Source: a virus. Taken from it: a stretch of 39,789 nt of DNA. Below the pieces are notes generated by a model. That model was not told where the DNA came from. It saw only the letters and a program-made list of their open reading frames with translations, and ran no database searches. Location of the stretch: positions 1 to 39,789 of the IMG/VR virus record IMGVR_UViG_3300003702_000032; one strand, written 5' to 3'. Both the position numbers and the translations under genes were made by a program. Positions 1 through 39,789 of the stretch are shown piece after piece; positions within the stretch are counted from its first letter, which is position 1; each line of letters starts with the position of its first letter.

Positions 1-6
1 TATCCT

Positions 7-264
7 CTATCCTAATGCAACAGCCATAGCTATACTAAATCCGGCTGACGGTAATGCTGCAATAGCGGTAGTATTGGTAGCAATGTTAGTAACATTTGTA
101 GCAACCTGAGTAGTATTCTTATTCGTCGCTTCAATTACATCTGTTGCTGTGCCTGAAAAAGAATTATTTAGAGTAGTAATATCTCCTACATCAACTGAAG
201 TAGAATTATATGTTGTTCTAAACACCTCTAAAGTTGCAGTACTTACTACGCTCCTATCAGCCAT
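7..264 (-). CDS. Small Thr/Asn/Ala-rich protein at the end of the baseplate operon
   Basis: An 85-aa protein of unknown function. It is complete: the stop lies at 7-9. The sequence is low in charge and rich in T, N, A, V and S, with heptad-like TNVTNIATNTTAI stretches around residues 50-70 and a hydrophobic glycine-containing tail (SAGFSIAMAVALG). Such composition suits a small fibrous or trimeric virion part, but no family is recognised. Its start overlaps the end of the 78-aa coiled-coil gene by 8 nt, so both are probably translated from the same late message as the baseplate genes upstream. The structural role is inferred from position and composition only. Confidence 0.6.
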   Translation of the reverse strand: MADRSVVSTATLEVFRTTYNSTSVDVGDITTLNNSFSGTATDVIEATNKNTTQVATNVTNIATNTTAIAALPSAGFSIAMAVALG

Positions 265-493
265 GGTCTTTTCCTTCCGTCAATAATGTTTTTAACATAG
301 TTTTTATTTCTGATATTTCAGACTTTATACTATTTATATCGTTAGTGTTATTCTCAATTATTTTTTTTTGTTTCTCTATTTTATTATGTCGTTCTAATGC
401 ATTAAGATATGCACTACGGTCTACATTTATAATAGCTCCTGATTCTGTATCTCGTACTAACTCTCTATGATCTTTTACTTGCTGCAAACTCAT
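257..493 (-). CDS. Small coiled-coil protein downstream of the DUF4815 gene
   Basis: A 78-aa hydrophilic protein. The C-terminal half (about residues 32-72) is a heptad-like helix with repeated I/L positions (IEKQKKIIENNTNDINSIKS...), strongly suggesting a coiled coil. The N-terminal 30 residues (VRDTESGAIINVDRSAYLNA) resemble short conserved proteins that follow structural genes in T4-like marine phages; I cannot name a family. Its start overlaps the stop of the 2206-aa gene by 4 nt (ATGA type), which argues for coupled translation and a virion or assembly role. That role is inferred from context. Confidence 0.65.
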   Translation of the reverse strand: MSLQQVKDHRELVRDTESGAIINVDRSAYLNALERHNKIEKQKKIIENNTNDINSIKSEISEIKTMLKTLLTEGKDHG

Positions 494-3400
494 AATGCTA
501 ACGCAATCGCTCTAAAATCTTTAATTAATGGCGGCCGTGCTGAATTAGTTCCTTGCATAACTATCTTAATAGAAAATGCAATAAACTCACTCAAGCTACT
601 AACTGAATATTGATATTCTTTAAAATCTAGTAAGTCTTTAGAAATAGGTACAGTAGTATCAGGAATACCTGATGTATTAAAAAACGTCCAACCTATATCA
701 TCAAATTCTTCAGCCGTATCTGTTCGGAGTGTCTTAAACATAACTTTAAGATTTGCTTCATCCATTATTACCCCATCTAATACAATCCTCAATGCGGTCG
801 CTGCATTTTTAAGTGTAACTTTCTTTGTCATATAAATGGCTGAGTTTTGATCTCCTGTTGGTTCTGTTGATTGTATATAAGGAACAGTAAGTGCACCTAA
901 ATTAGCAGCACTATTAATTTGATTTACTCTATTACCTACTGTAATAACTCCTCGTCGTTGCTCATCAATTACAGGACTCAAATTAGAAACAGTAGATGTT
1001 AATGAACAATGTAATGCAAATGATTTAACACCAGCCAATAGAGGTTCATTTGTTTCATTAATCTGTGAGCATATAATTTGTGGTAATCCAAACTGAAAAT
1101 TCTTATTCAACGGTACATTAAAAGCACTAGCTAAGGCTGTTTTTACAAATGCATTTTGTGCAGTAGAAGTAGTATTCACACTCCTACCTGTTGTAGTTTG
1201 TGCTGTAGCTGTAATAGCAGTTCCTGGTAACTCCATTGTTTGTACTTGAGCATACATGAGATCCATTGGAATATTTTTAGTACACGTTACTGCTGATCCA
1301 CCTCCTACTAATGAAGTAGCTGCAACAGTAGTAGTAGTGATTATAAAACTATCTAATTCTAATCCAGAAATAGAAGTATGTGTTTTATTAATTTCTGTTA
1401 ATGGTATCCCACCATTTCCTGTTGTTGGTATGGCTAACATAAAAAGTTCTACAACACTATTATCTTCATGTGATGCCGCCGTAGTTGCAACCCCAGAACC
1501 ATCAGCTACACCTCTAACACAACCACTTAATGTAGTAGAGCCATTATTTGTCGTATAGGTTATAACTTCTTGGTCTATTTTTATATAGGCAACTGTTCCT
1601 ACTGATCCAGTTGGAAAATTACTAGTATCATCAAGAACAATACTAGTAGCACTATCTGTGATAGCACCATTCAATGCATTATTACTAACTTCTGATTTTA
1701 CTCCATCTATGATAACATTATTATCGGTATCATACATACCATGATTTGGAAAACTAACCTTGACTGTTGCAGTAGTATTTTTAGTTTCTATTGGGTTAGC
1801 TGCTAATGTTGAAATACCTTTGTTAGCTGTTGTAAGCTCCTCATTTACTATTGTATAAGTACTTGTCAGTGTATTATCAAACGTAGCACGATACATTGTA
1901 AATTTTAAATCTTCTAATTGAGATGCTGTCCATGTAGAGGCATTCTGAGATTTAAAAAGTGATCCTAAATGTGGTTGCTCAGATATCGCTCTCACACCAC
2001 CAGTATCTATCTCGCCCATCTTTGCAATCCATACTTTAGTTTCTTTAGTATTCCCTAACAATACTACAGCATATTCTACACCCTGCTGAATGTATACTGG
2101 CGACGGGTATGTAAATGTTGTTGCTGTTGTTGCATCAGATGTTACCGTAATATCAGATGCTTGTTTTACTACTGTACTAAATGGTAAAATTGTTTTAGAT
2201 GGATAACCATTCTCCACAGTACGAATCTGCATTATAACTGCTCTGTTAGTTTCTTTCGCAGAGAAATAAATATCACATTTAGTTAAAAATTCACCACCTT
2301 CTTGATCCGACATAAAAGTTTGAGCTAAAGGATCGCTATGCCGCGGCCGGCGCTCTCCAATTTGTCGCGTTCTGGCAGATCCAGCAACTTCTCTTGTAAT
2401 CATTTGCGTTTGAGTTACAGTATCTACCGCAATTTCTGCATTCCTGACAGCATTAATTTGAGCTTGACGAGTTTCAATAGTACCTCTCGCCAAATAAACA
2501 GCATTACCCGCCGTATTAGCTACACCTGGAACTAAGTTGTTAGTTGAACTATCAGTCATACGAAACATTTTTTCACCAACTCTAAATCGAGTTGTATCTG
2601 AATTAGGTAGTCCAAAAGTTCCATAAATCTGTCCTAATGTATTCGTAATCATCGGCATAGAATTAACAGCTCCGCTAACTGTTGCTGATGTTGCATGCTC
2701 TGCCACTGTAGTATTATTCGCAGCTCTTGTTATACCTGTAAATGTTGTAGATGTAACTCCGGTATAAGTCATCTCCTCAGAAATAGTAAAACTACCACTA
2801 ACTGAAGTTACCTTAATTGTTCCGGTTGTTGGAAAACCTGTTGTAGAGTCTACTGTAACTGTTGTATCAGTTTTAGTTAAAGCTCCATTTGTAGTTGTAG
2901 AACCTGCACTTGAACCAGTAGGTTTAGAAAAAACATTAACATCCGTACCATCAAAGAAAGAATATAATCTTGTATTAGGTTTAAAATTCTCGCCTACAAA
3001 AGTTATATCCTTTGGTCTCATCCATGGTATAATTTCTATATTTAAAATTCTATCACCAATATTAACGTGTTGGATTCTTTCTTGCAAACGAGTATGAGCT
3101 CCTGTCATAATTTGCTGAACTTGAACCGTATCAACACTTCGTTCCATTAAATTATTTCCAGCCCACCATGAAGCTGACCGTCTGGTAGCTTCAGAACCTA
3201 CATTAAAATCTTCCCAGGCTCCCCACACAGTTCCAAACGCATTTTTATTTGTTCGGAGCATTTGCTCATAATTACCTTCAACATCTATAATAAGTTCGGG
3301 TACTCGGTTCGTATCAATCCATATATCAGATGCAGGATTAAGAGTTATGTTACCAACCCAATGGGTTACAAGGAAAGGATTAACACTTTCTACACGACTA

Positions 3401-6400
3401 GAATATGGTTGTGTTATAGTAGCTGTATGAGTATAAGGAAGTGTAATTAAATCACCAGTCTTAGCATAATTATCAGCCGTTCTTTCTGCGGTCGTAGTAT
3501 TTTCTTCTATCAATGCAATATTATCTAAAGTTGTTTCTGGACGTAAATGTCCTACTCGTGGAGCTACAGAACAATTATAATCTGGGTTTTGACTATCCCC
3601 TATATTATGTCCATAAAAATTATCAACAATAAAACCTGACTTAAATCTATCTAATCCATTGGCATCTTGAATTTGAAAACTAGCTGTATCTCTTTCTAGT
3701 AAAGCTAAGGATGTATAATATTCTAAATTAGCTATCCTACGATCAAGGAGGCCAATATCACGCATTGTATATCGTCTATTATCTACATATAATAATTTCA
3801 AATCATTAGCATTATAAGTATATGCCTGCATTTGAATCGTAGCCACTTGCATAGCAGATGTATTAGTAGCATCAGGATAATATGGTTCTTCATCTGATAC
3901 TCCTTCTACTATTTTAAAAGATCCATCTGATGTTAGGAACATAAGATCCCATCGAGGTAAGTAGAATGTAAAATCCATCCGAATATTATCATCTGGAACA
4001 ACAAGGTCTCCAGTAGAAGAACCCGTTCCTTCAAAAGCTCTGTTACTGAAAGAAAATGGAGCTGTACTGGCACCACTATTATCAGCAACACTAGGACGAA
4101 AATCTAATGAATCTCGTAATTCATAAAAACCCTTAGGGGCTAAAGTTTCTGGATCTACTTTGGTAGCATTATAAGAAGGAATTTCTCCATAAGGTACAGC
4201 GTTAGCATATGAATCTACACTAAAATAATCTCCCGAGCCTGAATGTCCAAAGTAATCATGGATTATAAGAAGCCGTCCAGTTGGTGTTAATGCTTCCGGA
4301 TTTCTAACAATTCGTGATATATCATAATATGAATCGCGTTGTCCTGTGTCAAGCTTATATCGTGATGTGATATTAGTATCACCAGTCGCTACTGCACTAA
4401 CTGTAGCAGTGTATCCTGAAGTACCACCTGTAATTGTATCCAGTGTAGTAAAGGTTCCCGCTGTTACAACATATGATAAAGAAGTACTTGGACTATTTAA
4501 AATTACCACACCCGTAGCTGCACTAACAGTTCCAGTAATAGTTTCTCCCGCTGTAAAAGTTCCAGTAGAATTCGCTATCGTTAGTGTAGGAGCTGTTGGT
4601 GCTACTGTTATACCACTTGATTCATAAACTGCTCGTAGCTTATAGGAATCTCCATAAGTCAATCCTATCTCTTTATCACCAACTCTTGCTCCATATATAT
4701 CAGAAAGAGACCCAGTAGTTATATCATCTTTAGCAATTGTTGCCTGTGTGCTTTTATTAGCAGTTTTAGTTTTCTGATTGGCTACTGCAATGGTTACCGT
4801 AGCTATTAATTTAATTTGACGACTAGTTCCTAATACCGAAGCATCAGTAATAGTAATTGTTCCAGTTGATGTTCCTGTAATGTTACCACTTACTGAAACC
4901 AAATCACCTACTGCGCCTGTCCCCGACCCCGTGGTCATCAACATCATCGTATAATTAGGTTTACTATACGCATCAAAAGTTTCTCCAGATCCTGCAGTAA
5001 ATGAAACCTGACTACTAGCGTCAGTTGTTCCTACAAATGTTCTTCGTACTGTAAAAGTTGTATCTGAAACATTACTGGAATCTAAAAGAGTTTTAACATC
5101 ATCTCTCGGCATCTTATAGAGGAGTATTAATTCCTCTTGTTCATTTAAAGCTGTTCGTTTTCGTGCAGCCGTAGACGTTGTTAATGAATTAGTAAGAGCA
5201 GATGCTATTGTAATAGTTGTAGCATCTGTGACTGCCGTTACTCTCCGTTGCTGAGCAGCTCCTGCAGCTCCACTTGGAAATGATACAATATCTCCAATTA
5301 CTAATTCAGTTTCAAAAGCTGTATTCTGTCCGCTGATAGTTGTTCCCGAACCTACATACGTTACCTGACCGGTAAGATCCTTGGAAGTATCTAAAGCTGT
5401 ATCTGATGTATAATCTTTACCCGAACCAGCAGTTTGTGCCATATAGATTTGTTTTACATCACGGTCTAATTGTTTGGCTGTAACTGCAGTTAAAAGTGCT
5501 GTTCCCGGCGCATCTGTGCTATCACTACTTGTTATAGTATCACCTATTACAAATGTTCCTACTGTCTGCATAACCTGAACAGTACTAGCTGAACTAATAT
5601 TTGCATAAACGATGCCTGTGGCTCCAGATGTTCCGCCTGTAATTAGAGCACCTGCTGTAAGAGTTGTAAAAGGAGACCCTATCGTAAGATTGGTCAACAT
5701 TGTTATATCAAACAAGTAATGTCTATATATTGATGTTGTATTAGAACTTGAAGCTCCATCAGTACCACTTGAATATTCAAACCCACGCGAACGTCCTAAG
5801 CCAACCAATGCTCCAGCTACAGTTCCTCTAGTAGCTGTTTGCTGATCATATAATTTTACATCTTTAAAAACATCTACAGTTGCTAGTCCTTGTGATCCAT
5901 CTGTTGTGTCAGGTGCCCCATAGATATCTGTAACATTAACAAAGTTCCCTAAATTAAAAGGAATGTTCTCATTATTTTTAGTAGAAGTATCTCGGGCTTT
6001 ATTAGCATTTACATAAGTAGGCGCTATAGTTTCTAATTCAAAACCATTTACATATGCTTTACCTGGACCAATCACATAAGTTAATTTATTTTCTAGACCA
6101 CCATTAGCTGCTGTATAAATTCCTCTATTCGTTCCATCATCTAGATTTTCTCGCGGTTCGAGGTCAAAATGTTTAACCACATAATCACCAGACTCATCAT
6201 CAGTTCGGCGAGCAATCATATCAGCCACCACCGCATATTGTGTAGCACGAACCTGACTTTGAACAAGTCCAACATCAAGTCGGATCAATTCTATAAAATC
6301 ACTATCATCAGTTGATGTAAGAGCTTTCTTACCGATAGCAAGTCTCATCCGAAATCTATGAGCACCTTTAGCTGCATAATTAGAAGAACCCGTAGCATTG

Positions 6401-7110
6401 TCTAATAGTTCTGGATCCATTTCAGGTGTAACTAATGTTTCAGTAATAATCCACCCAACACGATAAGATGGTGTGTTTGTATACTTGTCAAGAATAATAG
6501 TCGATGCTAAATTCTGAACCATAAATCCACGAATAAAATAAATCCCTGCATCTATACTAACAGATGTTCCTGTAGCTGTGGCTGAAGCAACCGCTAATTG
6601 TGCAGACGCTACATCTGCAGCATATGCCGGAGAACTACCAGCTGCTGTAATTGCCACACTTGAAGAAATCAATTCATTATTAGTAAATGTTTGTGTAACA
6701 TTATCTACCGTTGATGTATTAACATATTTTACAAAAAGAGTATCAGGATCTGTACCATCTGTGACTACATGATTAATCACTACAGCAGTAACACCTGAAG
6801 TAGCACCTGTAATAGTAGCCCCCACATATTGACCTAGATAATCAGTTAGAGTACCCGTTAAATATGTAGATTGTATTTTAACTGCAAAATACTGACTATC
6901 ATAAGTAACTGCTCCAGGAATAACCTGGGTCCCATGTTTGAACATATGGTCTCCAAATTGTTCAATTTGGTTCTGTAAGATAGTCTGAAGGGTTGTTAGT
7001 TCTCTGGCTTGTACTGCAAATCCAGGACGAAACAAAACTCGATAAAAGTCATTAGATAACTTCCAATCGTCCCAATATGGAGATACATCAAAATCTGTTT
7101 TAGCTGGCAT
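490..7110 (-). CDS. Giant DUF4815 virion structural protein (baseplate/tail periphery)
   Basis: A 2206-aa protein, the largest in the window. The N-terminus (DVSPYWDDWKLSNDF, then RPGFAVQARELTTLQTILQ and FGDHMFKHG, about residues 8-60) is the signature of DUF4815, found in large structural proteins of T4-like marine phages beside gp8. The interior carries shared modules of the type GETITGxTSxATGxV near residues 87-112, 480-503, 850-873 and 890-910, and FP-x-GT-I-K/Y-I...EEITYTG modules near 1410-1473 and 1810-1890. It starts 1 nt after the gp8 stop with no promoter of its own. The role in the baseplate or fibre attachment is inferred from family and synteny. No enzymatic motif was seen. Confidence 0.85.
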   Translation of the reverse strand: MPAKTDFDVSPYWDDWKLSNDFYRVLFRPGFAVQARELTTLQTILQNQIEQFGDHMFKHGTQVIPGAVTYDSQYFAVKIQSTYLTGTLTDYLGQYVGATITGATSGVTAVVINHVVTDGTDPDTLFVKYVNTSTVDNVTQTFTNNELISSSVAITAAGSSPAYAADVASAQLAVASATATGTSVSIDAGIYFIRGFMVQNLASTIILDKYTNTPSYRVGWIITETLVTPEMDPELLDNATGSSNYAAKGAHRFRMRLAIGKKALTSTDDSDFIELIRLDVGLVQSQVRATQYAVVADMIARRTDDESGDYVVKHFDLEPRENLDDGTNRGIYTAANGGLENKLTYVIGPGKAYVNGFELETIAPTYVNANKARDTSTKNNENIPFNLGNFVNVTDIYGAPDTTDGSQGLATVDVFKDVKLYDQQTATRGTVAGALVGLGRSRGFEYSSGTDGASSSNTTSIYRHYLFDITMLTNLTIGSPFTTLTAGALITGGTSGATGIVYANISSASTVQVMQTVGTFVIGDTITSSDSTDAPGTALLTAVTAKQLDRDVKQIYMAQTAGSGKDYTSDTALDTSKDLTGQVTYVGSGTTISGQNTAFETELVIGDIVSFPSGAAGAAQQRRVTAVTDATTITIASALTNSLTTSTAARKRTALNEQEELILLYKMPRDDVKTLLDSSNVSDTTFTVRRTFVGTTDASSQVSFTAGSGETFDAYSKPNYTMMLMTTGSGTGAVGDLVSVSGNITGTSTGTITITDASVLGTSRQIKLIATVTIAVANQKTKTANKSTQATIAKDDITTGSLSDIYGARVGDKEIGLTYGDSYKLRAVYESSGITVAPTAPTLTIANSTGTFTAGETITGTVSAATGVVILNSPSTSLSYVVTAGTFTTLDTITGGTSGYTATVSAVATGDTNITSRYKLDTGQRDSYYDISRIVRNPEALTPTGRLLIIHDYFGHSGSGDYFSVDSYANAVPYGEIPSYNATKVDPETLAPKGFYELRDSLDFRPSVADNSGASTAPFSFSNRAFEGTGSSTGDLVVPDDNIRMDFTFYLPRWDLMFLTSDGSFKIVEGVSDEEPYYPDATNTSAMQVATIQMQAYTYNANDLKLLYVDNRRYTMRDIGLLDRRIANLEYYTSLALLERDTASFQIQDANGLDRFKSGFIVDNFYGHNIGDSQNPDYNCSVAPRVGHLRPETTLDNIALIEENTTTAERTADNYAKTGDLITLPYTHTATITQPYSSRVESVNPFLVTHWVGNITLNPASDIWIDTNRVPELIIDVEGNYEQMLRTNKNAFGTVWGAWEDFNVGSEATRRSASWWAGNNLMERSVDTVQVQQIMTGAHTRLQERIQHVNIGDRILNIEIIPWMRPKDITFVGENFKPNTRLYSFFDGTDVNVFSKPTGSSAGSTTTNGALTKTDTTVTVDSTTGFPTTGTIKVTSVSGSFTISEEMTYTGVTSTTFTGITRAANNTTVAEHATSATVSGAVNSMPMITNTLGQIYGTFGLPNSDTTRFRVGEKMFRMTDSSTNNLVPGVANTAGNAVYLARGTIETRQAQINAVRNAEIAVDTVTQTQMITREVAGSARTRQIGERRPRHSDPLAQTFMSDQEGGEFLTKCDIYFSAKETNRAVIMQIRTVENGYPSKTILPFSTVVKQASDITVTSDATTATTFTYPSPVYIQQGVEYAVVLLGNTKETKVWIAKMGEIDTGGVRAISEQPHLGSLFKSQNASTWTASQLEDLKFTMYRATFDNTLTSTYTIVNEELTTANKGISTLAANPIETKNTTATVKVSFPNHGMYDTDNNVIIDGVKSEVSNNALNGAITDSATSIVLDDTSNFPTGSVGTVAYIKIDQEVITYTTNNGSTTLSGCVRGVADGSGVATTAASHEDNSVVELFMLAIPTTGNGGIPLTEINKTHTSISGLELDSFIITTTTVAATSLVGGGSAVTCTKNIPMDLMYAQVQTMELPGTAITATAQTTTGRSVNTTSTAQNAFVKTALASAFNVPLNKNFQFGLPQIICSQINETNEPLLAGVKSFALHCSLTSTVSNLSPVIDEQRRGVITVGNRVNQINSAANLGALTVPYIQSTEPTGDQNSAIYMTKKVTLKNAATALRIVLDGVIMDEANLKVMFKTLRTDTAEEFDDIGWTFFNTSGIPDTTVPISKDLLDFKEYQYSVSSLSEFIAFSIKIVMQGTNSARPPLIKDFRAIALAL

Positions 7111-7111
7111 A

Positions 7112-8557
7112 TTAGAATTCCACTATAAGCTTAATATTTTCTGTCTGATCTGTAGCCCTTGTGATAGGTGACCGATCTTCTGCATAAATGGTATTACCAG
7201 AATAATAATCAATCTCTGGATTTGTTAATGAAGCAATAGTACCAGTTGCAGCACCTGCTCCTGTTACTACTTCAGAGACTGCAAAAGCTGTTAATTTATT
7301 TTTATCAGCTCCCGATACTTCTACACCAGTCCATTGTGTTTGTATATACTTTAATATCCTAGTTGTACCGTCCCAAGAAACTACTAAACCTTTAGCAGCA
7401 GATGTCCCACCAGTAATTACTTCATCTACTACAAATGTTCCTGGTGCCGGCGATGCAGCAAATGTCATAGTTTTGAGTGCACTTAAAGTTGATGCAGTTG
7501 CAACTGTAGTAGTACCATAATTATACGGGTTAAGAACAACACCCACACGACGGAAATCTTGGTCAACTACAAAGTCTCCTGAACCTTCAGTGCTCGCTAT
7601 TGATGTATTAGTCATTATATAGAATCCACCAAGTTCATTTACAGCATTATATCCGTGACCACCTTTAGGTCCAATTATAGGAAGTACAACAGCGGATGTT
7701 GAAGGAGTTCCAATGTTTGAAATAGCATCTATATCAAGAGTTGCAAAAGTATATCCTGTTCCTGCTGTAGTTGATGCCACAGATGTTACTGCTCCACCAC
7801 TTACTATTACTGTAACTTCAGCACTAGCTCCGTCACCATTTACTGCAACTGCGGTATAGGTAGCGTTTGTATATCCAGCACCACCTGCCATAATCCTATA
7901 GTGTCGAATAGCTCCATCTACTGCTGCCGCTGACACTGTTGAATCTGTTGCCACTGGCATAAAATCTGCAGTTAAGAAATTTGTTATTTGACTCGTGGTT
8001 AATGTATACATATATTTCCATACATAATCATCACCAGTCGTTAATTCACTATTAGAGGTTCCTGTAGGTTCTACTGTTGAAGCTACTGCAGATCCTCCAC
8101 CGACGGTGGGCGCTCCCGGTGAGTTTCGCATACATTTATATACATTGTTAGCTGAACTCAATACATAAAAAAGTGTAGTCGAGGCCCAAAGATTTGTTCC
8201 GTTATTTACGGTCTTTACAATGTCGGATGCTGTTGCAGACCATTGTGCTCCATAATCACCTCTGTAATAATCATATGTCGTACCTGTTGTCCAATTATGT
8301 CGAGGTAAGGCATACTGAATATCTGTTGAGGTAATTCTTTTCGCTGCTTGCATATCTCGAAAGTACATGAATTCATCATCTACATTATCGAGAGGAGTGG
8401 GTGGCGCAGAATCAGTACCACCCCCATACGGAGTTGTGCTTGACCACGCTTGTGGCCTACCTACGAAAAGATAGAAAGACGTAAGTGCCTCACTAAAAGA
8501 CTCGTAGAACTGTTCTGCGTTGTTAAGTCTAAATTTATTTGTTACTATAGCTGGCAT
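7112..8557 (-). CDS. 8: Baseplate wedge protein gp8-like
   Basis: A 481-aa protein. The N-terminus MPAIVTNKFRLNNAEQFYES, followed by LTSFYLFVGRPQAW and FRDMQAAKRI, is typical of the gp8 baseplate wedge subunit of T4-like marine phages. In T4, gp8 binds gp10/gp7/gp53 in the wedge arm. The C-terminal third carries two copies of the short module also present in the neighbouring giant proteins (near residues 372-392 and 425-442), ending in the SPITRATDQTENIKLIVEF tail. The order gp25-gp6-gp7-like-gp8 supports the call. A perfect late promoter lies just upstream (8586-8593), with a purine-rich AGAGAGAA ribosome site between it and the ATG. Confidence 0.85.
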   Translation of the reverse strand: MPAIVTNKFRLNNAEQFYESFSEALTSFYLFVGRPQAWSSTTPYGGGTDSAPPTPLDNVDDEFMYFRDMQAAKRITSTDIQYALPRHNWTTGTTYDYYRGDYGAQWSATASDIVKTVNNGTNLWASTTLFYVLSSANNVYKCMRNSPGAPTVGGGSAVASTVEPTGTSNSELTTGDDYVWKYMYTLTTSQITNFLTADFMPVATDSTVSAAAVDGAIRHYRIMAGGAGYTNATYTAVAVNGDGASAEVTVIVSGGAVTSVASTTAGTGYTFATLDIDAISNIGTPSTSAVVLPIIGPKGGHGYNAVNELGGFYIMTNTSIASTEGSGDFVVDQDFRRVGVVLNPYNYGTTTVATASTLSALKTMTFAASPAPGTFVVDEVITGGTSAAKGLVVSWDGTTRILKYIQTQWTGVEVSGADKNKLTAFAVSEVVTGAGAATGTIASLTNPEIDYYSGNTIYAEDRSPITRATDQTENIKLIVEF

Positions 8558-8585
8558 GGTATTAGTTCTCTCTAATATTTATTAT

Positions 8586-8593
8586 TATTTATA
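8586..8593 (-). promoter_or_regulatory. T4-type late promoter upstream of gp8
   Basis: The minus strand reads TATAAATA, identical to the T4 late promoter core. It sits in the 45-nt gap between the gp7-like stop and the gp8 start. The predicted +1 (about 8580) leaves a roughly 23-nt leader containing AGAGAGAA before the ATG. In T4 such sites are used by RNA polymerase carrying gp55 and gp33. Confidence 0.7.
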
Positions 8594-8602
8594 TAGGTTG
8601 TG

Positions 8603-11600
8603 TTACGTCTTTCCTACTGTTATTTCGGCACTCATACATCGACCATTCTTTGGTGAACCCAACCAACTGGTTCTATCGTTAGCATATCCCTGCATAACTT
8701 TATCAATGGTTACTGTTGTGAGTTGGTCATCGAATAGTGCCCAATCGACAATTCTCCAACCAGTCTTTAGTTTGACTGCATTACGCACCTCGGTTAGATC
8801 GGTGGCATTTACATGAGATGCTGCTGACGTACTATTAGCACCTCTTGTTGCTCCAGTAAGGTTACCTGTACCTGACGCAGTAGACCTTCCTGTATATGTT
8901 ATTTCTTCTGTTTGTAACTTAATCGTTCCTTGTGTAGGAAGATTATCTGTAGCTGTTACCGGAATCGTCGTAGTTGATGAATCTATCCCACTACTGATAG
9001 TCGTTATCTTATTAATATATACCGGATAAACATCCATACTACCAAATGTTCTAGTTGATGTTGCTGAAGCAACTTGACTCGGCACCCATTTCCAATTATC
9101 TAAATCTCTATATGCCGGAGCAAAGCCATACTTCTGGCCAGACATAGATGTTGCTGGAAAAATTATTTTAATATATCGTCTAAGAAGTAAATCGTATTGA
9201 CCTAACAGCCCCCAAACTTCAACCACAGATGCAGTGACAGCACCTGCTGTAATAGTATCTGATGTAGTAAAGATTCCAGTAAGGGATGTATAAAATACAA
9301 ATCGGTGGCCCGCCGGATCTTCAGTATCACTGAATACTAAACCTGTAGCTCCAGAGGAACTTCCAGTAATTGTTTGACCATTAGTAAATGTTCCAGATCC
9401 TGTAACTCGGAGACTTGGAGTAGCATCAGCTTTATCTGTAGAATCTATAACCTTATCAGGATATGGATTGATTGTTCCTTGATCTGATGTTCCCAAACGT
9501 CTACCAATCAAAGACCTCCAAAGAAGTTTAAACAATCCTCCCAGACCAAAGATAGATGTTATATTTGCTATAGACTGCACTGCAGTTGCAATATCTACCT
9601 GTCCAAATACTTCCCAACCCGCTGGGTGTACTGATGCTATTAATCTATCTCGCCATGTATTAATAGAGGAGGCTGTCTTTACAACATAAGAATAATCTTG
9701 GTAATAATAACTGTCTTGAATCTTCTTAGTGTCATCACTTATAAATCCATCTTGATTTAAAAACTTACCAGAAGTTTCTCCTAATGTTCCGTGACTAGCT
9801 TTAAGAGCTGCGAGTGTATATGAATTTATTACAGCAGTCTCACCTGATAATGCTCCTGTAATAGTTTCACCTGACTTCTCCTCACCTCCTACAAAAACAC
9901 CTACCACATTAGAAAGCTTTATAATGTTTCTAGTTGTATCAGTATCTTTATAAGTACCTGTTGCTCCTGAAGTTCCTCCTGTTACCGTTTCATTAATAGT
10001 AAAGGTTCCAGAAATATCTGTACATAAGAAATTAGTATAAGCATTAATAGTTGTAGTGGCTGTATAATGAACACCAGCATCAACAATTTTAACATCTCTA
10101 ACCGCACCAACATTAGTTCCTTTAGCATATATTGTACCACCGGTTCTAGAACCTGTTGTAGGAAGAGTAAGTAATGGAGTTGCTGTATAACCATATCCTT
10201 CAGATGTTACTTGGACATCAGTAATGTCACCAGTGCCACCACCAGCTTCCTGTACAATCTTGTTCCCTAAAGCTCCATCAGCAAAAACAGTATCAGGTTC
10301 TAATACAATATGGTCTACAGCAAGCATATCATATGCCTGTTGTTGCTTCACATATACATCCGTATCTACTGTAGTAATCGTAGCTTGGTAGGCTGTAGTT
10401 CCACCCGAAATAATTTCATTAACAGTAAAAGTTCCCGACACAACAACATAATCTATAACAGTAGAAACATCATTAAGTAAAACCGTACCAGTAGCTGCTG
10501 AAGTCTTACCTGTTATTGTTTCACCTGGTTTAAATGTTCCCGTAGAGCTTCTTACTATTAACTCCGCATTTTCCGTAAGTATCTGACCGGCTCCATAACC
10601 CCCACCAGAGTCTAATGTAATTTCCCACGCACCGACTAAATCTCCAGCTTCTGGCGATATACTACCATTTACTATAGTTACTTTTCCTGCTAAATTTGTT
10701 CCATTTGTATTTGCATTATTAACAGTAATGATATCATTTATTTCATAATTAGACCCACCGGCATCCACAAACATTTCAGAAATCGTACCAGAGGTTAATG
10801 AATCTATACCAACAGCAGCATCATTACCATTTGCCCCACTTACTGTAAGTGGATCAGCTATAGCATAATACTGACTTGATACTGAAGTAGTGAGATCATA
10901 AGAAGTTACAATGCTTGCTAATTTACCATAAAGAGTAACATCATCATCATCATTAGCTGTTGCTGTAATTGTATGACCTGTTGCAAAGGTTCCTACTACA
11001 CTATCAGTGCTTATAATTAATTCATATACTGCTTCGCCCGCGAAAGTATAAGCCACTACATTATCAATAAGTGCAGTGGCTTTAGATATAATAGGATAAC
11101 CTAAACTATAATAAGCACCGCCTACAAGAATTGAAGTGTCTAAAACTGCCGATTGTGTTATCTCTTGACCAATAAGTTTTAAAAGATTCGAGGTGCCTGT
11201 AACACTAGTTTCTTGTTTAACTTGAGCTCCGTCTTCCAATAATATAAAAATATCACCTGCTGTAGTAGAGGCATCCTCCATTAAAATAGTATCATCTCTT
11301 AATGTTACTCGGAGAATTTGATCCTCTATCCAAGTTCCATCAGAAACCCGAAGCATATCCTTAGTTGGATAATAAAGTATAGGATCTTCATTAAGAAGTA
11401 TTCTAAAAAATAATTCGTGACCTTTTTTTGTTCCTTTTGACCGATATAGATCCTTAATATTTTTTAGAAGATTTCTTTCATTAACTCCTGCAGTTAATTC
11501 TCTAGGAATTGTTCTCAAGAAAGATTCTTTAAACTCATCAAAAAATTGATCTATGGTTTCATCAACATCTGCATATTGCATAAGTTGCTGAATATTTTGC

Positions 11601-12067
11601 ACAGGGTTAGCCGTATAATTAGAAATAACTCCTGTGGCATTAGATGTACTACCTGTTACTGTTTCTGCAATAACAAATTTATTTTGTGATGAAATAAAGA
11701 GTCTTGAATTATCATTAATATCTTCTACCCGAATTACAGCCGTTGCTTTAGAAGTAGATCCAGTTATAGTTTCTCCATCTACAAAAGCTCCAATTGTTGT
11801 ATCTTCCTGAAGAATAGTATCTTGTTGGCCTGGACGATATCTATTAGTATCTTCTAGGATTACATAATTAGTAGTGGCTCCTGATACTGGTTGAGCTTCT
11901 AGCAAAATAGAATCAACCGATCCTAAAGTAGTAAGTACTAATTCAGCAGATTCTAAGAACTCATAATATGCCTTCATAAAGGCAATAAAATTTGGATTCT
12001 CTGATCTTACAAACTCAGGAAGTTGCTGCTCTACTTGTAGAGAAACTTTATTTTTTAATGTAGACAT
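8603..12067 (-). CDS. Baseplate wedge protein, gp7-like by position
   Basis: A 1154-aa structural protein (T4 gp7 is about 1030 aa). The N-terminus (QQLPEFVRSENPNFIAFMKA, YYEFLE) is typical of a large wedge protein encoded between gp6 and gp8 in T4-like marine phages. The middle contains at least seven short G-E-T-I-T-G-x-T-S-x-A-T-G-type modules (near residues 89-109, 129-149, 507-529, 545-562, 684-705, 727-745 and 889-909). An FP/ITYTG-type module lies near 1025-1089. The C-terminus returns to a unique domain with WRIVDWALFDDQL. The gp7 name rests on synteny (gp6, this gene, gp8) rather than recognised T4 gp7 sequence. It begins 5 nt after the gp6 stop. Confidence 0.7.
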   Translation of the reverse strand: MSTLKNKVSLQVEQQLPEFVRSENPNFIAFMKAYYEFLESAELVLTTLGSVDSILLEAQPVSGATTNYVILEDTNRYRPGQQDTILQEDTTIGAFVDGETITGSTSKATAVIRVEDINDNSRLFISSQNKFVIAETVTGSTSNATGVISNYTANPVQNIQQLMQYADVDETIDQFFDEFKESFLRTIPRELTAGVNERNLLKNIKDLYRSKGTKKGHELFFRILLNEDPILYYPTKDMLRVSDGTWIEDQILRVTLRDDTILMEDASTTAGDIFILLEDGAQVKQETSVTGTSNLLKLIGQEITQSAVLDTSILVGGAYYSLGYPIISKATALIDNVVAYTFAGEAVYELIISTDSVVGTFATGHTITATANDDDDVTLYGKLASIVTSYDLTTSVSSQYYAIADPLTVSGANGNDAAVGIDSLTSGTISEMFVDAGGSNYEINDIITVNNANTNGTNLAGKVTIVNGSISPEAGDLVGAWEITLDSGGGYGAGQILTENAELIVRSSTGTFKPGETITGKTSAATGTVLLNDVSTVIDYVVVSGTFTVNEIISGGTTAYQATITTVDTDVYVKQQQAYDMLAVDHIVLEPDTVFADGALGNKIVQEAGGGTGDITDVQVTSEGYGYTATPLLTLPTTGSRTGGTIYAKGTNVGAVRDVKIVDAGVHYTATTTINAYTNFLCTDISGTFTINETVTGGTSGATGTYKDTDTTRNIIKLSNVVGVFVGGEEKSGETITGALSGETAVINSYTLAALKASHGTLGETSGKFLNQDGFISDDTKKIQDSYYYQDYSYVVKTASSINTWRDRLIASVHPAGWEVFGQVDIATAVQSIANITSIFGLGGLFKLLWRSLIGRRLGTSDQGTINPYPDKVIDSTDKADATPSLRVTGSGTFTNGQTITGSSSGATGLVFSDTEDPAGHRFVFYTSLTGIFTTSDTITAGAVTASVVEVWGLLGQYDLLLRRYIKIIFPATSMSGQKYGFAPAYRDLDNWKWVPSQVASATSTRTFGSMDVYPVYINKITTISSGIDSSTTTIPVTATDNLPTQGTIKLQTEEITYTGRSTASGTGNLTGATRGANSTSAASHVNATDLTEVRNAVKLKTGWRIVDWALFDDQLTTVTIDKVMQGYANDRTSWLGSPKNGRCMSAEITVGKT

Positions 12068-12072
12068 TATTA

Positions 12073-13956
12073 TTAATAAGTAGCTGTAGTAGTATAATTC
12101 ACACCAGCATCTCCAGCTCCAGCAGCTATTGTATCTGCTGTTCCGGCCACTGAAAGATTTGTTAAGTCTATTTGTAATACTTGATTCCGAACTGGAACAA
12201 TATCATTAGAAGCAGGCTGTACTGTTAATCTAATAGAAGTACTGTCTGCACCATCTACTTGCCCCACAGTTGCAAAATTCATTTTAGTTAATATTATAAT
12301 ACCAGTTGTATAATCTATAGTACCCACAGAAGCGGATTGATAAACTTTAGATGCTCCTGAAATATAATAAGCATTTACTAAACCAGCTCCATCATCTTCT
12401 AAATAATGCGTACCATTAGCATTACTTGTTTCTGTAAATCCGGTAGATGATAAAATACCACCGGCAGTCGTTCCTGTTGTCCTGGCAGCATGACCTGAAT
12501 GTGGATTATAAAAAGGATTAGAAAATGTTATAGTATATTTTAAAGCAGTTCCTAAAGTTGGTTTAAATGTTTTACTGATTTTTATATTTGTTATATTAGA
12601 TAAAATAGCCGTATCAACATCATCTATCAAAGTTACAAAAGGTGAATATCTAAAGACTGTATCAAATACTTCTAAATCGGTAGAACTAAAATTTGTAATA
12701 GCTGTTGTAATAAGAGCAACTAATGCTTCTTCTGTTTTAGTTGTTGCATTAGCATCAAATTTAAATGATACTGTCGGAATAATCTTTGTTGTTTCCAAAT
12801 CTATAATTTCTGGAGTAACACTCACTACATTATAATCTTGTAATTTATTTACAATAGAAGCCTTAGTTGAAGTTGTTAGTACTGAACCTGTCTTAGGTAA
12901 AATACTAATATATACTTTACCATAAACTGCTGGACTAGAATATTCACCACCCCACACTGCAAGAGCTTTTACATTAGAATATATTTGTGGTACGATTGCC
13001 TTATAGTCCGCAGCAGTTACGGTTCTATTCTGAGCAGAATAACTGAACGGTGCATTATATTTAATTGTATCAATTCCCTCAGGTATAGCTCCACCAGCAG
13101 CTGCTGTATTTGTTACTATAGTAATATCACCAAACCCACTGATATTAGTTGCCGATGTAAATGCTGTCGCACCATTAGCATCAATTTCATTGGTTACTAC
13201 ATAAGCCAAGATAACTATATTACCATCTATCAATGCTGTTCCAACTACATCATCGCCAAAATAAACTTCCCATTCTCCATCTAATGTTTCTTGAATAAAA
13301 TAAGCATTAGTAGTACTTTTTACTTCTACCAAATTATTAGCTTTAGTAAATGTAGTTAAAGTAGTATCTGTTGAACTTGTTTGTATTGACACAGATAATG
13401 TTGAAATATCTACCTTATCATTTGGTATAATAAACAATTGATCAGAGTCAGTTGTATCTACAGTAAATTTAGTTGTAACCCATGATCCTTCATAAATTGG
13501 AATATTAGAATAAACATAAACTCCTGCAGTGGGTTGTAATGTCCGTGCTGTTATATTAACAAACTGATACGATGTTCCAGATATTGTTGTATCAAATGCA
13601 TGGCCAGCTGCCATAGTAACTGATGTTGTGTTTGCATTATTCACTGTTACATCTACATAGGCTATAGGTGCCTTAGCTGAACCTGGAGTATATCCTAGAG
13701 CTTTAGCATGAGAGGCTACACTGTTTCTTTTAACTGCTGTGTCTAGGAACATTTCATTAGCAGTCATGTTAGCCATAAAAGCATTATAATGTGTATTATA
13801 AGCTAACGTATCTAACAAAACTGACATTCCAGAACCTTCAAAATCATAATCAGTAAATGTTGTTTGTCCTTTTAGATAAGTTTTCAAATTAGCTTTGATG
13901 GTATCAAAATCTAATTGAGTAATTTCCATCTTACCTTTTGTATTTACACCTGCCAT
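12073..13956 (-). CDS. 6: Baseplate wedge protein gp6 (baseplate J-like)
   Basis: A 627-aa protein, close to T4 gp6 (about 660 aa). The N-terminus has QLDFDTIKANLKTYLKGQ, then FTDYDFEGSGMSVLLDTLAY and NTHYNAFMANMTANEMFLDTA, the hallmark of gp6/baseplate J-like proteins. The later KAIVPQIYSNVKALAVWGGE and ISILPKTGS regions are also family-typical. Gp6 forms the inner wedge ring that holds the baseplate around the hub and triggers sheath contraction. It begins 2 nt after the gp25 stop, so the two are surely co-transcribed. Confidence 0.92.
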   Translation of the reverse strand: MAGVNTKGKMEITQLDFDTIKANLKTYLKGQTTFTDYDFEGSGMSVLLDTLAYNTHYNAFMANMTANEMFLDTAVKRNSVASHAKALGYTPGSAKAPIAYVDVTVNNANTTSVTMAAGHAFDTTISGTSYQFVNITARTLQPTAGVYVYSNIPIYEGSWVTTKFTVDTTDSDQLFIIPNDKVDISTLSVSIQTSSTDTTLTTFTKANNLVEVKSTTNAYFIQETLDGEWEVYFGDDVVGTALIDGNIVILAYVVTNEIDANGATAFTSATNISGFGDITIVTNTAAAGGAIPEGIDTIKYNAPFSYSAQNRTVTAADYKAIVPQIYSNVKALAVWGGEYSSPAVYGKVYISILPKTGSVLTTSTKASIVNKLQDYNVVSVTPEIIDLETTKIIPTVSFKFDANATTKTEEALVALITTAITNFSSTDLEVFDTVFRYSPFVTLIDDVDTAILSNITNIKISKTFKPTLGTALKYTITFSNPFYNPHSGHAARTTGTTAGGILSSTGFTETSNANGTHYLEDDGAGLVNAYYISGASKVYQSASVGTIDYTTGIIILTKMNFATVGQVDGADSTSIRLTVQPASNDIVPVRNQVLQIDLTNLSVAGTADTIAAGAGDAGVNYTTTATY

Positions 13957-13958
13957 TT

Positions 13959-14417
13959 TTAACGTACCCTCTCTAACATTACATCTACTTCTTGTACCAT
14001 ATTTGGTTCATTGAGTAATGCAAAATTTATTTGTATATTTAATTTATTATTATCTTGGTTTAATCCAGTTGGATCATTTACATCTACAGATAACACCTTT
14101 ACTCTAGGTTCATAATTTTCTAAAATATTTTTAACCTTATCTCGGATATTAGAAACAGTTACTGGACCAAAAGGCTCAAAAAGACTTTCTCTAACTCCTG
14201 AAGCTATTTCTGGATGAAAAAGTCTATCCCATTTATTCGTCATTACTAGATTACGAACTGATCGTTTAATATCTTGCACGTCCGTTAATGTAGTAACATC
14301 GGCTGTTACTGGATTTAGTGTAAAGAATAAACTGAAATCCTTATATAGGAAAGTTGTTCTTGAGCTTTCATTAACGGATTGTGCGTCAGTATAGCCTGCA
14401 TTATATGTCGTAGCCAT
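13959..14417 (-). CDS. 25: Baseplate wedge protein gp25
   Basis: A 152-aa protein with the GPW/gp25 family pattern: DVQDIKRSVRNLVMTNKWDR, then LFHPEIASGVRESLFEPFG and VKNILENYEPRVKV. The length is near the family norm (about 130-150 aa). Gp25 joins the gp6/gp53 core bundle and primes sheath polymerisation in contractile tails. A CATAAATA box at 14424-14431 resembles a late promoter but would put +1 at the start codon, so I do not count it. The next gene, gp6, follows after 2 nt. Confidence 0.92.
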   Translation of the reverse strand: MATTYNAGYTDAQSVNESSRTTFLYKDFSLFFTLNPVTADVTTLTDVQDIKRSVRNLVMTNKWDRLFHPEIASGVRESLFEPFGPVTVSNIRDKVKNILENYEPRVKVLSVDVNDPTGLNQDNNKLNIQINFALLNEPNMVQEVDVMLERVR

Positions 14418-14426
14418 TGTTACTAT

Positions 14427-14702
14427 TTATGTTCTCTTATAGGTTTTCTTCACCTTTCCAGTTTTCTTGACTGTTGTTTTATTATTGTGATGATGATGGT
14501 GATGATGCTCTTGTAACATCTGTTTGTTCGCCATAAAATTATACGGCCAAACTATTCCCATCAATCCCCACACGATTGCTAATACTGAAACTGCAATCCA
14601 CGGATCTATTCCGTTTAGTCCTGCTATACCAAATACTACTAGAGTGATTCCTCCCCAAAGTTTTTTTGTCTTTAATCTCTCTTTCAAATTGTTACTATCC
14701 AT
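14427..14702 (-). CDS. Two-helix membrane protein with a natural seven-histidine tail
   Basis: A 91-aa protein inside the baseplate operon, between PAAR and gp25. Basic N-terminus (NLKERLKTKKLW), two closely spaced hydrophobic segments (about residues 16-32 and 34-52: GGITLVVFGIAGLNG, WIAVSVLAIVWGLMG), then a soluble tail with seven consecutive His (about residues 66-72) and a Lys/Arg/Thr-rich end (KKTGKVKKTYKRT). The His run is encoded by mixed CAT/CAC codons. The topology suits a holin-like or baseplate-associated membrane protein; metal binding by the His tract is plausible. No family recognised. An ATTAGGAGATAATA-type ribosome site precedes the ATG. Confidence 0.7.
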   Translation of the reverse strand: MDSNNLKERLKTKKLWGGITLVVFGIAGLNGIDPWIAVSVLAIVWGLMGIVWPYNFMANKQMLQEHHHHHHHNNKTTVKKTGKVKKTYKRT

Positions 14703-14723
14703 TATTATCTCCTAAATTATTAA

Positions 14724-15044
14724 TTACGGTCCTGCAAATACCGTTACTCCCGACGGCTCATTCATCGAGCCCGCATCGGCACTATCTCCATGACGACCCA
14801 CTTTAATGCTATTAATAAACACTGTTGACGATCCAGTATTTAATTCTGCCGTATGGGTAATACATGGTGGGGGAGCTCCTGGGTTTGTAATGTCGTGAGT
14901 TACCGTTGGAGCTCCTTCTACACAAATTAAAATGCTATTTGCATAAACATTATTTACTCCCTGATTAGAAGTATCTAATGTGGTTGTTCCATCACAACCA
15001 TGTCCTGTTGATAAACTATCTCCTATTCTTACTACTTTTGGCAT
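14724..15044 (-). CDS. PAAR-domain tail spike tip protein
   Basis: A 106-aa protein with PAAR-type features: RIGDSLSTGHGCDG at the N-terminus, ASSILICVEGAPTV-like central turn (NSILICVEGAPTVTHD), a proline-rich PGAPPPCITH, and closing VFINSIKVGRHGDSADAG. PAAR proteins cap the spike of contractile machines and bind a metal ion at the tip with His/Cys ligands; several His and Cys are present. The start codon overlaps the stop of the upstream spike gene by 1 nt (TAATG), the expected partner. It is the analogue of T4 gp5.4. Confidence 0.85.
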   Translation of the reverse strand: MPKVVRIGDSLSTGHGCDGTTTLDTSNQGVNNVYANSILICVEGAPTVTHDITNPGAPPPCITHTAELNTGSSTVFINSIKVGRHGDSADAGSMNEPSGVTVFAGP

Positions 15045-17215
15045 TATGGTATATCCGTATCCTTAGGTCTTTCATCTGATAAACTCTTAGGACCTAAAGT
15101 ATAAATGTCGGCTAATGGCCCATTTTTATAACCACTCCATTCACCAGCTGTTGTTGTTGTTCTTGCACCTGTTGCTGTATGTGCTCCGGTATCTGTTGGG
15201 TATATACCTGTGTGTGCTACAATCCCAGAAGTCATCTCAGATAACAAGTCTTGCAAATCTCTAATATTCTCTCCCCCACTTCCGTATGTAATATTATTAG
15301 CATTAAGTGCTAACCCATGACTATCATCTTCTATCAAGGGAGGATTAGCTGGGTCTGGGTTAGACAAATCAGTAACCAATAGAGTAAAGGTTTCTGATAT
15401 ATTAGATATGATTGCCGATGCTGCTGAAGATGCTGTTGCTGCCGTAGGAGCTGTAGCACTTCCTCCACTATTCAAATTAACTGCCGAAGGTCCAACTATA
15501 TTAACTGTAGTTGTTGCAACTGCATTTATACTAGCTGCACCAAAAGACATTGCATCAGTAGATGAACTATTCCAAGCTCCCCCCGATTTTATATTCAAAT
15601 CATCAGCAGATTCTAAATAAAACTTTTCTCCTACTTTAATATTCATTGCATCTAAAGATTCTATAAACATATCTTCACCTGCCTTTATTCTTATATGACC
15701 ATCATCAGTGTTTTCTGCATAGATACTAATATCTTCTTTATAGGCCCGCATGTTTATCTTCGTAGCGGCAAAGTCATCAATAAATCCTGTATAAGCACTT
15801 CTGTAAATATTTGTCTGTGCATATATTTCAGCATCTTCAGCAGATGTTATAAAAATACTAGCTCCTGCATTAACTGTTTTAATTTGTATAGGTGCTAGAT
15901 TAGATTGTAAAGCTATTCCTGCAATTTCTTTTTTATCTATATTCCCAATCATTTCTGCTTGTAAATGAGCTGCCTTCATTTTAATCTTAGACATTTCACC
16001 AACACCTTTAGTTCCTGCTTGGTATTTTGCTTGATCTGGGGTTAATGTTGTACCTTGTAAATTGATATGACCATCTGCCTGTAAGTTTATATCTCCATCA
16101 GACTTCAAATTAATATTACGTTTTGAATGTATATCTAAATCTCCACCTGACCATATTTGCATTTTCCATTTAGCTGAAAGGTCTAGTCTATCATTACATC
16201 GAATCAAAACTTCATTATCATAGGTATGTACCACTCGTCCTTTGACGTACACATAATCATCATTCAGAGAGATGTCATAACGATCTCCCTTAACATAATC
16301 AACCTTGTTGCCCGCATGGTCGATCTCATAGAAGGTTCCAGCTCTATGGTACTCATGTATTCGCTCTGCCCCAGGTGTATCATCATATTCTTTTATGTGA
16401 CCTGATTCAGATTCATATACATGGTTATACGGATACTGTGCATTGAAATCTCCTGTAGGTTGATTCCAAAACTTTGCATTAAGTCCTGTTTCAGGATTTG
16501 GCGAACCTATATTAATCTGACGTTCGCGTGTATCTGATTTATACTGTAAGACTGGATGTGGATCTACTATAACAACTCCACCATTTATATAAGAAGAAAA
16601 TCCTGTAGTGACAAGAGCCGTAGTTCCTGGACCAGCCCATGCAGTACCGTTTGCTGTTCCTATTTTAATAGTAAGAGCATCAGTTCCAGAAACAGATAAA
16701 ACTTCAAATACTCTACCATTAACTTCTTCCATCCCTCGAACACCAGCTATCTGAATAATATCTCCTGGTATTGGAAGTGTAGCAGCTGCTAATTCTGGTT
16801 TAGCATTAGCACCTGTTCCTGTTGTTGCTGTAGTAAAGAATCCAGATTTAGTTGTAACAGTATTTCCTTCAATTTTAGTTATCGGTATACCACCCATCGC
16901 TAACCTGTTCGTATCAGGTGTCTGCACTATAACTAAATCATCATCATCTACATCTGCCCATTTTATATCTTGTCTACCTACAGGATTATCCGGATCATCA
17001 TTCATTTCATAAATGCCAGTCCCGTAATGTCCAGCATTATATAAAAGTTCTGCTTGTGCTTTCTGCGTTGCTGTTAGATTCTTTTTCTTTACATACTTAA
17101 CTCTGGGATGTGTAGTACGATACCATTCTCCTGTTTGTCCAAATTGTCCAGTTTCAGTTGTTTGTAAAACACTAGGTCGAGAATCTGTTTCTAAAGTTGC
17201 ATCAACATCTGCCAT
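15044..17215 (-). CDS. Baseplate central spike, gp5 C-terminal beta-helix-like protein
   Basis: A 723-aa protein. The centre (about residues 300-420) has spike-type repeats (GDRYDISLNDDYVYVKGRV, then WSGGDLDIHSKRNINLKSDG and DINLQADGHINLQG), the alternating D-I-N-L/I-H pattern of the gp5/VgrG beta-helical needle. Further repeats follow near 490-560 (MRAYKEDISIYAENTDDGHI, MFIESLDAMNIKVGEKFYLE). The N-terminal 120 residues (VKYVKKKNLTATQKAQAELL, YNAGHYGTGIYEM) form a separate domain. No lysozyme-like E...D/C...T motif is evident, unlike T4 gp5. It begins 5 nt after the OB-fold gene and overlaps the PAAR start, so the three make the hub spike together. Confidence 0.75.
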   Translation of the reverse strand: MADVDATLETDSRPSVLQTTETGQFGQTGEWYRTTHPRVKYVKKKNLTATQKAQAELLYNAGHYGTGIYEMNDDPDNPVGRQDIKWADVDDDDLVIVQTPDTNRLAMGGIPITKIEGNTVTTKSGFFTTATTGTGANAKPELAAATLPIPGDIIQIAGVRGMEEVNGRVFEVLSVSGTDALTIKIGTANGTAWAGPGTTALVTTGFSSYINGGVVIVDPHPVLQYKSDTRERQINIGSPNPETGLNAKFWNQPTGDFNAQYPYNHVYESESGHIKEYDDTPGAERIHEYHRAGTFYEIDHAGNKVDYVKGDRYDISLNDDYVYVKGRVVHTYDNEVLIRCNDRLDLSAKWKMQIWSGGDLDIHSKRNINLKSDGDINLQADGHINLQGTTLTPDQAKYQAGTKGVGEMSKIKMKAAHLQAEMIGNIDKKEIAGIALQSNLAPIQIKTVNAGASIFITSAEDAEIYAQTNIYRSAYTGFIDDFAATKINMRAYKEDISIYAENTDDGHIRIKAGEDMFIESLDAMNIKVGEKFYLESADDLNIKSGGAWNSSSTDAMSFGAASINAVATTTVNIVGPSAVNLNSGGSATAPTAATASSAASAIISNISETFTLLVTDLSNPDPANPPLIEDDSHGLALNANNITYGSGGENIRDLQDLLSEMTSGIVAHTGIYPTDTGAHTATGARTTTTAGEWSGYKNGPLADIYTLGPKSLSDERPKDTDIP

Positions 17216-17220
17216 ATCTC

Positions 17221-18171
17221 TTAACCTGTACTGATAATCGTCCCATCTCTATCTACACCTTTTAATCTATTTACCACTATAGCAACAGCTTCAGGTTTTA
17301 CTGGTTCATTATCTCCACCCGCTTCAGAATAGGTTACAGTATCAGGCCATTTAAATTTACCAAAAGCTGTCCAAGCAATTACCTGTCGAGCATCTGATGT
17401 AACTCGCCGAGTTGTTTTAAACAGTGCATGCAATAAATCGGAATGAGTAATTCTAGAAGTTTGTGTTGGTGTTGTTAGACTTTCTACTTTTGATGTTCCT
17501 TTAACTTCTTCTGTAAGAGCTTCTGCACTTCCATATGTTGTCCCTGTTGTTGTTAAATCTTGGATTGATTCAGGAGACCAATTCAAAACTCTGGGAAGAA
17601 GTGTATCTTGAGTATAATCAAATTCTACATAGTCCGAATCAACTACAGAATAACCAACAGGAGCTCCATAAGTTAATTCGCTTGGGGGATGCGGTACTTT
17701 ACTTTCATCATAAGTAGGATCAAAAAAACCAAATGCAAAATCTTTAAAAGAAGTTTCTGAACCTTCTACAACTTCACTCGCTTTTTTATCTTGGGTAAAA
17801 GTTTTATATGCACCTCTTGATTGACCCCAAGGTTGATCATCATTTCCAGCCAAAGCTGTAGTAGTATTCATTCCAGGCATTGTTCCAATTACAACAGAAT
17901 CTTGAAATGCACCAGGGTCTTTGAAAAAACCTACTACCCATGTTCCTTCTACAAGATTTACAGGAGCATCACCAACACCCGCCATAGAATTACCACCCAC
18001 AGATTGCATCACCTGTGACCATGGTAAATCTTTGGTTAGTATTTTAGCTTTATCTTCGGTGTGATAGCCGAGCCAACGAACTCTTACTCGTCCTACTTTC
18101 TCTGGATCAAATCTATCTTCAACAACACCGATTGCCCATACAAAACCATCTTGACCTACAAAATGTGCCAT
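17221..18171 (-). CDS. 5: Baseplate hub protein, gp5 N-terminal OB-fold type
   Basis: A 316-aa protein whose first 110 residues match the gp5/VgrG OB-fold (VVEDRFDPEKVGRVRVRWLG, YHTEDK, LPWSQVMQSVGG, GTWVVGFFKDPGAFQDSVVI, GTMPG). In T4 this domain is fused to lysozyme and the beta-helix; here the remainder is a 200-aa region without a lysozyme signature, and the helix is in the next gene. It is the first gene of the late baseplate block, with a perfect TATAAATA box at 18189-18196 and an AGAGAGGA ribosome site before the ATG. The hub role is known for the family; the split architecture is seen directly. Confidence 0.82.
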   Translation of the reverse strand: MAHFVGQDGFVWAIGVVEDRFDPEKVGRVRVRWLGYHTEDKAKILTKDLPWSQVMQSVGGNSMAGVGDAPVNLVEGTWVVGFFKDPGAFQDSVVIGTMPGMNTTTALAGNDDQPWGQSRGAYKTFTQDKKASEVVEGSETSFKDFAFGFFDPTYDESKVPHPPSELTYGAPVGYSVVDSDYVEFDYTQDTLLPRVLNWSPESIQDLTTTGTTYGSAEALTEEVKGTSKVESLTTPTQTSRITHSDLLHALFKTTRRVTSDARQVIAWTAFGKFKWPDTVTYSEAGGDNEPVKPEAVAIVVNRLKGVDRDGTIISTG

Positions 18172-18188
18172 ATATTATCCTCTCTCAA

Positions 18189-18196
18189 TATTTATA
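18189..18196 (-). promoter_or_regulatory. T4-type late promoter at the head of the baseplate operon
   Basis: The minus strand reads TATAAATA, a perfect late promoter core, in the 49-nt gap between the tRNA 3' end and the hub gene. Predicted +1 is about 18183, leaving a 12-nt leader that still contains the AGAGGA ribosome site. It should drive the roughly 18-kb late operon. Confidence 0.75.
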
Positions 18197-18220
18197 TAAA
18201 AAAAAGAAGATAATAAATAG

Positions 18221-18309
18221 TGGCTCCGGGAGGTGGGATCGAACCACCATGTCCTGCTCAGGACCCTAGATAAACTGTCTAGTGCGTCTACCGTTTCCGC
18301 CATCCCGGA
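18221..18309 (-). tRNA. Class II tRNA, Leu-type body with GUU (Asn) anticodon, A33 and G73
   Basis: 89 nt with the CCA end encoded. All stems are perfect: acceptor TCCGGGA/TCCCGGA (7 bp), D stem GCG/CGC, anticodon stem CTAGA/TCTAG (5 bp), variable-arm stem GTCCT/AGGAC with loop GAGC, T stem GGTGG/CCACC with loop TTCGATC. The D arm (GGTAGACGC) and long variable arm are tRNA-Leu-like. The 7-nt anticodon loop is CAGTTTA, so positions 34-36 are GTT (Asn) and position 33 is A rather than the near-universal U. U1-A72 and discriminator G73 are tRNA-Asn-like; tRNA-Leu normally needs A73. It lies 8 nt beyond the stop of the AsnRS-like gene. Amino acid identity is inferred; a scanner may report it as undetermined or pseudo. 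Confidence 0.85.
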
Positions 18310-18317
18310 TTTGTTCT

Positions 18318-19169
18318 CTACATATTAGCAACAACTCGTCTTACACCATAATCTTCTTGAGCTCGTATCAATCGTGTTAAACCTATACCCCCACCTACTC
18401 TAGGTACCATGTCATAACTCAAGAACTCTTCCAGTTCTTTTTCTACACGATCTTTACCAAACTGACCAAACAACAAATCAGCATACATACCTTCACTGAT
18501 TGTATGGAACTGTTCTCTCATTTCATCAGCATCAGATGATCGCTCCGCTGACCCTATAGTTTCTTGTCCTGAAATTATAACATCAATCTTTGCAGCTGTA
18601 CCATCTCCATTCTGTTTCATATTCCAAAAAGGACTTGTATTATTTGGAAAGTTTTTAATCATACATACTCGACCTTGCCATTTTTTGCACATAGCTTCTT
18701 CATGCTCATGGGTTAGTTCTGTTACCCCAAACTCTCCACACCACTCGTTATAGTCTTTGACTATTATACTATATCGAGTTCCCATCCCAAGATGCTCCAT
18801 TAGTTCTTTTTCCATCTGTTCTAAATCTTCTATGTAACCAGGAAACTCAAATTCAAACATAGGAAATATAGTTTCATGTCTGCCTTCTACTATTTCCTTC
18901 TCGGCTCTATAAGATGTGGAGATACAAAAAAACCCCGGGACTGAGGGGCGTTTAAGTAATTCGTATTCAAGCCACATTTGGCCTGTCTGAGGCAGGGGCC
19001 ATACTTCTCCTGCATAATTGTATGTTGATACGGTAGTTGGATCTTCACATGCTGCTAATATTGATAATCTGTTTTGTGTGTGTACTTCTTGAAAATTTCG
19101 GTCCAAAAAAAACGACCTCAACTGGGTCGTTGCATTAGTAAACTTCTCTGGGTCAATTAACTGTGTCAT
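18318..19169 (-). CDS. Minimal AsnRS-like class II aminoacyl-tRNA synthetase core
   Basis: A 283-aa class II (D/K/N subgroup) catalytic core. Motif 2 lies at residues 81-109 (FCISTSYRAE, then GRHETIFPMFEFEF) with ATP-contacting R88 and the R97-H98-E99 cluster. KNFPNN...MKQNGDGTAAKIDV (residues 172-196) parallels the KNYPKD...MRLNEDG...MDV block of bacterial AsnRS. GQETIGSAER (201-210) parallels AsnRS GEIIGGSQRE. Motif 3 is GGGIGLTRLIRA with R266. Full AsnRS has about 430-470 aa with an N-terminal OB anticodon-binding domain; that domain is absent here. Archaeal AsnRS-related asparagine synthetases have the same size and are the main alternative. The tRNA directly downstream favours a synthetase. 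A late-type promoter and GAGGA ribosome site precede it. Confidence 0.82.
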   Translation of the reverse strand: MTQLIDPEKFTNATTQLRSFFLDRNFQEVHTQNRLSILAACEDPTTVSTYNYAGEVWPLPQTGQMWLEYELLKRPSVPGFFCISTSYRAEKEIVEGRHETIFPMFEFEFPGYIEDLEQMEKELMEHLGMGTRYSIIVKDYNEWCGEFGVTELTHEHEEAMCKKWQGRVCMIKNFPNNTSPFWNMKQNGDGTAAKIDVIISGQETIGSAERSSDADEMREQFHTISEGMYADLLFGQFGKDRVEKELEEFLSYDMVPRVGGGIGLTRLIRAQEDYGVRRVVANM

Positions 19170-19194
19170 ATATTTTATCCTCGCAAATTTCTTT

Positions 19195-19202
19195 TATTTA
19201 TG
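19195..19202 (-). promoter_or_regulatory. Late-type promoter for the synthetase/tRNA unit
   Basis: The minus strand reads CATAAATA, 7 of 8 matches to the T4 late core. It lies just after the terminator and 26 nt upstream of the synthetase ATG, so predicted +1 (about 19189) leaves a 20-nt leader containing GAGGA. It would give the synthetase and tRNA a transcript separate from the genes above. Confidence 0.45.
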
Positions 19203-19203
19203 C

Positions 19204-19240
19204 AAAAAGAAAACCCCACTCCAATATTTGAGGGGTGGGG
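19204..19240 (-). terminator. Rho-independent terminator after the small-gene cluster
   Basis: On the minus strand CCCCAC pairs with GTGGGG (plus an inner CC/GG) around a loop rich in A and T, followed directly by TTTTCTTTTT (19204-19213). It stops transcription from the 20.85-19.26 kb cluster before the synthetase gene. Confidence 0.75.
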
Positions 19241-19264
19241 CTTGTGTTCTCTACCAACTATAAG

Positions 19265-19330
19265 TCAGAGGATATCGGATGTAGCAGAGCCTTGTTCATA
19301 ACTATTAGTCGTTGGATTTTCTATATTCAT
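19265..19330 (-). CDS. 21-aa micro-ORF with a strong ribosome site
   Basis: ATG at 19330 and TGA at 19265-19267 give a 21-aa polar peptide beginning MNIENPTTNSYEQG. An ATAGGAG ribosome site lies 8 nt upstream, better than that of many accepted genes here, and the terminator follows about 25 nt after the stop. No family recognised. Sequences TATAAT and TATAAATG just upstream could be promoter elements. The fit of ribosome site, ORF and terminator is what supports it; expression is not shown. Confidence 0.4.
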   Translation of the reverse strand: MNIENPTTNSYEQGSATSDIL

Positions 19331-19365
19331 TTATAAACTCCTATTGTACTATGTATTATATTCGT

Positions 19366-19617
19366 TCAGGTTTCATTGTCCTTCTCCTTTTCAATAGGTA
19401 CTTTTATACGAGATAATCCTAAGCCAGAATTGGCAAGAGCTTCAGCCTTATTCAGTTTAGCTAACCCATCTAAATAAAGCTTTCTTGCTACACCCTTTAA
19501 TGGTTTACGATTATTCTTCGGACGCATCATATATGGTTCATCAGCATTCCTCAACCGATCTCGTTCTGATTGAAAAATACTTTTTATTCCATGAGGAACT
19601 AATTTATCTACTATCAT
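19366..19617 (-). CDS. Hypothetical small protein
   Basis: An 83-aa protein with a basic centre (MMRPKNNRKPLKGVARKLYL) and an acidic C-terminus. The middle looks like a helical segment (LYLDGLAKLNKAEALANSG). No family recognised. Its start lies within the end of the 45-aa basic gene (14-nt overlap), and it is the last sizeable gene of the overlapping cluster that begins at 20850. Confidence 0.6.
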   Translation of the reverse strand: MIVDKLVPHGIKSIFQSERDRLRNADEPYMMRPKNNRKPLKGVARKLYLDGLAKLNKAEALANSGLGLSRIKVPIEKEKDNET

Positions 19618-19741
19618 TTTTTAAAACCTTTAAATTTTCTTGAATCAACTTTTCGCGTTTTGTAATATTGCGCTTATTCGCCCGAGCAGATGGCTTTCGT
19701 TTTCTGTTCTTGATCTTTCCTTTTATCTTTCTATTATGCAT
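19604..19741 (-). CDS. 45-aa highly basic protein
   Basis: ATG at 19741, TAA at 19604-19606. The N-terminal half is nearly all Lys/Arg/Asn (MHNRKIKGKIKNRKRKPSAR), followed by a short helix-like end (KREKLIQENLKVLKND). Its ATG overlaps the TGA of the 100-aa gene by 1 nt (TGATG) and its end overlaps the 83-aa gene by 14 nt, so it fits exactly into the coupled chain. About 40% K+R suggests nucleic acid or ribosome binding; this is inference. No family recognised. Confidence 0.6.
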   Translation of the reverse strand: MHNRKIKGKIKNRKRKPSARANKRNITKREKLIQENLKVLKNDSR

Positions 19742-20043
19742 CAGAACGCAGGTATTTCTAACCAATTACCTGTTTCATTTAAATAATTTATCTGTGCATT
19801 TTCACTGCCTTTAATTCCACCTAAAGGTGTTAGATCCGTACCTTCAACCCAACGAATCCTAAAACCAGTTCCAGATTCAAGAACAAGATCCTCATCTCCC
19901 TCGCGAGTTGAATTTGATGGAACAACATCCTCATTAAAAGGTCCAGTTATTACTACAGTATGATTTGGTTTTACATCGTTCTCCATAATCTTTCCTACTT
20001 CTTCCCACGTTTCTACTTCAAAATCTCCTTTGATATCACTCAT
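19741..20043 (-). CDS. Hypothetical acidic protein
   Basis: A 100-aa acidic protein (MSDIKGDFEVETWEEVGKIM...). Beta-rich pattern in the middle (HTVVITGPFNEDVV, EDLVLESGTGFRIRWVEG). No family recognised. Start overlaps the stop of the 79-aa gene by 4 nt (ATGA), and the stop overlaps the 45-aa basic gene. It belongs to the cluster transcribed from the promoter at 20857-20885. Confidence 0.6.
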   Translation of the reverse strand: MSDIKGDFEVETWEEVGKIMENDVKPNHTVVITGPFNEDVVPSNSTREGDEDLVLESGTGFRIRWVEGTDLTPLGGIKGSENAQINYLNETGNWLEIPAF

Positions 20044-20279
20044 AATACCTCCTCAGGTCCTGGATTATTTTCTTCTTCATCTGTTTCTACTGCTACTTCT
20101 TCATATGCCATCATGCATTTGTACTGTTTTGCAAATTGTCTTGCTACATTACGAGCAGTAGTTTCGCTGTTAGACTTAAAGATTGTCTTGGGTTTCTCTT
20201 CCTCATTGACAGGCATTAGACTAACATAAAAGAAACCGTCAGGTCTACTTCTTAATCTTACGATTTTGACTAGTTTCAT
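20040..20279 (-). CDS. Hypothetical small protein
   Basis: A 79-aa protein: beta-like N-terminus (KLVKIVRLRSRPDGFFYVSL), a helix (ETTARNVARQFAKQYKCMMA) and a strongly acidic tail (ETDEEENNPGPEE). The shape (strand-strand-helix) resembles small phage host-takeover proteins, but no family is recognised. It overlaps the zinc finger gene upstream by 35 nt and the 100-aa gene downstream by 4 nt. Confidence 0.6.
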   Translation of the reverse strand: MKLVKIVRLRSRPDGFFYVSLMPVNEEEKPKTIFKSNSETTARNVARQFAKQYKCMMAYEEVAVETDEEENNPGPEEVL

Positions 20280-20457
20280 CTTCTGTATTCATTAATGAAG
20301 AAAATAATTTATCTTGATATTCTCCATGTGTCACTCTAATATGATGTCGCATTCCTGAAACATTACCTGTTTCATGTAAACAAATATTACAAGCATATGT
20401 CCCTCGACTATCTTTTAAATATTTATTCACCCAATGAATTGACTCATCAGTTGGCAT
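20245..20457 (-). CDS. C2H2-type zinc finger protein
   Basis: A 70-aa protein with one C2H2 finger: C-N-I-C, twelve residues, H, four residues, H (CNICLHETGNVSG..HHIRVTH, about residues 23-44). Such single fingers occur in phage proteins and may bind DNA or protein. A second gene with the same C-x2-C-x12-H-x4-H spacing lies at 36048-36287. It overlaps the 62-aa gene upstream by 11 nt. Regulatory function is inferred from the fold only. Confidence 0.65.
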   Translation of the reverse strand: MPTDESIHWVNKYLKDSRGTYACNICLHETGNVSGMRHHIRVTHGEYQDKLFSSLMNTEDETSQNRKIKK

Positions 20458-20635
20458 TATATTTATCTACTTGCAAAAAACCATCCAAATGCTTTTCTGC
20501 AGATTTAAGATTTGTTCTTGCTTCAGTAAGCATAAATCTTTCTACTTCTTTCGTAAACTTACCTTCTAATAAAAGCGAATCTATCTCTTTTACTATTTTA
20601 CGGATTTGATCCACGTGGGCTTGTCTTTTACTCAT
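20447..20635 (-). CDS. Small all-helical hypothetical protein
   Basis: A 62-aa protein with two predicted amphipathic helices (about residues 4-22, HVDQIRKIVKEIDSLLLEG, and 26-50, FTKEVERFMLTEARTNLKSA). No family recognised. Its start overlaps the stop of the first gene of the cluster by 4 nt (ATGA), indicating coupled translation. Confidence 0.6.
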   Translation of the reverse strand: MSKRQAHVDQIRKIVKEIDSLLLEGKFTKEVERFMLTEARTNLKSAEKHLDGFLQVDKYNAN

Positions 20636-20850
20636 TTACCTATATCCTTAATGTTAGATTGTGTTATAACTTGATAGGCACCTTTGTTATACGCAGGTGC
20701 GATGGTGTGGTTACTAGTATAATATTTTTTAGGAGGTGTAACAGATCCAACTGTTCGATTATCTAAAGAAGGTATTAAACTCCAAGGACAAACTTTATCT
20801 TCCTTAACTGTTAAACTCTCACAAATTGGATTCATACTAAAGGAAATCAT
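20632..20850 (-). CDS. First gene of the small early-type cluster, unknown function
   Basis: A 72-aa protein with two cysteines (NPICESL, KVCPWSLIP) and a Tyr/Asn-rich C-terminus. No family recognised. The ATG at 20850 is exactly 6 nt beyond the -10 hexamer GATAAT (20857-20862), where transcription should begin, so the message would be leaderless. An internal ATG at residue 6 is possible but has no ribosome site either. It heads a chain of seven overlapping small genes. Confidence 0.55.
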   Translation of the reverse strand: MISFSMNPICESLTVKEDKVCPWSLIPSLDNRTVGSVTPPKKYYTSNHTIAPAYNKGAYQVITQSNIKDIGK

Positions 20851-20856
20851 ATGTAT

Positions 20857-20885
20857 ATTATCTCATATTTGGGATGTAAAGTCAA
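20857..20885 (-). promoter_or_regulatory. Sigma70-type promoter for the 20.85-19.3 kb cluster
   Basis: Minus strand: TTGACT (20880-20885), 17 nt, GATAAT (20857-20862); each hexamer has 5 of 6 consensus bases and spacing is ideal. It lacks the ATCAATGAGTTA upstream motif of the other strong promoters. Expected +1 coincides with the ATG at 20850. Confidence 0.75.
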
Positions 20886-20888
20886 GCA

Positions 20889-21413
20889 TTATCGGACGTT
20901 AATCCAATCTTCCTTTTTGATTCGAGCAAGTTCTTTAAACGAATCGACTTCATATGCCCACCACTTATTAGCGTTTTTGGGATCTCCCGTTTTGCGATCA
21001 AAAGGTATCTTAATAACTCTCATATCCTTGTACGCTCGACGGGGAATATAAAAGTAATATAAACGATTTTGTTTCCTTTCATATATAACCATCCTCAAGG
21101 CACCTTTTTTATTTTTAAATCCCGCCCATTCTAATGATGCTCTATTTTCAGATTTCCATGGTGAGACAGTTAAAAATTTGGCATCCGAATAATCATCAAA
21201 ATCTTCAGACCGGTTGGGGTTGGTATTGACTTTCAACAAGCCGCCAGACTTCTCTATAAGTTGATCTTCTACAATCTTACCTGGAAAGATCCAACCCTTC
21301 TTAACTGCCATCAACAATCCCGGGTCGTTTCTCCACTTGGGTGATAGCACCTCAGGCAACAATGCTTTGACAGCCTTAACTGTCAACGGTTTATCTTCTG
21401 CTTTATAACTCAT
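20889..21413 (-). CDS. 174-aa protein of unknown function
   Basis: The ATG at 21413 is chosen over the longer ORF start (21521) because AAGGAG lies at normal distance and the extra 36 residues cover a structured leader. N-terminal helical part (PLTVKAVKALLPEV, GLLMAVKKGWIFPGKIVEDQ), then a beta-rich part with DYSDAKFLTVSPWKSENR, LEWAGFKNKKGALRMVIYER and RLYYFYIPRRAY. The D...SLEW...K arrangement invites comparison with PD-(D/E)xK nucleases, but this is not secure. It is the gene after the CobS-like ATPase, with a 147-nt structured spacer between, and it ends just before the promoter at 20857. Confidence 0.65.
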   Translation of the reverse strand: MSYKAEDKPLTVKAVKALLPEVLSPKWRNDPGLLMAVKKGWIFPGKIVEDQLIEKSGGLLKVNTNPNRSEDFDDYSDAKFLTVSPWKSENRASLEWAGFKNKKGALRMVIYERKQNRLYYFYIPRRAYKDMRVIKIPFDRKTGDPKNANKWWAYEVDSFKELARIKKEDWINVR

Positions 21414-21560
21414 ATTGTTTCTCCTTGAAGAAAAAAATAAAGGGGTCGGATAGATGTCAGTATTAAAAAATACCAAGAGCCTTTCACAGGAGCCTCTCCA
21501 AGCTTCAGGTTGAGTCCCCAAGTTACCTCAGGGACGAACCCCCCACTAACCAATTGCCGG
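21414..21560 (-). other. Structured 147-nt spacer between the CobS-like gene and the 174-aa gene
   Basis: No gene is supported here. On the minus strand there are several stem-capable segments: AACC..GGTT near the start, GTCCC..GGGAC, GGAG..CTCC, and GTATT-TTTT-AATAC, followed by a pyrimidine/A-rich run and the AAGGAG of the next gene. It may be a processed leader or attenuator. I found no match to a known riboswitch consensus. Confidence 0.35.
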
Positions 21561-22781
21561 TTAGAAAGTATTATTATTCTCCTCGTTGTTGTCGTCCTCA
21601 TCGTCCTCATCATCAGGATCCTGAGTGGCTAGGGTTTCAATATCAACCCCGGCATCCACTTTGGTGTAGAGATCAAGGAAAGTTTCCTTGGTCTCGGAAT
21701 CGAAGCGACTAATGCACATGGCAATAGACTTCAGCTTGTCATCGAAAATGCTAAAGGCACTAACGATATGGACAAGGCGGCGAGTGGAGATAATCTCATC
21801 ACAGGCACCTTCGTAAAATGATTTACGAATAACATCTGCCCATTTGACAAGGTTACCGACATACTCGGAATCCACCAGATCATGTTTCGCCAACTCATTG
21901 GTGAGAATTTTCTCCTCAATCTTGTTGGTGGGATATGTCTGTTCCACGGTAACTGGGAATCTTTCCAAGAAGGATTCATTCATTACATTGGTACCGATAA
22001 ATCGACCATCTTCGGATCCCTGACCCTTGGTGTTCGCTGTTGCTATAATGGTGAATCCCTCAGTGGGATGTACCCATTTGCCAATCTTCTTGAGGTAGAT
22101 TGATGATCCTTCAAGAACTGGCTGAAGGCACATAATCTTATTTGACGCCAGGTCGATCTCATCGAGGAGAAGGACGGCACCTCTTTTCATGGCGGTCACA
22201 ACAGGTCCGTCGTGCCATACTGTCTCACCATTGAGGAGACGGAAACCACCTATCAGGTCGTCCTCGTCGGTCTCTATTGTGATATTGGCTCGGACATATT
22301 CCCGATGTAGACGGGCACAAACTTCCTGAACCATTAAGGTTTTTCCGTTACCGGAAAGTCCCGTGATAAAGAGGGGATAAAAGTTCCCTGATTTAAGGAC
22401 GTCGCGAACCATGTTGAAGTTACCCCACGGGACATACCCGTTAAACTTCTCGGGAGTATAACCTTCATGGTTCTCCATAACACCAACACCAGTGGCGAGT
22501 GCGACAGGCGCCGCTGCTGCAGCTTCAGGAGTTACCAAAGTTTCCACTTTGACATCCTTACCTAAGAGGTATCTGCCATTCTCATTCGGGAGATGATAGA
22601 CACCACGCTTGTCGGTACGAAAATCTGTTCCGACAACCCATTGGGGAAATGTCAGATTTGGATTCTCTTCCAAAACCGCCTGAATCTCAGGACGGGTTAT
22701 GGTAATCTTATCGACACCAAATGTCCCTAGGGCAGCTATAACAAAAGCCTTCCTTTTGGGATTCATTTTACAAACTTTCAT
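21561..22781 (-). CDS. cobS: CobS-like MoxR-type AAA+ ATPase
   Basis: A 406-aa AAA+ ATPase. Walker A is GLSGNGKT (141-148) and Walker B AVLLLDEIDLA (about 204-214), with sensor-type IIATANTKGQGSEDGRFIGT and an arginine in FLERFPV. This is the CobS/MoxR type common in marine T4-like phages. CobS in bacteria is part of the cobaltochelatase with CobT (VWA domain) and CobN. The N-terminal 110 residues are phage-specific, and the C-terminus is an acidic tail (DPDDEDDEDDNNEENN). A VWA protein gene lies 0.75 kb upstream, completing an ATPase/VWA pair. ATAGGAG precedes the ATG. Cobalt insertion versus generic remodelling cannot be decided from sequence. Confidence 0.85.
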   Translation of the reverse strand: MKVCKMNPKRKAFVIAALGTFGVDKITITRPEIQAVLEENPNLTFPQWVVGTDFRTDKRGVYHLPNENGRYLLGKDVKVETLVTPEAAAAAPVALATGVGVMENHEGYTPEKFNGYVPWGNFNMVRDVLKSGNFYPLFITGLSGNGKTLMVQEVCARLHREYVRANITIETDEDDLIGGFRLLNGETVWHDGPVVTAMKRGAVLLLDEIDLASNKIMCLQPVLEGSSIYLKKIGKWVHPTEGFTIIATANTKGQGSEDGRFIGTNVMNESFLERFPVTVEQTYPTNKIEEKILTNELAKHDLVDSEYVGNLVKWADVIRKSFYEGACDEIISTRRLVHIVSAFSIFDDKLKSIAMCISRFDSETKETFLDLYTKVDAGVDIETLATQDPDDEDDEDDNNEENNNTF

Positions 22782-22789
22782 TTTTGCTC

Positions 22790-23059
22790 CTATTGTGCGA
22801 AAATGTTTTCGGAATCAACCCAATAGTTGACACCCGATTTTACTATAACATCAGAATCGGCAGGACTAAATCCTACGATACTAATGTGGGAACTTGGGGG
22901 ATTGTACATGGAACGGGTGTTATCATAAACCGCCTGTTCCAATTCGACGATCAACTGGTCATGGGCTTGGCCCATAATCACGTTTTCGATCACTATGGAA
23001 TCTTGCAGCCAATCTGCCTGATCTTCATAGTCTACCAACAAGTTAATTCTATCTGCCAT
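22790..23059 (-). CDS. Hypothetical protein behind a strong composite promoter
   Basis: An 89-aa acidic protein (MADRINLLVDYEDQADWLQD...), with a hydrophobic helix (SIVIENVIMGQAHDQLIVEL) and a beta-like end. No family recognised. A GGAGATATG ribosome site precedes the ATG, and the promoter at 23105-23133 gives a leader of about 40 nt. It is followed after 8 nt by the CobS-like gene, so it is probably co-expressed with it. Confidence 0.65.
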   Translation of the reverse strand: MADRINLLVDYEDQADWLQDSIVIENVIMGQAHDQLIVELEQAVYDNTRSMYNPPSSHISIVGFSPADSDVIVKSGVNYWVDSENIFAQ

Positions 23060-23104
23060 TTATCATATCTCCTATAAAAGGGCTCAACTTCATTCTATAA
23101 TAGT

Positions 23105-23220
23105 ATTATACCATACTTCCTGGGATGTGTCAAATACCCTCGTAACTCATTGATTTTATTAGGTATTTTTTTAGGACTTTTTTTCATTTTTGGACAGTTT
23201 CCTATTTGTAACTCATTGAT
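23105..23220 (-). promoter_or_regulatory. Composite early-type promoter A
   Basis: Minus strand: TTGACA (23128-23133), 17 nt, TATAAT (23105-23110), both consensus. Nine nt upstream of -35 is ATCAATGAGTTA (23143-23154); 34 nt further is the AAACTGTCCAAA motif (23189-23200), and a second ATCAATGAGTTA (23209-23220). Two other promoters share this layout. A CTGTTG..CAACAG hairpin lies still further upstream (about 23233-23254). Confidence 0.8.
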
Positions 23221-23282
23221 TTGAAAGGCTTTTCCTGTTGTTTTTTTGCAACAGATTTGACTCTTGGATGGGGTCATTTTCT

Positions 23283-23525
23283 TCAAGAATATAAGAATGT
23301 TCTTATATGCTTACACTTCCTACGATAGACGAATCCGGGGCATGAACAATCGACCCTGGATCCCCGTTTGGAGAGAGTGTAGATATTATTCCCAGATCCC
23401 TGTATCTTGTACGTCTTAATAGGGGGAAGTGGAGTGGGATGTTTGCTACTAGCCTCTACGAGTGCCATTTGTGTGCGAGACCACTGCTGAGCCTCTTTCA
23501 AAATTCTTTCAAGTATCATATCCAT
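23283..23525 (-). CDS. SWIM zinc finger protein
   Basis: An 80-aa protein if started at the ATG at 23525; the longer reading from 23540 begins at TTG. The C-terminal part has a SWIM-type finger: C-S-C, eight residues, C-K-H (DCSCPGFVYRRKCKHIRTF), preceded by YKIQGSGNNIYTLSKRGSRV, the usual beta segment. SWIM fingers bind DNA or protein and occur with SWI2/SNF2 and MULE-type proteins. It follows the VWA gene immediately and precedes promoter A. The partner is unknown. Confidence 0.7.
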   Translation of the reverse strand: MDMILERILKEAQQWSRTQMALVEASSKHPTPLPPIKTYKIQGSGNNIYTLSKRGSRVDCSCPGFVYRRKCKHIRTFLYS

Positions 23526-23527
23526 AA

Positions 23528-25948
23528 TTAAGTTATCCAATTCATCAGGCGGTCGACTAATACTCGACTACCAAATTTCTGATTGAGGGATTTCGCGAAT
23601 ACTCGCTTAATCTTTGAGGCACTCCAATTCTCTTCCACTTTATAAGGAACATTGGTGTCCATTTGCATCTTACTAGTGGGCATAATGTAATACTCATCAA
23701 AGCCGGAAGTTGTAATCGTCGCAAAACCGTCACGACGGATTTCCTTACGCTTCTTTTGATGGGCTTCCTTATTGAAGCTGTGCCATCCCAGATAACGCTC
23801 AAGAATTTGGCGGCTTACCCGAGGTCCGCTCGAAAGATAGATACCCACATTATTGATATCGTAACGATCCTTTAAAAGGGTCAGTAGAAAGATACACTGT
23901 GCCTCTCCTTTACGAACCCAAGGAGTATCACGGTTACCCCGTCCCATAAACCCACTAACATTATAGTGCTTACGGGAAATAGGATCTTCATAAATCACTT
24001 TGTCTGCCATACCCCATGATATGTGACCAGGATGCACATCGGTTCCCTTATAAATCTGTTGCAATTCACTGTTAGGTTCACCATCGGTAAGGGTAATAAG
24101 ATTCACCTTATCCAATTTGTATTCTCTTTTGAAATTCGGGATTATCTGCTGCATCGCCAACAGGGCTTCTACCGTGGGGGTTGATCCCATCGAATACTGC
24201 TTATAGTTGGCTCCCGTATAGTAATCCTTGTGAGCGAATCCATACCGATACAGGTTCTTAGACTGTCGGGTCATTTCCGATGCCGTCATTCTAGAGGACA
24301 TCAGGTTCAAGAGGTTAAAGTGGGACGAACCCTGAAACATGGCATCACCATACTTGTAAGTAAACGATCCATAGGATTTCATAACTTCCCGAATCTCTGC
24401 TGCTGTCATGCTAGCGATCTCGGGAGTCCTCCAGTAACTGTTCGTATAGGCATACACCTCAAACGGGATATTGACCTTTTGACAGAACCATACCAGATTG
24501 AGAATCTGCTTAAGGGTGTCGTGCATCTGGTAATACATAGATGCCGACCAATCAACCAACATAATCAACCCGTGATTCTTACCATCCGGGATGAGAGTCT
24601 TTTTAAGGAAGATATCGTCATTATAGCGATACTGGTGAATCTTATTGACATCAAGGACACCAGTCTTAGCGACGGTCTGCCGTCTATAGACCTCAGCCGC
24701 CTTCTTACGTTCAAATTCCTTCGCCATGTAGTTTACGATCTTCCGAGACGAGGAACGAAACTTATCGTATTCCTGATCCGCCTCTAACAATCCGTTGGGA
24801 CGAGAGTCCTCAAAGCACTTCAGGTTCTCTGCGTTTAATTCCTTAATCACCTTCTTATAAGGGATGATCATGGATTTCAAGTTAGCTTTAGGAAGCCCGA
24901 TATACTGATAGGCGTCCTTAGAGTCTTCCACAAGTTCCTGCTTCCGATTCTCCCAAGTATCTTCGGTGATGAATTCGTCATCCTCCTCGATCTTGTGTTT
25001 TTCGGGATCAAAGTCCCCAGAGTCAAACGTAGACGATTCGCCCGGGTCCCCTTCTCGCTCATCTCCTTTATCGAGTGAACCTTCCGAGGATTCCGAATTT
25101 TCATCATTTTCTTCACCATCTCCAGGTACTTGGATGGATACATTACCACCATCCTCTACACTATACCAATCCCTATCACGGTCATCCAACATGGTATTTG
25201 CTTCTTCAGTAAATGCGATCTGGAGGAGCTTGGAGACTTCGACAACATCCTCGAAGGATTCACAGTCTGCTACCAGATCCACATATTCTTGCTCGTCATC
25301 CTCAAAAGGAATACCAGCCAGAGTTCCTAACTTAAAAAATAAATTAATTCTGTCAATGAAGCTAAGAGTAGAGAGAGGATCATCTCCGAAAAAACCACGT
25401 TCAAAGAGTTCCTTGTAACCAGACAGAAACGGCTTAATAATGCCAGGATACTTCCGTTTGATCTTTTTCTCTATACGAGCATCCTCAACGATATTGAGAA
25501 TACCCTTGTGTACACCTTCATCAATGGCATCGTGCCACTTGTCAGGTAGGGTGTAGAGGGCGTGTCCAACTTCGTGACCCGTTAGCATGTCTATGATGTC
25601 GGATGTCATGTCCGCCCAAACTGGTAGGGTTAGGACACGGTCCTTGACATCAAATGAAGCAGTACTAGCATTACCCGAATGGCGGACGTGTATGTCCTCC
25701 ATTGCTAAGAGTTTAGCCAGTTGGTCTTTTGTTTGATTCTGGGTCATTATCATATAATCACATAAAGGAGGACGGACATCCCAACGAGAAGCGTCCAAAT
25801 GACCAGTCTGTTCTCGGCATCTTGGAAGGTCCATCCATTCAAAAAGGTATTCCGACGGAAAAAATTCTGGTCGGAATTTCTGGAAAAGGTTTTCATATCT
25901 ATATATACTTCCCTCATTGAGATTGTATCCCTTTGAAGGGCTGGGCAA
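23528..25948 (-). CDS. VWA-domain protein with HExxH metallopeptidase motif (CobT-like)
   Basis: Up to 806 aa. A zinc-metallopeptidase-type motif H125-E-V-G-H129 lies in LTGHEVGHALYTL, followed by NIVEDARIEKKIK, as in phage 'peptidase' proteins paired with CobS. An acidic linker (about 265-335) precedes a helical region, then a VWA domain from about 466 with MIDAS D-W-S-A-S (LVDWSASMYY) and later TDGEPNS. CobT-like and MoxR-partner proteins share acidic linker plus VWA. The start is uncertain: the ORF begins with TTG at 25948 and the first in-frame ATG is at 25834 (residue 39); neither has a clear ribosome site. Base composition is richer in G+C than the baseplate genes. Confidence 0.8.
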   Translation of the reverse strand: MPSPSKGYNLNEGSIYRYENLFQKFRPEFFPSEYLFEWMDLPRCREQTGHLDASRWDVRPPLCDYMIMTQNQTKDQLAKLLAMEDIHVRHSGNASTASFDVKDRVLTLPVWADMTSDIIDMLTGHEVGHALYTLPDKWHDAIDEGVHKGILNIVEDARIEKKIKRKYPGIIKPFLSGYKELFERGFFGDDPLSTLSFIDRINLFFKLGTLAGIPFEDDEQEYVDLVADCESFEDVVEVSKLLQIAFTEEANTMLDDRDRDWYSVEDGGNVSIQVPGDGEENDENSESSEGSLDKGDEREGDPGESSTFDSGDFDPEKHKIEEDDEFITEDTWENRKQELVEDSKDAYQYIGLPKANLKSMIIPYKKVIKELNAENLKCFEDSRPNGLLEADQEYDKFRSSSRKIVNYMAKEFERKKAAEVYRRQTVAKTGVLDVNKIHQYRYNDDIFLKKTLIPDGKNHGLIMLVDWSASMYYQMHDTLKQILNLVWFCQKVNIPFEVYAYTNSYWRTPEIASMTAAEIREVMKSYGSFTYKYGDAMFQGSSHFNLLNLMSSRMTASEMTRQSKNLYRYGFAHKDYYTGANYKQYSMGSTPTVEALLAMQQIIPNFKREYKLDKVNLITLTDGEPNSELQQIYKGTDVHPGHISWGMADKVIYEDPISRKHYNVSGFMGRGNRDTPWVRKGEAQCIFLLTLLKDRYDINNVGIYLSSGPRVSRQILERYLGWHSFNKEAHQKKRKEIRRDGFATITTSGFDEYYIMPTSKMQMDTNVPYKVEENWSASKIKRVFAKSLNQKFGSRVLVDRLMNWIT

Positions 25949-25975
25949 TACTAGTGTCGTTTTCCCTTTAAGGGT

Positions 25976-26035
25976 CTACCAGACTACTCTAAGGATCACT
26001 ATGACCCATAGAATAAGGAAAATAGATTCTATCAT
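25976..26035 (-). CDS. Possible 19-aa hydrophobic micro-protein
   Basis: ATG at 26035 overlaps the TGA of the 104-aa gene (ATGA), TAG at 25976-25978. The peptide is a single hydrophobic stretch (IFLILWVIVILRVVW at the end), long enough to span or lie in a membrane. Chance is a real alternative at this length; it is listed because four other tiny membrane ORFs here sit in the same kind of overlap. Confidence 0.3.
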   Translation of the reverse strand: MIESIFLILWVIVILRVVW

Positions 26036-26346
26036 CTGCGAGTACTGCGACGGCCGCGACGTGGCCTATCTGTTGTTACAGTGCCACCGACTAAGCGGGG
26101 AACACTGTAACGGCCATCGAGATTCCAACGGTGTGTCATCTCGCCCGACATATCAATACGCTCTACGGAGAGAGGTGTATCAAAGCCGCCTTTGTGTAAG
26201 TTAAAAGAAGCAACGGCGTCCATCAGTGTGGCCACCTTAGCTTGATATAAGCGATTGCCGCCTAATAGGGGCTCGCGATAGAACACCTTAAACATTCCCA
26301 TATCTAGAGTAATGGGGGTTCCGGTGTTGCCATATAGTGATTTCAT
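26032..26346 (-). CDS. Hypothetical protein with basic tail
   Basis: A 104-aa protein. The central part (FKVFYREPLLGGNRLYQAKV, ASFNLHKGGF) has alternating beta-like segments; the C-terminus is very basic (DRPRRGRRSTRR), suggesting nucleic acid binding. No family recognised. AAGAGA precedes the ATG by 8 nt. Composite promoter B is upstream, giving a leader of about 90 nt. It lies before the VWA/CobS block and may share its transcript. Confidence 0.6.
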   Translation of the reverse strand: MKSLYGNTGTPITLDMGMFKVFYREPLLGGNRLYQAKVATLMDAVASFNLHKGGFDTPLSVERIDMSGEMTHRWNLDGRYSVPRLVGGTVTTDRPRRGRRSTRR

Positions 26347-26442
26347 ATTGATCTCTTAAAAAGTGCCCTTTGCAGTAATCTCTTGGATTCTAGTCTAATC
26401 AGATAGACGCCAGTAAGGGCTAATCTCTATTCTTGAAACATC

Positions 26443-26537
26443 ATTATACCACACTTTGGGGCCTCTGTCAAATACCCTCATAACTCATTGATATATAAAG
26501 GTTTTATATATGTGTCGAATAGACGGTTTGGACAGTT
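26443..26537 (-). promoter_or_regulatory. Composite early-type promoter B
   Basis: Minus strand: TTGACA (26466-26471), 17 nt, TATAAT (26443-26448). ATCAATGAGTTA is at 26481-26492 (9 nt upstream of -35) and AACTGTCCAAA at 26527-26537 (34 nt further), the same spacings as promoter A. The flanking sequences GTATTTGACA and CCAAAGTGTGGTATAAT are also shared with other copies. Confidence 0.8.
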
Positions 26538-26685
26538 GGGCTCCATGTGTTGCTTTTATACAACAAGAAAAGGCTTATATAACAATGACTTAGGAGCCTG
26601 TGATAGGCCTAAGGAACTATAAGGCGCTGCTATCATATAGGGCTTTGTCATAAGGGTCTATATAGGGTCTCTATATAAGGGTTCT
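26538..26685 (-). repeat. Gene-free stretch with a hairpin and short tandem repeats
   Basis: No gene is supported. It contains an inverted repeat CTTAG-GA-GCCT..AGGC-CTAAG (26589-26613), a reverse-oriented near copy of the promoter-upstream motif (AACAATGACTTA on the plus strand, 26581-26592), a GTTG..CAAC hairpin (about 26559-26576), and, just after the 58-aa gene stop, several imperfect copies of ACCCTATATAG on the minus strand (about 26630-26682). The hairpin lacks a T-run, so termination is uncertain. Confidence 0.45.
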
Positions 26686-26862
26686 CTAATTGATCTGTAC
26701 TAAAGGGATATTGACATCTGCCTCTAAAAGCCCTATATGCTCCTCGAGTGTCTCAACCTCTACCACAAGCTCAGCCACATACATACAGAAATTATCAAGG
26801 TCTTCCTCTGACTCTATATCATTGATTTTGGCGAATGCCTTAAGGACTGCTACTGTTATCAT
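26686..26862 (-). CDS. 58-aa acidic helical protein under promoter D
   Basis: ATG at 26862, TAG at 26686-26688. Acidic and helical (KAFAKINDIESEEDLDNFCM, YVAELVVEVETLEEHIGLLE), likely a helical hairpin or coiled coil. GGAG lies 6-7 nt before the ATG, and composite promoter D is about 45 nt upstream. The coherent acidic composition, ribosome site and dedicated promoter support a real gene. No family recognised; a small protein that binds a host target is a guess. Confidence 0.65.
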   Translation of the reverse strand: MITVAVLKAFAKINDIESEEDLDNFCMYVAELVVEVETLEEHIGLLEADVNIPLVQIN

Positions 26863-26909
26863 ATGGGGTCTCCATGTGAAATCAAGGTAATACTCGATTC
26901 CATACTAAT

Positions 26910-27015
26910 AATATAACATATTTTGGGGTCCTTGCGAAGCGTTATTTTAACTCATTGATATATAAAGGATTTCAGAGACTTTCTCAAGTGCACGTATTCT
27001 CAGTTTGGACAGTTT
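26910..27015 (-). promoter_or_regulatory. Composite early-type promoter D
   Basis: Minus strand: TTCGCA (26933-26938), 17 nt, TATATT (26910-26915), weaker hexamers than copies A and B. ATCAATGAGTTA is again 9 nt upstream of -35 (26948-26959). AAACTGTCCAAA is at 27004-27015, 44 nt beyond it, one helical turn more than the 34 nt in A and B. It should drive the 58-aa gene. Confidence 0.65.
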
Positions 27016-27184
27016 GGGTTTTGGGGGACTCGCGTGGTGAGCCACTGCCATACCCTTGGAAATCCCTTGACATCCGATATAGTATAGATAAAGTCCGGCA
27101 AACGGCACGCAATAGACCAAAAAGGTAACACGATACAACACTATACTACACTTTTCAACACCTTTATTCGCATTTTACGCCACA
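27016..27184. other. Region without a convincing gene
   Basis: Between the promoter D motifs and the 97-aa gene. A minus-strand frame of 64 codons (26947-27141) starts at GTG, has no good ribosome site and runs through the promoter motifs; I do not accept it. No terminator with a T-run is visible. Confidence 0.3.
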
Positions 27185-27478
27185 TCAGGAACGCGATCTA
27201 TTGTTATACCTATCTAACAGTATATCCCAAGTTTCTCTAATCTTTTCTGTAGGAGACTCCTCTCTACCATCATATGGACTATAGCACCATTCGGATCTAT
27301 GACGTCCTTGGGAGTCTAGTGTAGCTTTTTTGTTATCGGCTATATACTCTTTACTCTCAGAAGGTTTAATGTACCCTTTGACACGTGCTGCATAATACTC
27401 TCTCATCTCAAAATCAAGGTGAGTTTCGTGCTTCAGCTTACGGTATCGAACCGCTGTTTTCAACTTATCACTAATCAT
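27185..27478 (-). CDS. Hypothetical protein
   Basis: A 97-aa basic protein (MISDKLKTAVRYRKLKHETH...), rich in R, K, E and Y, with a helix at the C-terminus (EKIRETWDILLDRYNNRSRS). No family recognised. Its start lies within the end of the 57-aa basic gene (8-nt overlap). Last gene of the chain running from 28487. Confidence 0.6.
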   Translation of the reverse strand: MISDKLKTAVRYRKLKHETHLDFEMREYYAARVKGYIKPSESKEYIADNKKATLDSQGRHRSEWCYSPYDGREESPTEKIRETWDILLDRYNNRSRS

Positions 27479-27644
27479 AATATGTGTTCCCTTCAGGTGA
27501 CCTTATAGCACCTCTCTTAGGTTTCTTTTGTTTCTTCTTTTCTTTCCTCGGTGATCTCTCTTTGGCTATCATGTTATCTACATGGTCCATAAGACGTTTT
27601 CTTTGTTTGTCAGTTGCATTTAAATAATAATCTATTAGTTTCAT
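27471..27644 (-). CDS. 57-aa Lys-rich protein
   Basis: ATG at 27644, TAG at 27471-27473. The N-terminus is helical (MKLIDYYLNATDKQRKRLMD, HVDNMIAKER), the middle a Lys/Arg block (RKEKKKQKKPKR), the end GAIRSPEGNTYYD. The start overlaps the TGA of the 68-aa gene (ATGA), and the stop overlaps the 97-aa gene. Composition suggests nucleic acid binding. No family recognised. Confidence 0.6.
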   Translation of the reverse strand: MKLIDYYLNATDKQRKRLMDHVDNMIAKERSPRKEKKKQKKPKRGAIRSPEGNTYYD

Positions 27645-27847
27645 CTTTTGGATTTCCCATTTAATAATTTGTTCACTCGTCTATCAAGGATAGGATTAGG
27701 CAAGTCGGCCTTCATTTCAAGGTATCTCTTTCTGATCTTGAGGTATCGTTTGGACTCTATGAACCGTTGTAGGCCTGAGCCATATAGGAATCGTAGGTCG
27801 TCTATTGTTTCTCGGTATCTGGCGTACACTCGATCACGGAGGATCAT
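27641..27847 (-). CDS. Small Arg/Tyr-rich hypothetical protein
   Basis: A 68-aa strongly basic, helical protein (RDRVYARYRETIDDLRFLYG, then KRYLKIRKRYLEMKADLPNP and a GKSKR end). No family recognised. It overlaps the neighbours on both sides by 4 nt (ATGA), so translation is coupled in the chain. Confidence 0.6.
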   Translation of the reverse strand: MILRDRVYARYRETIDDLRFLYGSGLQRFIESKRYLKIRKRYLEMKADLPNPILDRRVNKLLNGKSKR

Positions 27848-28125
27848 AGCATATCGTCGAGGTCATTTAGTCCAGAGTGTTCTCCTACTGCTGGTTGACT
27901 TTTCTGTAGACGGTCACGTTCCTTTAGCAGATCATTGAACTGCTCATCACAATCGGACACTGGTGTAGGGTAGTTTCTTAGCTGCTCAAGGATGTCACTG
28001 AGTTCCCTGTGCTTGGATGGCACAGTGATGTACCCTTCATAAAAATCATCCGTTGGTGTTGTAGGCATTATGCTCCCTACGGCACTTGTATAACTGGCTT
28101 TAGCTTTCATCATCTTCTTCTGCAA
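27844..28125 (-). CDS. Hypothetical protein
   Basis: A 93-aa protein. Basic N-terminus (MQKKMMKAKASYTSAVG), then DDFYEGYITVPSKHRELSDI and a helical region with LLKERDRLQKSQP, ending acidic (GLNDLDDML). No family recognised. It overlaps the 69-aa gene upstream by 26 nt; an internal start at residue 6 or later is possible. Confidence 0.55.
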   Translation of the reverse strand: MQKKMMKAKASYTSAVGSIMPTTPTDDFYEGYITVPSKHRELSDILEQLRNYPTPVSDCDEQFNDLLKERDRLQKSQPAVGEHSGLNDLDDML

Positions 28126-28309
28126 TATTTATCTTGGTGATATCATACCCTAGGTCAGTCACCATCTTCTTAACCTCTCGTTTGGATTGGTCAGTGGTAA
28201 CTAAATGAGCGAGGATCTCTTCCCCTTTCACCTTACAGAACACCTCATAGGTGGGTGATTTAGTCTCATCTGCCTTAGCATGCAACCATCGTTGTGGTAA
28301 ATTCTTCAT
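28100..28309 (-). CDS. Hypothetical protein
   Basis: A 69-aa protein with a strand-helix-strand look (YEVFCKVKGEEILAHLVTTD, KREVKKMVTDLGYDITKINI) and an acidic end (AEEDDES). No family recognised. It begins 4 nt after the stop of the two-helix membrane gene. Confidence 0.6.
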   Translation of the reverse strand: MKNLPQRWLHAKADETKSPTYEVFCKVKGEEILAHLVTTDQSKREVKKMVTDLGYDITKINIAEEDDES

Positions 28310-28313
28310 ATCA

Positions 28314-28487
28314 TCACAACATCGTCAACAAGCCGTACATCAATACAACAAATCCTAACATTCCCAGTATACCTAGTGCAAACAAGCCTATAGTCCCTCC
28401 GATTATCTTTATTGATCGTATAGGATGTCGGATCAAATAGAACACAACAAACCCAACGATAAAGACAACGATAATTAGTTCAATCAT
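28314..28487 (-). CDS. 57-aa two-helix membrane protein
   Basis: ATG at 28487, TGA at 28314-28316. Two hydrophobic segments, about residues 3-19 (ELIIVVFIVGFVVFYLI) and 27-53 (KIIGGTIGLFALGILGMLGF and onwards), joined by a short basic turn (RHPIRS). This is a helical-hairpin inner-membrane protein; holin, superinfection exclusion and channel roles are all possible. No family recognised. It heads the small-gene chain to 27185 and lies below a possible promoter overlapping a palindrome. Confidence 0.65.
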   Translation of the reverse strand: MIELIIVVFIVGFVVFYLIRHPIRSIKIIGGTIGLFALGILGMLGFVVLMYGLLTML

Positions 28488-28536
28488 AATAAGTGCAGGT
28501 GTAGAGAGGCCACCTCGTAGCGGTAGTCGCGTCGGT

Positions 28537-28568
28537 CAGTATCCTAGGATACTGGCGTAGATTGTCAA
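28537..28568 (-). promoter_or_regulatory. Perfect 18-bp palindrome overlapping a possible promoter
   Basis: CAGTATCCTAGGATACTG (28537-28554) is a perfect palindrome. On the minus strand a consensus -35 TTGACA (28563-28568) lies upstream, with GATACT inside the palindrome as a poor -10 at 19-nt spacing. Operator-over-promoter is plausible; the promoter itself is weak. The rest of the 168-nt gap 28488-28655 holds no gene that I can support. Confidence 0.4.
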
Positions 28569-28655
28569 CCTCACATCCGTTCCGTCGAACAGTGTTAGAT
28601 CGGTGACACATCCCACGACCTCTCCGAACCCCTACCCTGGCTAGGAACTACCCCC

Positions 28656-29090
28656 TTACCAAGGAACCTGCGAGGTCCATTGTTCACAATAATACTGCTT
28701 TGGATCTCGGTGTGACACTGCACAATCGAAAACCTTGTTCTTAAACTGAAACCATGACTGCCATCCTGTCTTAACAAGAAAACGCCAGCTATCCCAACTA
28801 AAACGACGGTCTAAAATGTGACCTCGTTCTACAATCACCTGAGCCTCATCACCATATACCTCAATAGGGTAATAGTGATACGGTGGTTGCGGTGCAGGCG
28901 GTAATGTAACATCAAAAGACCAACAAAATGAGTTGTCCTTGTTACATCCACCGAACGAACTGCTACCCCCACCCCCATACGGTGGGTCATAGTGACTCGT
29001 ATTCGGGTTTTGTAACTGCCAAGCTGCAGCCGTACCCATTGTCATCGTAAAGACTAACAAGCCTACGCCGATTTTACGCCAATTCTTCAT
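28656..29090 (-). CDS. Small exported protein with signal peptide
   Basis: A 144-aa protein from the ATG at 29090; the reading can extend to 29114, but the shorter start puts the basic end next to the hydrophobic core. Signal peptide: MKNWRKIGVGLLVFTMTMGT then AAA, probable cleavage before WQLQNPN. The mature part is Pro/Gly/Tyr-rich (DPPYGGGG, LPPAPQPPYHYYP), has four Cys (GGCNKDNSFCW, FDCAVSH, YYCEQW) that could form two disulfides, and several Trp. No family recognised. An exported role during infection (envelope modification, lysis or exclusion) is inferred. It overlaps the 59-aa gene by 17 nt. Confidence 0.65.
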   Translation of the reverse strand: MKNWRKIGVGLLVFTMTMGTAAAWQLQNPNTSHYDPPYGGGGSSSFGGCNKDNSFCWSFDVTLPPAPQPPYHYYPIEVYGDEAQVIVERGHILDRRFSWDSWRFLVKTGWQSWFQFKNKVFDCAVSHRDPKQYYCEQWTSQVPW

Positions 29091-29253
29091 CATACTCCTC
29101 TGGTGCATTGGCAAATGTCACCAAGTCACCGAATTTTGCTTTGAACACACGCAGGAGATTGTTATAACCCCCGGACATCATCTCAGTCCGCATGGCACTA
29201 AACTCATAAAATGCATTGCCATCTGGACCCTGCAAATCTATTACTCTACTCAT
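29074..29253 (-). CDS. 59-aa hypothetical protein
   Basis: ATG at 29253, TAA at 29074-29076. Begins MSRVIDLQGPDGNAFYEFSA, then MMSGGYNNLLRVFKAKFGDL and an acidic end (APEEYDEELA). Compact and globular in composition. Start overlaps the TGA of the 36-aa membrane peptide (ATGA), end overlaps the exported protein gene. No family recognised. Confidence 0.6.
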   Translation of the reverse strand: MSRVIDLQGPDGNAFYEFSAMRTEMMSGGYNNLLRVFKAKFGDLVTFANAPEEYDEELA

Positions 29254-29360
29254 TCCATAATTCCCGGGTAGAACCCTTCAATAATTATGATACACACCAT
29301 TCCGATATATACCGACGTAAGAAAAGCAACCTCAATTACTTTTTTCAATCTTTTTACCAT
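29250..29360 (-). CDS. 36-aa single-span membrane peptide
   Basis: ATG at 29360, inside the end of the 130-aa gene; TGA at 29250-29252 overlaps the next ATG. Basic N-terminus MVKRLKK, then a hydrophobic span (VAFLTSVYIGMVCIIII) and a short polar end. The +K/R-then-span layout fits an N-in membrane peptide. It fills the gap between two genes with overlaps at both ends, which supports translation. Confidence 0.45.
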   Translation of the reverse strand: MVKRLKKVIEVAFLTSVYIGMVCIIIIEGFYPGIME

Positions 29361-29724
29361 TAACCTGGACCTCATTCCACGTTATCTCGTTCCTTTTGAG
29401 GATCTCATCACCAAGGGCAGCATATACGAGTTCCACACCAAGGTGCGTCTTGGCACCAATGTGCCACATATACTTACCACGTCTGGCATCGTCCGGACTG
29501 ACTTCTTTCCAATCATAGATTGTTATATCAACCAGATCCCATTCGTCCTCAGCGACGTTACCCATTTCAAAAGTAACGCCCCACTCGTTCCAGACCTTGT
29601 CACTGGCAGGTATGTTAGGCTCTCCAAACACTGTCACCAGTGTATCATAAGAAGCCATCACCTTACCTCGTAAAGAGGTACCTGCAGCAAACAGGTCATT
29701 TGGTTTCCATGTTAAACTTGACAT
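29332..29724 (-). CDS. Hypothetical protein
   Basis: A 130-aa protein (MSSLTWKPNDLFAAGTSLRG...) with Trp-rich beta-like segments (WNEWGVTFEMGNVAEDEWDL, VDITIYDWKEVS, KYMWHIGAKT) and a short C-terminal helix. The pattern resembles small conserved proteins of marine phages, but no family is named. Start overlaps the previous stop by 1 nt (TAATG). Confidence 0.65.
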   Translation of the reverse strand: MSSLTWKPNDLFAAGTSLRGKVMASYDTLVTVFGEPNIPASDKVWNEWGVTFEMGNVAEDEWDLVDITIYDWKEVSPDDARRGKYMWHIGAKTHLGVELVYAALGDEILKRNEITWNEVQVNGKKIEKSN

Positions 29725-30077
29725 TAGAAACGGGGTCCTCGCAGATAGTTTGCGCCATGTTCGTTGACTCGGTCTGCACCCAAGTCATCGGCGAAAATGT
29801 TACCACGTACACCCTTGGGTGCGGGGGCTGACCAACTGGCAGATTTCAAAATGTCACCGTTGAGCATATTCACAAAAGTATGGACAGACCGGCTACCATT
29901 CAAGTCATCGACCTTAATGATGCGGGCATACTTCTTGCCGTACATCGGGACAACGGTAGGTGGATCTGAGAAGGTAAACTCTTGGATCTTCCAATAATGG
30001 TTGTTTTTCTCTTGGACCATATCAACATACTGGTCCAAACGTACTTGCATATCGCAAGGGTTAATTTCAAGGGTCAT
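29724..30077 (-). CDS. Conserved-looking phage hypothetical protein
   Basis: A 117-aa protein from the ATG at 30077; the longer reading to 30149 overlaps the previous gene by 71 nt and is less likely. The C-terminal half has SVHTFVNMLNGDILKSASWS, APAPKGVRGNIF and GANYLRGPRF, a pattern I associate with a small family widespread in phages (residue type, gene length and Y-L-R end), function unknown. It sits in a chain with TAATG-type junctions. Confidence 0.65.
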   Translation of the reverse strand: MTLEINPCDMQVRLDQYVDMVQEKNNHYWKIQEFTFSDPPTVVPMYGKKYARIIKVDDLNGSRSVHTFVNMLNGDILKSASWSAPAPKGVRGNIFADDLGADRVNEHGANYLRGPRF

Positions 30078-30078
30078 A

Positions 30079-30339
30079 TCATTCCTCTGAATGTGTACCA
30101 TGATAAGGGTTAGGATCATCGTCATATCGACCTTGGTCATAATCCTCATACTGCAAACTACTTATATGGTGATGGTAAGCGTCCATCTCCTCTCGGGATT
30201 GGTCATCTATGGCTCCACAGACTGAACATTCCATAAGAGGCTCCTCTTCCCATTTACCTGGATGAGGTCCCAAATCTTCAAAACACGCATCGCACAAGAT
30301 CAAGGTCTTGGACTCTAGGTGTTTATATATTCTAGGCAT
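30079..30339 (-). CDS. Four-cysteine zinc-ribbon-like protein
   Basis: An 86-aa protein with C-D-A-C (about residues 16-19) and C-S-V-C (38-41), spaced as in zinc ribbons, followed by a His/Asp/Tyr-rich acidic tail (YHHHISSLQYEDYDQGRYDD). No family is named. The ATG overlaps the stop of the sigma region 4-like gene (TAATG), so the two are probably made together. A regulator or adaptor is a guess. Confidence 0.6.
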   Translation of the reverse strand: MPRIYKHLESKTLILCDACFEDLGPHPGKWEEEPLMECSVCGAIDDQSREEMDAYHHHISSLQYEDYDQGRYDDDPNPYHGTHSEE

Positions 30340-30617
30340 TAAACTGTCTCCACAAAATCGCTAAAGACTAATCCACGTTTCTTCAAAATATTTCCCAAAG
30401 CCCTCACTGCACGAAATTCTGTTTGCCGGATACAGGATGATGTAACACCCCACCACTCGGCCAATTCTTTATATGTCACCGGCTCCGGCAACATGCGGGC
30501 TTTAAGGATCATCATCCTACGACCTTTATTACGTTGGGGAATCAAGTTCCAACCGATATCATAATCAAGGTCATCTAAACATTCTTCCAAAAGCTCTAGG
30601 CTCTGCCAAGATATCAT
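30339..30617 (-). CDS. Sigma region 4-like helix-turn-helix protein
   Basis: A 92-aa protein. The C-terminal half, PVTYKELAEWWGVTSSCIRQ then TEFRAVRALGNILKKRGL (about residues 46-83), follows the sigma70 region 4.2 pattern: TYKELAE...GVT..x.IRQ.E..A.RAL. The N-terminus is an acidic helix and RNKGRRMMILKARM. No region 2 for -10 binding, so it cannot be a full sigma factor. It may bind DNA at -35 elements or compete with host sigma. It follows the gene driven by promoter C after 12 nt. The fold call is by pattern; function is inferred. Confidence 0.65.
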   Translation of the reverse strand: MISWQSLELLEECLDDLDYDIGWNLIPQRNKGRRMMILKARMLPEPVTYKELAEWWGVTSSCIRQTEFRAVRALGNILKKRGLVFSDFVETV

Positions 30618-30629
30618 TATCTATTACCG

Positions 30630-30983
30630 TTATACGTCATAACCAAGTGCCCTAAATCTTAGAGCAAAAGGTTTATAAGTTTTACCAGCTGGCTTCATCG
30701 CCTTGGCTACTGCCATGTGATGGTCAGCCATCTCCTGTTGACGGCGTGCCTCTTCAGCTCGTTCCCGTTCGACTGATGCAACTACCTCGTCCTCAAGGGA
30801 CTTGGCTTCGGCACGGAGGTCCTCAACAGACCACTCACGCAAATCCCACCAGCGTGGGCGGAAACCATTGACAGCCTTAAAGGTGTCTGAGATATAGGTT
30901 GCGAGATCGACCCGCTCTTGATCCTCGTCTGAGGTATCAATCGTCTGGGTCCAGCCTGGTGCAAATGTCATTTCAATTTTCAT
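30630..30983 (-). CDS. Charged hypothetical protein with a probable leaderless mRNA
   Basis: A 117-aa protein from the ATG at 30983. An upstream in-frame GTG (31001) lies within the promoter spacer and is rejected. N-terminus MKIEMTFAPGWTQTID, a Trp-rich middle (FRPRWWDLREWSVEDLRAEA), a long charged helix (VASVERERAEEARRQQEMAD), and a basic end (KPFALRFRALGYDV). No family recognised. The ATG is 6 nt past the -10 of promoter C, so transcription should start at or next to it. Confidence 0.65.
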   Translation of the reverse strand: MKIEMTFAPGWTQTIDTSDEDQERVDLATYISDTFKAVNGFRPRWWDLREWSVEDLRAEAKSLEDEVVASVERERAEEARRQQEMADHHMAVAKAMKPAGKTYKPFALRFRALGYDV

Positions 30984-30989
30984 ACTACT

Positions 30990-31070
30990 ATTATACCACA
31001 CTTTGGGTCCTGTGTCAAGCCGTAACCTATTGATTTATATGGGTTTTTCCTGGGTTTGTAAGTCATTGAT
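30990..31070 (-). promoter_or_regulatory. Composite early-type promoter C
   Basis: Minus strand: TTGACA (31013-31018), 17 nt, TATAAT (30990-30995), perfect consensus, with the same CCAAAGTGTGG spacer end as promoter B. Variants of the upstream motif lie at 31023-31034 (ATCAATAGGTTA, 4 nt from -35) and 31059-31070 (ATCAATGACTTA). No AACTGTCCAAA element was seen. Expected +1 falls on the ATG at 30983. Confidence 0.8.
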
Positions 31071-31084
31071 TTATAATGGAAAAG

Positions 31085-31171
31085 TTATGTCTTAAAAGTG
31101 ACTCTTTCGTGTCTCTTTACGACATAATAGGATCCATCACCCTTTTCGATCTCAATACATAAGTATAACAC
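31085..31171 (-). CDS. Possible tiny gene or gene remnant
   Basis: The frame ending at TAA (31085-31087) reads like protein: YLCIEIEKGDGSYYVVKRHE then RVTFKT. From the only usual start in frame, GTG at 31171, it gives 28 aa with no good ribosome site; the coding look extends some 13 codons further upstream. It may be the tail of a decayed gene or a very small one. The rest of 31088-31233 contains only short inverted repeats (CTCT..AGAG inside CAGTC..GACTG). Confidence 0.25.
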   Translation of the reverse strand: MLYLCIEIEKGDGSYYVVKRHERVTFKT

Positions 31172-31233
31172 ACGTGGAAGCTCACTGGATGAGTCCCTAG
31201 AGTATATAATCAGTCTCTTATATTAGAGTATTA

Positions 31234-31461
31234 TTATTGACTGATGAGAGTTTGTAGGTTTGATTTGATCTCCTCGATTTCGTCTTTAAGGTGGAGCTTG
31301 TTCATTTTAAGAGCTTTTATTTTTTGATCATTTTTGTGACCTATCTTTTGGTAATAATTGTATAGGTCGGTAATCTCTTTGTCTAGTTTTCTGTGTTGGT
31401 CTACAAGGCGGTTATAGAGGTTTGTTATATCTTCTACAATTATACTATTAGAATTTGTCAT
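31234..31461 (-). CDS. DUF465/YdcH-like coiled-coil protein
   Basis: A 75-aa all-helical protein. The pattern LVDQHRKLDKEITDLYN then KIKALKMNKLHLKDEIEEIK matches the DUF465/YdcH layout (L..eHr.Ld.eI......i..LK..KL.LKDEI), a small family common in proteobacteria, especially alphaproteobacteria. Function of the family is unknown. ATTAGTCTCC on the plus strand, i.e. GGAGACTAAT, provides the ribosome site. Presence in a phage suggests capture from a proteobacterial host; that is inference. Confidence 0.6.
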   Translation of the reverse strand: MTNSNSIIVEDITNLYNRLVDQHRKLDKEITDLYNYYQKIGHKNDQKIKALKMNKLHLKDEIEEIKSNLQTLISQ

Positions 31462-31472
31462 ATTAGTCTCCT

Positions 31473-31676
31473 TTAAATGTCATTATATCCCATAGATTCA
31501 GCGCCCAGTTTGGTAAATTGTTCCATCTCAAAATCGTCTTTTCCTGCACCACAATCTGGACACACCCAATCTTCTGGTACATCTTCCCATCGAGTTCCAG
31601 GTTTAATTCCATCTTCTGGCCACCCTTCTTCTTCATCATAAATCCATCCACATATGATGCATATATACATCTTCAT
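31473..31676 (-). CDS. Rubredoxin
   Basis: A 67-aa protein from the ATG at 31676, which overlaps the TGA of the SufT-like gene (ATGA); the longer frame to 31727 is rejected. Rubredoxin motifs: [36 protein letters not shown] and GAGKDDFE, with the four iron-binding Cys in C-x2-C and C-x2-C, spacing of a classical 50-55-aa rubredoxin plus a short C-terminal extension. It carries single electrons at low potential in the cytoplasm; possible partners here are Fe-S assembly or oxygenase/halogenase chemistry, which is inference. Confidence 0.9.
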
Positions 31677-32002
31677 AGTAGGCCCATCTGCAATTTTGTA
31701 TGAGAAGGGATCATGTCTGGACCCCACTGTGGTTCAAATGTCATTTCTACATCTACTATATCTACGTCTGGCACTTCACAAGCTTGCTTGACTTCTTTAT
31801 ATAACTGATCTCCTACCGGACAAAATGCAGAAGTCAAGGTCATGGTCACCTTACAGTATCTCTCATCTAACCAAATCTCATAGATCAATCCGAGATCGTA
31901 TACGTTGGTAGGGATTTCAGGATCATATACTCGGCGCAGATTAGCAACAATCTTATCTACCGTAGGATTCTCTCCCTCCATATATTGTTCAACGTGTGTC
32001 AT
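31673..32002 (-). CDS. SufT/MIP18-family Fe-S assembly factor
   Basis: A 109-aa DUF59/MIP18 (SufT, PaaD-like) protein. Motifs: [20 protein letters not shown], the family hallmark DPE-P-x5-DLGLI, and [16 protein letters not shown] with the conserved Cys, then [19 protein letters not shown]. The family helps deliver or mature Fe-S clusters. It lacks the SufT N-terminal extension and is close to the PaaD/MIP18 core length. It lies between the HAD gene and rubredoxin, in the same operon as SufB. Confidence 0.88.
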
Positions 32003-32006
32003 ACCA

Positions 32007-32366
32007 TTAACCTAATCCAACTTCTTCCCAATCTATATCATTCCACCCTTCATCTCTAGGTACATTTACAGCATGAGCTTTTACCCTAGGTCCAACATCA
32101 TTTATCAATACTCTACCACCGTCTGCATAACCCATCAAAAGTATATCAAACGGTATACCTAATCTTCGGAGTTCTGATTCTGTTCTTTCTCTTACCGATT
32201 CACGACGACCTGTTATTAGTATGATGTTATGTCCCTGTGCTTCCCACGACTTCATACGTTCTAGAACCCCCGGCAACAGCTTATGTTCTTTGCTCACTAT
32301 TCCCAAATGTCCCAAACCTGTATACTCTGTTAAAGTTCCATCAATATCACAAATAATAGTTTTCAA
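32007..32366 (-). CDS. HAD-family phosphatase
   Basis: A 119-aa HAD-superfamily hydrolase. Motif I CDIDGTLTEY (D7xD9), motif II NIILITGRRESVRERTE, and a short C-terminal region with LINDVGPRVKAHAV. This is the small capless type often found in phages, related to polynucleotide kinase 3'-phosphatase-like or KdsC-like proteins. The substrate cannot be told. The motif IV acid pair is reduced (IND), and no cap domain is present. It is adjacent to the CxxC membrane protein (start 32366/stop 32367). Confidence 0.8.
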   Translation of the reverse strand: MKTIICDIDGTLTEYTGLGHLGIVSKEHKLLPGVLERMKSWEAQGHNIILITGRRESVRERTESELRRLGIPFDILLMGYADGGRVLINDVGPRVKAHAVNVPRDEGWNDIDWEEVGLG

Positions 32367-32687
32367 TTAATGCATCTCATGGCCATGATTTAAATGATGT
32401 TGAGTTGCAATAGCTTCCCAATTCATAGCATACACTACTACGGTTGCTATCGCTGCACCCACAATAATGCCTTGTGTAAATCGTTTAATAGTCTTCCAAT
32501 TCTTTGCTCGTTGCTCAGGACTAAAGGCTTTCCATTTTTGGTAACCCTTATGAAACTTCCACATAGAGTAGGCAGTAAGGACTACAGCCAATCCTATCAA
32601 CCATGGTGTATACGGACTGTCTATAGCCAGTACACCCATGCCAATCAGAAAGGCAATCAGTCCGTTAATCCAACATATCGGGCACAT
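32367..32687 (-). CDS. Membrane protein with N-terminal CxxC and His-rich tail
   Basis: A 106-aa protein beginning [20 protein letters not shown]. Three hydrophobic spans: about residues 6-22, 28-42 and 70-88 (GIIVGAAIATVVVYAMN), with a basic loop between. The C-terminus is QHHLNHGHEMH. The CxxC plus His tail suggests metal (iron or copper) or redox handling, which would suit the neighbouring Fe-S genes; that is inference. The start overlaps the SufB stop by 1 nt. No family recognised. Confidence 0.7.
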   Translation of the reverse strand: MCPICWINGLIAFLIGMGVLAIDSPYTPWLIGLAVVLTAYSMWKFHKGYQKWKAFSPEQRAKNWKTIKRFTQGIIVGAAIATVVVYAMNWEAIATQHHLNHGHEMH

Positions 32688-34111
32688 TATCCTACTGACC
32701 CCTCCATTGAAATCTCTAGTAACTTGTTTGCCTCAACTGCAAACTCCATAGGCAGCTTAGAGAATATGTCCTTACAAAATCCATTCACAATAAGATTCCT
32801 TGCATCTTCAGGACTAATGCCTCGTTGCTGACAATAAAACAATTGGTCCTCACTAATCTTTGATGTAGTAGCCTCATGTTCTACTGTCGCTGTGTTATTC
32901 TTGCACTCTATATATGGGTTAGTATGAGCTCCACACTCATCACCCATCATCAAGGAATCACATTGCGTATAGTTCTTAGCATTGTCTGCCCCTTTACCAA
33001 TCTTCACCAGGCCTCTGTATGTGTTATTGCCATGACCGGCTGAGATACCCTTAGAGATAATCGTGGATGTAGTATTCTTTCCTATATGATACATCTTAGT
33101 GCCGGTGTCTGCCTGTTGGTAGTTACCAGTAAAGGCAACAGAATAGAACTCACCCACACTTTCATCGCCTTGTAATATACACGACGGATACTTCCATGTA
33201 ATGGCACTACCTGTCTCTACCTGTGTCCAGGTGATCTTACTGCGGTAGCCTTTACACTTACCACGCTTAGTAACAAAATTGAAGATGCCGCCTTTACCAT
33301 CTTTGTCGCCTGGATACCAGTTCTGCACAGTTGAATACTTGATCTCTGCATTGTCTAAGGCGACTAGCTCAACGATAGCCGCATGGAGTTGGTTCTCATC
33401 ACGCATTGGTGCAGTACAGCCTTCTAGATAAGATACAGACGAACCTTCATCTGCGATTATCAATGTCCGTTCAAACTGTCCTGTGTCCTCACTGTTGATT
33501 CGGAAATAGGTACTGAGTTCCATCGGGCATTTTGTATTCTTGGGGATGTATGCAAAACTACCATCACTGAATACTGCGCTATTCAATGCAGCGAAATAAT
33601 TATCACTCTGTGGAACGACACTGCCGAGGTACTTCTTCACCAGTTCTGGATACTTCTCTACTGCATCACTAAAACTGCAAAACAAGATACCCATCTCCTC
33701 TAACTTGGCAGCGAATGTTGTACCCACACTGACACTATCGAATACTGCATCTACTGCCACATTCAATAACTTCTCTCGCTCTCGTAAAGGGACTCCTAGT
33801 TTCTCAAAATCATCAAGGATCTCTTGTGGTACTTCATCTATGCTATTATACTTCTTCTTCGGTCTAGAAAAATAAATGATGTCCTGATAGTCTATCGTGG
33901 GGTATGTTATGTTAGGCCAATGTCCAGGCTCTTCCATTTTGAGCCAACGCTGATACGCCTTCAGTCTCCAATCGAGTAACCATTGGGGCTCATTCTTCTT
34001 CTCACTGATGGCTGTAATGACTTGTTCATTGAGGCCAGGTGGAAACTGTTCCATCTCCACATCTGTTGTGAAACCATACTTGTATGGTTCTGCTGTATTA
34101 ATGTATGTCAT
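32687..34111 (-). CDS. sufB: Fe-S cluster assembly scaffold SufB
   Basis: A 474-aa SufB (E. coli about 495 aa). N-terminus [20 protein letters not shown], then [19 protein letters not shown]. The C-terminal beta-helix/core has [17 protein letters not shown] (with the conserved scaffold Cys), [37 protein letters not shown]. SufB normally works with SufC (ATPase) and SufD to build Fe-S clusters; neither is in this window, so the phage protein probably joins host SufC/D. It is complete with all recognisable conserved blocks. The ATG overlaps the stop of the oxygenase gene upstream by 4 nt. Confidence 0.95.
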
Positions 34112-34776
34112 TCTTGACTCCCTATAGTTTGTAACGACATCTTAATTTTGCTTAGGTCGTCCACATACCCATCTATTAAACAATCAAAAGATAGGGACCA
34201 CCGTGATTGAGTTGACTGATTAACACCTATTGAATGGGTAGTCTGGCTTGGGAATATCAATAACAGGCCTGGTGCTGGTTCTAAAAACCACCTATCACTG
34301 TTGTAATAATCGTTTTTCGTTACTGAAAGCCTCACAGTATCGGAGTTTAAATAGTTATGATAACCACCAGGTTTGTGAAACAGTATATTCCCAGCGTTTT
34401 CTGGCATCTCCATATACATCACTCCAGATAACATAGAATTGGTATGGGTATGCGGTTGTCCCCAATGGCCTGGTTGATGTTCTAGTACCCATGATCGGTG
34501 CATATTAAGCCCATCAAACACCACATGGTAATAATCGTTTACGAATTCATGTATTTGCTCCAATACCTGCTTTTGTAATGGTGCACATATATCATGGTCA
34601 AGTACTTTTTTATCCGTTGATAGGTTACCTACATGCACGATTTCACCTGCCGAGTTAATGGTTTCATTTACATATTCTTTTGTCTGTTTCAGGCTTTTTA
34701 GATGTTCCTGCACATCCGGATCTATGGTCACCTTACCCATGTATAAACTAATCGGAAATAGCTGCAATATATTCAC
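34108..34776 (-). CDS. 2OG-Fe(II) oxygenase (TIGR02466-type)
   Basis: A 222-aa putative dioxygenase. [20 protein letters not shown] (about residues 105-125) carries the first iron-binding His and the S-G-V-x-Y-M strand; [18 protein letters not shown] then SRWSLSFDC (about 172-197) carries the distal His and the 2OG-binding Arg. This is the layout of the TIGR02466 family of phage and marine bacterial oxygenases. The substrate is unknown. The start is GTG at 34776 (an ATG TGA sits just before). It overlaps SufB at the end. Confidence 0.8.
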
Positions 34777-34807
34777 ATTTCAATGACCTTGTCGTGGACA
34801 TTTTTCA

Positions 34808-35377
34808 TTATCCTGTCTTTAGCATAACATTCCCTGAAACAGATATTCTCTTACCTTTATCTGAAACTGGATGAACACAATGCGGAAGCAATGCTGGAAA
34901 TATTATTATTCTTCCCTCATCTTCTGGCGTCAAATGGATTTTATGGGACTCTGGAAACCCTATTATTGTAGGATATGTAAATTCAAAAATAGATTCTGCC
35001 GGAAGATCAACCCAACAAGTATAACTATAAACGCCATCATGGGTATGAACTGGGATATAATGAGAATCTTTCTGTATATTTATCCAAGGGTCACCAAATC
35101 CACACGGTAAATTCTTATCTAAAAGTTTCCACCCCCTAATATAGTCAAAAACTTTCTCATATTCTTCAATTAAATCATCCACAACACTAAAGAGAGAATT
35201 TTTATTTTCTTCTCCCATATAATAATGGTTTGATGTTTTCGGATAAGTTTCTGAAAGGCCAGTAACATGCTTTACATTATTTTCTTCGGCTCCATCACAC
35301 TCATTTTTTAGTGATGCAAGTAATTGAGATGGTAGGGTATCCCTTACATACCCATAATTTTTTAAAACATGGTGCAT
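34808..35377 (-). CDS. Second 2OG-Fe(II) oxygenase-like protein
   Basis: A 189-aa protein. YIPVHTHDGVYSYTCWVDLP (about residues 106-127) has the H-x-H/D-type iron site, and RIIIFPALLPHCVHPVSDKG then KRISVSGNVML carries the distal His and Arg. Same fold family as its neighbour at 34108-34776, but shorter and with little obvious residue identity, so an old duplication or separate acquisition. Such phage oxygenases may modify tail proteins, nucleotides or host targets; substrate unknown. Confidence 0.75.
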   Translation of the reverse strand: MHHVLKNYGYVRDTLPSQLLASLKNECDGAEENNVKHVTGLSETYPKTSNHYYMGEENKNSLFSVVDDLIEEYEKVFDYIRGWKLLDKNLPCGFGDPWINIQKDSHYIPVHTHDGVYSYTCWVDLPAESIFEFTYPTIIGFPESHKIHLTPEDEGRIIIFPALLPHCVHPVSDKGKRISVSGNVMLKTG

Positions 35378-35392
35378 AATTTTGATAGCGTG

Positions 35393-35794
35393 TCAATGAC
35401 CATACCCCGGGCCGGTTGCCCCACCGCATCCACCACAAGTTCCTGTACCACCTTGCTCTTTAAACACATCAGAAAATACAAATGTCGGGCTCATACCAGA
35501 AGTATCATAATCTATTGTAGATCCCACCATAAACTGATACGCAATAGGATCGACATATACATACGGAGCAACCTCTATATCTCGCTCTTCCTTGCTATCT
35601 GCGAAAGTCAAAGAGTGTTGCATCCCACCACATCCGCCTCCATATACATACGGACGGACAGCCTCCATCTTATTCTCTGCACACATGGAAGCTATCTTCT
35701 CTCTCGCCGATTCTGTTATTGTAATACCTACCTTGGGTGGGACAAACTCTTTTTCGTTAATCCCCTTAAAGTCATCCCATAAACTTTTTAACAT
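35393..35794 (-). CDS. A-type Fe-S carrier-like protein with altered Cys motif
   Basis: A 133-aa HesB/IscA-type protein. Family features: VGITITESAREKIASMCAEN, YVYGGGCGGMQHSLTFAD (first ligand Cys), YVYVDPIAYQFMVGSTIDYD, MSPTFVFSDVF. The C-terminal ligand motif, CGC in IscA/ErpA, reads TCGGCGG here, with one extra Gly between the two Cys. A 20-aa N-terminal extension (LKSLWDDFKGINEKEF) and a Gly/Tyr/His tail are also unusual. The role would be holding or passing Fe-S clusters to targets. It lies just before the 189-aa oxygenase gene. Confidence 0.85.
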   Translation of the reverse strand: MLKSLWDDFKGINEKEFVPPKVGITITESAREKIASMCAENKMEAVRPYVYGGGCGGMQHSLTFADSKEERDIEVAPYVYVDPIAYQFMVGSTIDYDTSGMSPTFVFSDVFKEQGGTGTCGGCGGATGPGYGH

Positions 35795-35796
35795 TG

Positions 35797-36045
35797 TTAT
35801 TTCCTCTCTGGAAATGGCTCACCTGGAAACCAAACAGACCACATTGGAAAATCTGGATCTAGTTTTGTCCCTAACCGTGAATCTTTGGATCGTGGAAAAT
35901 CAGGGTGTGCTCTTACTACGCTATGCCGTTCACTAAACCATTCTTCTTTAGTCCGTGTTGAACTGTCAAGTTCTCCTACACTCGTTTCACCTAGCACTGT
36001 ATAGGTTTTGGCATACGCCGAATGTTCATAACCCTTATGCTTCAT
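35797..36045 (-). CDS. Hypothetical protein
   Basis: An 82-aa protein with many Ser, Thr, Glu and Pro (MKHKGYEHSAYAKTYTVLGE...). The C-terminal half has FPRSKDSRLGTKLDPDFPMW and a repeated D-P-D-F-P idea. No family recognised. It lies directly between the C2H2 finger gene and the A-type carrier, 2 nt from each. Confidence 0.6.
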   Translation of the reverse strand: MKHKGYEHSAYAKTYTVLGETSVGELDSSTRTKEEWFSERHSVVRAHPDFPRSKDSRLGTKLDPDFPMWSVWFPGEPFPERK

Positions 36046-36047
36046 TT

Positions 36048-36287
36048 TTATCCTCCCATCGAATCATCTATGCCATGAAAACCACCAACCGTTTCTTTTC
36101 TTATCGGACTAGAATGATTCTTATATACGTGCTGTCTAACCTGTCCTATATCTCTATTATTAAAATCACATTTAATACACTGCCAATGCGGTGCGTGTTC
36201 GGCCGTAATATATCCTACCGGACCAGTATTTTTAATATACTTGTCGTACCATCCATCTCTATTATCGAAATATTCCATTGAACTCAC
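36048..36287 (-). CDS. C2H2-type zinc finger protein, second copy
   Basis: A 79-aa protein with C-I-K-C, twelve residues, H, four residues, H (CIKCDFNNRDIGQVRQH then VYKNH, about residues 36-57). Spacing is identical to the finger at 20245-20457 though flanks differ. The start is GTG at 36287, overlapping the previous stop (GTGA), or ATG at residue 4. Probably a small DNA- or protein-binding regulator; inference. Confidence 0.65.
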   Translation of the reverse strand: MSSMEYFDNRDGWYDKYIKNTGPVGYITAEHAPHWQCIKCDFNNRDIGQVRQHVYKNHSSPIRKETVGGFHGIDDSMGG

Positions 36288-36511
36288 CTATAGGTGCTAT
36301 TAGCTAAGGCCGCTCGGCCGATCCCTATTCCTTTATGCCAATATATATCTTCACCATTTTTACGAGCTTCTGTAGCTGTCTCTATAGTATTATATGTGCC
36401 AAGATATATTTCGTGTCCTCGTAGTCTACGGTTAGTTCTTGGGTTGGGTATCGTCACTCTGTACCCACCACCTTTAGCTTCAGTGATACCCTCTGGAAGA
36501 TTTTCTTTCAT
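36284..36511 (-). CDS. AP2-like DNA-binding domain protein
   Basis: 75 aa from the ATG at 36511, which overlaps the previous TGA by 1 nt (TGATG); a longer frame to 36535 exists. GGGYRVTIPNPRTNRRLRGH then EIYLGTYNTIETATEARKNG fits the AP2/ERF-type three-strand-plus-helix domain (Y-R-V..., Y-L-G-T-Y-x-T-x-E-x-A-T-E-A). In phages such domains usually accompany HNH homing nucleases; here it stands alone, with no HNH motif. Stand-alone use as a transcription regulator or a nuclease remnant are both possible. Confidence 0.7.
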   Translation of the reverse strand: MKENLPEGITEAKGGGYRVTIPNPRTNRRLRGHEIYLGTYNTIETATEARKNGEDIYWHKGIGIGRAALANSTYR

Positions 36512-36759
36512 CACGGACATATGCCTATAGGGCACTTCGTTGACCAGTTTATCATGTATATTAAACCTAATACTCCCATACCTACAACCCCCAACACTAA
36601 TGACAGTAATACATATCCCACATACTTGTGTTGGTAATCATCATCATGTTCTTCTTCACTCATCTCTCGCTCACTCCGTATATTATCCAAATACTCTTTT
36701 AAAAGCGGTGAAGCACTTTCTTCACCATACCCACGTTGGTATCTACCCCAAATTGTCAT
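36511..36759 (-). CDS. Small single-span membrane protein
   Basis: An 82-aa protein. Acidic, charged N-terminal half (EYLDNIRSEREMSEEEHDDD), then a hydrophobic span (about residues 48-70: GYVLLSLVLGVVGMGVLGLI) and a short end with two Cys (STKCPIGICP). Topology unknown. The ATG overlaps the halogenase stop by 4 nt. No family recognised. Confidence 0.6.
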   Translation of the reverse strand: MTIWGRYQRGYGEESASPLLKEYLDNIRSEREMSEEEHDDDYQHKYVGYVLLSLVLGVVGMGVLGLIYMINWSTKCPIGICP

Positions 36760-37874
36760 GTAACTCCCTCATACCAAATTTTAAAGTTCCAAAATTCCCA
36801 TTGACCATACGTCTCCTTACTATCATTGCTCAAATCACTCAAATCTGACCATCTCTCATTTTTAGCGGCCGTCACAAATCTATCAAATTCTGTATCTTGA
36901 ATATTTAGCGTTTGGGCATACTTCCAAAAAAGAGTATCATATTGTGATCCAAATTGATAATGCCACAATATAAAAGTTTCTAACCTATGTAAATGCTTTT
37001 GAATACACTCAATAGCGTATTCCCATTCCCAGTTTTTCTTGATAATAACCTCAAATGTATACCTCATCCACTCCATATATGCTGCTACAGCCGTAGATTC
37101 TAAAGGCTCTAGAAAAAACAAGCGATTTCCATTTGATATGATTCTGTTGTCTATAACAGGATTATTAGTAACATAACTTTTAAAATTTAAATGCTGCGTT
37201 AGTTCAACATCAAATAATTCTTGAAAATGACTTGTCGCTTCTTCTTGAGATGTAATATCTTTATTGTAAATATAACCAATTGAATAGGGATAAGAAGGAG
37301 ACTTAGGAATAGTAGGTATCATAAAACACCACCCATCAGGAGTAGCTACAGCTCGTGTCCATTTAGTGTTAGACATATCTTTAAGAGGTTTAGCTAGTAT
37401 TGCCGAGTTCACAGGGCTCACCAACTCCTTACAATCGTCCAAACTTTGTGGCTTACCTCTACAGTCAAACACATAATCAGCATCTATATCTTCAATAGTT
37501 TCTACATTATCTTCTTTTACCTCAAACCAACCTGAATTTAAAACAGCCTCTTGAAGTTTTAAAGGAGAATAATGCATAGCCGTAGTATCGGCAGGAAATC
37601 CATGATAAATTACTTCACTAGTTTTTCCCCAACCTTCATACATGAAACCCATCTTAGGTGTAGCATCTATAAGATTGCTATGCCAATCAAACCTCAAAGT
37701 TTTCCATAAAAATCGAGGAACTCCTATGATTGTGGCTTGCCCCACCTTTTCAGTTGGAACATCAGGATCGTATCTTAACTCTATTTGAATATCGGGATCA
37801 TATCTCGTATAATATGCGTAATGTAATGCAGTTAAACAACCAGCATTACCTCTCCCTACCACCGCTATTTTCAT
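36756..37874 (-). CDS. Flavin-dependent halogenase (tryptophan halogenase family)
   Basis: A 372-aa FAD-dependent protein. FAD-binding G7-R-G-N-A-G12 (VVGRGNAGCLTALHYA); EKVGQATIIGVPRFLW (43-57), equal to the G-E-A-T-x-P block; TPKMGFMYEGW with K74 at the place of the catalytic Lys; GWCFMIPTIP (about 196-205), a variant of the family W-x-W-x-I-P motif; FLEPLESTAVAAY (about 272-284) with the E/S pair. The protein is shorter than PrnA-type enzymes (about 540 aa). A viral member, VirX1 of cyanophage Syn10, halogenates (prefers iodide) diverse substrates, so activity is possible. An FAD reductase is needed and is not in the window. Confidence 0.85.
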   Translation of the reverse strand: MKIAVVGRGNAGCLTALHYAYYTRYDPDIQIELRYDPDVPTEKVGQATIIGVPRFLWKTLRFDWHSNLIDATPKMGFMYEGWGKTSEVIYHGFPADTTAMHYSPLKLQEAVLNSGWFEVKEDNVETIEDIDADYVFDCRGKPQSLDDCKELVSPVNSAILAKPLKDMSNTKWTRAVATPDGWCFMIPTIPKSPSYPYSIGYIYNKDITSQEEATSHFQELFDVELTQHLNFKSYVTNNPVIDNRIISNGNRLFFLEPLESTAVAAYMEWMRYTFEVIIKKNWEWEYAIECIQKHLHRLETFILWHYQFGSQYDTLFWKYAQTLNIQDTEFDRFVTAAKNERWSDLSDLSNDSKETYGQWEFWNFKIWYEGVT

Positions 37875-37877
37875 ATA

Positions 37878-38186
37878 TCACGCCACAAATGATTCCCCAC
37901 AACCACACGACTGCCGCTCAGGTATACCGACTTTAAACGCTGGCATGAAATCACCACCATAATCAACTGTTGCACCATCCATATATTCAATAGTATATTG
38001 ATCTATCACAAATGTCTTGCCCTTACCAAGATCCCATGTTACATCACCATCTTCCGGAGATCCAAAGCCCCAATGTGCCATTAGGCCTGAGCAACCCCCG
38101 CCACGCAATTCATAGCGTACGGAGGCGTTGTCACCTACAATGGTACTCATCTGAGCCTTAGCGGCCTCAGTAAGGGTGACGTTCAT
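37878..38186 (-). CDS. A-type Fe-S carrier (IscA/ErpA/SufA-like)
   Basis: A 102-aa A-type carrier. VTLTEAAKAQMSTIVGDN, YELRGGGCSGLMAHWGF (first Cys), FVIDQYTIEYMDGATVDYGG, and C-terminal RQSCGCGESF with the canonical C-G-C pair. All three cluster ligands are present and length is normal. A-type carriers accept Fe-S clusters from a scaffold such as SufB and pass them to apoproteins. It follows the 37-aa membrane peptide (ATGA overlap) and is followed after 3 nt by the halogenase. Confidence 0.92.
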   Translation of the reverse strand: MNVTLTEAAKAQMSTIVGDNASVRYELRGGGCSGLMAHWGFGSPEDGDVTWDLGKGKTFVIDQYTIEYMDGATVDYGGDFMPAFKVGIPERQSCGCGESFVA

Positions 38187-38296
38187 CTAAGCAGGAAGTA
38201 CCAGACTGCCATTCCGACCACGGCCGTATCCAAGCTTATCGAATACAACAGATATGCTCGAAGCGCCCATGGTCTGGCTTTCCGGAGGTACTTCAC
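38183..38296 (-). CDS. 37-aa membrane peptide with GTG start
   Basis: GTG at 38296, with AGGA at 6-7 nt upstream; TGA at 38183-38185 overlaps the ATG of the A-type carrier. Basic N-terminus (KYLRKARPWALRAYLLY) and a hydrophobic span (TAVVGMAVWYFLL). Good ribosome site plus ATGA junction support translation. Another frame on the same strand gives a 40-aa polar peptide with an ATG at 38309; it is less likely. No family recognised. Confidence 0.45.
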   Translation of the reverse strand: MKYLRKARPWALRAYLLYSISLDTAVVGMAVWYFLLR

Positions 38297-38331
38297 GTTT
38301 AGTCCTCATGTTTAGGTTAACTCCTCTCGTA

Positions 38332-38357
38332 ACTCTTGGACTCTACCGTCCAAGAGT
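38332..38357 (-). promoter_or_regulatory. Perfect 10-bp hairpin over the end of the 40-aa gene
   Basis: ACTCTTGGAC pairs perfectly with GTCCAAGAGT around a 6-nt loop that contains the TAG stop of the 40-aa gene. No T-run follows on either strand, so it is not a standard terminator. An RNA processing site or translational block between bL33/40-aa and the downstream genes is plausible. Confidence 0.5.
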
Positions 38358-38465
38358 ATTCAAATGACCACAGTCCGTAGGTTCAATCCTTAGTTTAATC
38401 ACTTCTATCTCTTTTATAAGGGCAAACATATGATCCATCTTCTGCTTGCGCTCTGTGTCGATCAT
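38343..38465 (-). CDS. 40-aa hypothetical protein after bL33
   Basis: ATG at 38465 overlaps the bL33 TGA (ATGA); TAG at 38343-38345. A charged amphipathic helix (DTERKQKMDHMFALIKEIEV) followed by IKLRIEPTDCGHLNTLGR. The overlap and coherent helix support it. No family recognised. Confidence 0.45.
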   Translation of the reverse strand: MIDTERKQKMDHMFALIKEIEVIKLRIEPTDCGHLNTLGR

Positions 38466-38635
38466 TTAAGCTTCTTGCTCTCTTTAAACCAGCAATGCTT
38501 CCGTATCACTGGATCGTATTTCTTTAGACGCAGTTTATCTGCTGTCTTTGGGCCCTTCGTGGACCTCGTTGTTGTGTAGTAATAACCAGTATCCTCTTCG
38601 GACACCATCTTTACTATTCTGTAAGATTTAGCCAT
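38462..38635 (-). CDS. rpmG: Ribosomal protein bL33
   Basis: A 57-aa complete bL33 (bacterial bL33 is 50-55 aa). MAKSYRIVKMVSEEDTGYYY, then TTTRSTKGPKTADKLRLKKY and DPVIRKHCWFKESK match the bacterial pattern T-G-x-x-Y-T-T-T...K-L-x-L-K-K-Y-D-P-x-x-R-K-H-x-x-x-K-E. It has no C-x2-C pairs, so it is the zinc-independent form. In the ribosome bL33 lies near the E site of the large subunit. Viral ribosomal proteins are known, mostly bS21 and bL12; bL33 is rarer. It overlaps the 40-aa gene and follows the glutaredoxin gene after 10 nt. It probably replaces or supplements host bL33 during infection. Confidence 0.92.
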   Translation of the reverse strand: MAKSYRIVKMVSEEDTGYYYTTTRSTKGPKTADKLRLKKYDPVIRKHCWFKESKKLK

Positions 38636-38645
38636 CTGTTTTCTC

Positions 38646-38837
38646 TCATCTCAAGCTCCAATGGTCACTTGGCAACCTTTTTAGATACTCTACCAATTCA
38701 TTATATCCACCAATATGTTTCATATCCGCCGGGCCCGCATCTACATCAATAAACGTAAATTCCTTCTCATGTACAGTCAATAACTTCTTAGCTAATTCAC
38801 AGTAGTCGCAATTCTTTGTTCCATAAATTAAAAACAT
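38646..38837 (-). CDS. Shortened glutaredoxin-like protein
   Basis: A 63-aa protein starting MFLIYGTKNCDYCELAKKLL, with the glutaredoxin active site C-D-Y-C, and FTFIDVDAGPADMKHIGGYN then ELVEYLKRL. Glutaredoxins are normally about 75-85 aa. The segment with the cis-proline T-V-P-x-I-F motif, expected between FIDVD and IGGYNEL, is missing (about 20 residues). The frame is otherwise intact with no obvious frameshift. Either a minimal form, an internal deletion, or loss of function. It precedes bL33 by 10 nt. Confidence 0.75.
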   Translation of the reverse strand: MFLIYGTKNCDYCELAKKLLTVHEKEFTFIDVDAGPADMKHIGGYNELVEYLKRLPSDHWSLR

Positions 38838-38848
38838 AACACCACTAT

Positions 38849-39199
38849 TTATGATTTCTTACCACCAAAATACTCTACTGCATGCCCTTCTTTAATCAAT
38901 TGTTTATTAACATTTACATCACCAACATATATCTCGCCGAGTATTCTACCAAACTTACCTCGGCCATCTTTGACAGTCTTAATGGTCACAGTTGAACCTA
39001 CCGGGCATAACTCTTTGACTCGATCTTTAGCAGCCAATCCTCTTACTTTTTCCTCTTGGTCCGATGTTCTACTCTCTGGTGCATCAATACCATGTAACCT
39101 TATTCTATTATTATACAGTATATCGAACCCTAAGTCAAGCGTTATATCAACTGTATCCCCATCAACTACCCTTCGTATTATTCCTTTATATTCGTACAT
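38849..39199 (-). CDS. Staphylococcal nuclease-like (SNase) protein
   Basis: A 116-aa SNase/thermonuclease fold protein. RRVVDGDTVDITLDLGF (Ca-binding D pair), RIRLHGIDAPESR (active Arg and D-A-P-E), EKVRGLAAKDRVKEL, and KDGRGKFGRILGEIYVGDVN with the second Arg, then NKQLIKEGHAVEYF. Catalytic R..E..R are present (R-L-H-G-I-D-A-P-E, G-R). It lacks a signal peptide, so it acts in the cytoplasm. Phage SNases could degrade host nucleic acid. It follows the 26-aa membrane peptide after 4 nt. Confidence 0.88.
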   Translation of the reverse strand: MYEYKGIIRRVVDGDTVDITLDLGFDILYNNRIRLHGIDAPESRTSDQEEKVRGLAAKDRVKELCPVGSTVTIKTVKDGRGKFGRILGEIYVGDVNVNKQLIKEGHAVEYFGGKKS

Positions 39200-39203
39200 T
39201 TCT

Positions 39204-39284
39204 TTATCCTAACAATACCACTAACATTCCAGCTAGTATAAAACCTAATATAAAATACAAGGCGTGATATTTTCTATGTTCCAT
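39204..39284 (-). CDS. 26-aa membrane peptide
   Basis: ATG at 39284 overlaps the TAA of the cyclase gene (TAATG); TAA at 39204-39206. Charged start MEHRKYHA, then one hydrophobic span (LYFILGFILAGMLVVLLG). It fills the cyclase-nuclease gap precisely. Expression is not shown, but the overlap is the same kind as at real junctions here. Confidence 0.45.
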   Translation of the reverse strand: MEHRKYHALYFILGFILAGMLVVLLG

Positions 39285-39789
39285 TATTTTGTCTCCGCTC
39301 TATAAACTCCATCCCAGTCATCACCAGGAGGATTCTCTTTATACTCATTTATTCTGTCTATCATCACATCATAATAACCTGCCATCTCTGGCCAACTATC
39401 TTTCAACTCATTAGCAAAGAGTTGAGCTGCACCCCATGCTTGTCCTCGATATAGATTAAGGAACTTAGAATGTTGCTGTTGATTGAAATACCAATTAGTG
39501 TTCTTAAACACCCAATCATTATTACCGAGTACAGTAAAGATACGAATAGCATCTTTCTTACCCTTCACAGCAATCTTGTCTAACTCTATGTTGAATAACT
39601 CGTTGTCTACAGCAGTTGCAGTTTCTTCACCCATTATAATAGTCACACCATACCCCTTAGACTGTCCTTCTAGTCTCGATGCCAAGTTTGCAGCATCTCC
39701 TAATATTGAATAATCAAATCTATTATTACTTCCCATGTTACCTACTACGACCTCACCTGTGTTAATGCCGATCCCTATTTTAATAGGCA
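39284..39789 (-). CDS. Class III nucleotide cyclase, 5' part cut by the window edge
   Basis: The frame stays open to the window edge (first full codon at 39787), so the gene is partial; 167 residues are visible. [15 protein letters not shown], then [20 protein letters not shown] and [10 protein letters not shown] are the C-terminal half of a class III adenylate/guanylate cyclase domain, with the N-x-x-x-R (NLASR) pair for the transition state. [18 protein letters not shown] follows. The end ([30 protein letters not shown]) is the usual C-terminal tail of bacterial CHASE2-type cyclases. The metal-binding Asp and any N-terminal sensor lie outside. It makes cAMP or cGMP if active; product cannot be told. 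Confidence 0.88.

Follow-up and report, generated by a model that had tools for sequence, protein, structure and literature searches.

What use would a phage have for a tRNA encoded directly behind a pared-down aminoacyl-tRNA synthetase? The question is raised by one locus in a 39,789-nucleotide stretch of viral DNA (IMG/VR record IMGVR_UViG_3300003702_000032), referred to here as the window. An initial annotation of the sequence had described a 283-aa synthetase core of the D/K/N class without an anticodon-binding domain, followed after 8 nt by a tRNA, and proposed that the two form a private synthetase/tRNA pair. Both components proved sound, as the enzyme matches Pfam tRNA-synt_2 (E=1.7e-15) and ARAGORN calls a tRNA-Asn(gtt) at 18221-18309 on the minus strand. 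The tRNA is also the perfect cloverleaf that had been described, with all helices paired, U1-A72, G73, a Leu-type D arm and a long variable arm, as judged from sequence and fold. It scores 95.1 bits with covariance model R1, which was built from the tRNAs of relatives with the window tRNA among them; the Rfam tRNA models do not reach their threshold on it. The enzyme belongs to PHROG 29758, whose function is listed there as unknown, and no pyr genes adjoin the pair in the window. Table 1 presents an overview of the locus. Elsewhere in the window, an Fe-S module (31473-38186) comprises a SufB-like protein, two A-type carrier-like proteins, a SufT-like protein (PF01883) and a rubredoxin, and a tryptophan-halogenase-like protein (PF04820, E=6.5e-26) is encoded at 36756-37874; cyanophage P-SSM2 likewise has an annotated tryptophan halogenase.

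Table 1. Features of the enzyme-tRNA locus, in window coordinates.
Feature	Position	Strand	Basis
AsnRS-like class II (D/K/N) synthetase core, 283 aa	18318..19169	(-)	Pfam, PHROG, AF2, fold search
Presumed amino-acid pocket segment QTGQMWLE (residues 61-68)	18966..18989	(-)	conserved in phage and cellular homologues; aligned to AsnRS SSQLYLE
Motif 2 region R88..E90..G96-R97-H98..E106..E108	18846..18908	(-)	family alignment
ETIGSAER (residues 203-210), corresponding to E-x-x-G-G-S-x-R of AsnRS/AspRS	18540..18563	(-)	family alignment
Motif 3 GGGIGLTR (residues 259-266)	18372..18395	(-)	family alignment
8-nt spacer, stop codon to tRNA	18310..18317	(-)	direct reading; 6-11 nt in most homologous loci
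Class II-like tRNA, mature part, anticodon GUU, U1-A72, G73	18224..18309	(-)	ARAGORN, covariance model, fold
Encoded 3' CCA	18221..18223	(-)	direct reading
Anticodon G34-U35-U36 (A33 = 18276, U37 = 18272)	18273..18275	(-)	direct reading
17-nt variable arm	18249..18265	(-)	hypervariable in family, 5-39 nt

The enzyme and its tRNA form a real conserved cassette, far beyond chance, since 20 of 23 tRNA base pairs have changed on both sides (34 aligned members, with 98% of helix cells paired) and the gene-tRNA order is kept across hundreds of loci in ocean viruses. A scan of IMG/VR with the window enzyme identified at least 598 relatives, and in most of the 80 that were retained the gene is followed immediately by a tRNA of this kind. 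A second IMG/VR round, which used other family members as queries and served as an out-of-sample test, found the tRNA in 181 of 195 loci with sufficient sequence, at a median distance of 9 nt from the stop codon (usually 6-11 nt). The search for this neighbor pair in other phages, suggested by the initial annotation, was thereby answered, and most phage relatives have an intact tRNA rather than a degenerate one or none. When the tRNA was sought without regard to the protein, all 27 matches with enough flanking sequence had the enzyme upstream, and the other two were at contig ends; no cassette tRNA without the enzyme was encountered in that search. Cells, and a minority of the phages, have the enzyme without the tRNA. 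Most relatives outside the cyanophage type encode the 3' CCA, which those of the cyanophage type lack.

Cyanophages P-SSM2, P-SSM5 and P-SSM7 carry the same cassette, although GenBank labels its parts separately as 'tRNA ligase' (T4-GC 194) and 'tRNA-Asn'. In P-SSM2 it is located in a nucleotide-metabolism block with the order purL, purM, mazG, purH, enzyme-tRNA pair, gp61, nrdA and nrdB. The P-SSM2 tRNA (AY939844.2) lies at 162083-162168, right after the 'tRNA ligase' gene; GenBank has it as feature PSSM2_199 at 164094-164179, where it would fall within a different gene. Outside tailed phages, a Pithovirus LCPAC304 protein (BFVD A0A481Z9R2) has the same fold with 44% identity, extending the enzyme to a giant virus. 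In one close phage relative, an ordinary tRNA-Leu(UAA) is found downstream of the enzyme (L044, 5858-5941) in place of the odd tRNA, and a tRNA of this type is a possible donor of the odd tRNA's body. The literature on phage synthetase-tRNA pairs, covered mainly outside subscription journals and preprint servers, yielded no description of the pair or of its function; as had been anticipated, the pair appears not to have been described before.

The predicted structure of the window enzyme (AF2, pLDDT 91.7) has as its best PDB fold match 1x54, an AsnRS with Asn-AMP. Profile comparison places it closer to AsnRS (2.8e-14) than to the archaeal asparagine synthetase 3p8t (1e-4), and a firm placement among asparagine synthetases, which would have undermined the original proposal, was not found. 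As judged from the sequence and the model, the class II motifs and an adenylating core are present. The N-terminal OB anticodon-binding domain is absent, the 283 aa being core only, and homologues are of similar length; a stand-alone core of this kind is a trait shared with the archaeal asparagine synthetase. The enzyme reaches the cut-off of neither the AsnRS family TIGR00457 (38 bits against 342.6) nor NCBIfam asparagine synthetase A (20.9 bits against 389). Within the segment QTGQMWLE, which we take from knowledge of the family to be the amino-acid pocket, Leu-Glu aligns with the Leu-Glu of AsnRS and takes the place of the Lys-Gln of AspRS. A small tree, whose branches are long, sets the family apart as a clade from AsnRS, AspRS, LysRS and EpmA, and phage members are nested among cellular ones; two of the eight 'AsnRS' rows (L223 and L224) are wrong reading frames and were left out of this reading. 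Across phage and cellular enzymes, more than 70 positions are at least 97% conserved. Since the active-site motifs are among them and are identical in phage and cell, the same chemistry is suggested for both.

The cellular homologues, which are 52-61% identical, are found in Patescibacteria, Bacteroidota such as Aureispira, Midichloriaceae, the complete chromosome of Pasteurella atlantica, and others. None has an adjacent tRNA; a few loci labeled as cellular do, but these look like contigs of phages that were binned into MAGs. Their recurrent neighbors encode dihydroorotate dehydrogenase (pyrD), orotate phosphoribosyltransferase (pyrE) and OMP decarboxylase (pyrF), and some loci also have an ArgH-type lyase and an amidohydrolase (among L086-L165, for example L114, L119, L125 and L161). 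Because these close homologues adjoin pyrimidine genes without any tRNA, the enzyme would seem to have a role of its own.

The genomes that bear the cellular enzyme point in the same direction. Twenty-two were surveyed, several of them incomplete MAGs or small Patescibacteria, and completeness affects the counts of absent genes. No aspartate carbamoyltransferase (PyrB) scored above the cut-off in any of the 22, and CarB, the large carbamoyl-phosphate synthetase, was present in two and missing from 20. PyrC (TIGR00857) was likewise above cut-off in none, with 14 genomes lacking any match and six having PyrC-like proteins of about 200-260 bits, but the model does not detect every genuine PyrC, as only 11 of 14 controls exceeded the cut-off. 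OMP decarboxylase was found in 18 genomes and not in the other four. In the order of Aureispira, PyrB is present in none of five gene carriers and in 136 of 144 non-carriers (Fisher p=2e-6), a value that ignores the kinship of the five carriers, which probably reflect few independent events; in the order to which the flavobacterial carrier belongs, only one of 296 genomes has the gene, too few for the same comparison. PyrB is thus absent while later pyr steps remain, and the simplest reading would be that the cellular enzyme replaces early steps of pyrimidine synthesis. Since AsnB (11/22) and AsnRS (12/22) are encoded in only about half of these genomes, free asparagine as a substrate is not assured. 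No such route was described in the literature on alternative pyrimidine pathways, which was again covered mainly outside subscription journals and preprint servers; the picocyanobacterial asnB-pyrB2-pydC cluster consists of different genes (PMC10119275).

Turning to the tRNA, its fixed and free positions were compared among 163 distinct members, 113 of them from second-round loci. The identity bases are nearly invariant, with U1-A72 in 162 and G73, G34 and U35 in all 163; position 36 is U in 160 and C in three. Hence the suggestion of a Leu-like body with Asn-type identity bases was well founded. In addition, position 20a is A in all 113 members of the second set. By comparison, position 33, a universal U in tRNA anticodon loops, is U in 126, C in 18, A in 17 and G in two, and position 37 is U in 135, A in 15, G in eight and C in five. 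The window tRNA itself has the loop C32-A33-G34-U35-U36-U37-A38, lacking both U33 and the purine at 37 that would carry t6A. Only 21 of the 163 combine U33 with a purine at 37. Among 67 other tRNAs from the same phage loci, 65 have U33 and 66 a purine at 37; the three that deviate are, by their sequence, wrongly parsed members of the cassette family, and without them both features are kept in about 64 of 64. From these fixed and free positions, and since the ordinary tRNAs of the same phages keep U33 and the purine, selection would appear to keep the bases for charging enzymes and not those for the ribosome.

The variable region ranges from 5 to 39 nt and is conserved in neither length nor sequence. 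An enzyme that reads this arm, as the initial annotation required of its synthetase, was therefore rejected, and so was a Ser or Leu identity of the tRNA, since A73 is absent and the large variable region is not maintained. Some arms exceed those of usual class II tRNAs (27-38 nt in L074 2863-2968, L076 5832-5938 and L014 5859-5955), and ARAGORN often misses or misnames such tRNAs. Others shrink to 6 nt and become class I-like with the identity bases still fixed (L058 5794-5868 and L060 5800-5874). A cassette-like tRNA was also sought in the 22 enzyme-bearing cellular genomes, and the best model matches, of at most 69 bits against 95 for the window tRNA, were ordinary tRNAs; those checked include Leu, Ser and Tyr. 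A replacement of canonical tRNA-Asn was discarded as well, given that a normal tRNA-Asn occurs in the 484-kb phage and in a 328-kb phage without the cassette tRNA.

Which enzymes, then, would read the fixed bases? The anticodon and G73 make up the identity set for Asn and Asp, while U1-A72 is the determinant by which GatCAB amidates Asp-tRNA-Asn, with G1-C72 and U20a as antideterminants; in yeast tRNA-Asn, t6A37 hinders aspartylation (PMC9976931, PMC4206432). The phage tRNA matches this published list, and U37 removes the t6A site. Its fixed bases would fit the needs of a host AspRS or AsnRS together with GatCAB, rather than those of the ribosome. Since the anticodon is conserved even though the phage enzyme has no anticodon-binding domain, a host synthetase is the likelier reader of the anticodon. 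The C36 variants are consistent with an AspRS that tolerates U or C at position 36. They also hint that the tRNA is kept out of translation, since a C36 variant delivering Asn would miscode Asp codons.

These observations are tentatively explained by a two-part module consisting of a pyrimidine-related enzyme derived from AsnRS and a non-decoding Asp/Asn carrier tRNA, a reading to which we give somewhat less than even confidence. The enzyme would belong to a metabolic family that has kept the adenylating core of AsnRS, has dispensed with the anticodon domain, and in cells stands in for aspartate carbamoyltransferase. Its most likely reaction would be the adenylation of a substrate derived from asparagine, as a step toward dihydroorotate. 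One conceivable route, offered as a guess, is that Asn, bicarbonate and ATP yield a carbamoyl-adenylate whose ring is closed by the side-chain amide, by analogy with TsaC, which makes threonylcarbamoyl-adenylate. The tRNA would be charged by host AspRS or AsnRS through G34, U35, U/C36 and G73, and host GatCAB, reading U1-A72 and the lack of U20a, would turn Asp-tRNA into Asn-tRNA. The carrier could in this way supply asparagine to the enzyme in hosts that make asparagine mainly on tRNA. Such a use outside translation had been left open by the initial annotation and is favored here. Synthesis of a pyrimidine precursor from asparagine by the phage enzyme, with a tRNA helper, would account for the conserved pair, the fixed bases, the neighboring pyr genes and the lack of pyrB in homologue-bearing cells. 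Counting against a non-decoding carrier are the U33 in 126 of 163 members and the 21 loops that could decode normally.

In its boldest form, the proposal makes the viral tRNA a metabolic cofactor that AspRS loads with Asp and GatCAB converts to Asn. The AsnRS-derived enzyme would then form dihydroorotate in one ATP-dependent step that bypasses the regulated carbamoyl-phosphate synthetase, aspartate carbamoyltransferase and dihydroorotase. The tRNA-free enzyme would represent a hitherto unknown pyrimidine route in Patescibacteria, some Bacteroidota and others. As a whole, this version is rather unlikely to hold.

Among the alternatives, the most probable is the private translational pair. Here, a minimal AsnRS, recognizing the acceptor end, would charge a tRNA that reads AAC/AAU in phage mRNA and is insulated from the host. 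The AsnRS-like fold and pocket, the fixed Asn-type acceptor end and anticodon, and the strict linkage (27/27) agree with such a pair, as do the 77% of members that keep U33 and the 21 able to decode. The idea is nonetheless unlikely, and less probable than the pyrimidine and carrier reading, mainly because of the anticodon loop: decoding of AAC/AAU is at odds with U33 and purine-37 in only 21 of 163. Moreover, the anticodon is conserved opposite an enzyme with no domain to read it, C36 variants would read Asp codons, and closely related cellular enzymes have no tRNA at all. Nor are the late structural proteins Asn-rich as once supposed, since the large ones in the window contain 4.7-6.4% Asn, like its other genes. 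Of the private pair, then, the conserved partnership is supported and the translational role is unlikely.

It has been proposed that some phage tRNAs escape nucleases through changes in the anticodon loop (PMC10264068), and the cassette tRNA deviates at positions 33 and 37. It might thus be a tRNA-Asn that resists host anticodon nucleases and, with its own charging enzyme, replaces the cleaved host tRNA. This is improbable, since a replacement must decode, and U37 with its lost t6A site next to A33 or C33 is unlikely to do so well. The other tRNAs of these phages have normal loops, PADLOC gives no match for the enzyme, and the pyrimidine context of the cellular homologues is left unexplained. 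Doubtful to a similar degree is an enzyme resembling the archaeal AS-AR, which would make free Asn from Asp and ammonia with the tRNA as an Asn sensor or carrier. The stand-alone core and the weak similarity to 3p8t suit it, but AsnRS matches far better, the pocket has Leu-Glu instead of Lys-Gln, and neither the missing pyrB nor the pyrD/E/F linkage follows. Very improbable is a GluQRS-like ligase that places the amino acid on a tRNA base rather than the 3' end; truncated synthetases reportedly do so (Salazar 2004, cited in PMC9437257) and G34-U35 are fixed, but U1-A72 and G73 would have no role, U33 varies although the queuosine enzyme needs it, and cellular homologues adjoin pyr genes. Just as remote is a passenger tRNA that has no amino-acid role and acts only on the mRNA of the enzyme, whose 3' end it would define through RNase P/Z processing. 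The spacing of 6-11 nt past the stop codon suits it, but it would not fix G34-U35-U36, U1-A72 and G73, and most members outside the cyanophages encode CCA.

If the pyrimidine and carrier reading is true, one class of phage tRNAs would have a role outside translation, a widespread marine virus cassette would be tied to nucleotide supply, and the textbook first steps of pyrimidine synthesis would have an unrecognized replacement. Even by itself, the occurrence of an AsnRS paralogue in cells that lack PyrB marks a testable gap in genome annotation.

Of the known systems, the 'tRNA ligase' and 'tRNA-Asn' of P-SSM2, P-SSM5 and P-SSM7 are the same cassette, for which no paper naming the pair or its function was found. 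The AsnRS (TIGR00457) and AspRS cores share with the phage enzyme the class II D/K/N fold, motifs 1-3 and an Asn-like pocket segment, but the phage enzyme has no anticodon-binding domain, falls far under the family cut-off and forms a separate clade. Archaeal asparagine synthetase A (AS-AR, 3p8t) is also a stand-alone core of about 290 aa; it is more distant in sequence, and in the present family phage members have a conserved tRNA while cellular members track the loss of PyrB. The cassette tRNA resembles phage tRNA genes in general in being encoded by tailed phages and recognized by ARAGORN, yet it does not keep U33 and a purine at 37 as its ordinary neighbors in those loci do. The indirect Asn pathway (ND-AspRS, GatCAB and tRNA-Asn) uses as determinants the very bases that are fixed in the phage tRNA, which differs in its class II body, a loop unsuited to decoding, its phage origin and its tie to an AsnRS paralogue. 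Finally, the staphylococcal tRNA-Gly for peptidoglycan is a non-proteinogenic tRNA with a metabolic use outside translation, as presumed for the phage tRNA; the amino acid, host and presumed use differ, and the phage tRNA is encoded beside its presumed enzyme.

Follow-up and report, generated by a model that had tools for sequence, protein, structure and literature searches.

Sigma-70 Promoters with IHF-Type Sites at Fixed Helical Positions in a T4-Like Phage, Probably Assisted by Host IHF

Introduction

Lambda pL is a strong early sigma-70 phage promoter with host IHF upstream. It was proposed that its upstream DNA is bent back over the polymerase by IHF, so that a distal element is brought to the polymerase (Giladi 1998, as cited in PMC2753651). 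IHF-assisted phage promoters of this kind are already known. IHF binds in or near the region from −40 to −60 (PMC4496709). At the IS5-activated glpFK promoter, an IHF site that lies next to a permanent bend and A-tracts activates in a manner dependent on IHF and on helical phase; the site was created by the transposon and lies at about −215 (PMC2753651). T4 early promoters have a near-perfect −35, TGn, and −10 and a strong upstream region, the alpha-CTD UP element (PMC2988021). T4 middle promoters depend on MotA/AsiA; instead of a −35 they have a MotA box, upstream of the −10 and with its centre at −30 (PMC2988021). Composite modules for early promoters also recur in T4-type phages, in the form of mobile early-promoter stem-loop (PeSL) cassettes (Arbiol 2010 and Comeau 2014, as cited in PMC4503421). 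In pelagimyophages and in Melnitz, middle promoters could not be identified with known motifs (PMC7029224, PMC9004378).

In this study, four composite promoters (A–D) were analysed in a 39,789-base IMG/VR virus record, the whole of which is called the window here. A–D resemble lambda pL in the strong sigma-70 core, the upstream IHF-type site, and the distal element. They differ from pL, as far as the citing article describes it, in an IHF-type site whose distance from the −35 is 4 or 9 nt and whose centre is at about −46 to −51, in a RAAYTGTCC element at −96 or −106 (A–C), and in a layout common to several promoters of one genome. They share the near-perfect core, the strong upstream region, and the T4-like phage background of T4 early promoters, but the upstream part consists of an IHF consensus and RAAYTGTCC instead of an UP element. 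Like T4 middle promoters they have a motif upstream of the −10; unlike them, three of the four have a perfect −35, and the motif is centred near −46 to −51. The dependence on IHF and helical phase proposed for A–D is that of glpFK, although the glpFK site is much further upstream. As recurring composite modules, A–D are also similar to PeSLs as the citing article presents them.

Results and Discussion

Affiliation and Gene Layout

The window had a GC content of 39%. All genes named in this analysis and all four promoters were on the minus strand. The first 19 kb encoded T4-like structural proteins (gp8-like, gp6-like, and baseplate hub/lysozyme), and this part was followed by a CobS/CobT-like pair and numerous small genes. 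The gp6-like protein had about 50% identity to its closest proteins, which came from Pelagibacter phages Mosig and HTVC008M and Methylophilales phage Melnitz, all Kyanoviridae. The source phage was T4-like and probably related to Kyanoviridae. A megablast search against named phages gave no match, and an Rfam search found nothing.

Late-type boxes (TATAAATA) were found on the minus strand at 331, 8586, and 18189, upstream of structural-region genes. The composite promoters were all in the accessory-gene part of the window. Judging from this gene location, A–D probably belong to the early class.

Promoter Cores

Sites A (23105–23133), B (26443–26471), and D (30990–31018) had the core TTGACA-17-TATAAT with TGn, matching the sigma-70 consensus at 12 of 12 positions. 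The predicted starts were about 23098 for A, 26436 for B, 26903 for C, and 30983 for D. Site C (26910–26938) had TTCGCA-17-TATATT with TGn and matched at 9 of 12 positions. The description of four near-consensus cores with 17-nt spacing in an earlier sequence-only reading was thus accurate for A, B, and D, and C was weaker. Between 20000 and 39789 there were 59 promoter-like matches, compared with 55.0 in shuffled sequences. Since the total did not exceed the shuffles, only the perfect promoters stood out; A, B, and D were the sole 12/12 matches, all with TGn. The near-consensus −35, TGn, and −10 of T4-type early promoters were accordingly present at three of the four sites.

Behind site A lay an 89-aa gene (22790–23059) and the CobS-like AAA+ gene (21561–22781). 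Behind site B were a 104-aa gene (26032–26346) and the CobT-like gene (23528–25948), and behind site C was a 58-aa gene (26686–26862). The first gene behind site D was listed as 30630–31001, with a true start likely at an ATG near 30971; the second (30339–30617) encoded a 92-aa protein resembling sigma region 4.

The Upstream Motif Fits the IHF Consensus

The upstream motif ATCAATGAGTTA with its flank (one base longer, AATCAATGAGTTA) fitted WATCAANNNNTTR, which is the IHF consensus; IHF bends DNA by up to 180 degrees (PMC8942017). All six window sites, each on the minus strand, matched this consensus. Site A had a proximal site at 23143–23155 (about −45 to −57), which was an exact match to AATCAATGAGTTA and had the best matrix score in the window (30.4), and a distal site at 23209–23221 (about −111 to −123, score 25.1). 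The proximal sites of B (26481–26493, score 18.3) and C (26948–26960, score 15.5) were both TATCAATGAGTTA. Site D had a proximal site, AATCAATAGGTTA, at 31023–31035 (−40 to −52, score 24.8) and a distal site, AATCAATGACTTA, at 31059–31071 (score 24.6), 36 nt from the proximal one. The commonest spacing of tandem sites in other phages was 35–37 nt among the matches listed.

The distance from the motif to the −35 was 9 nt in A, B, and C, as the sequence-only reading had stated, and 4 nt in D. The centre of the proximal motif was at about −51 in A, B, and C and −46 in D. A second motif copy had been assigned to both A and C; the copy at A (23209) was present, and the other one (31059) belonged to D. 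Loose matches with up to two mismatches were not in excess of chance (10 versus 7.8 and 18 versus 15.1). The motif signal consisted of exact matches and placement, not loose counts. Both exactness and placement exceeded chance.

The scores came from a matrix built from 91 deduplicated sites of other phages, with the window left out (the IMG/VR matches listed for AATCAANNNNTTA upstream of perfect promoters). The fixed letters of this matrix stem from the query AATCAANNNNTTA, whereas the centre, flanks, and phasing do not. The six claimed sites ranked as the top six of the window (15.5–30.4). The seventh (10.5), in the intergenic region of B and C, was TAACAATGACTTA at 26580–26592 on the plus strand, one position off the consensus and a possible weak inverted distal site of B; all others scored 8.7 or less. 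When the matrix was applied to lambda attP, AATCAACTACTTA, TATCAATATATTA, and TATCAATTTGTTG were within the top four. We take these to be the IHF sites H2, H1, and H', respectively. Of the three, the match taken as H' fell short of the 95% level of shuffles; the other two were higher. The 5' flank of 94 other-phage sites, among the matches listed, was A-rich at −10 to −14 with a dip at −6 to −9. By eye, the flanks of the window sites agreed with this A/T-rich profile, and the lambda H' site has a similar A-rich 5' flank. The IHF consensus itself is short and AT-rich.

Two further readings were rejected. TAAnTCAnTGAnTTA was considered as a palindromic dimer site, and its centre was not kept in the proximal site of D or in the relative L176. 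The IHF consensus was kept where the central palindrome TCAnTGA was broken, in D (ATCAATAGG) and L176 (ATCAATCACTTA). A divergent promoter within TTTGGACAGTT was considered, and no −10 was seen by eye.

Helical Phasing in Other Phages

The distance from the motif to the −35 was investigated at 93 deduplicated IMG/VR sites among the matches listed. The distance was 4–9 nt at 38 sites, 16–17 nt at 26, and 25–26 nt at 8, and almost no sites lay at 10–13 nt. The Rayleigh statistic peaked at periods of 9.5–10 nt (R = 0.435 at 10 nt, p about 2e-8, for the sites among the matches listed, under the assumption that sites are independent, although some perhaps came from related phages). A scrambled-motif control gave p of about 0.17 at period 10, likewise among the matches listed; the two scans are comparable in distances, not in totals. 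The distance peaks persisted at a stricter cut (66 sites among the matches listed).

A motif-blind check was also carried out. The consensus lay within 80 nt upstream of 6 of 183 strong promoter-like sites, compared with 0.89 expected, at loci of relatives chosen by protein similarity where many promoter-like sites were probably in coding DNA. Six was reached in 2 of 500 permutations, and the excess was modest. The phasing of other-phage sites statistically suggests that the IHF site depends on helical phase relative to the −35. It supports the fixed helical geometry claimed in the earlier reading, and with it A–D as a real promoter family.

The RAAYTGTCC Element

An element of the form RAAYTGTCC was found further upstream. 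AACTGTCCAAA occurred in exactly three copies in the window, all exact matches on the minus strand and upstream of A, B, and C only: 23189–23199 (about −91 to −101), 26527–26537, and 27004–27014 (−101 to −111). Its distances beyond the ATCAATGAGTTA-type motif had been given as 34, 34, and 44 nt, and these values were reproduced at A, B, and C. The element was centred at −96 in A and B and at −106 in C, 10 nt further out.

Outside the window, no pairing of exact AACTGTCCAAA with exact ATCAATGAGTTA was found in the viral collection. The relaxed form AAYTGTCC was found in relatives; two of them (L190 and L575) carried it with the same gap. With one mismatch, AACTGTCCAAA was present in 1 of 10 relative regions, a result equalled in 22 of 2000 shuffles. 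Exact AAYTGTCC occurred twice in relatives versus 0.02 expected, with a consensus chosen after L190 had been seen. The gap from AAYTGTCC to the IHF core was 33 nt in each of A, B, L190, and L575, and this identical gap is stronger evidence than the counts.

RAAYTGTCC is a separate conserved element. It may provide a distal contact or be bound by a regulator, possibly a dedicated one. Tentatively, and with considerable doubt, the element could be the operator of a phage-encoded regulator, lying between IHF sites and forming a looped nucleoprotein switch at promoters of the A, B, and C type, while the element-free D would be constitutive. The product of 30339–30617 would be one candidate. This 92-aa protein had a weak match to sigma region 4 (22.3 bits, cut-off 24.1) and PDB matches to sigma factors with E of 0.06–0.9. 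As no counterpart turned up in the relatives searched, it is only a lead.

Orthologous Promoters in Relatives

Diverged relatives kept the promoter architecture at orthologous loci. In L190, the site A promoter lay upstream of the orthologs of the 89-aa protein (77%) and CobS (83%), with AATTGTCCAAA at the same distance as the site A element; further up than its TGTCC element lay a distal IHF consensus in inverted orientation (AATCAATAGGTTA). In L575, the site B promoter preceded the same gene pair, the orthologs of the 104-aa protein (56%) and CobT (43%), with AATTGTCC at the same distance as the site B element. In G005 (L577), the ortholog of the site D gene (62%) was preceded by a weaker promoter and three IHF-consensus sites with spacings of 35 and 37 nt; like D, this locus had no exact AAYTGTCC. 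AAACTGTCC was found upstream of the CobS promoter of L188. In the named relatives HTVC008M, Mosig, and Melnitz-3, the motif was not above control.

Proposed Mechanism and Alternatives

A–D are likely host sigma-70 promoters, probably of the early class, assisted by IHF bending; we infer occupancy, activation rather than repression, and early timing from sequence. Host IHF would bind the AATCAATGAGTTA-type sites, whose centres lie about 51 nt upstream of the start, or 46 nt in D. The bound protein would bend the DNA sharply and fold upstream DNA back towards RNA polymerase, and helical phase would set the distance between the IHF site and the −35. At A, B, and C the bend would bring RAAYTGTCC (−96 or −106) close to the polymerase; there the element might offer alpha-CTD a distal contact or be bound by a second regulator. 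No phage-encoded IHF/HU gene was seen in the phage records examined; this absence fits host IHF but, since most of the records were partial, proves nothing.

The sequence-only reading had proposed a dedicated activator, perhaps a MotA-like factor. A MotA-like factor for ATCAATGAGTTA was rejected because the motif is centred near −46 to −51 and the −35 is intact: A, B, and D have a perfect TTGACA, whereas a MotA box takes over the position of the −35 and has its centre at −30. The MotA activation domain PF09114 was not found in 15 records, a search in which the control matched nowhere and most records (window included) were partial. It is very unlikely that ATCAATGAGTTA is the site of a phage-encoded MotA-like activator and resembles an IHF site by accident. 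Such an activator would explain why the centre TGAG occurs in four of six window copies, which is more uniform than IHF requires, and a dimer could use the imperfect palindrome TAAnTCAnTGAnTTA. However, the motif fits the IHF consensus, its matrix recovers the lambda attP sites, centres vary while WATCAA and TTA are fixed (letters set by the query), and it precedes promoters both in phages where a T4-like gp6 was detected and in phages where none was. With an IHF-type motif at a fixed helical position and a second conserved element, A–D thus appear to form a promoter family assisted by IHF, and not one under MotA-like control.

Recent copying of one PeSL-like cassette, with conservation due to copying and not function, is very unlikely to account for the shared sequences, although copying has left possible traces. 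Identity between A and B is 78% over 63 nt, a 25-nt stretch common to B and C is 96% identical, and a TGTTG...CAACA inverted repeat lies upstream of both A and B; T4-like phages are reported to carry PeSLs (Arbiol 2010 and Comeau 2014, as cited in PMC4503421). In a small alignment, however, the copies had diverged between the elements while elements and distances were kept, and diverged orthologs in relatives (CobT 53% and the 104-aa protein 56% identity) kept the same set. Selection must therefore keep the elements, though copying may have spread them. The TGTTG-CAACA hairpin was rejected as a group-wide element, its frequency in relatives being like that of other arms (39 versus 1–41). As an architectural protein, IHF takes part in recombination and replication, and it can also repress; its main role here might lie in packaging, replication, or repression, with nearness to promoters secondary. 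We consider this highly improbable in view of the helical phasing to the −35 across phages, the one or two sites per promoter, and the orthologous sites preceding the same genes. Assistance of A–D by host IHF thus remains the preferred reading.

Occurrence and Significance

IHF-phased promoters in this phage group were not found reported in a literature search, with PeSL papers and most subscription papers outside its scope. A scan of bacterial genomes for the architecture gave only 37 stretches in 257 billion bases, from mixed taxa and some probably due to chance.

IHF-phased promoters provide a rule by which probable early promoters can be recognised from sequence, both in an uncultured marine phage related to the pelagimyophages and Melnitz and in many other environmental phages. 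The conserved RAAYTGTCC is a concrete target in the search for a new regulator. The promoters also suggest that these phages rely on a DNA-bending protein of the host, which may bear on host dependence.

The second gene behind promoter D, one of the minus-strand composite sigma-70 promoters of the window, lies at 30339–30617 on the minus strand. Its 92-aa product weakly matched sigma-70 region 4, and no counterpart of this protein was found among the relatives searched. IHF-type sites, which fit the consensus of the host DNA-bending protein IHF, stood in tandem at 35–37 nt spacing at promoter D and in the phage records G002, G005, G008, G011, G013, and G014. This tandem arrangement was recurrent across several phage records.

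The inverted repeat TGTTG-N8-CAACA occurred twice in the whole window, once upstream of promoter A (23236–23253) and once upstream of promoter B (26548–26565); no enrichment of it was observed in relatives.

TATAAATA boxes of the T4 late promoter type were located on the minus strand at 331, 8586, and 18189, preceding genes 7–264, 7112–8557, and 17221–18171, respectively. The minus strand also carried a tRNA-Asn (GTT) within the structural region (18221–18309), two 2OG-Fe(II) oxygenases (34108–34776 and 34808–35377), and a tryptophan-halogenase-like protein (36756–37874).

In the bacterial-genome scan, TTGACA-17-TATAAT with an IHF-type site 26 nt upstream was common to the uncultured Alphaproteobacteria genomes L544, L550, L556, L561, L569, and L574. 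The promoter shared by these genomes is perhaps a host promoter.
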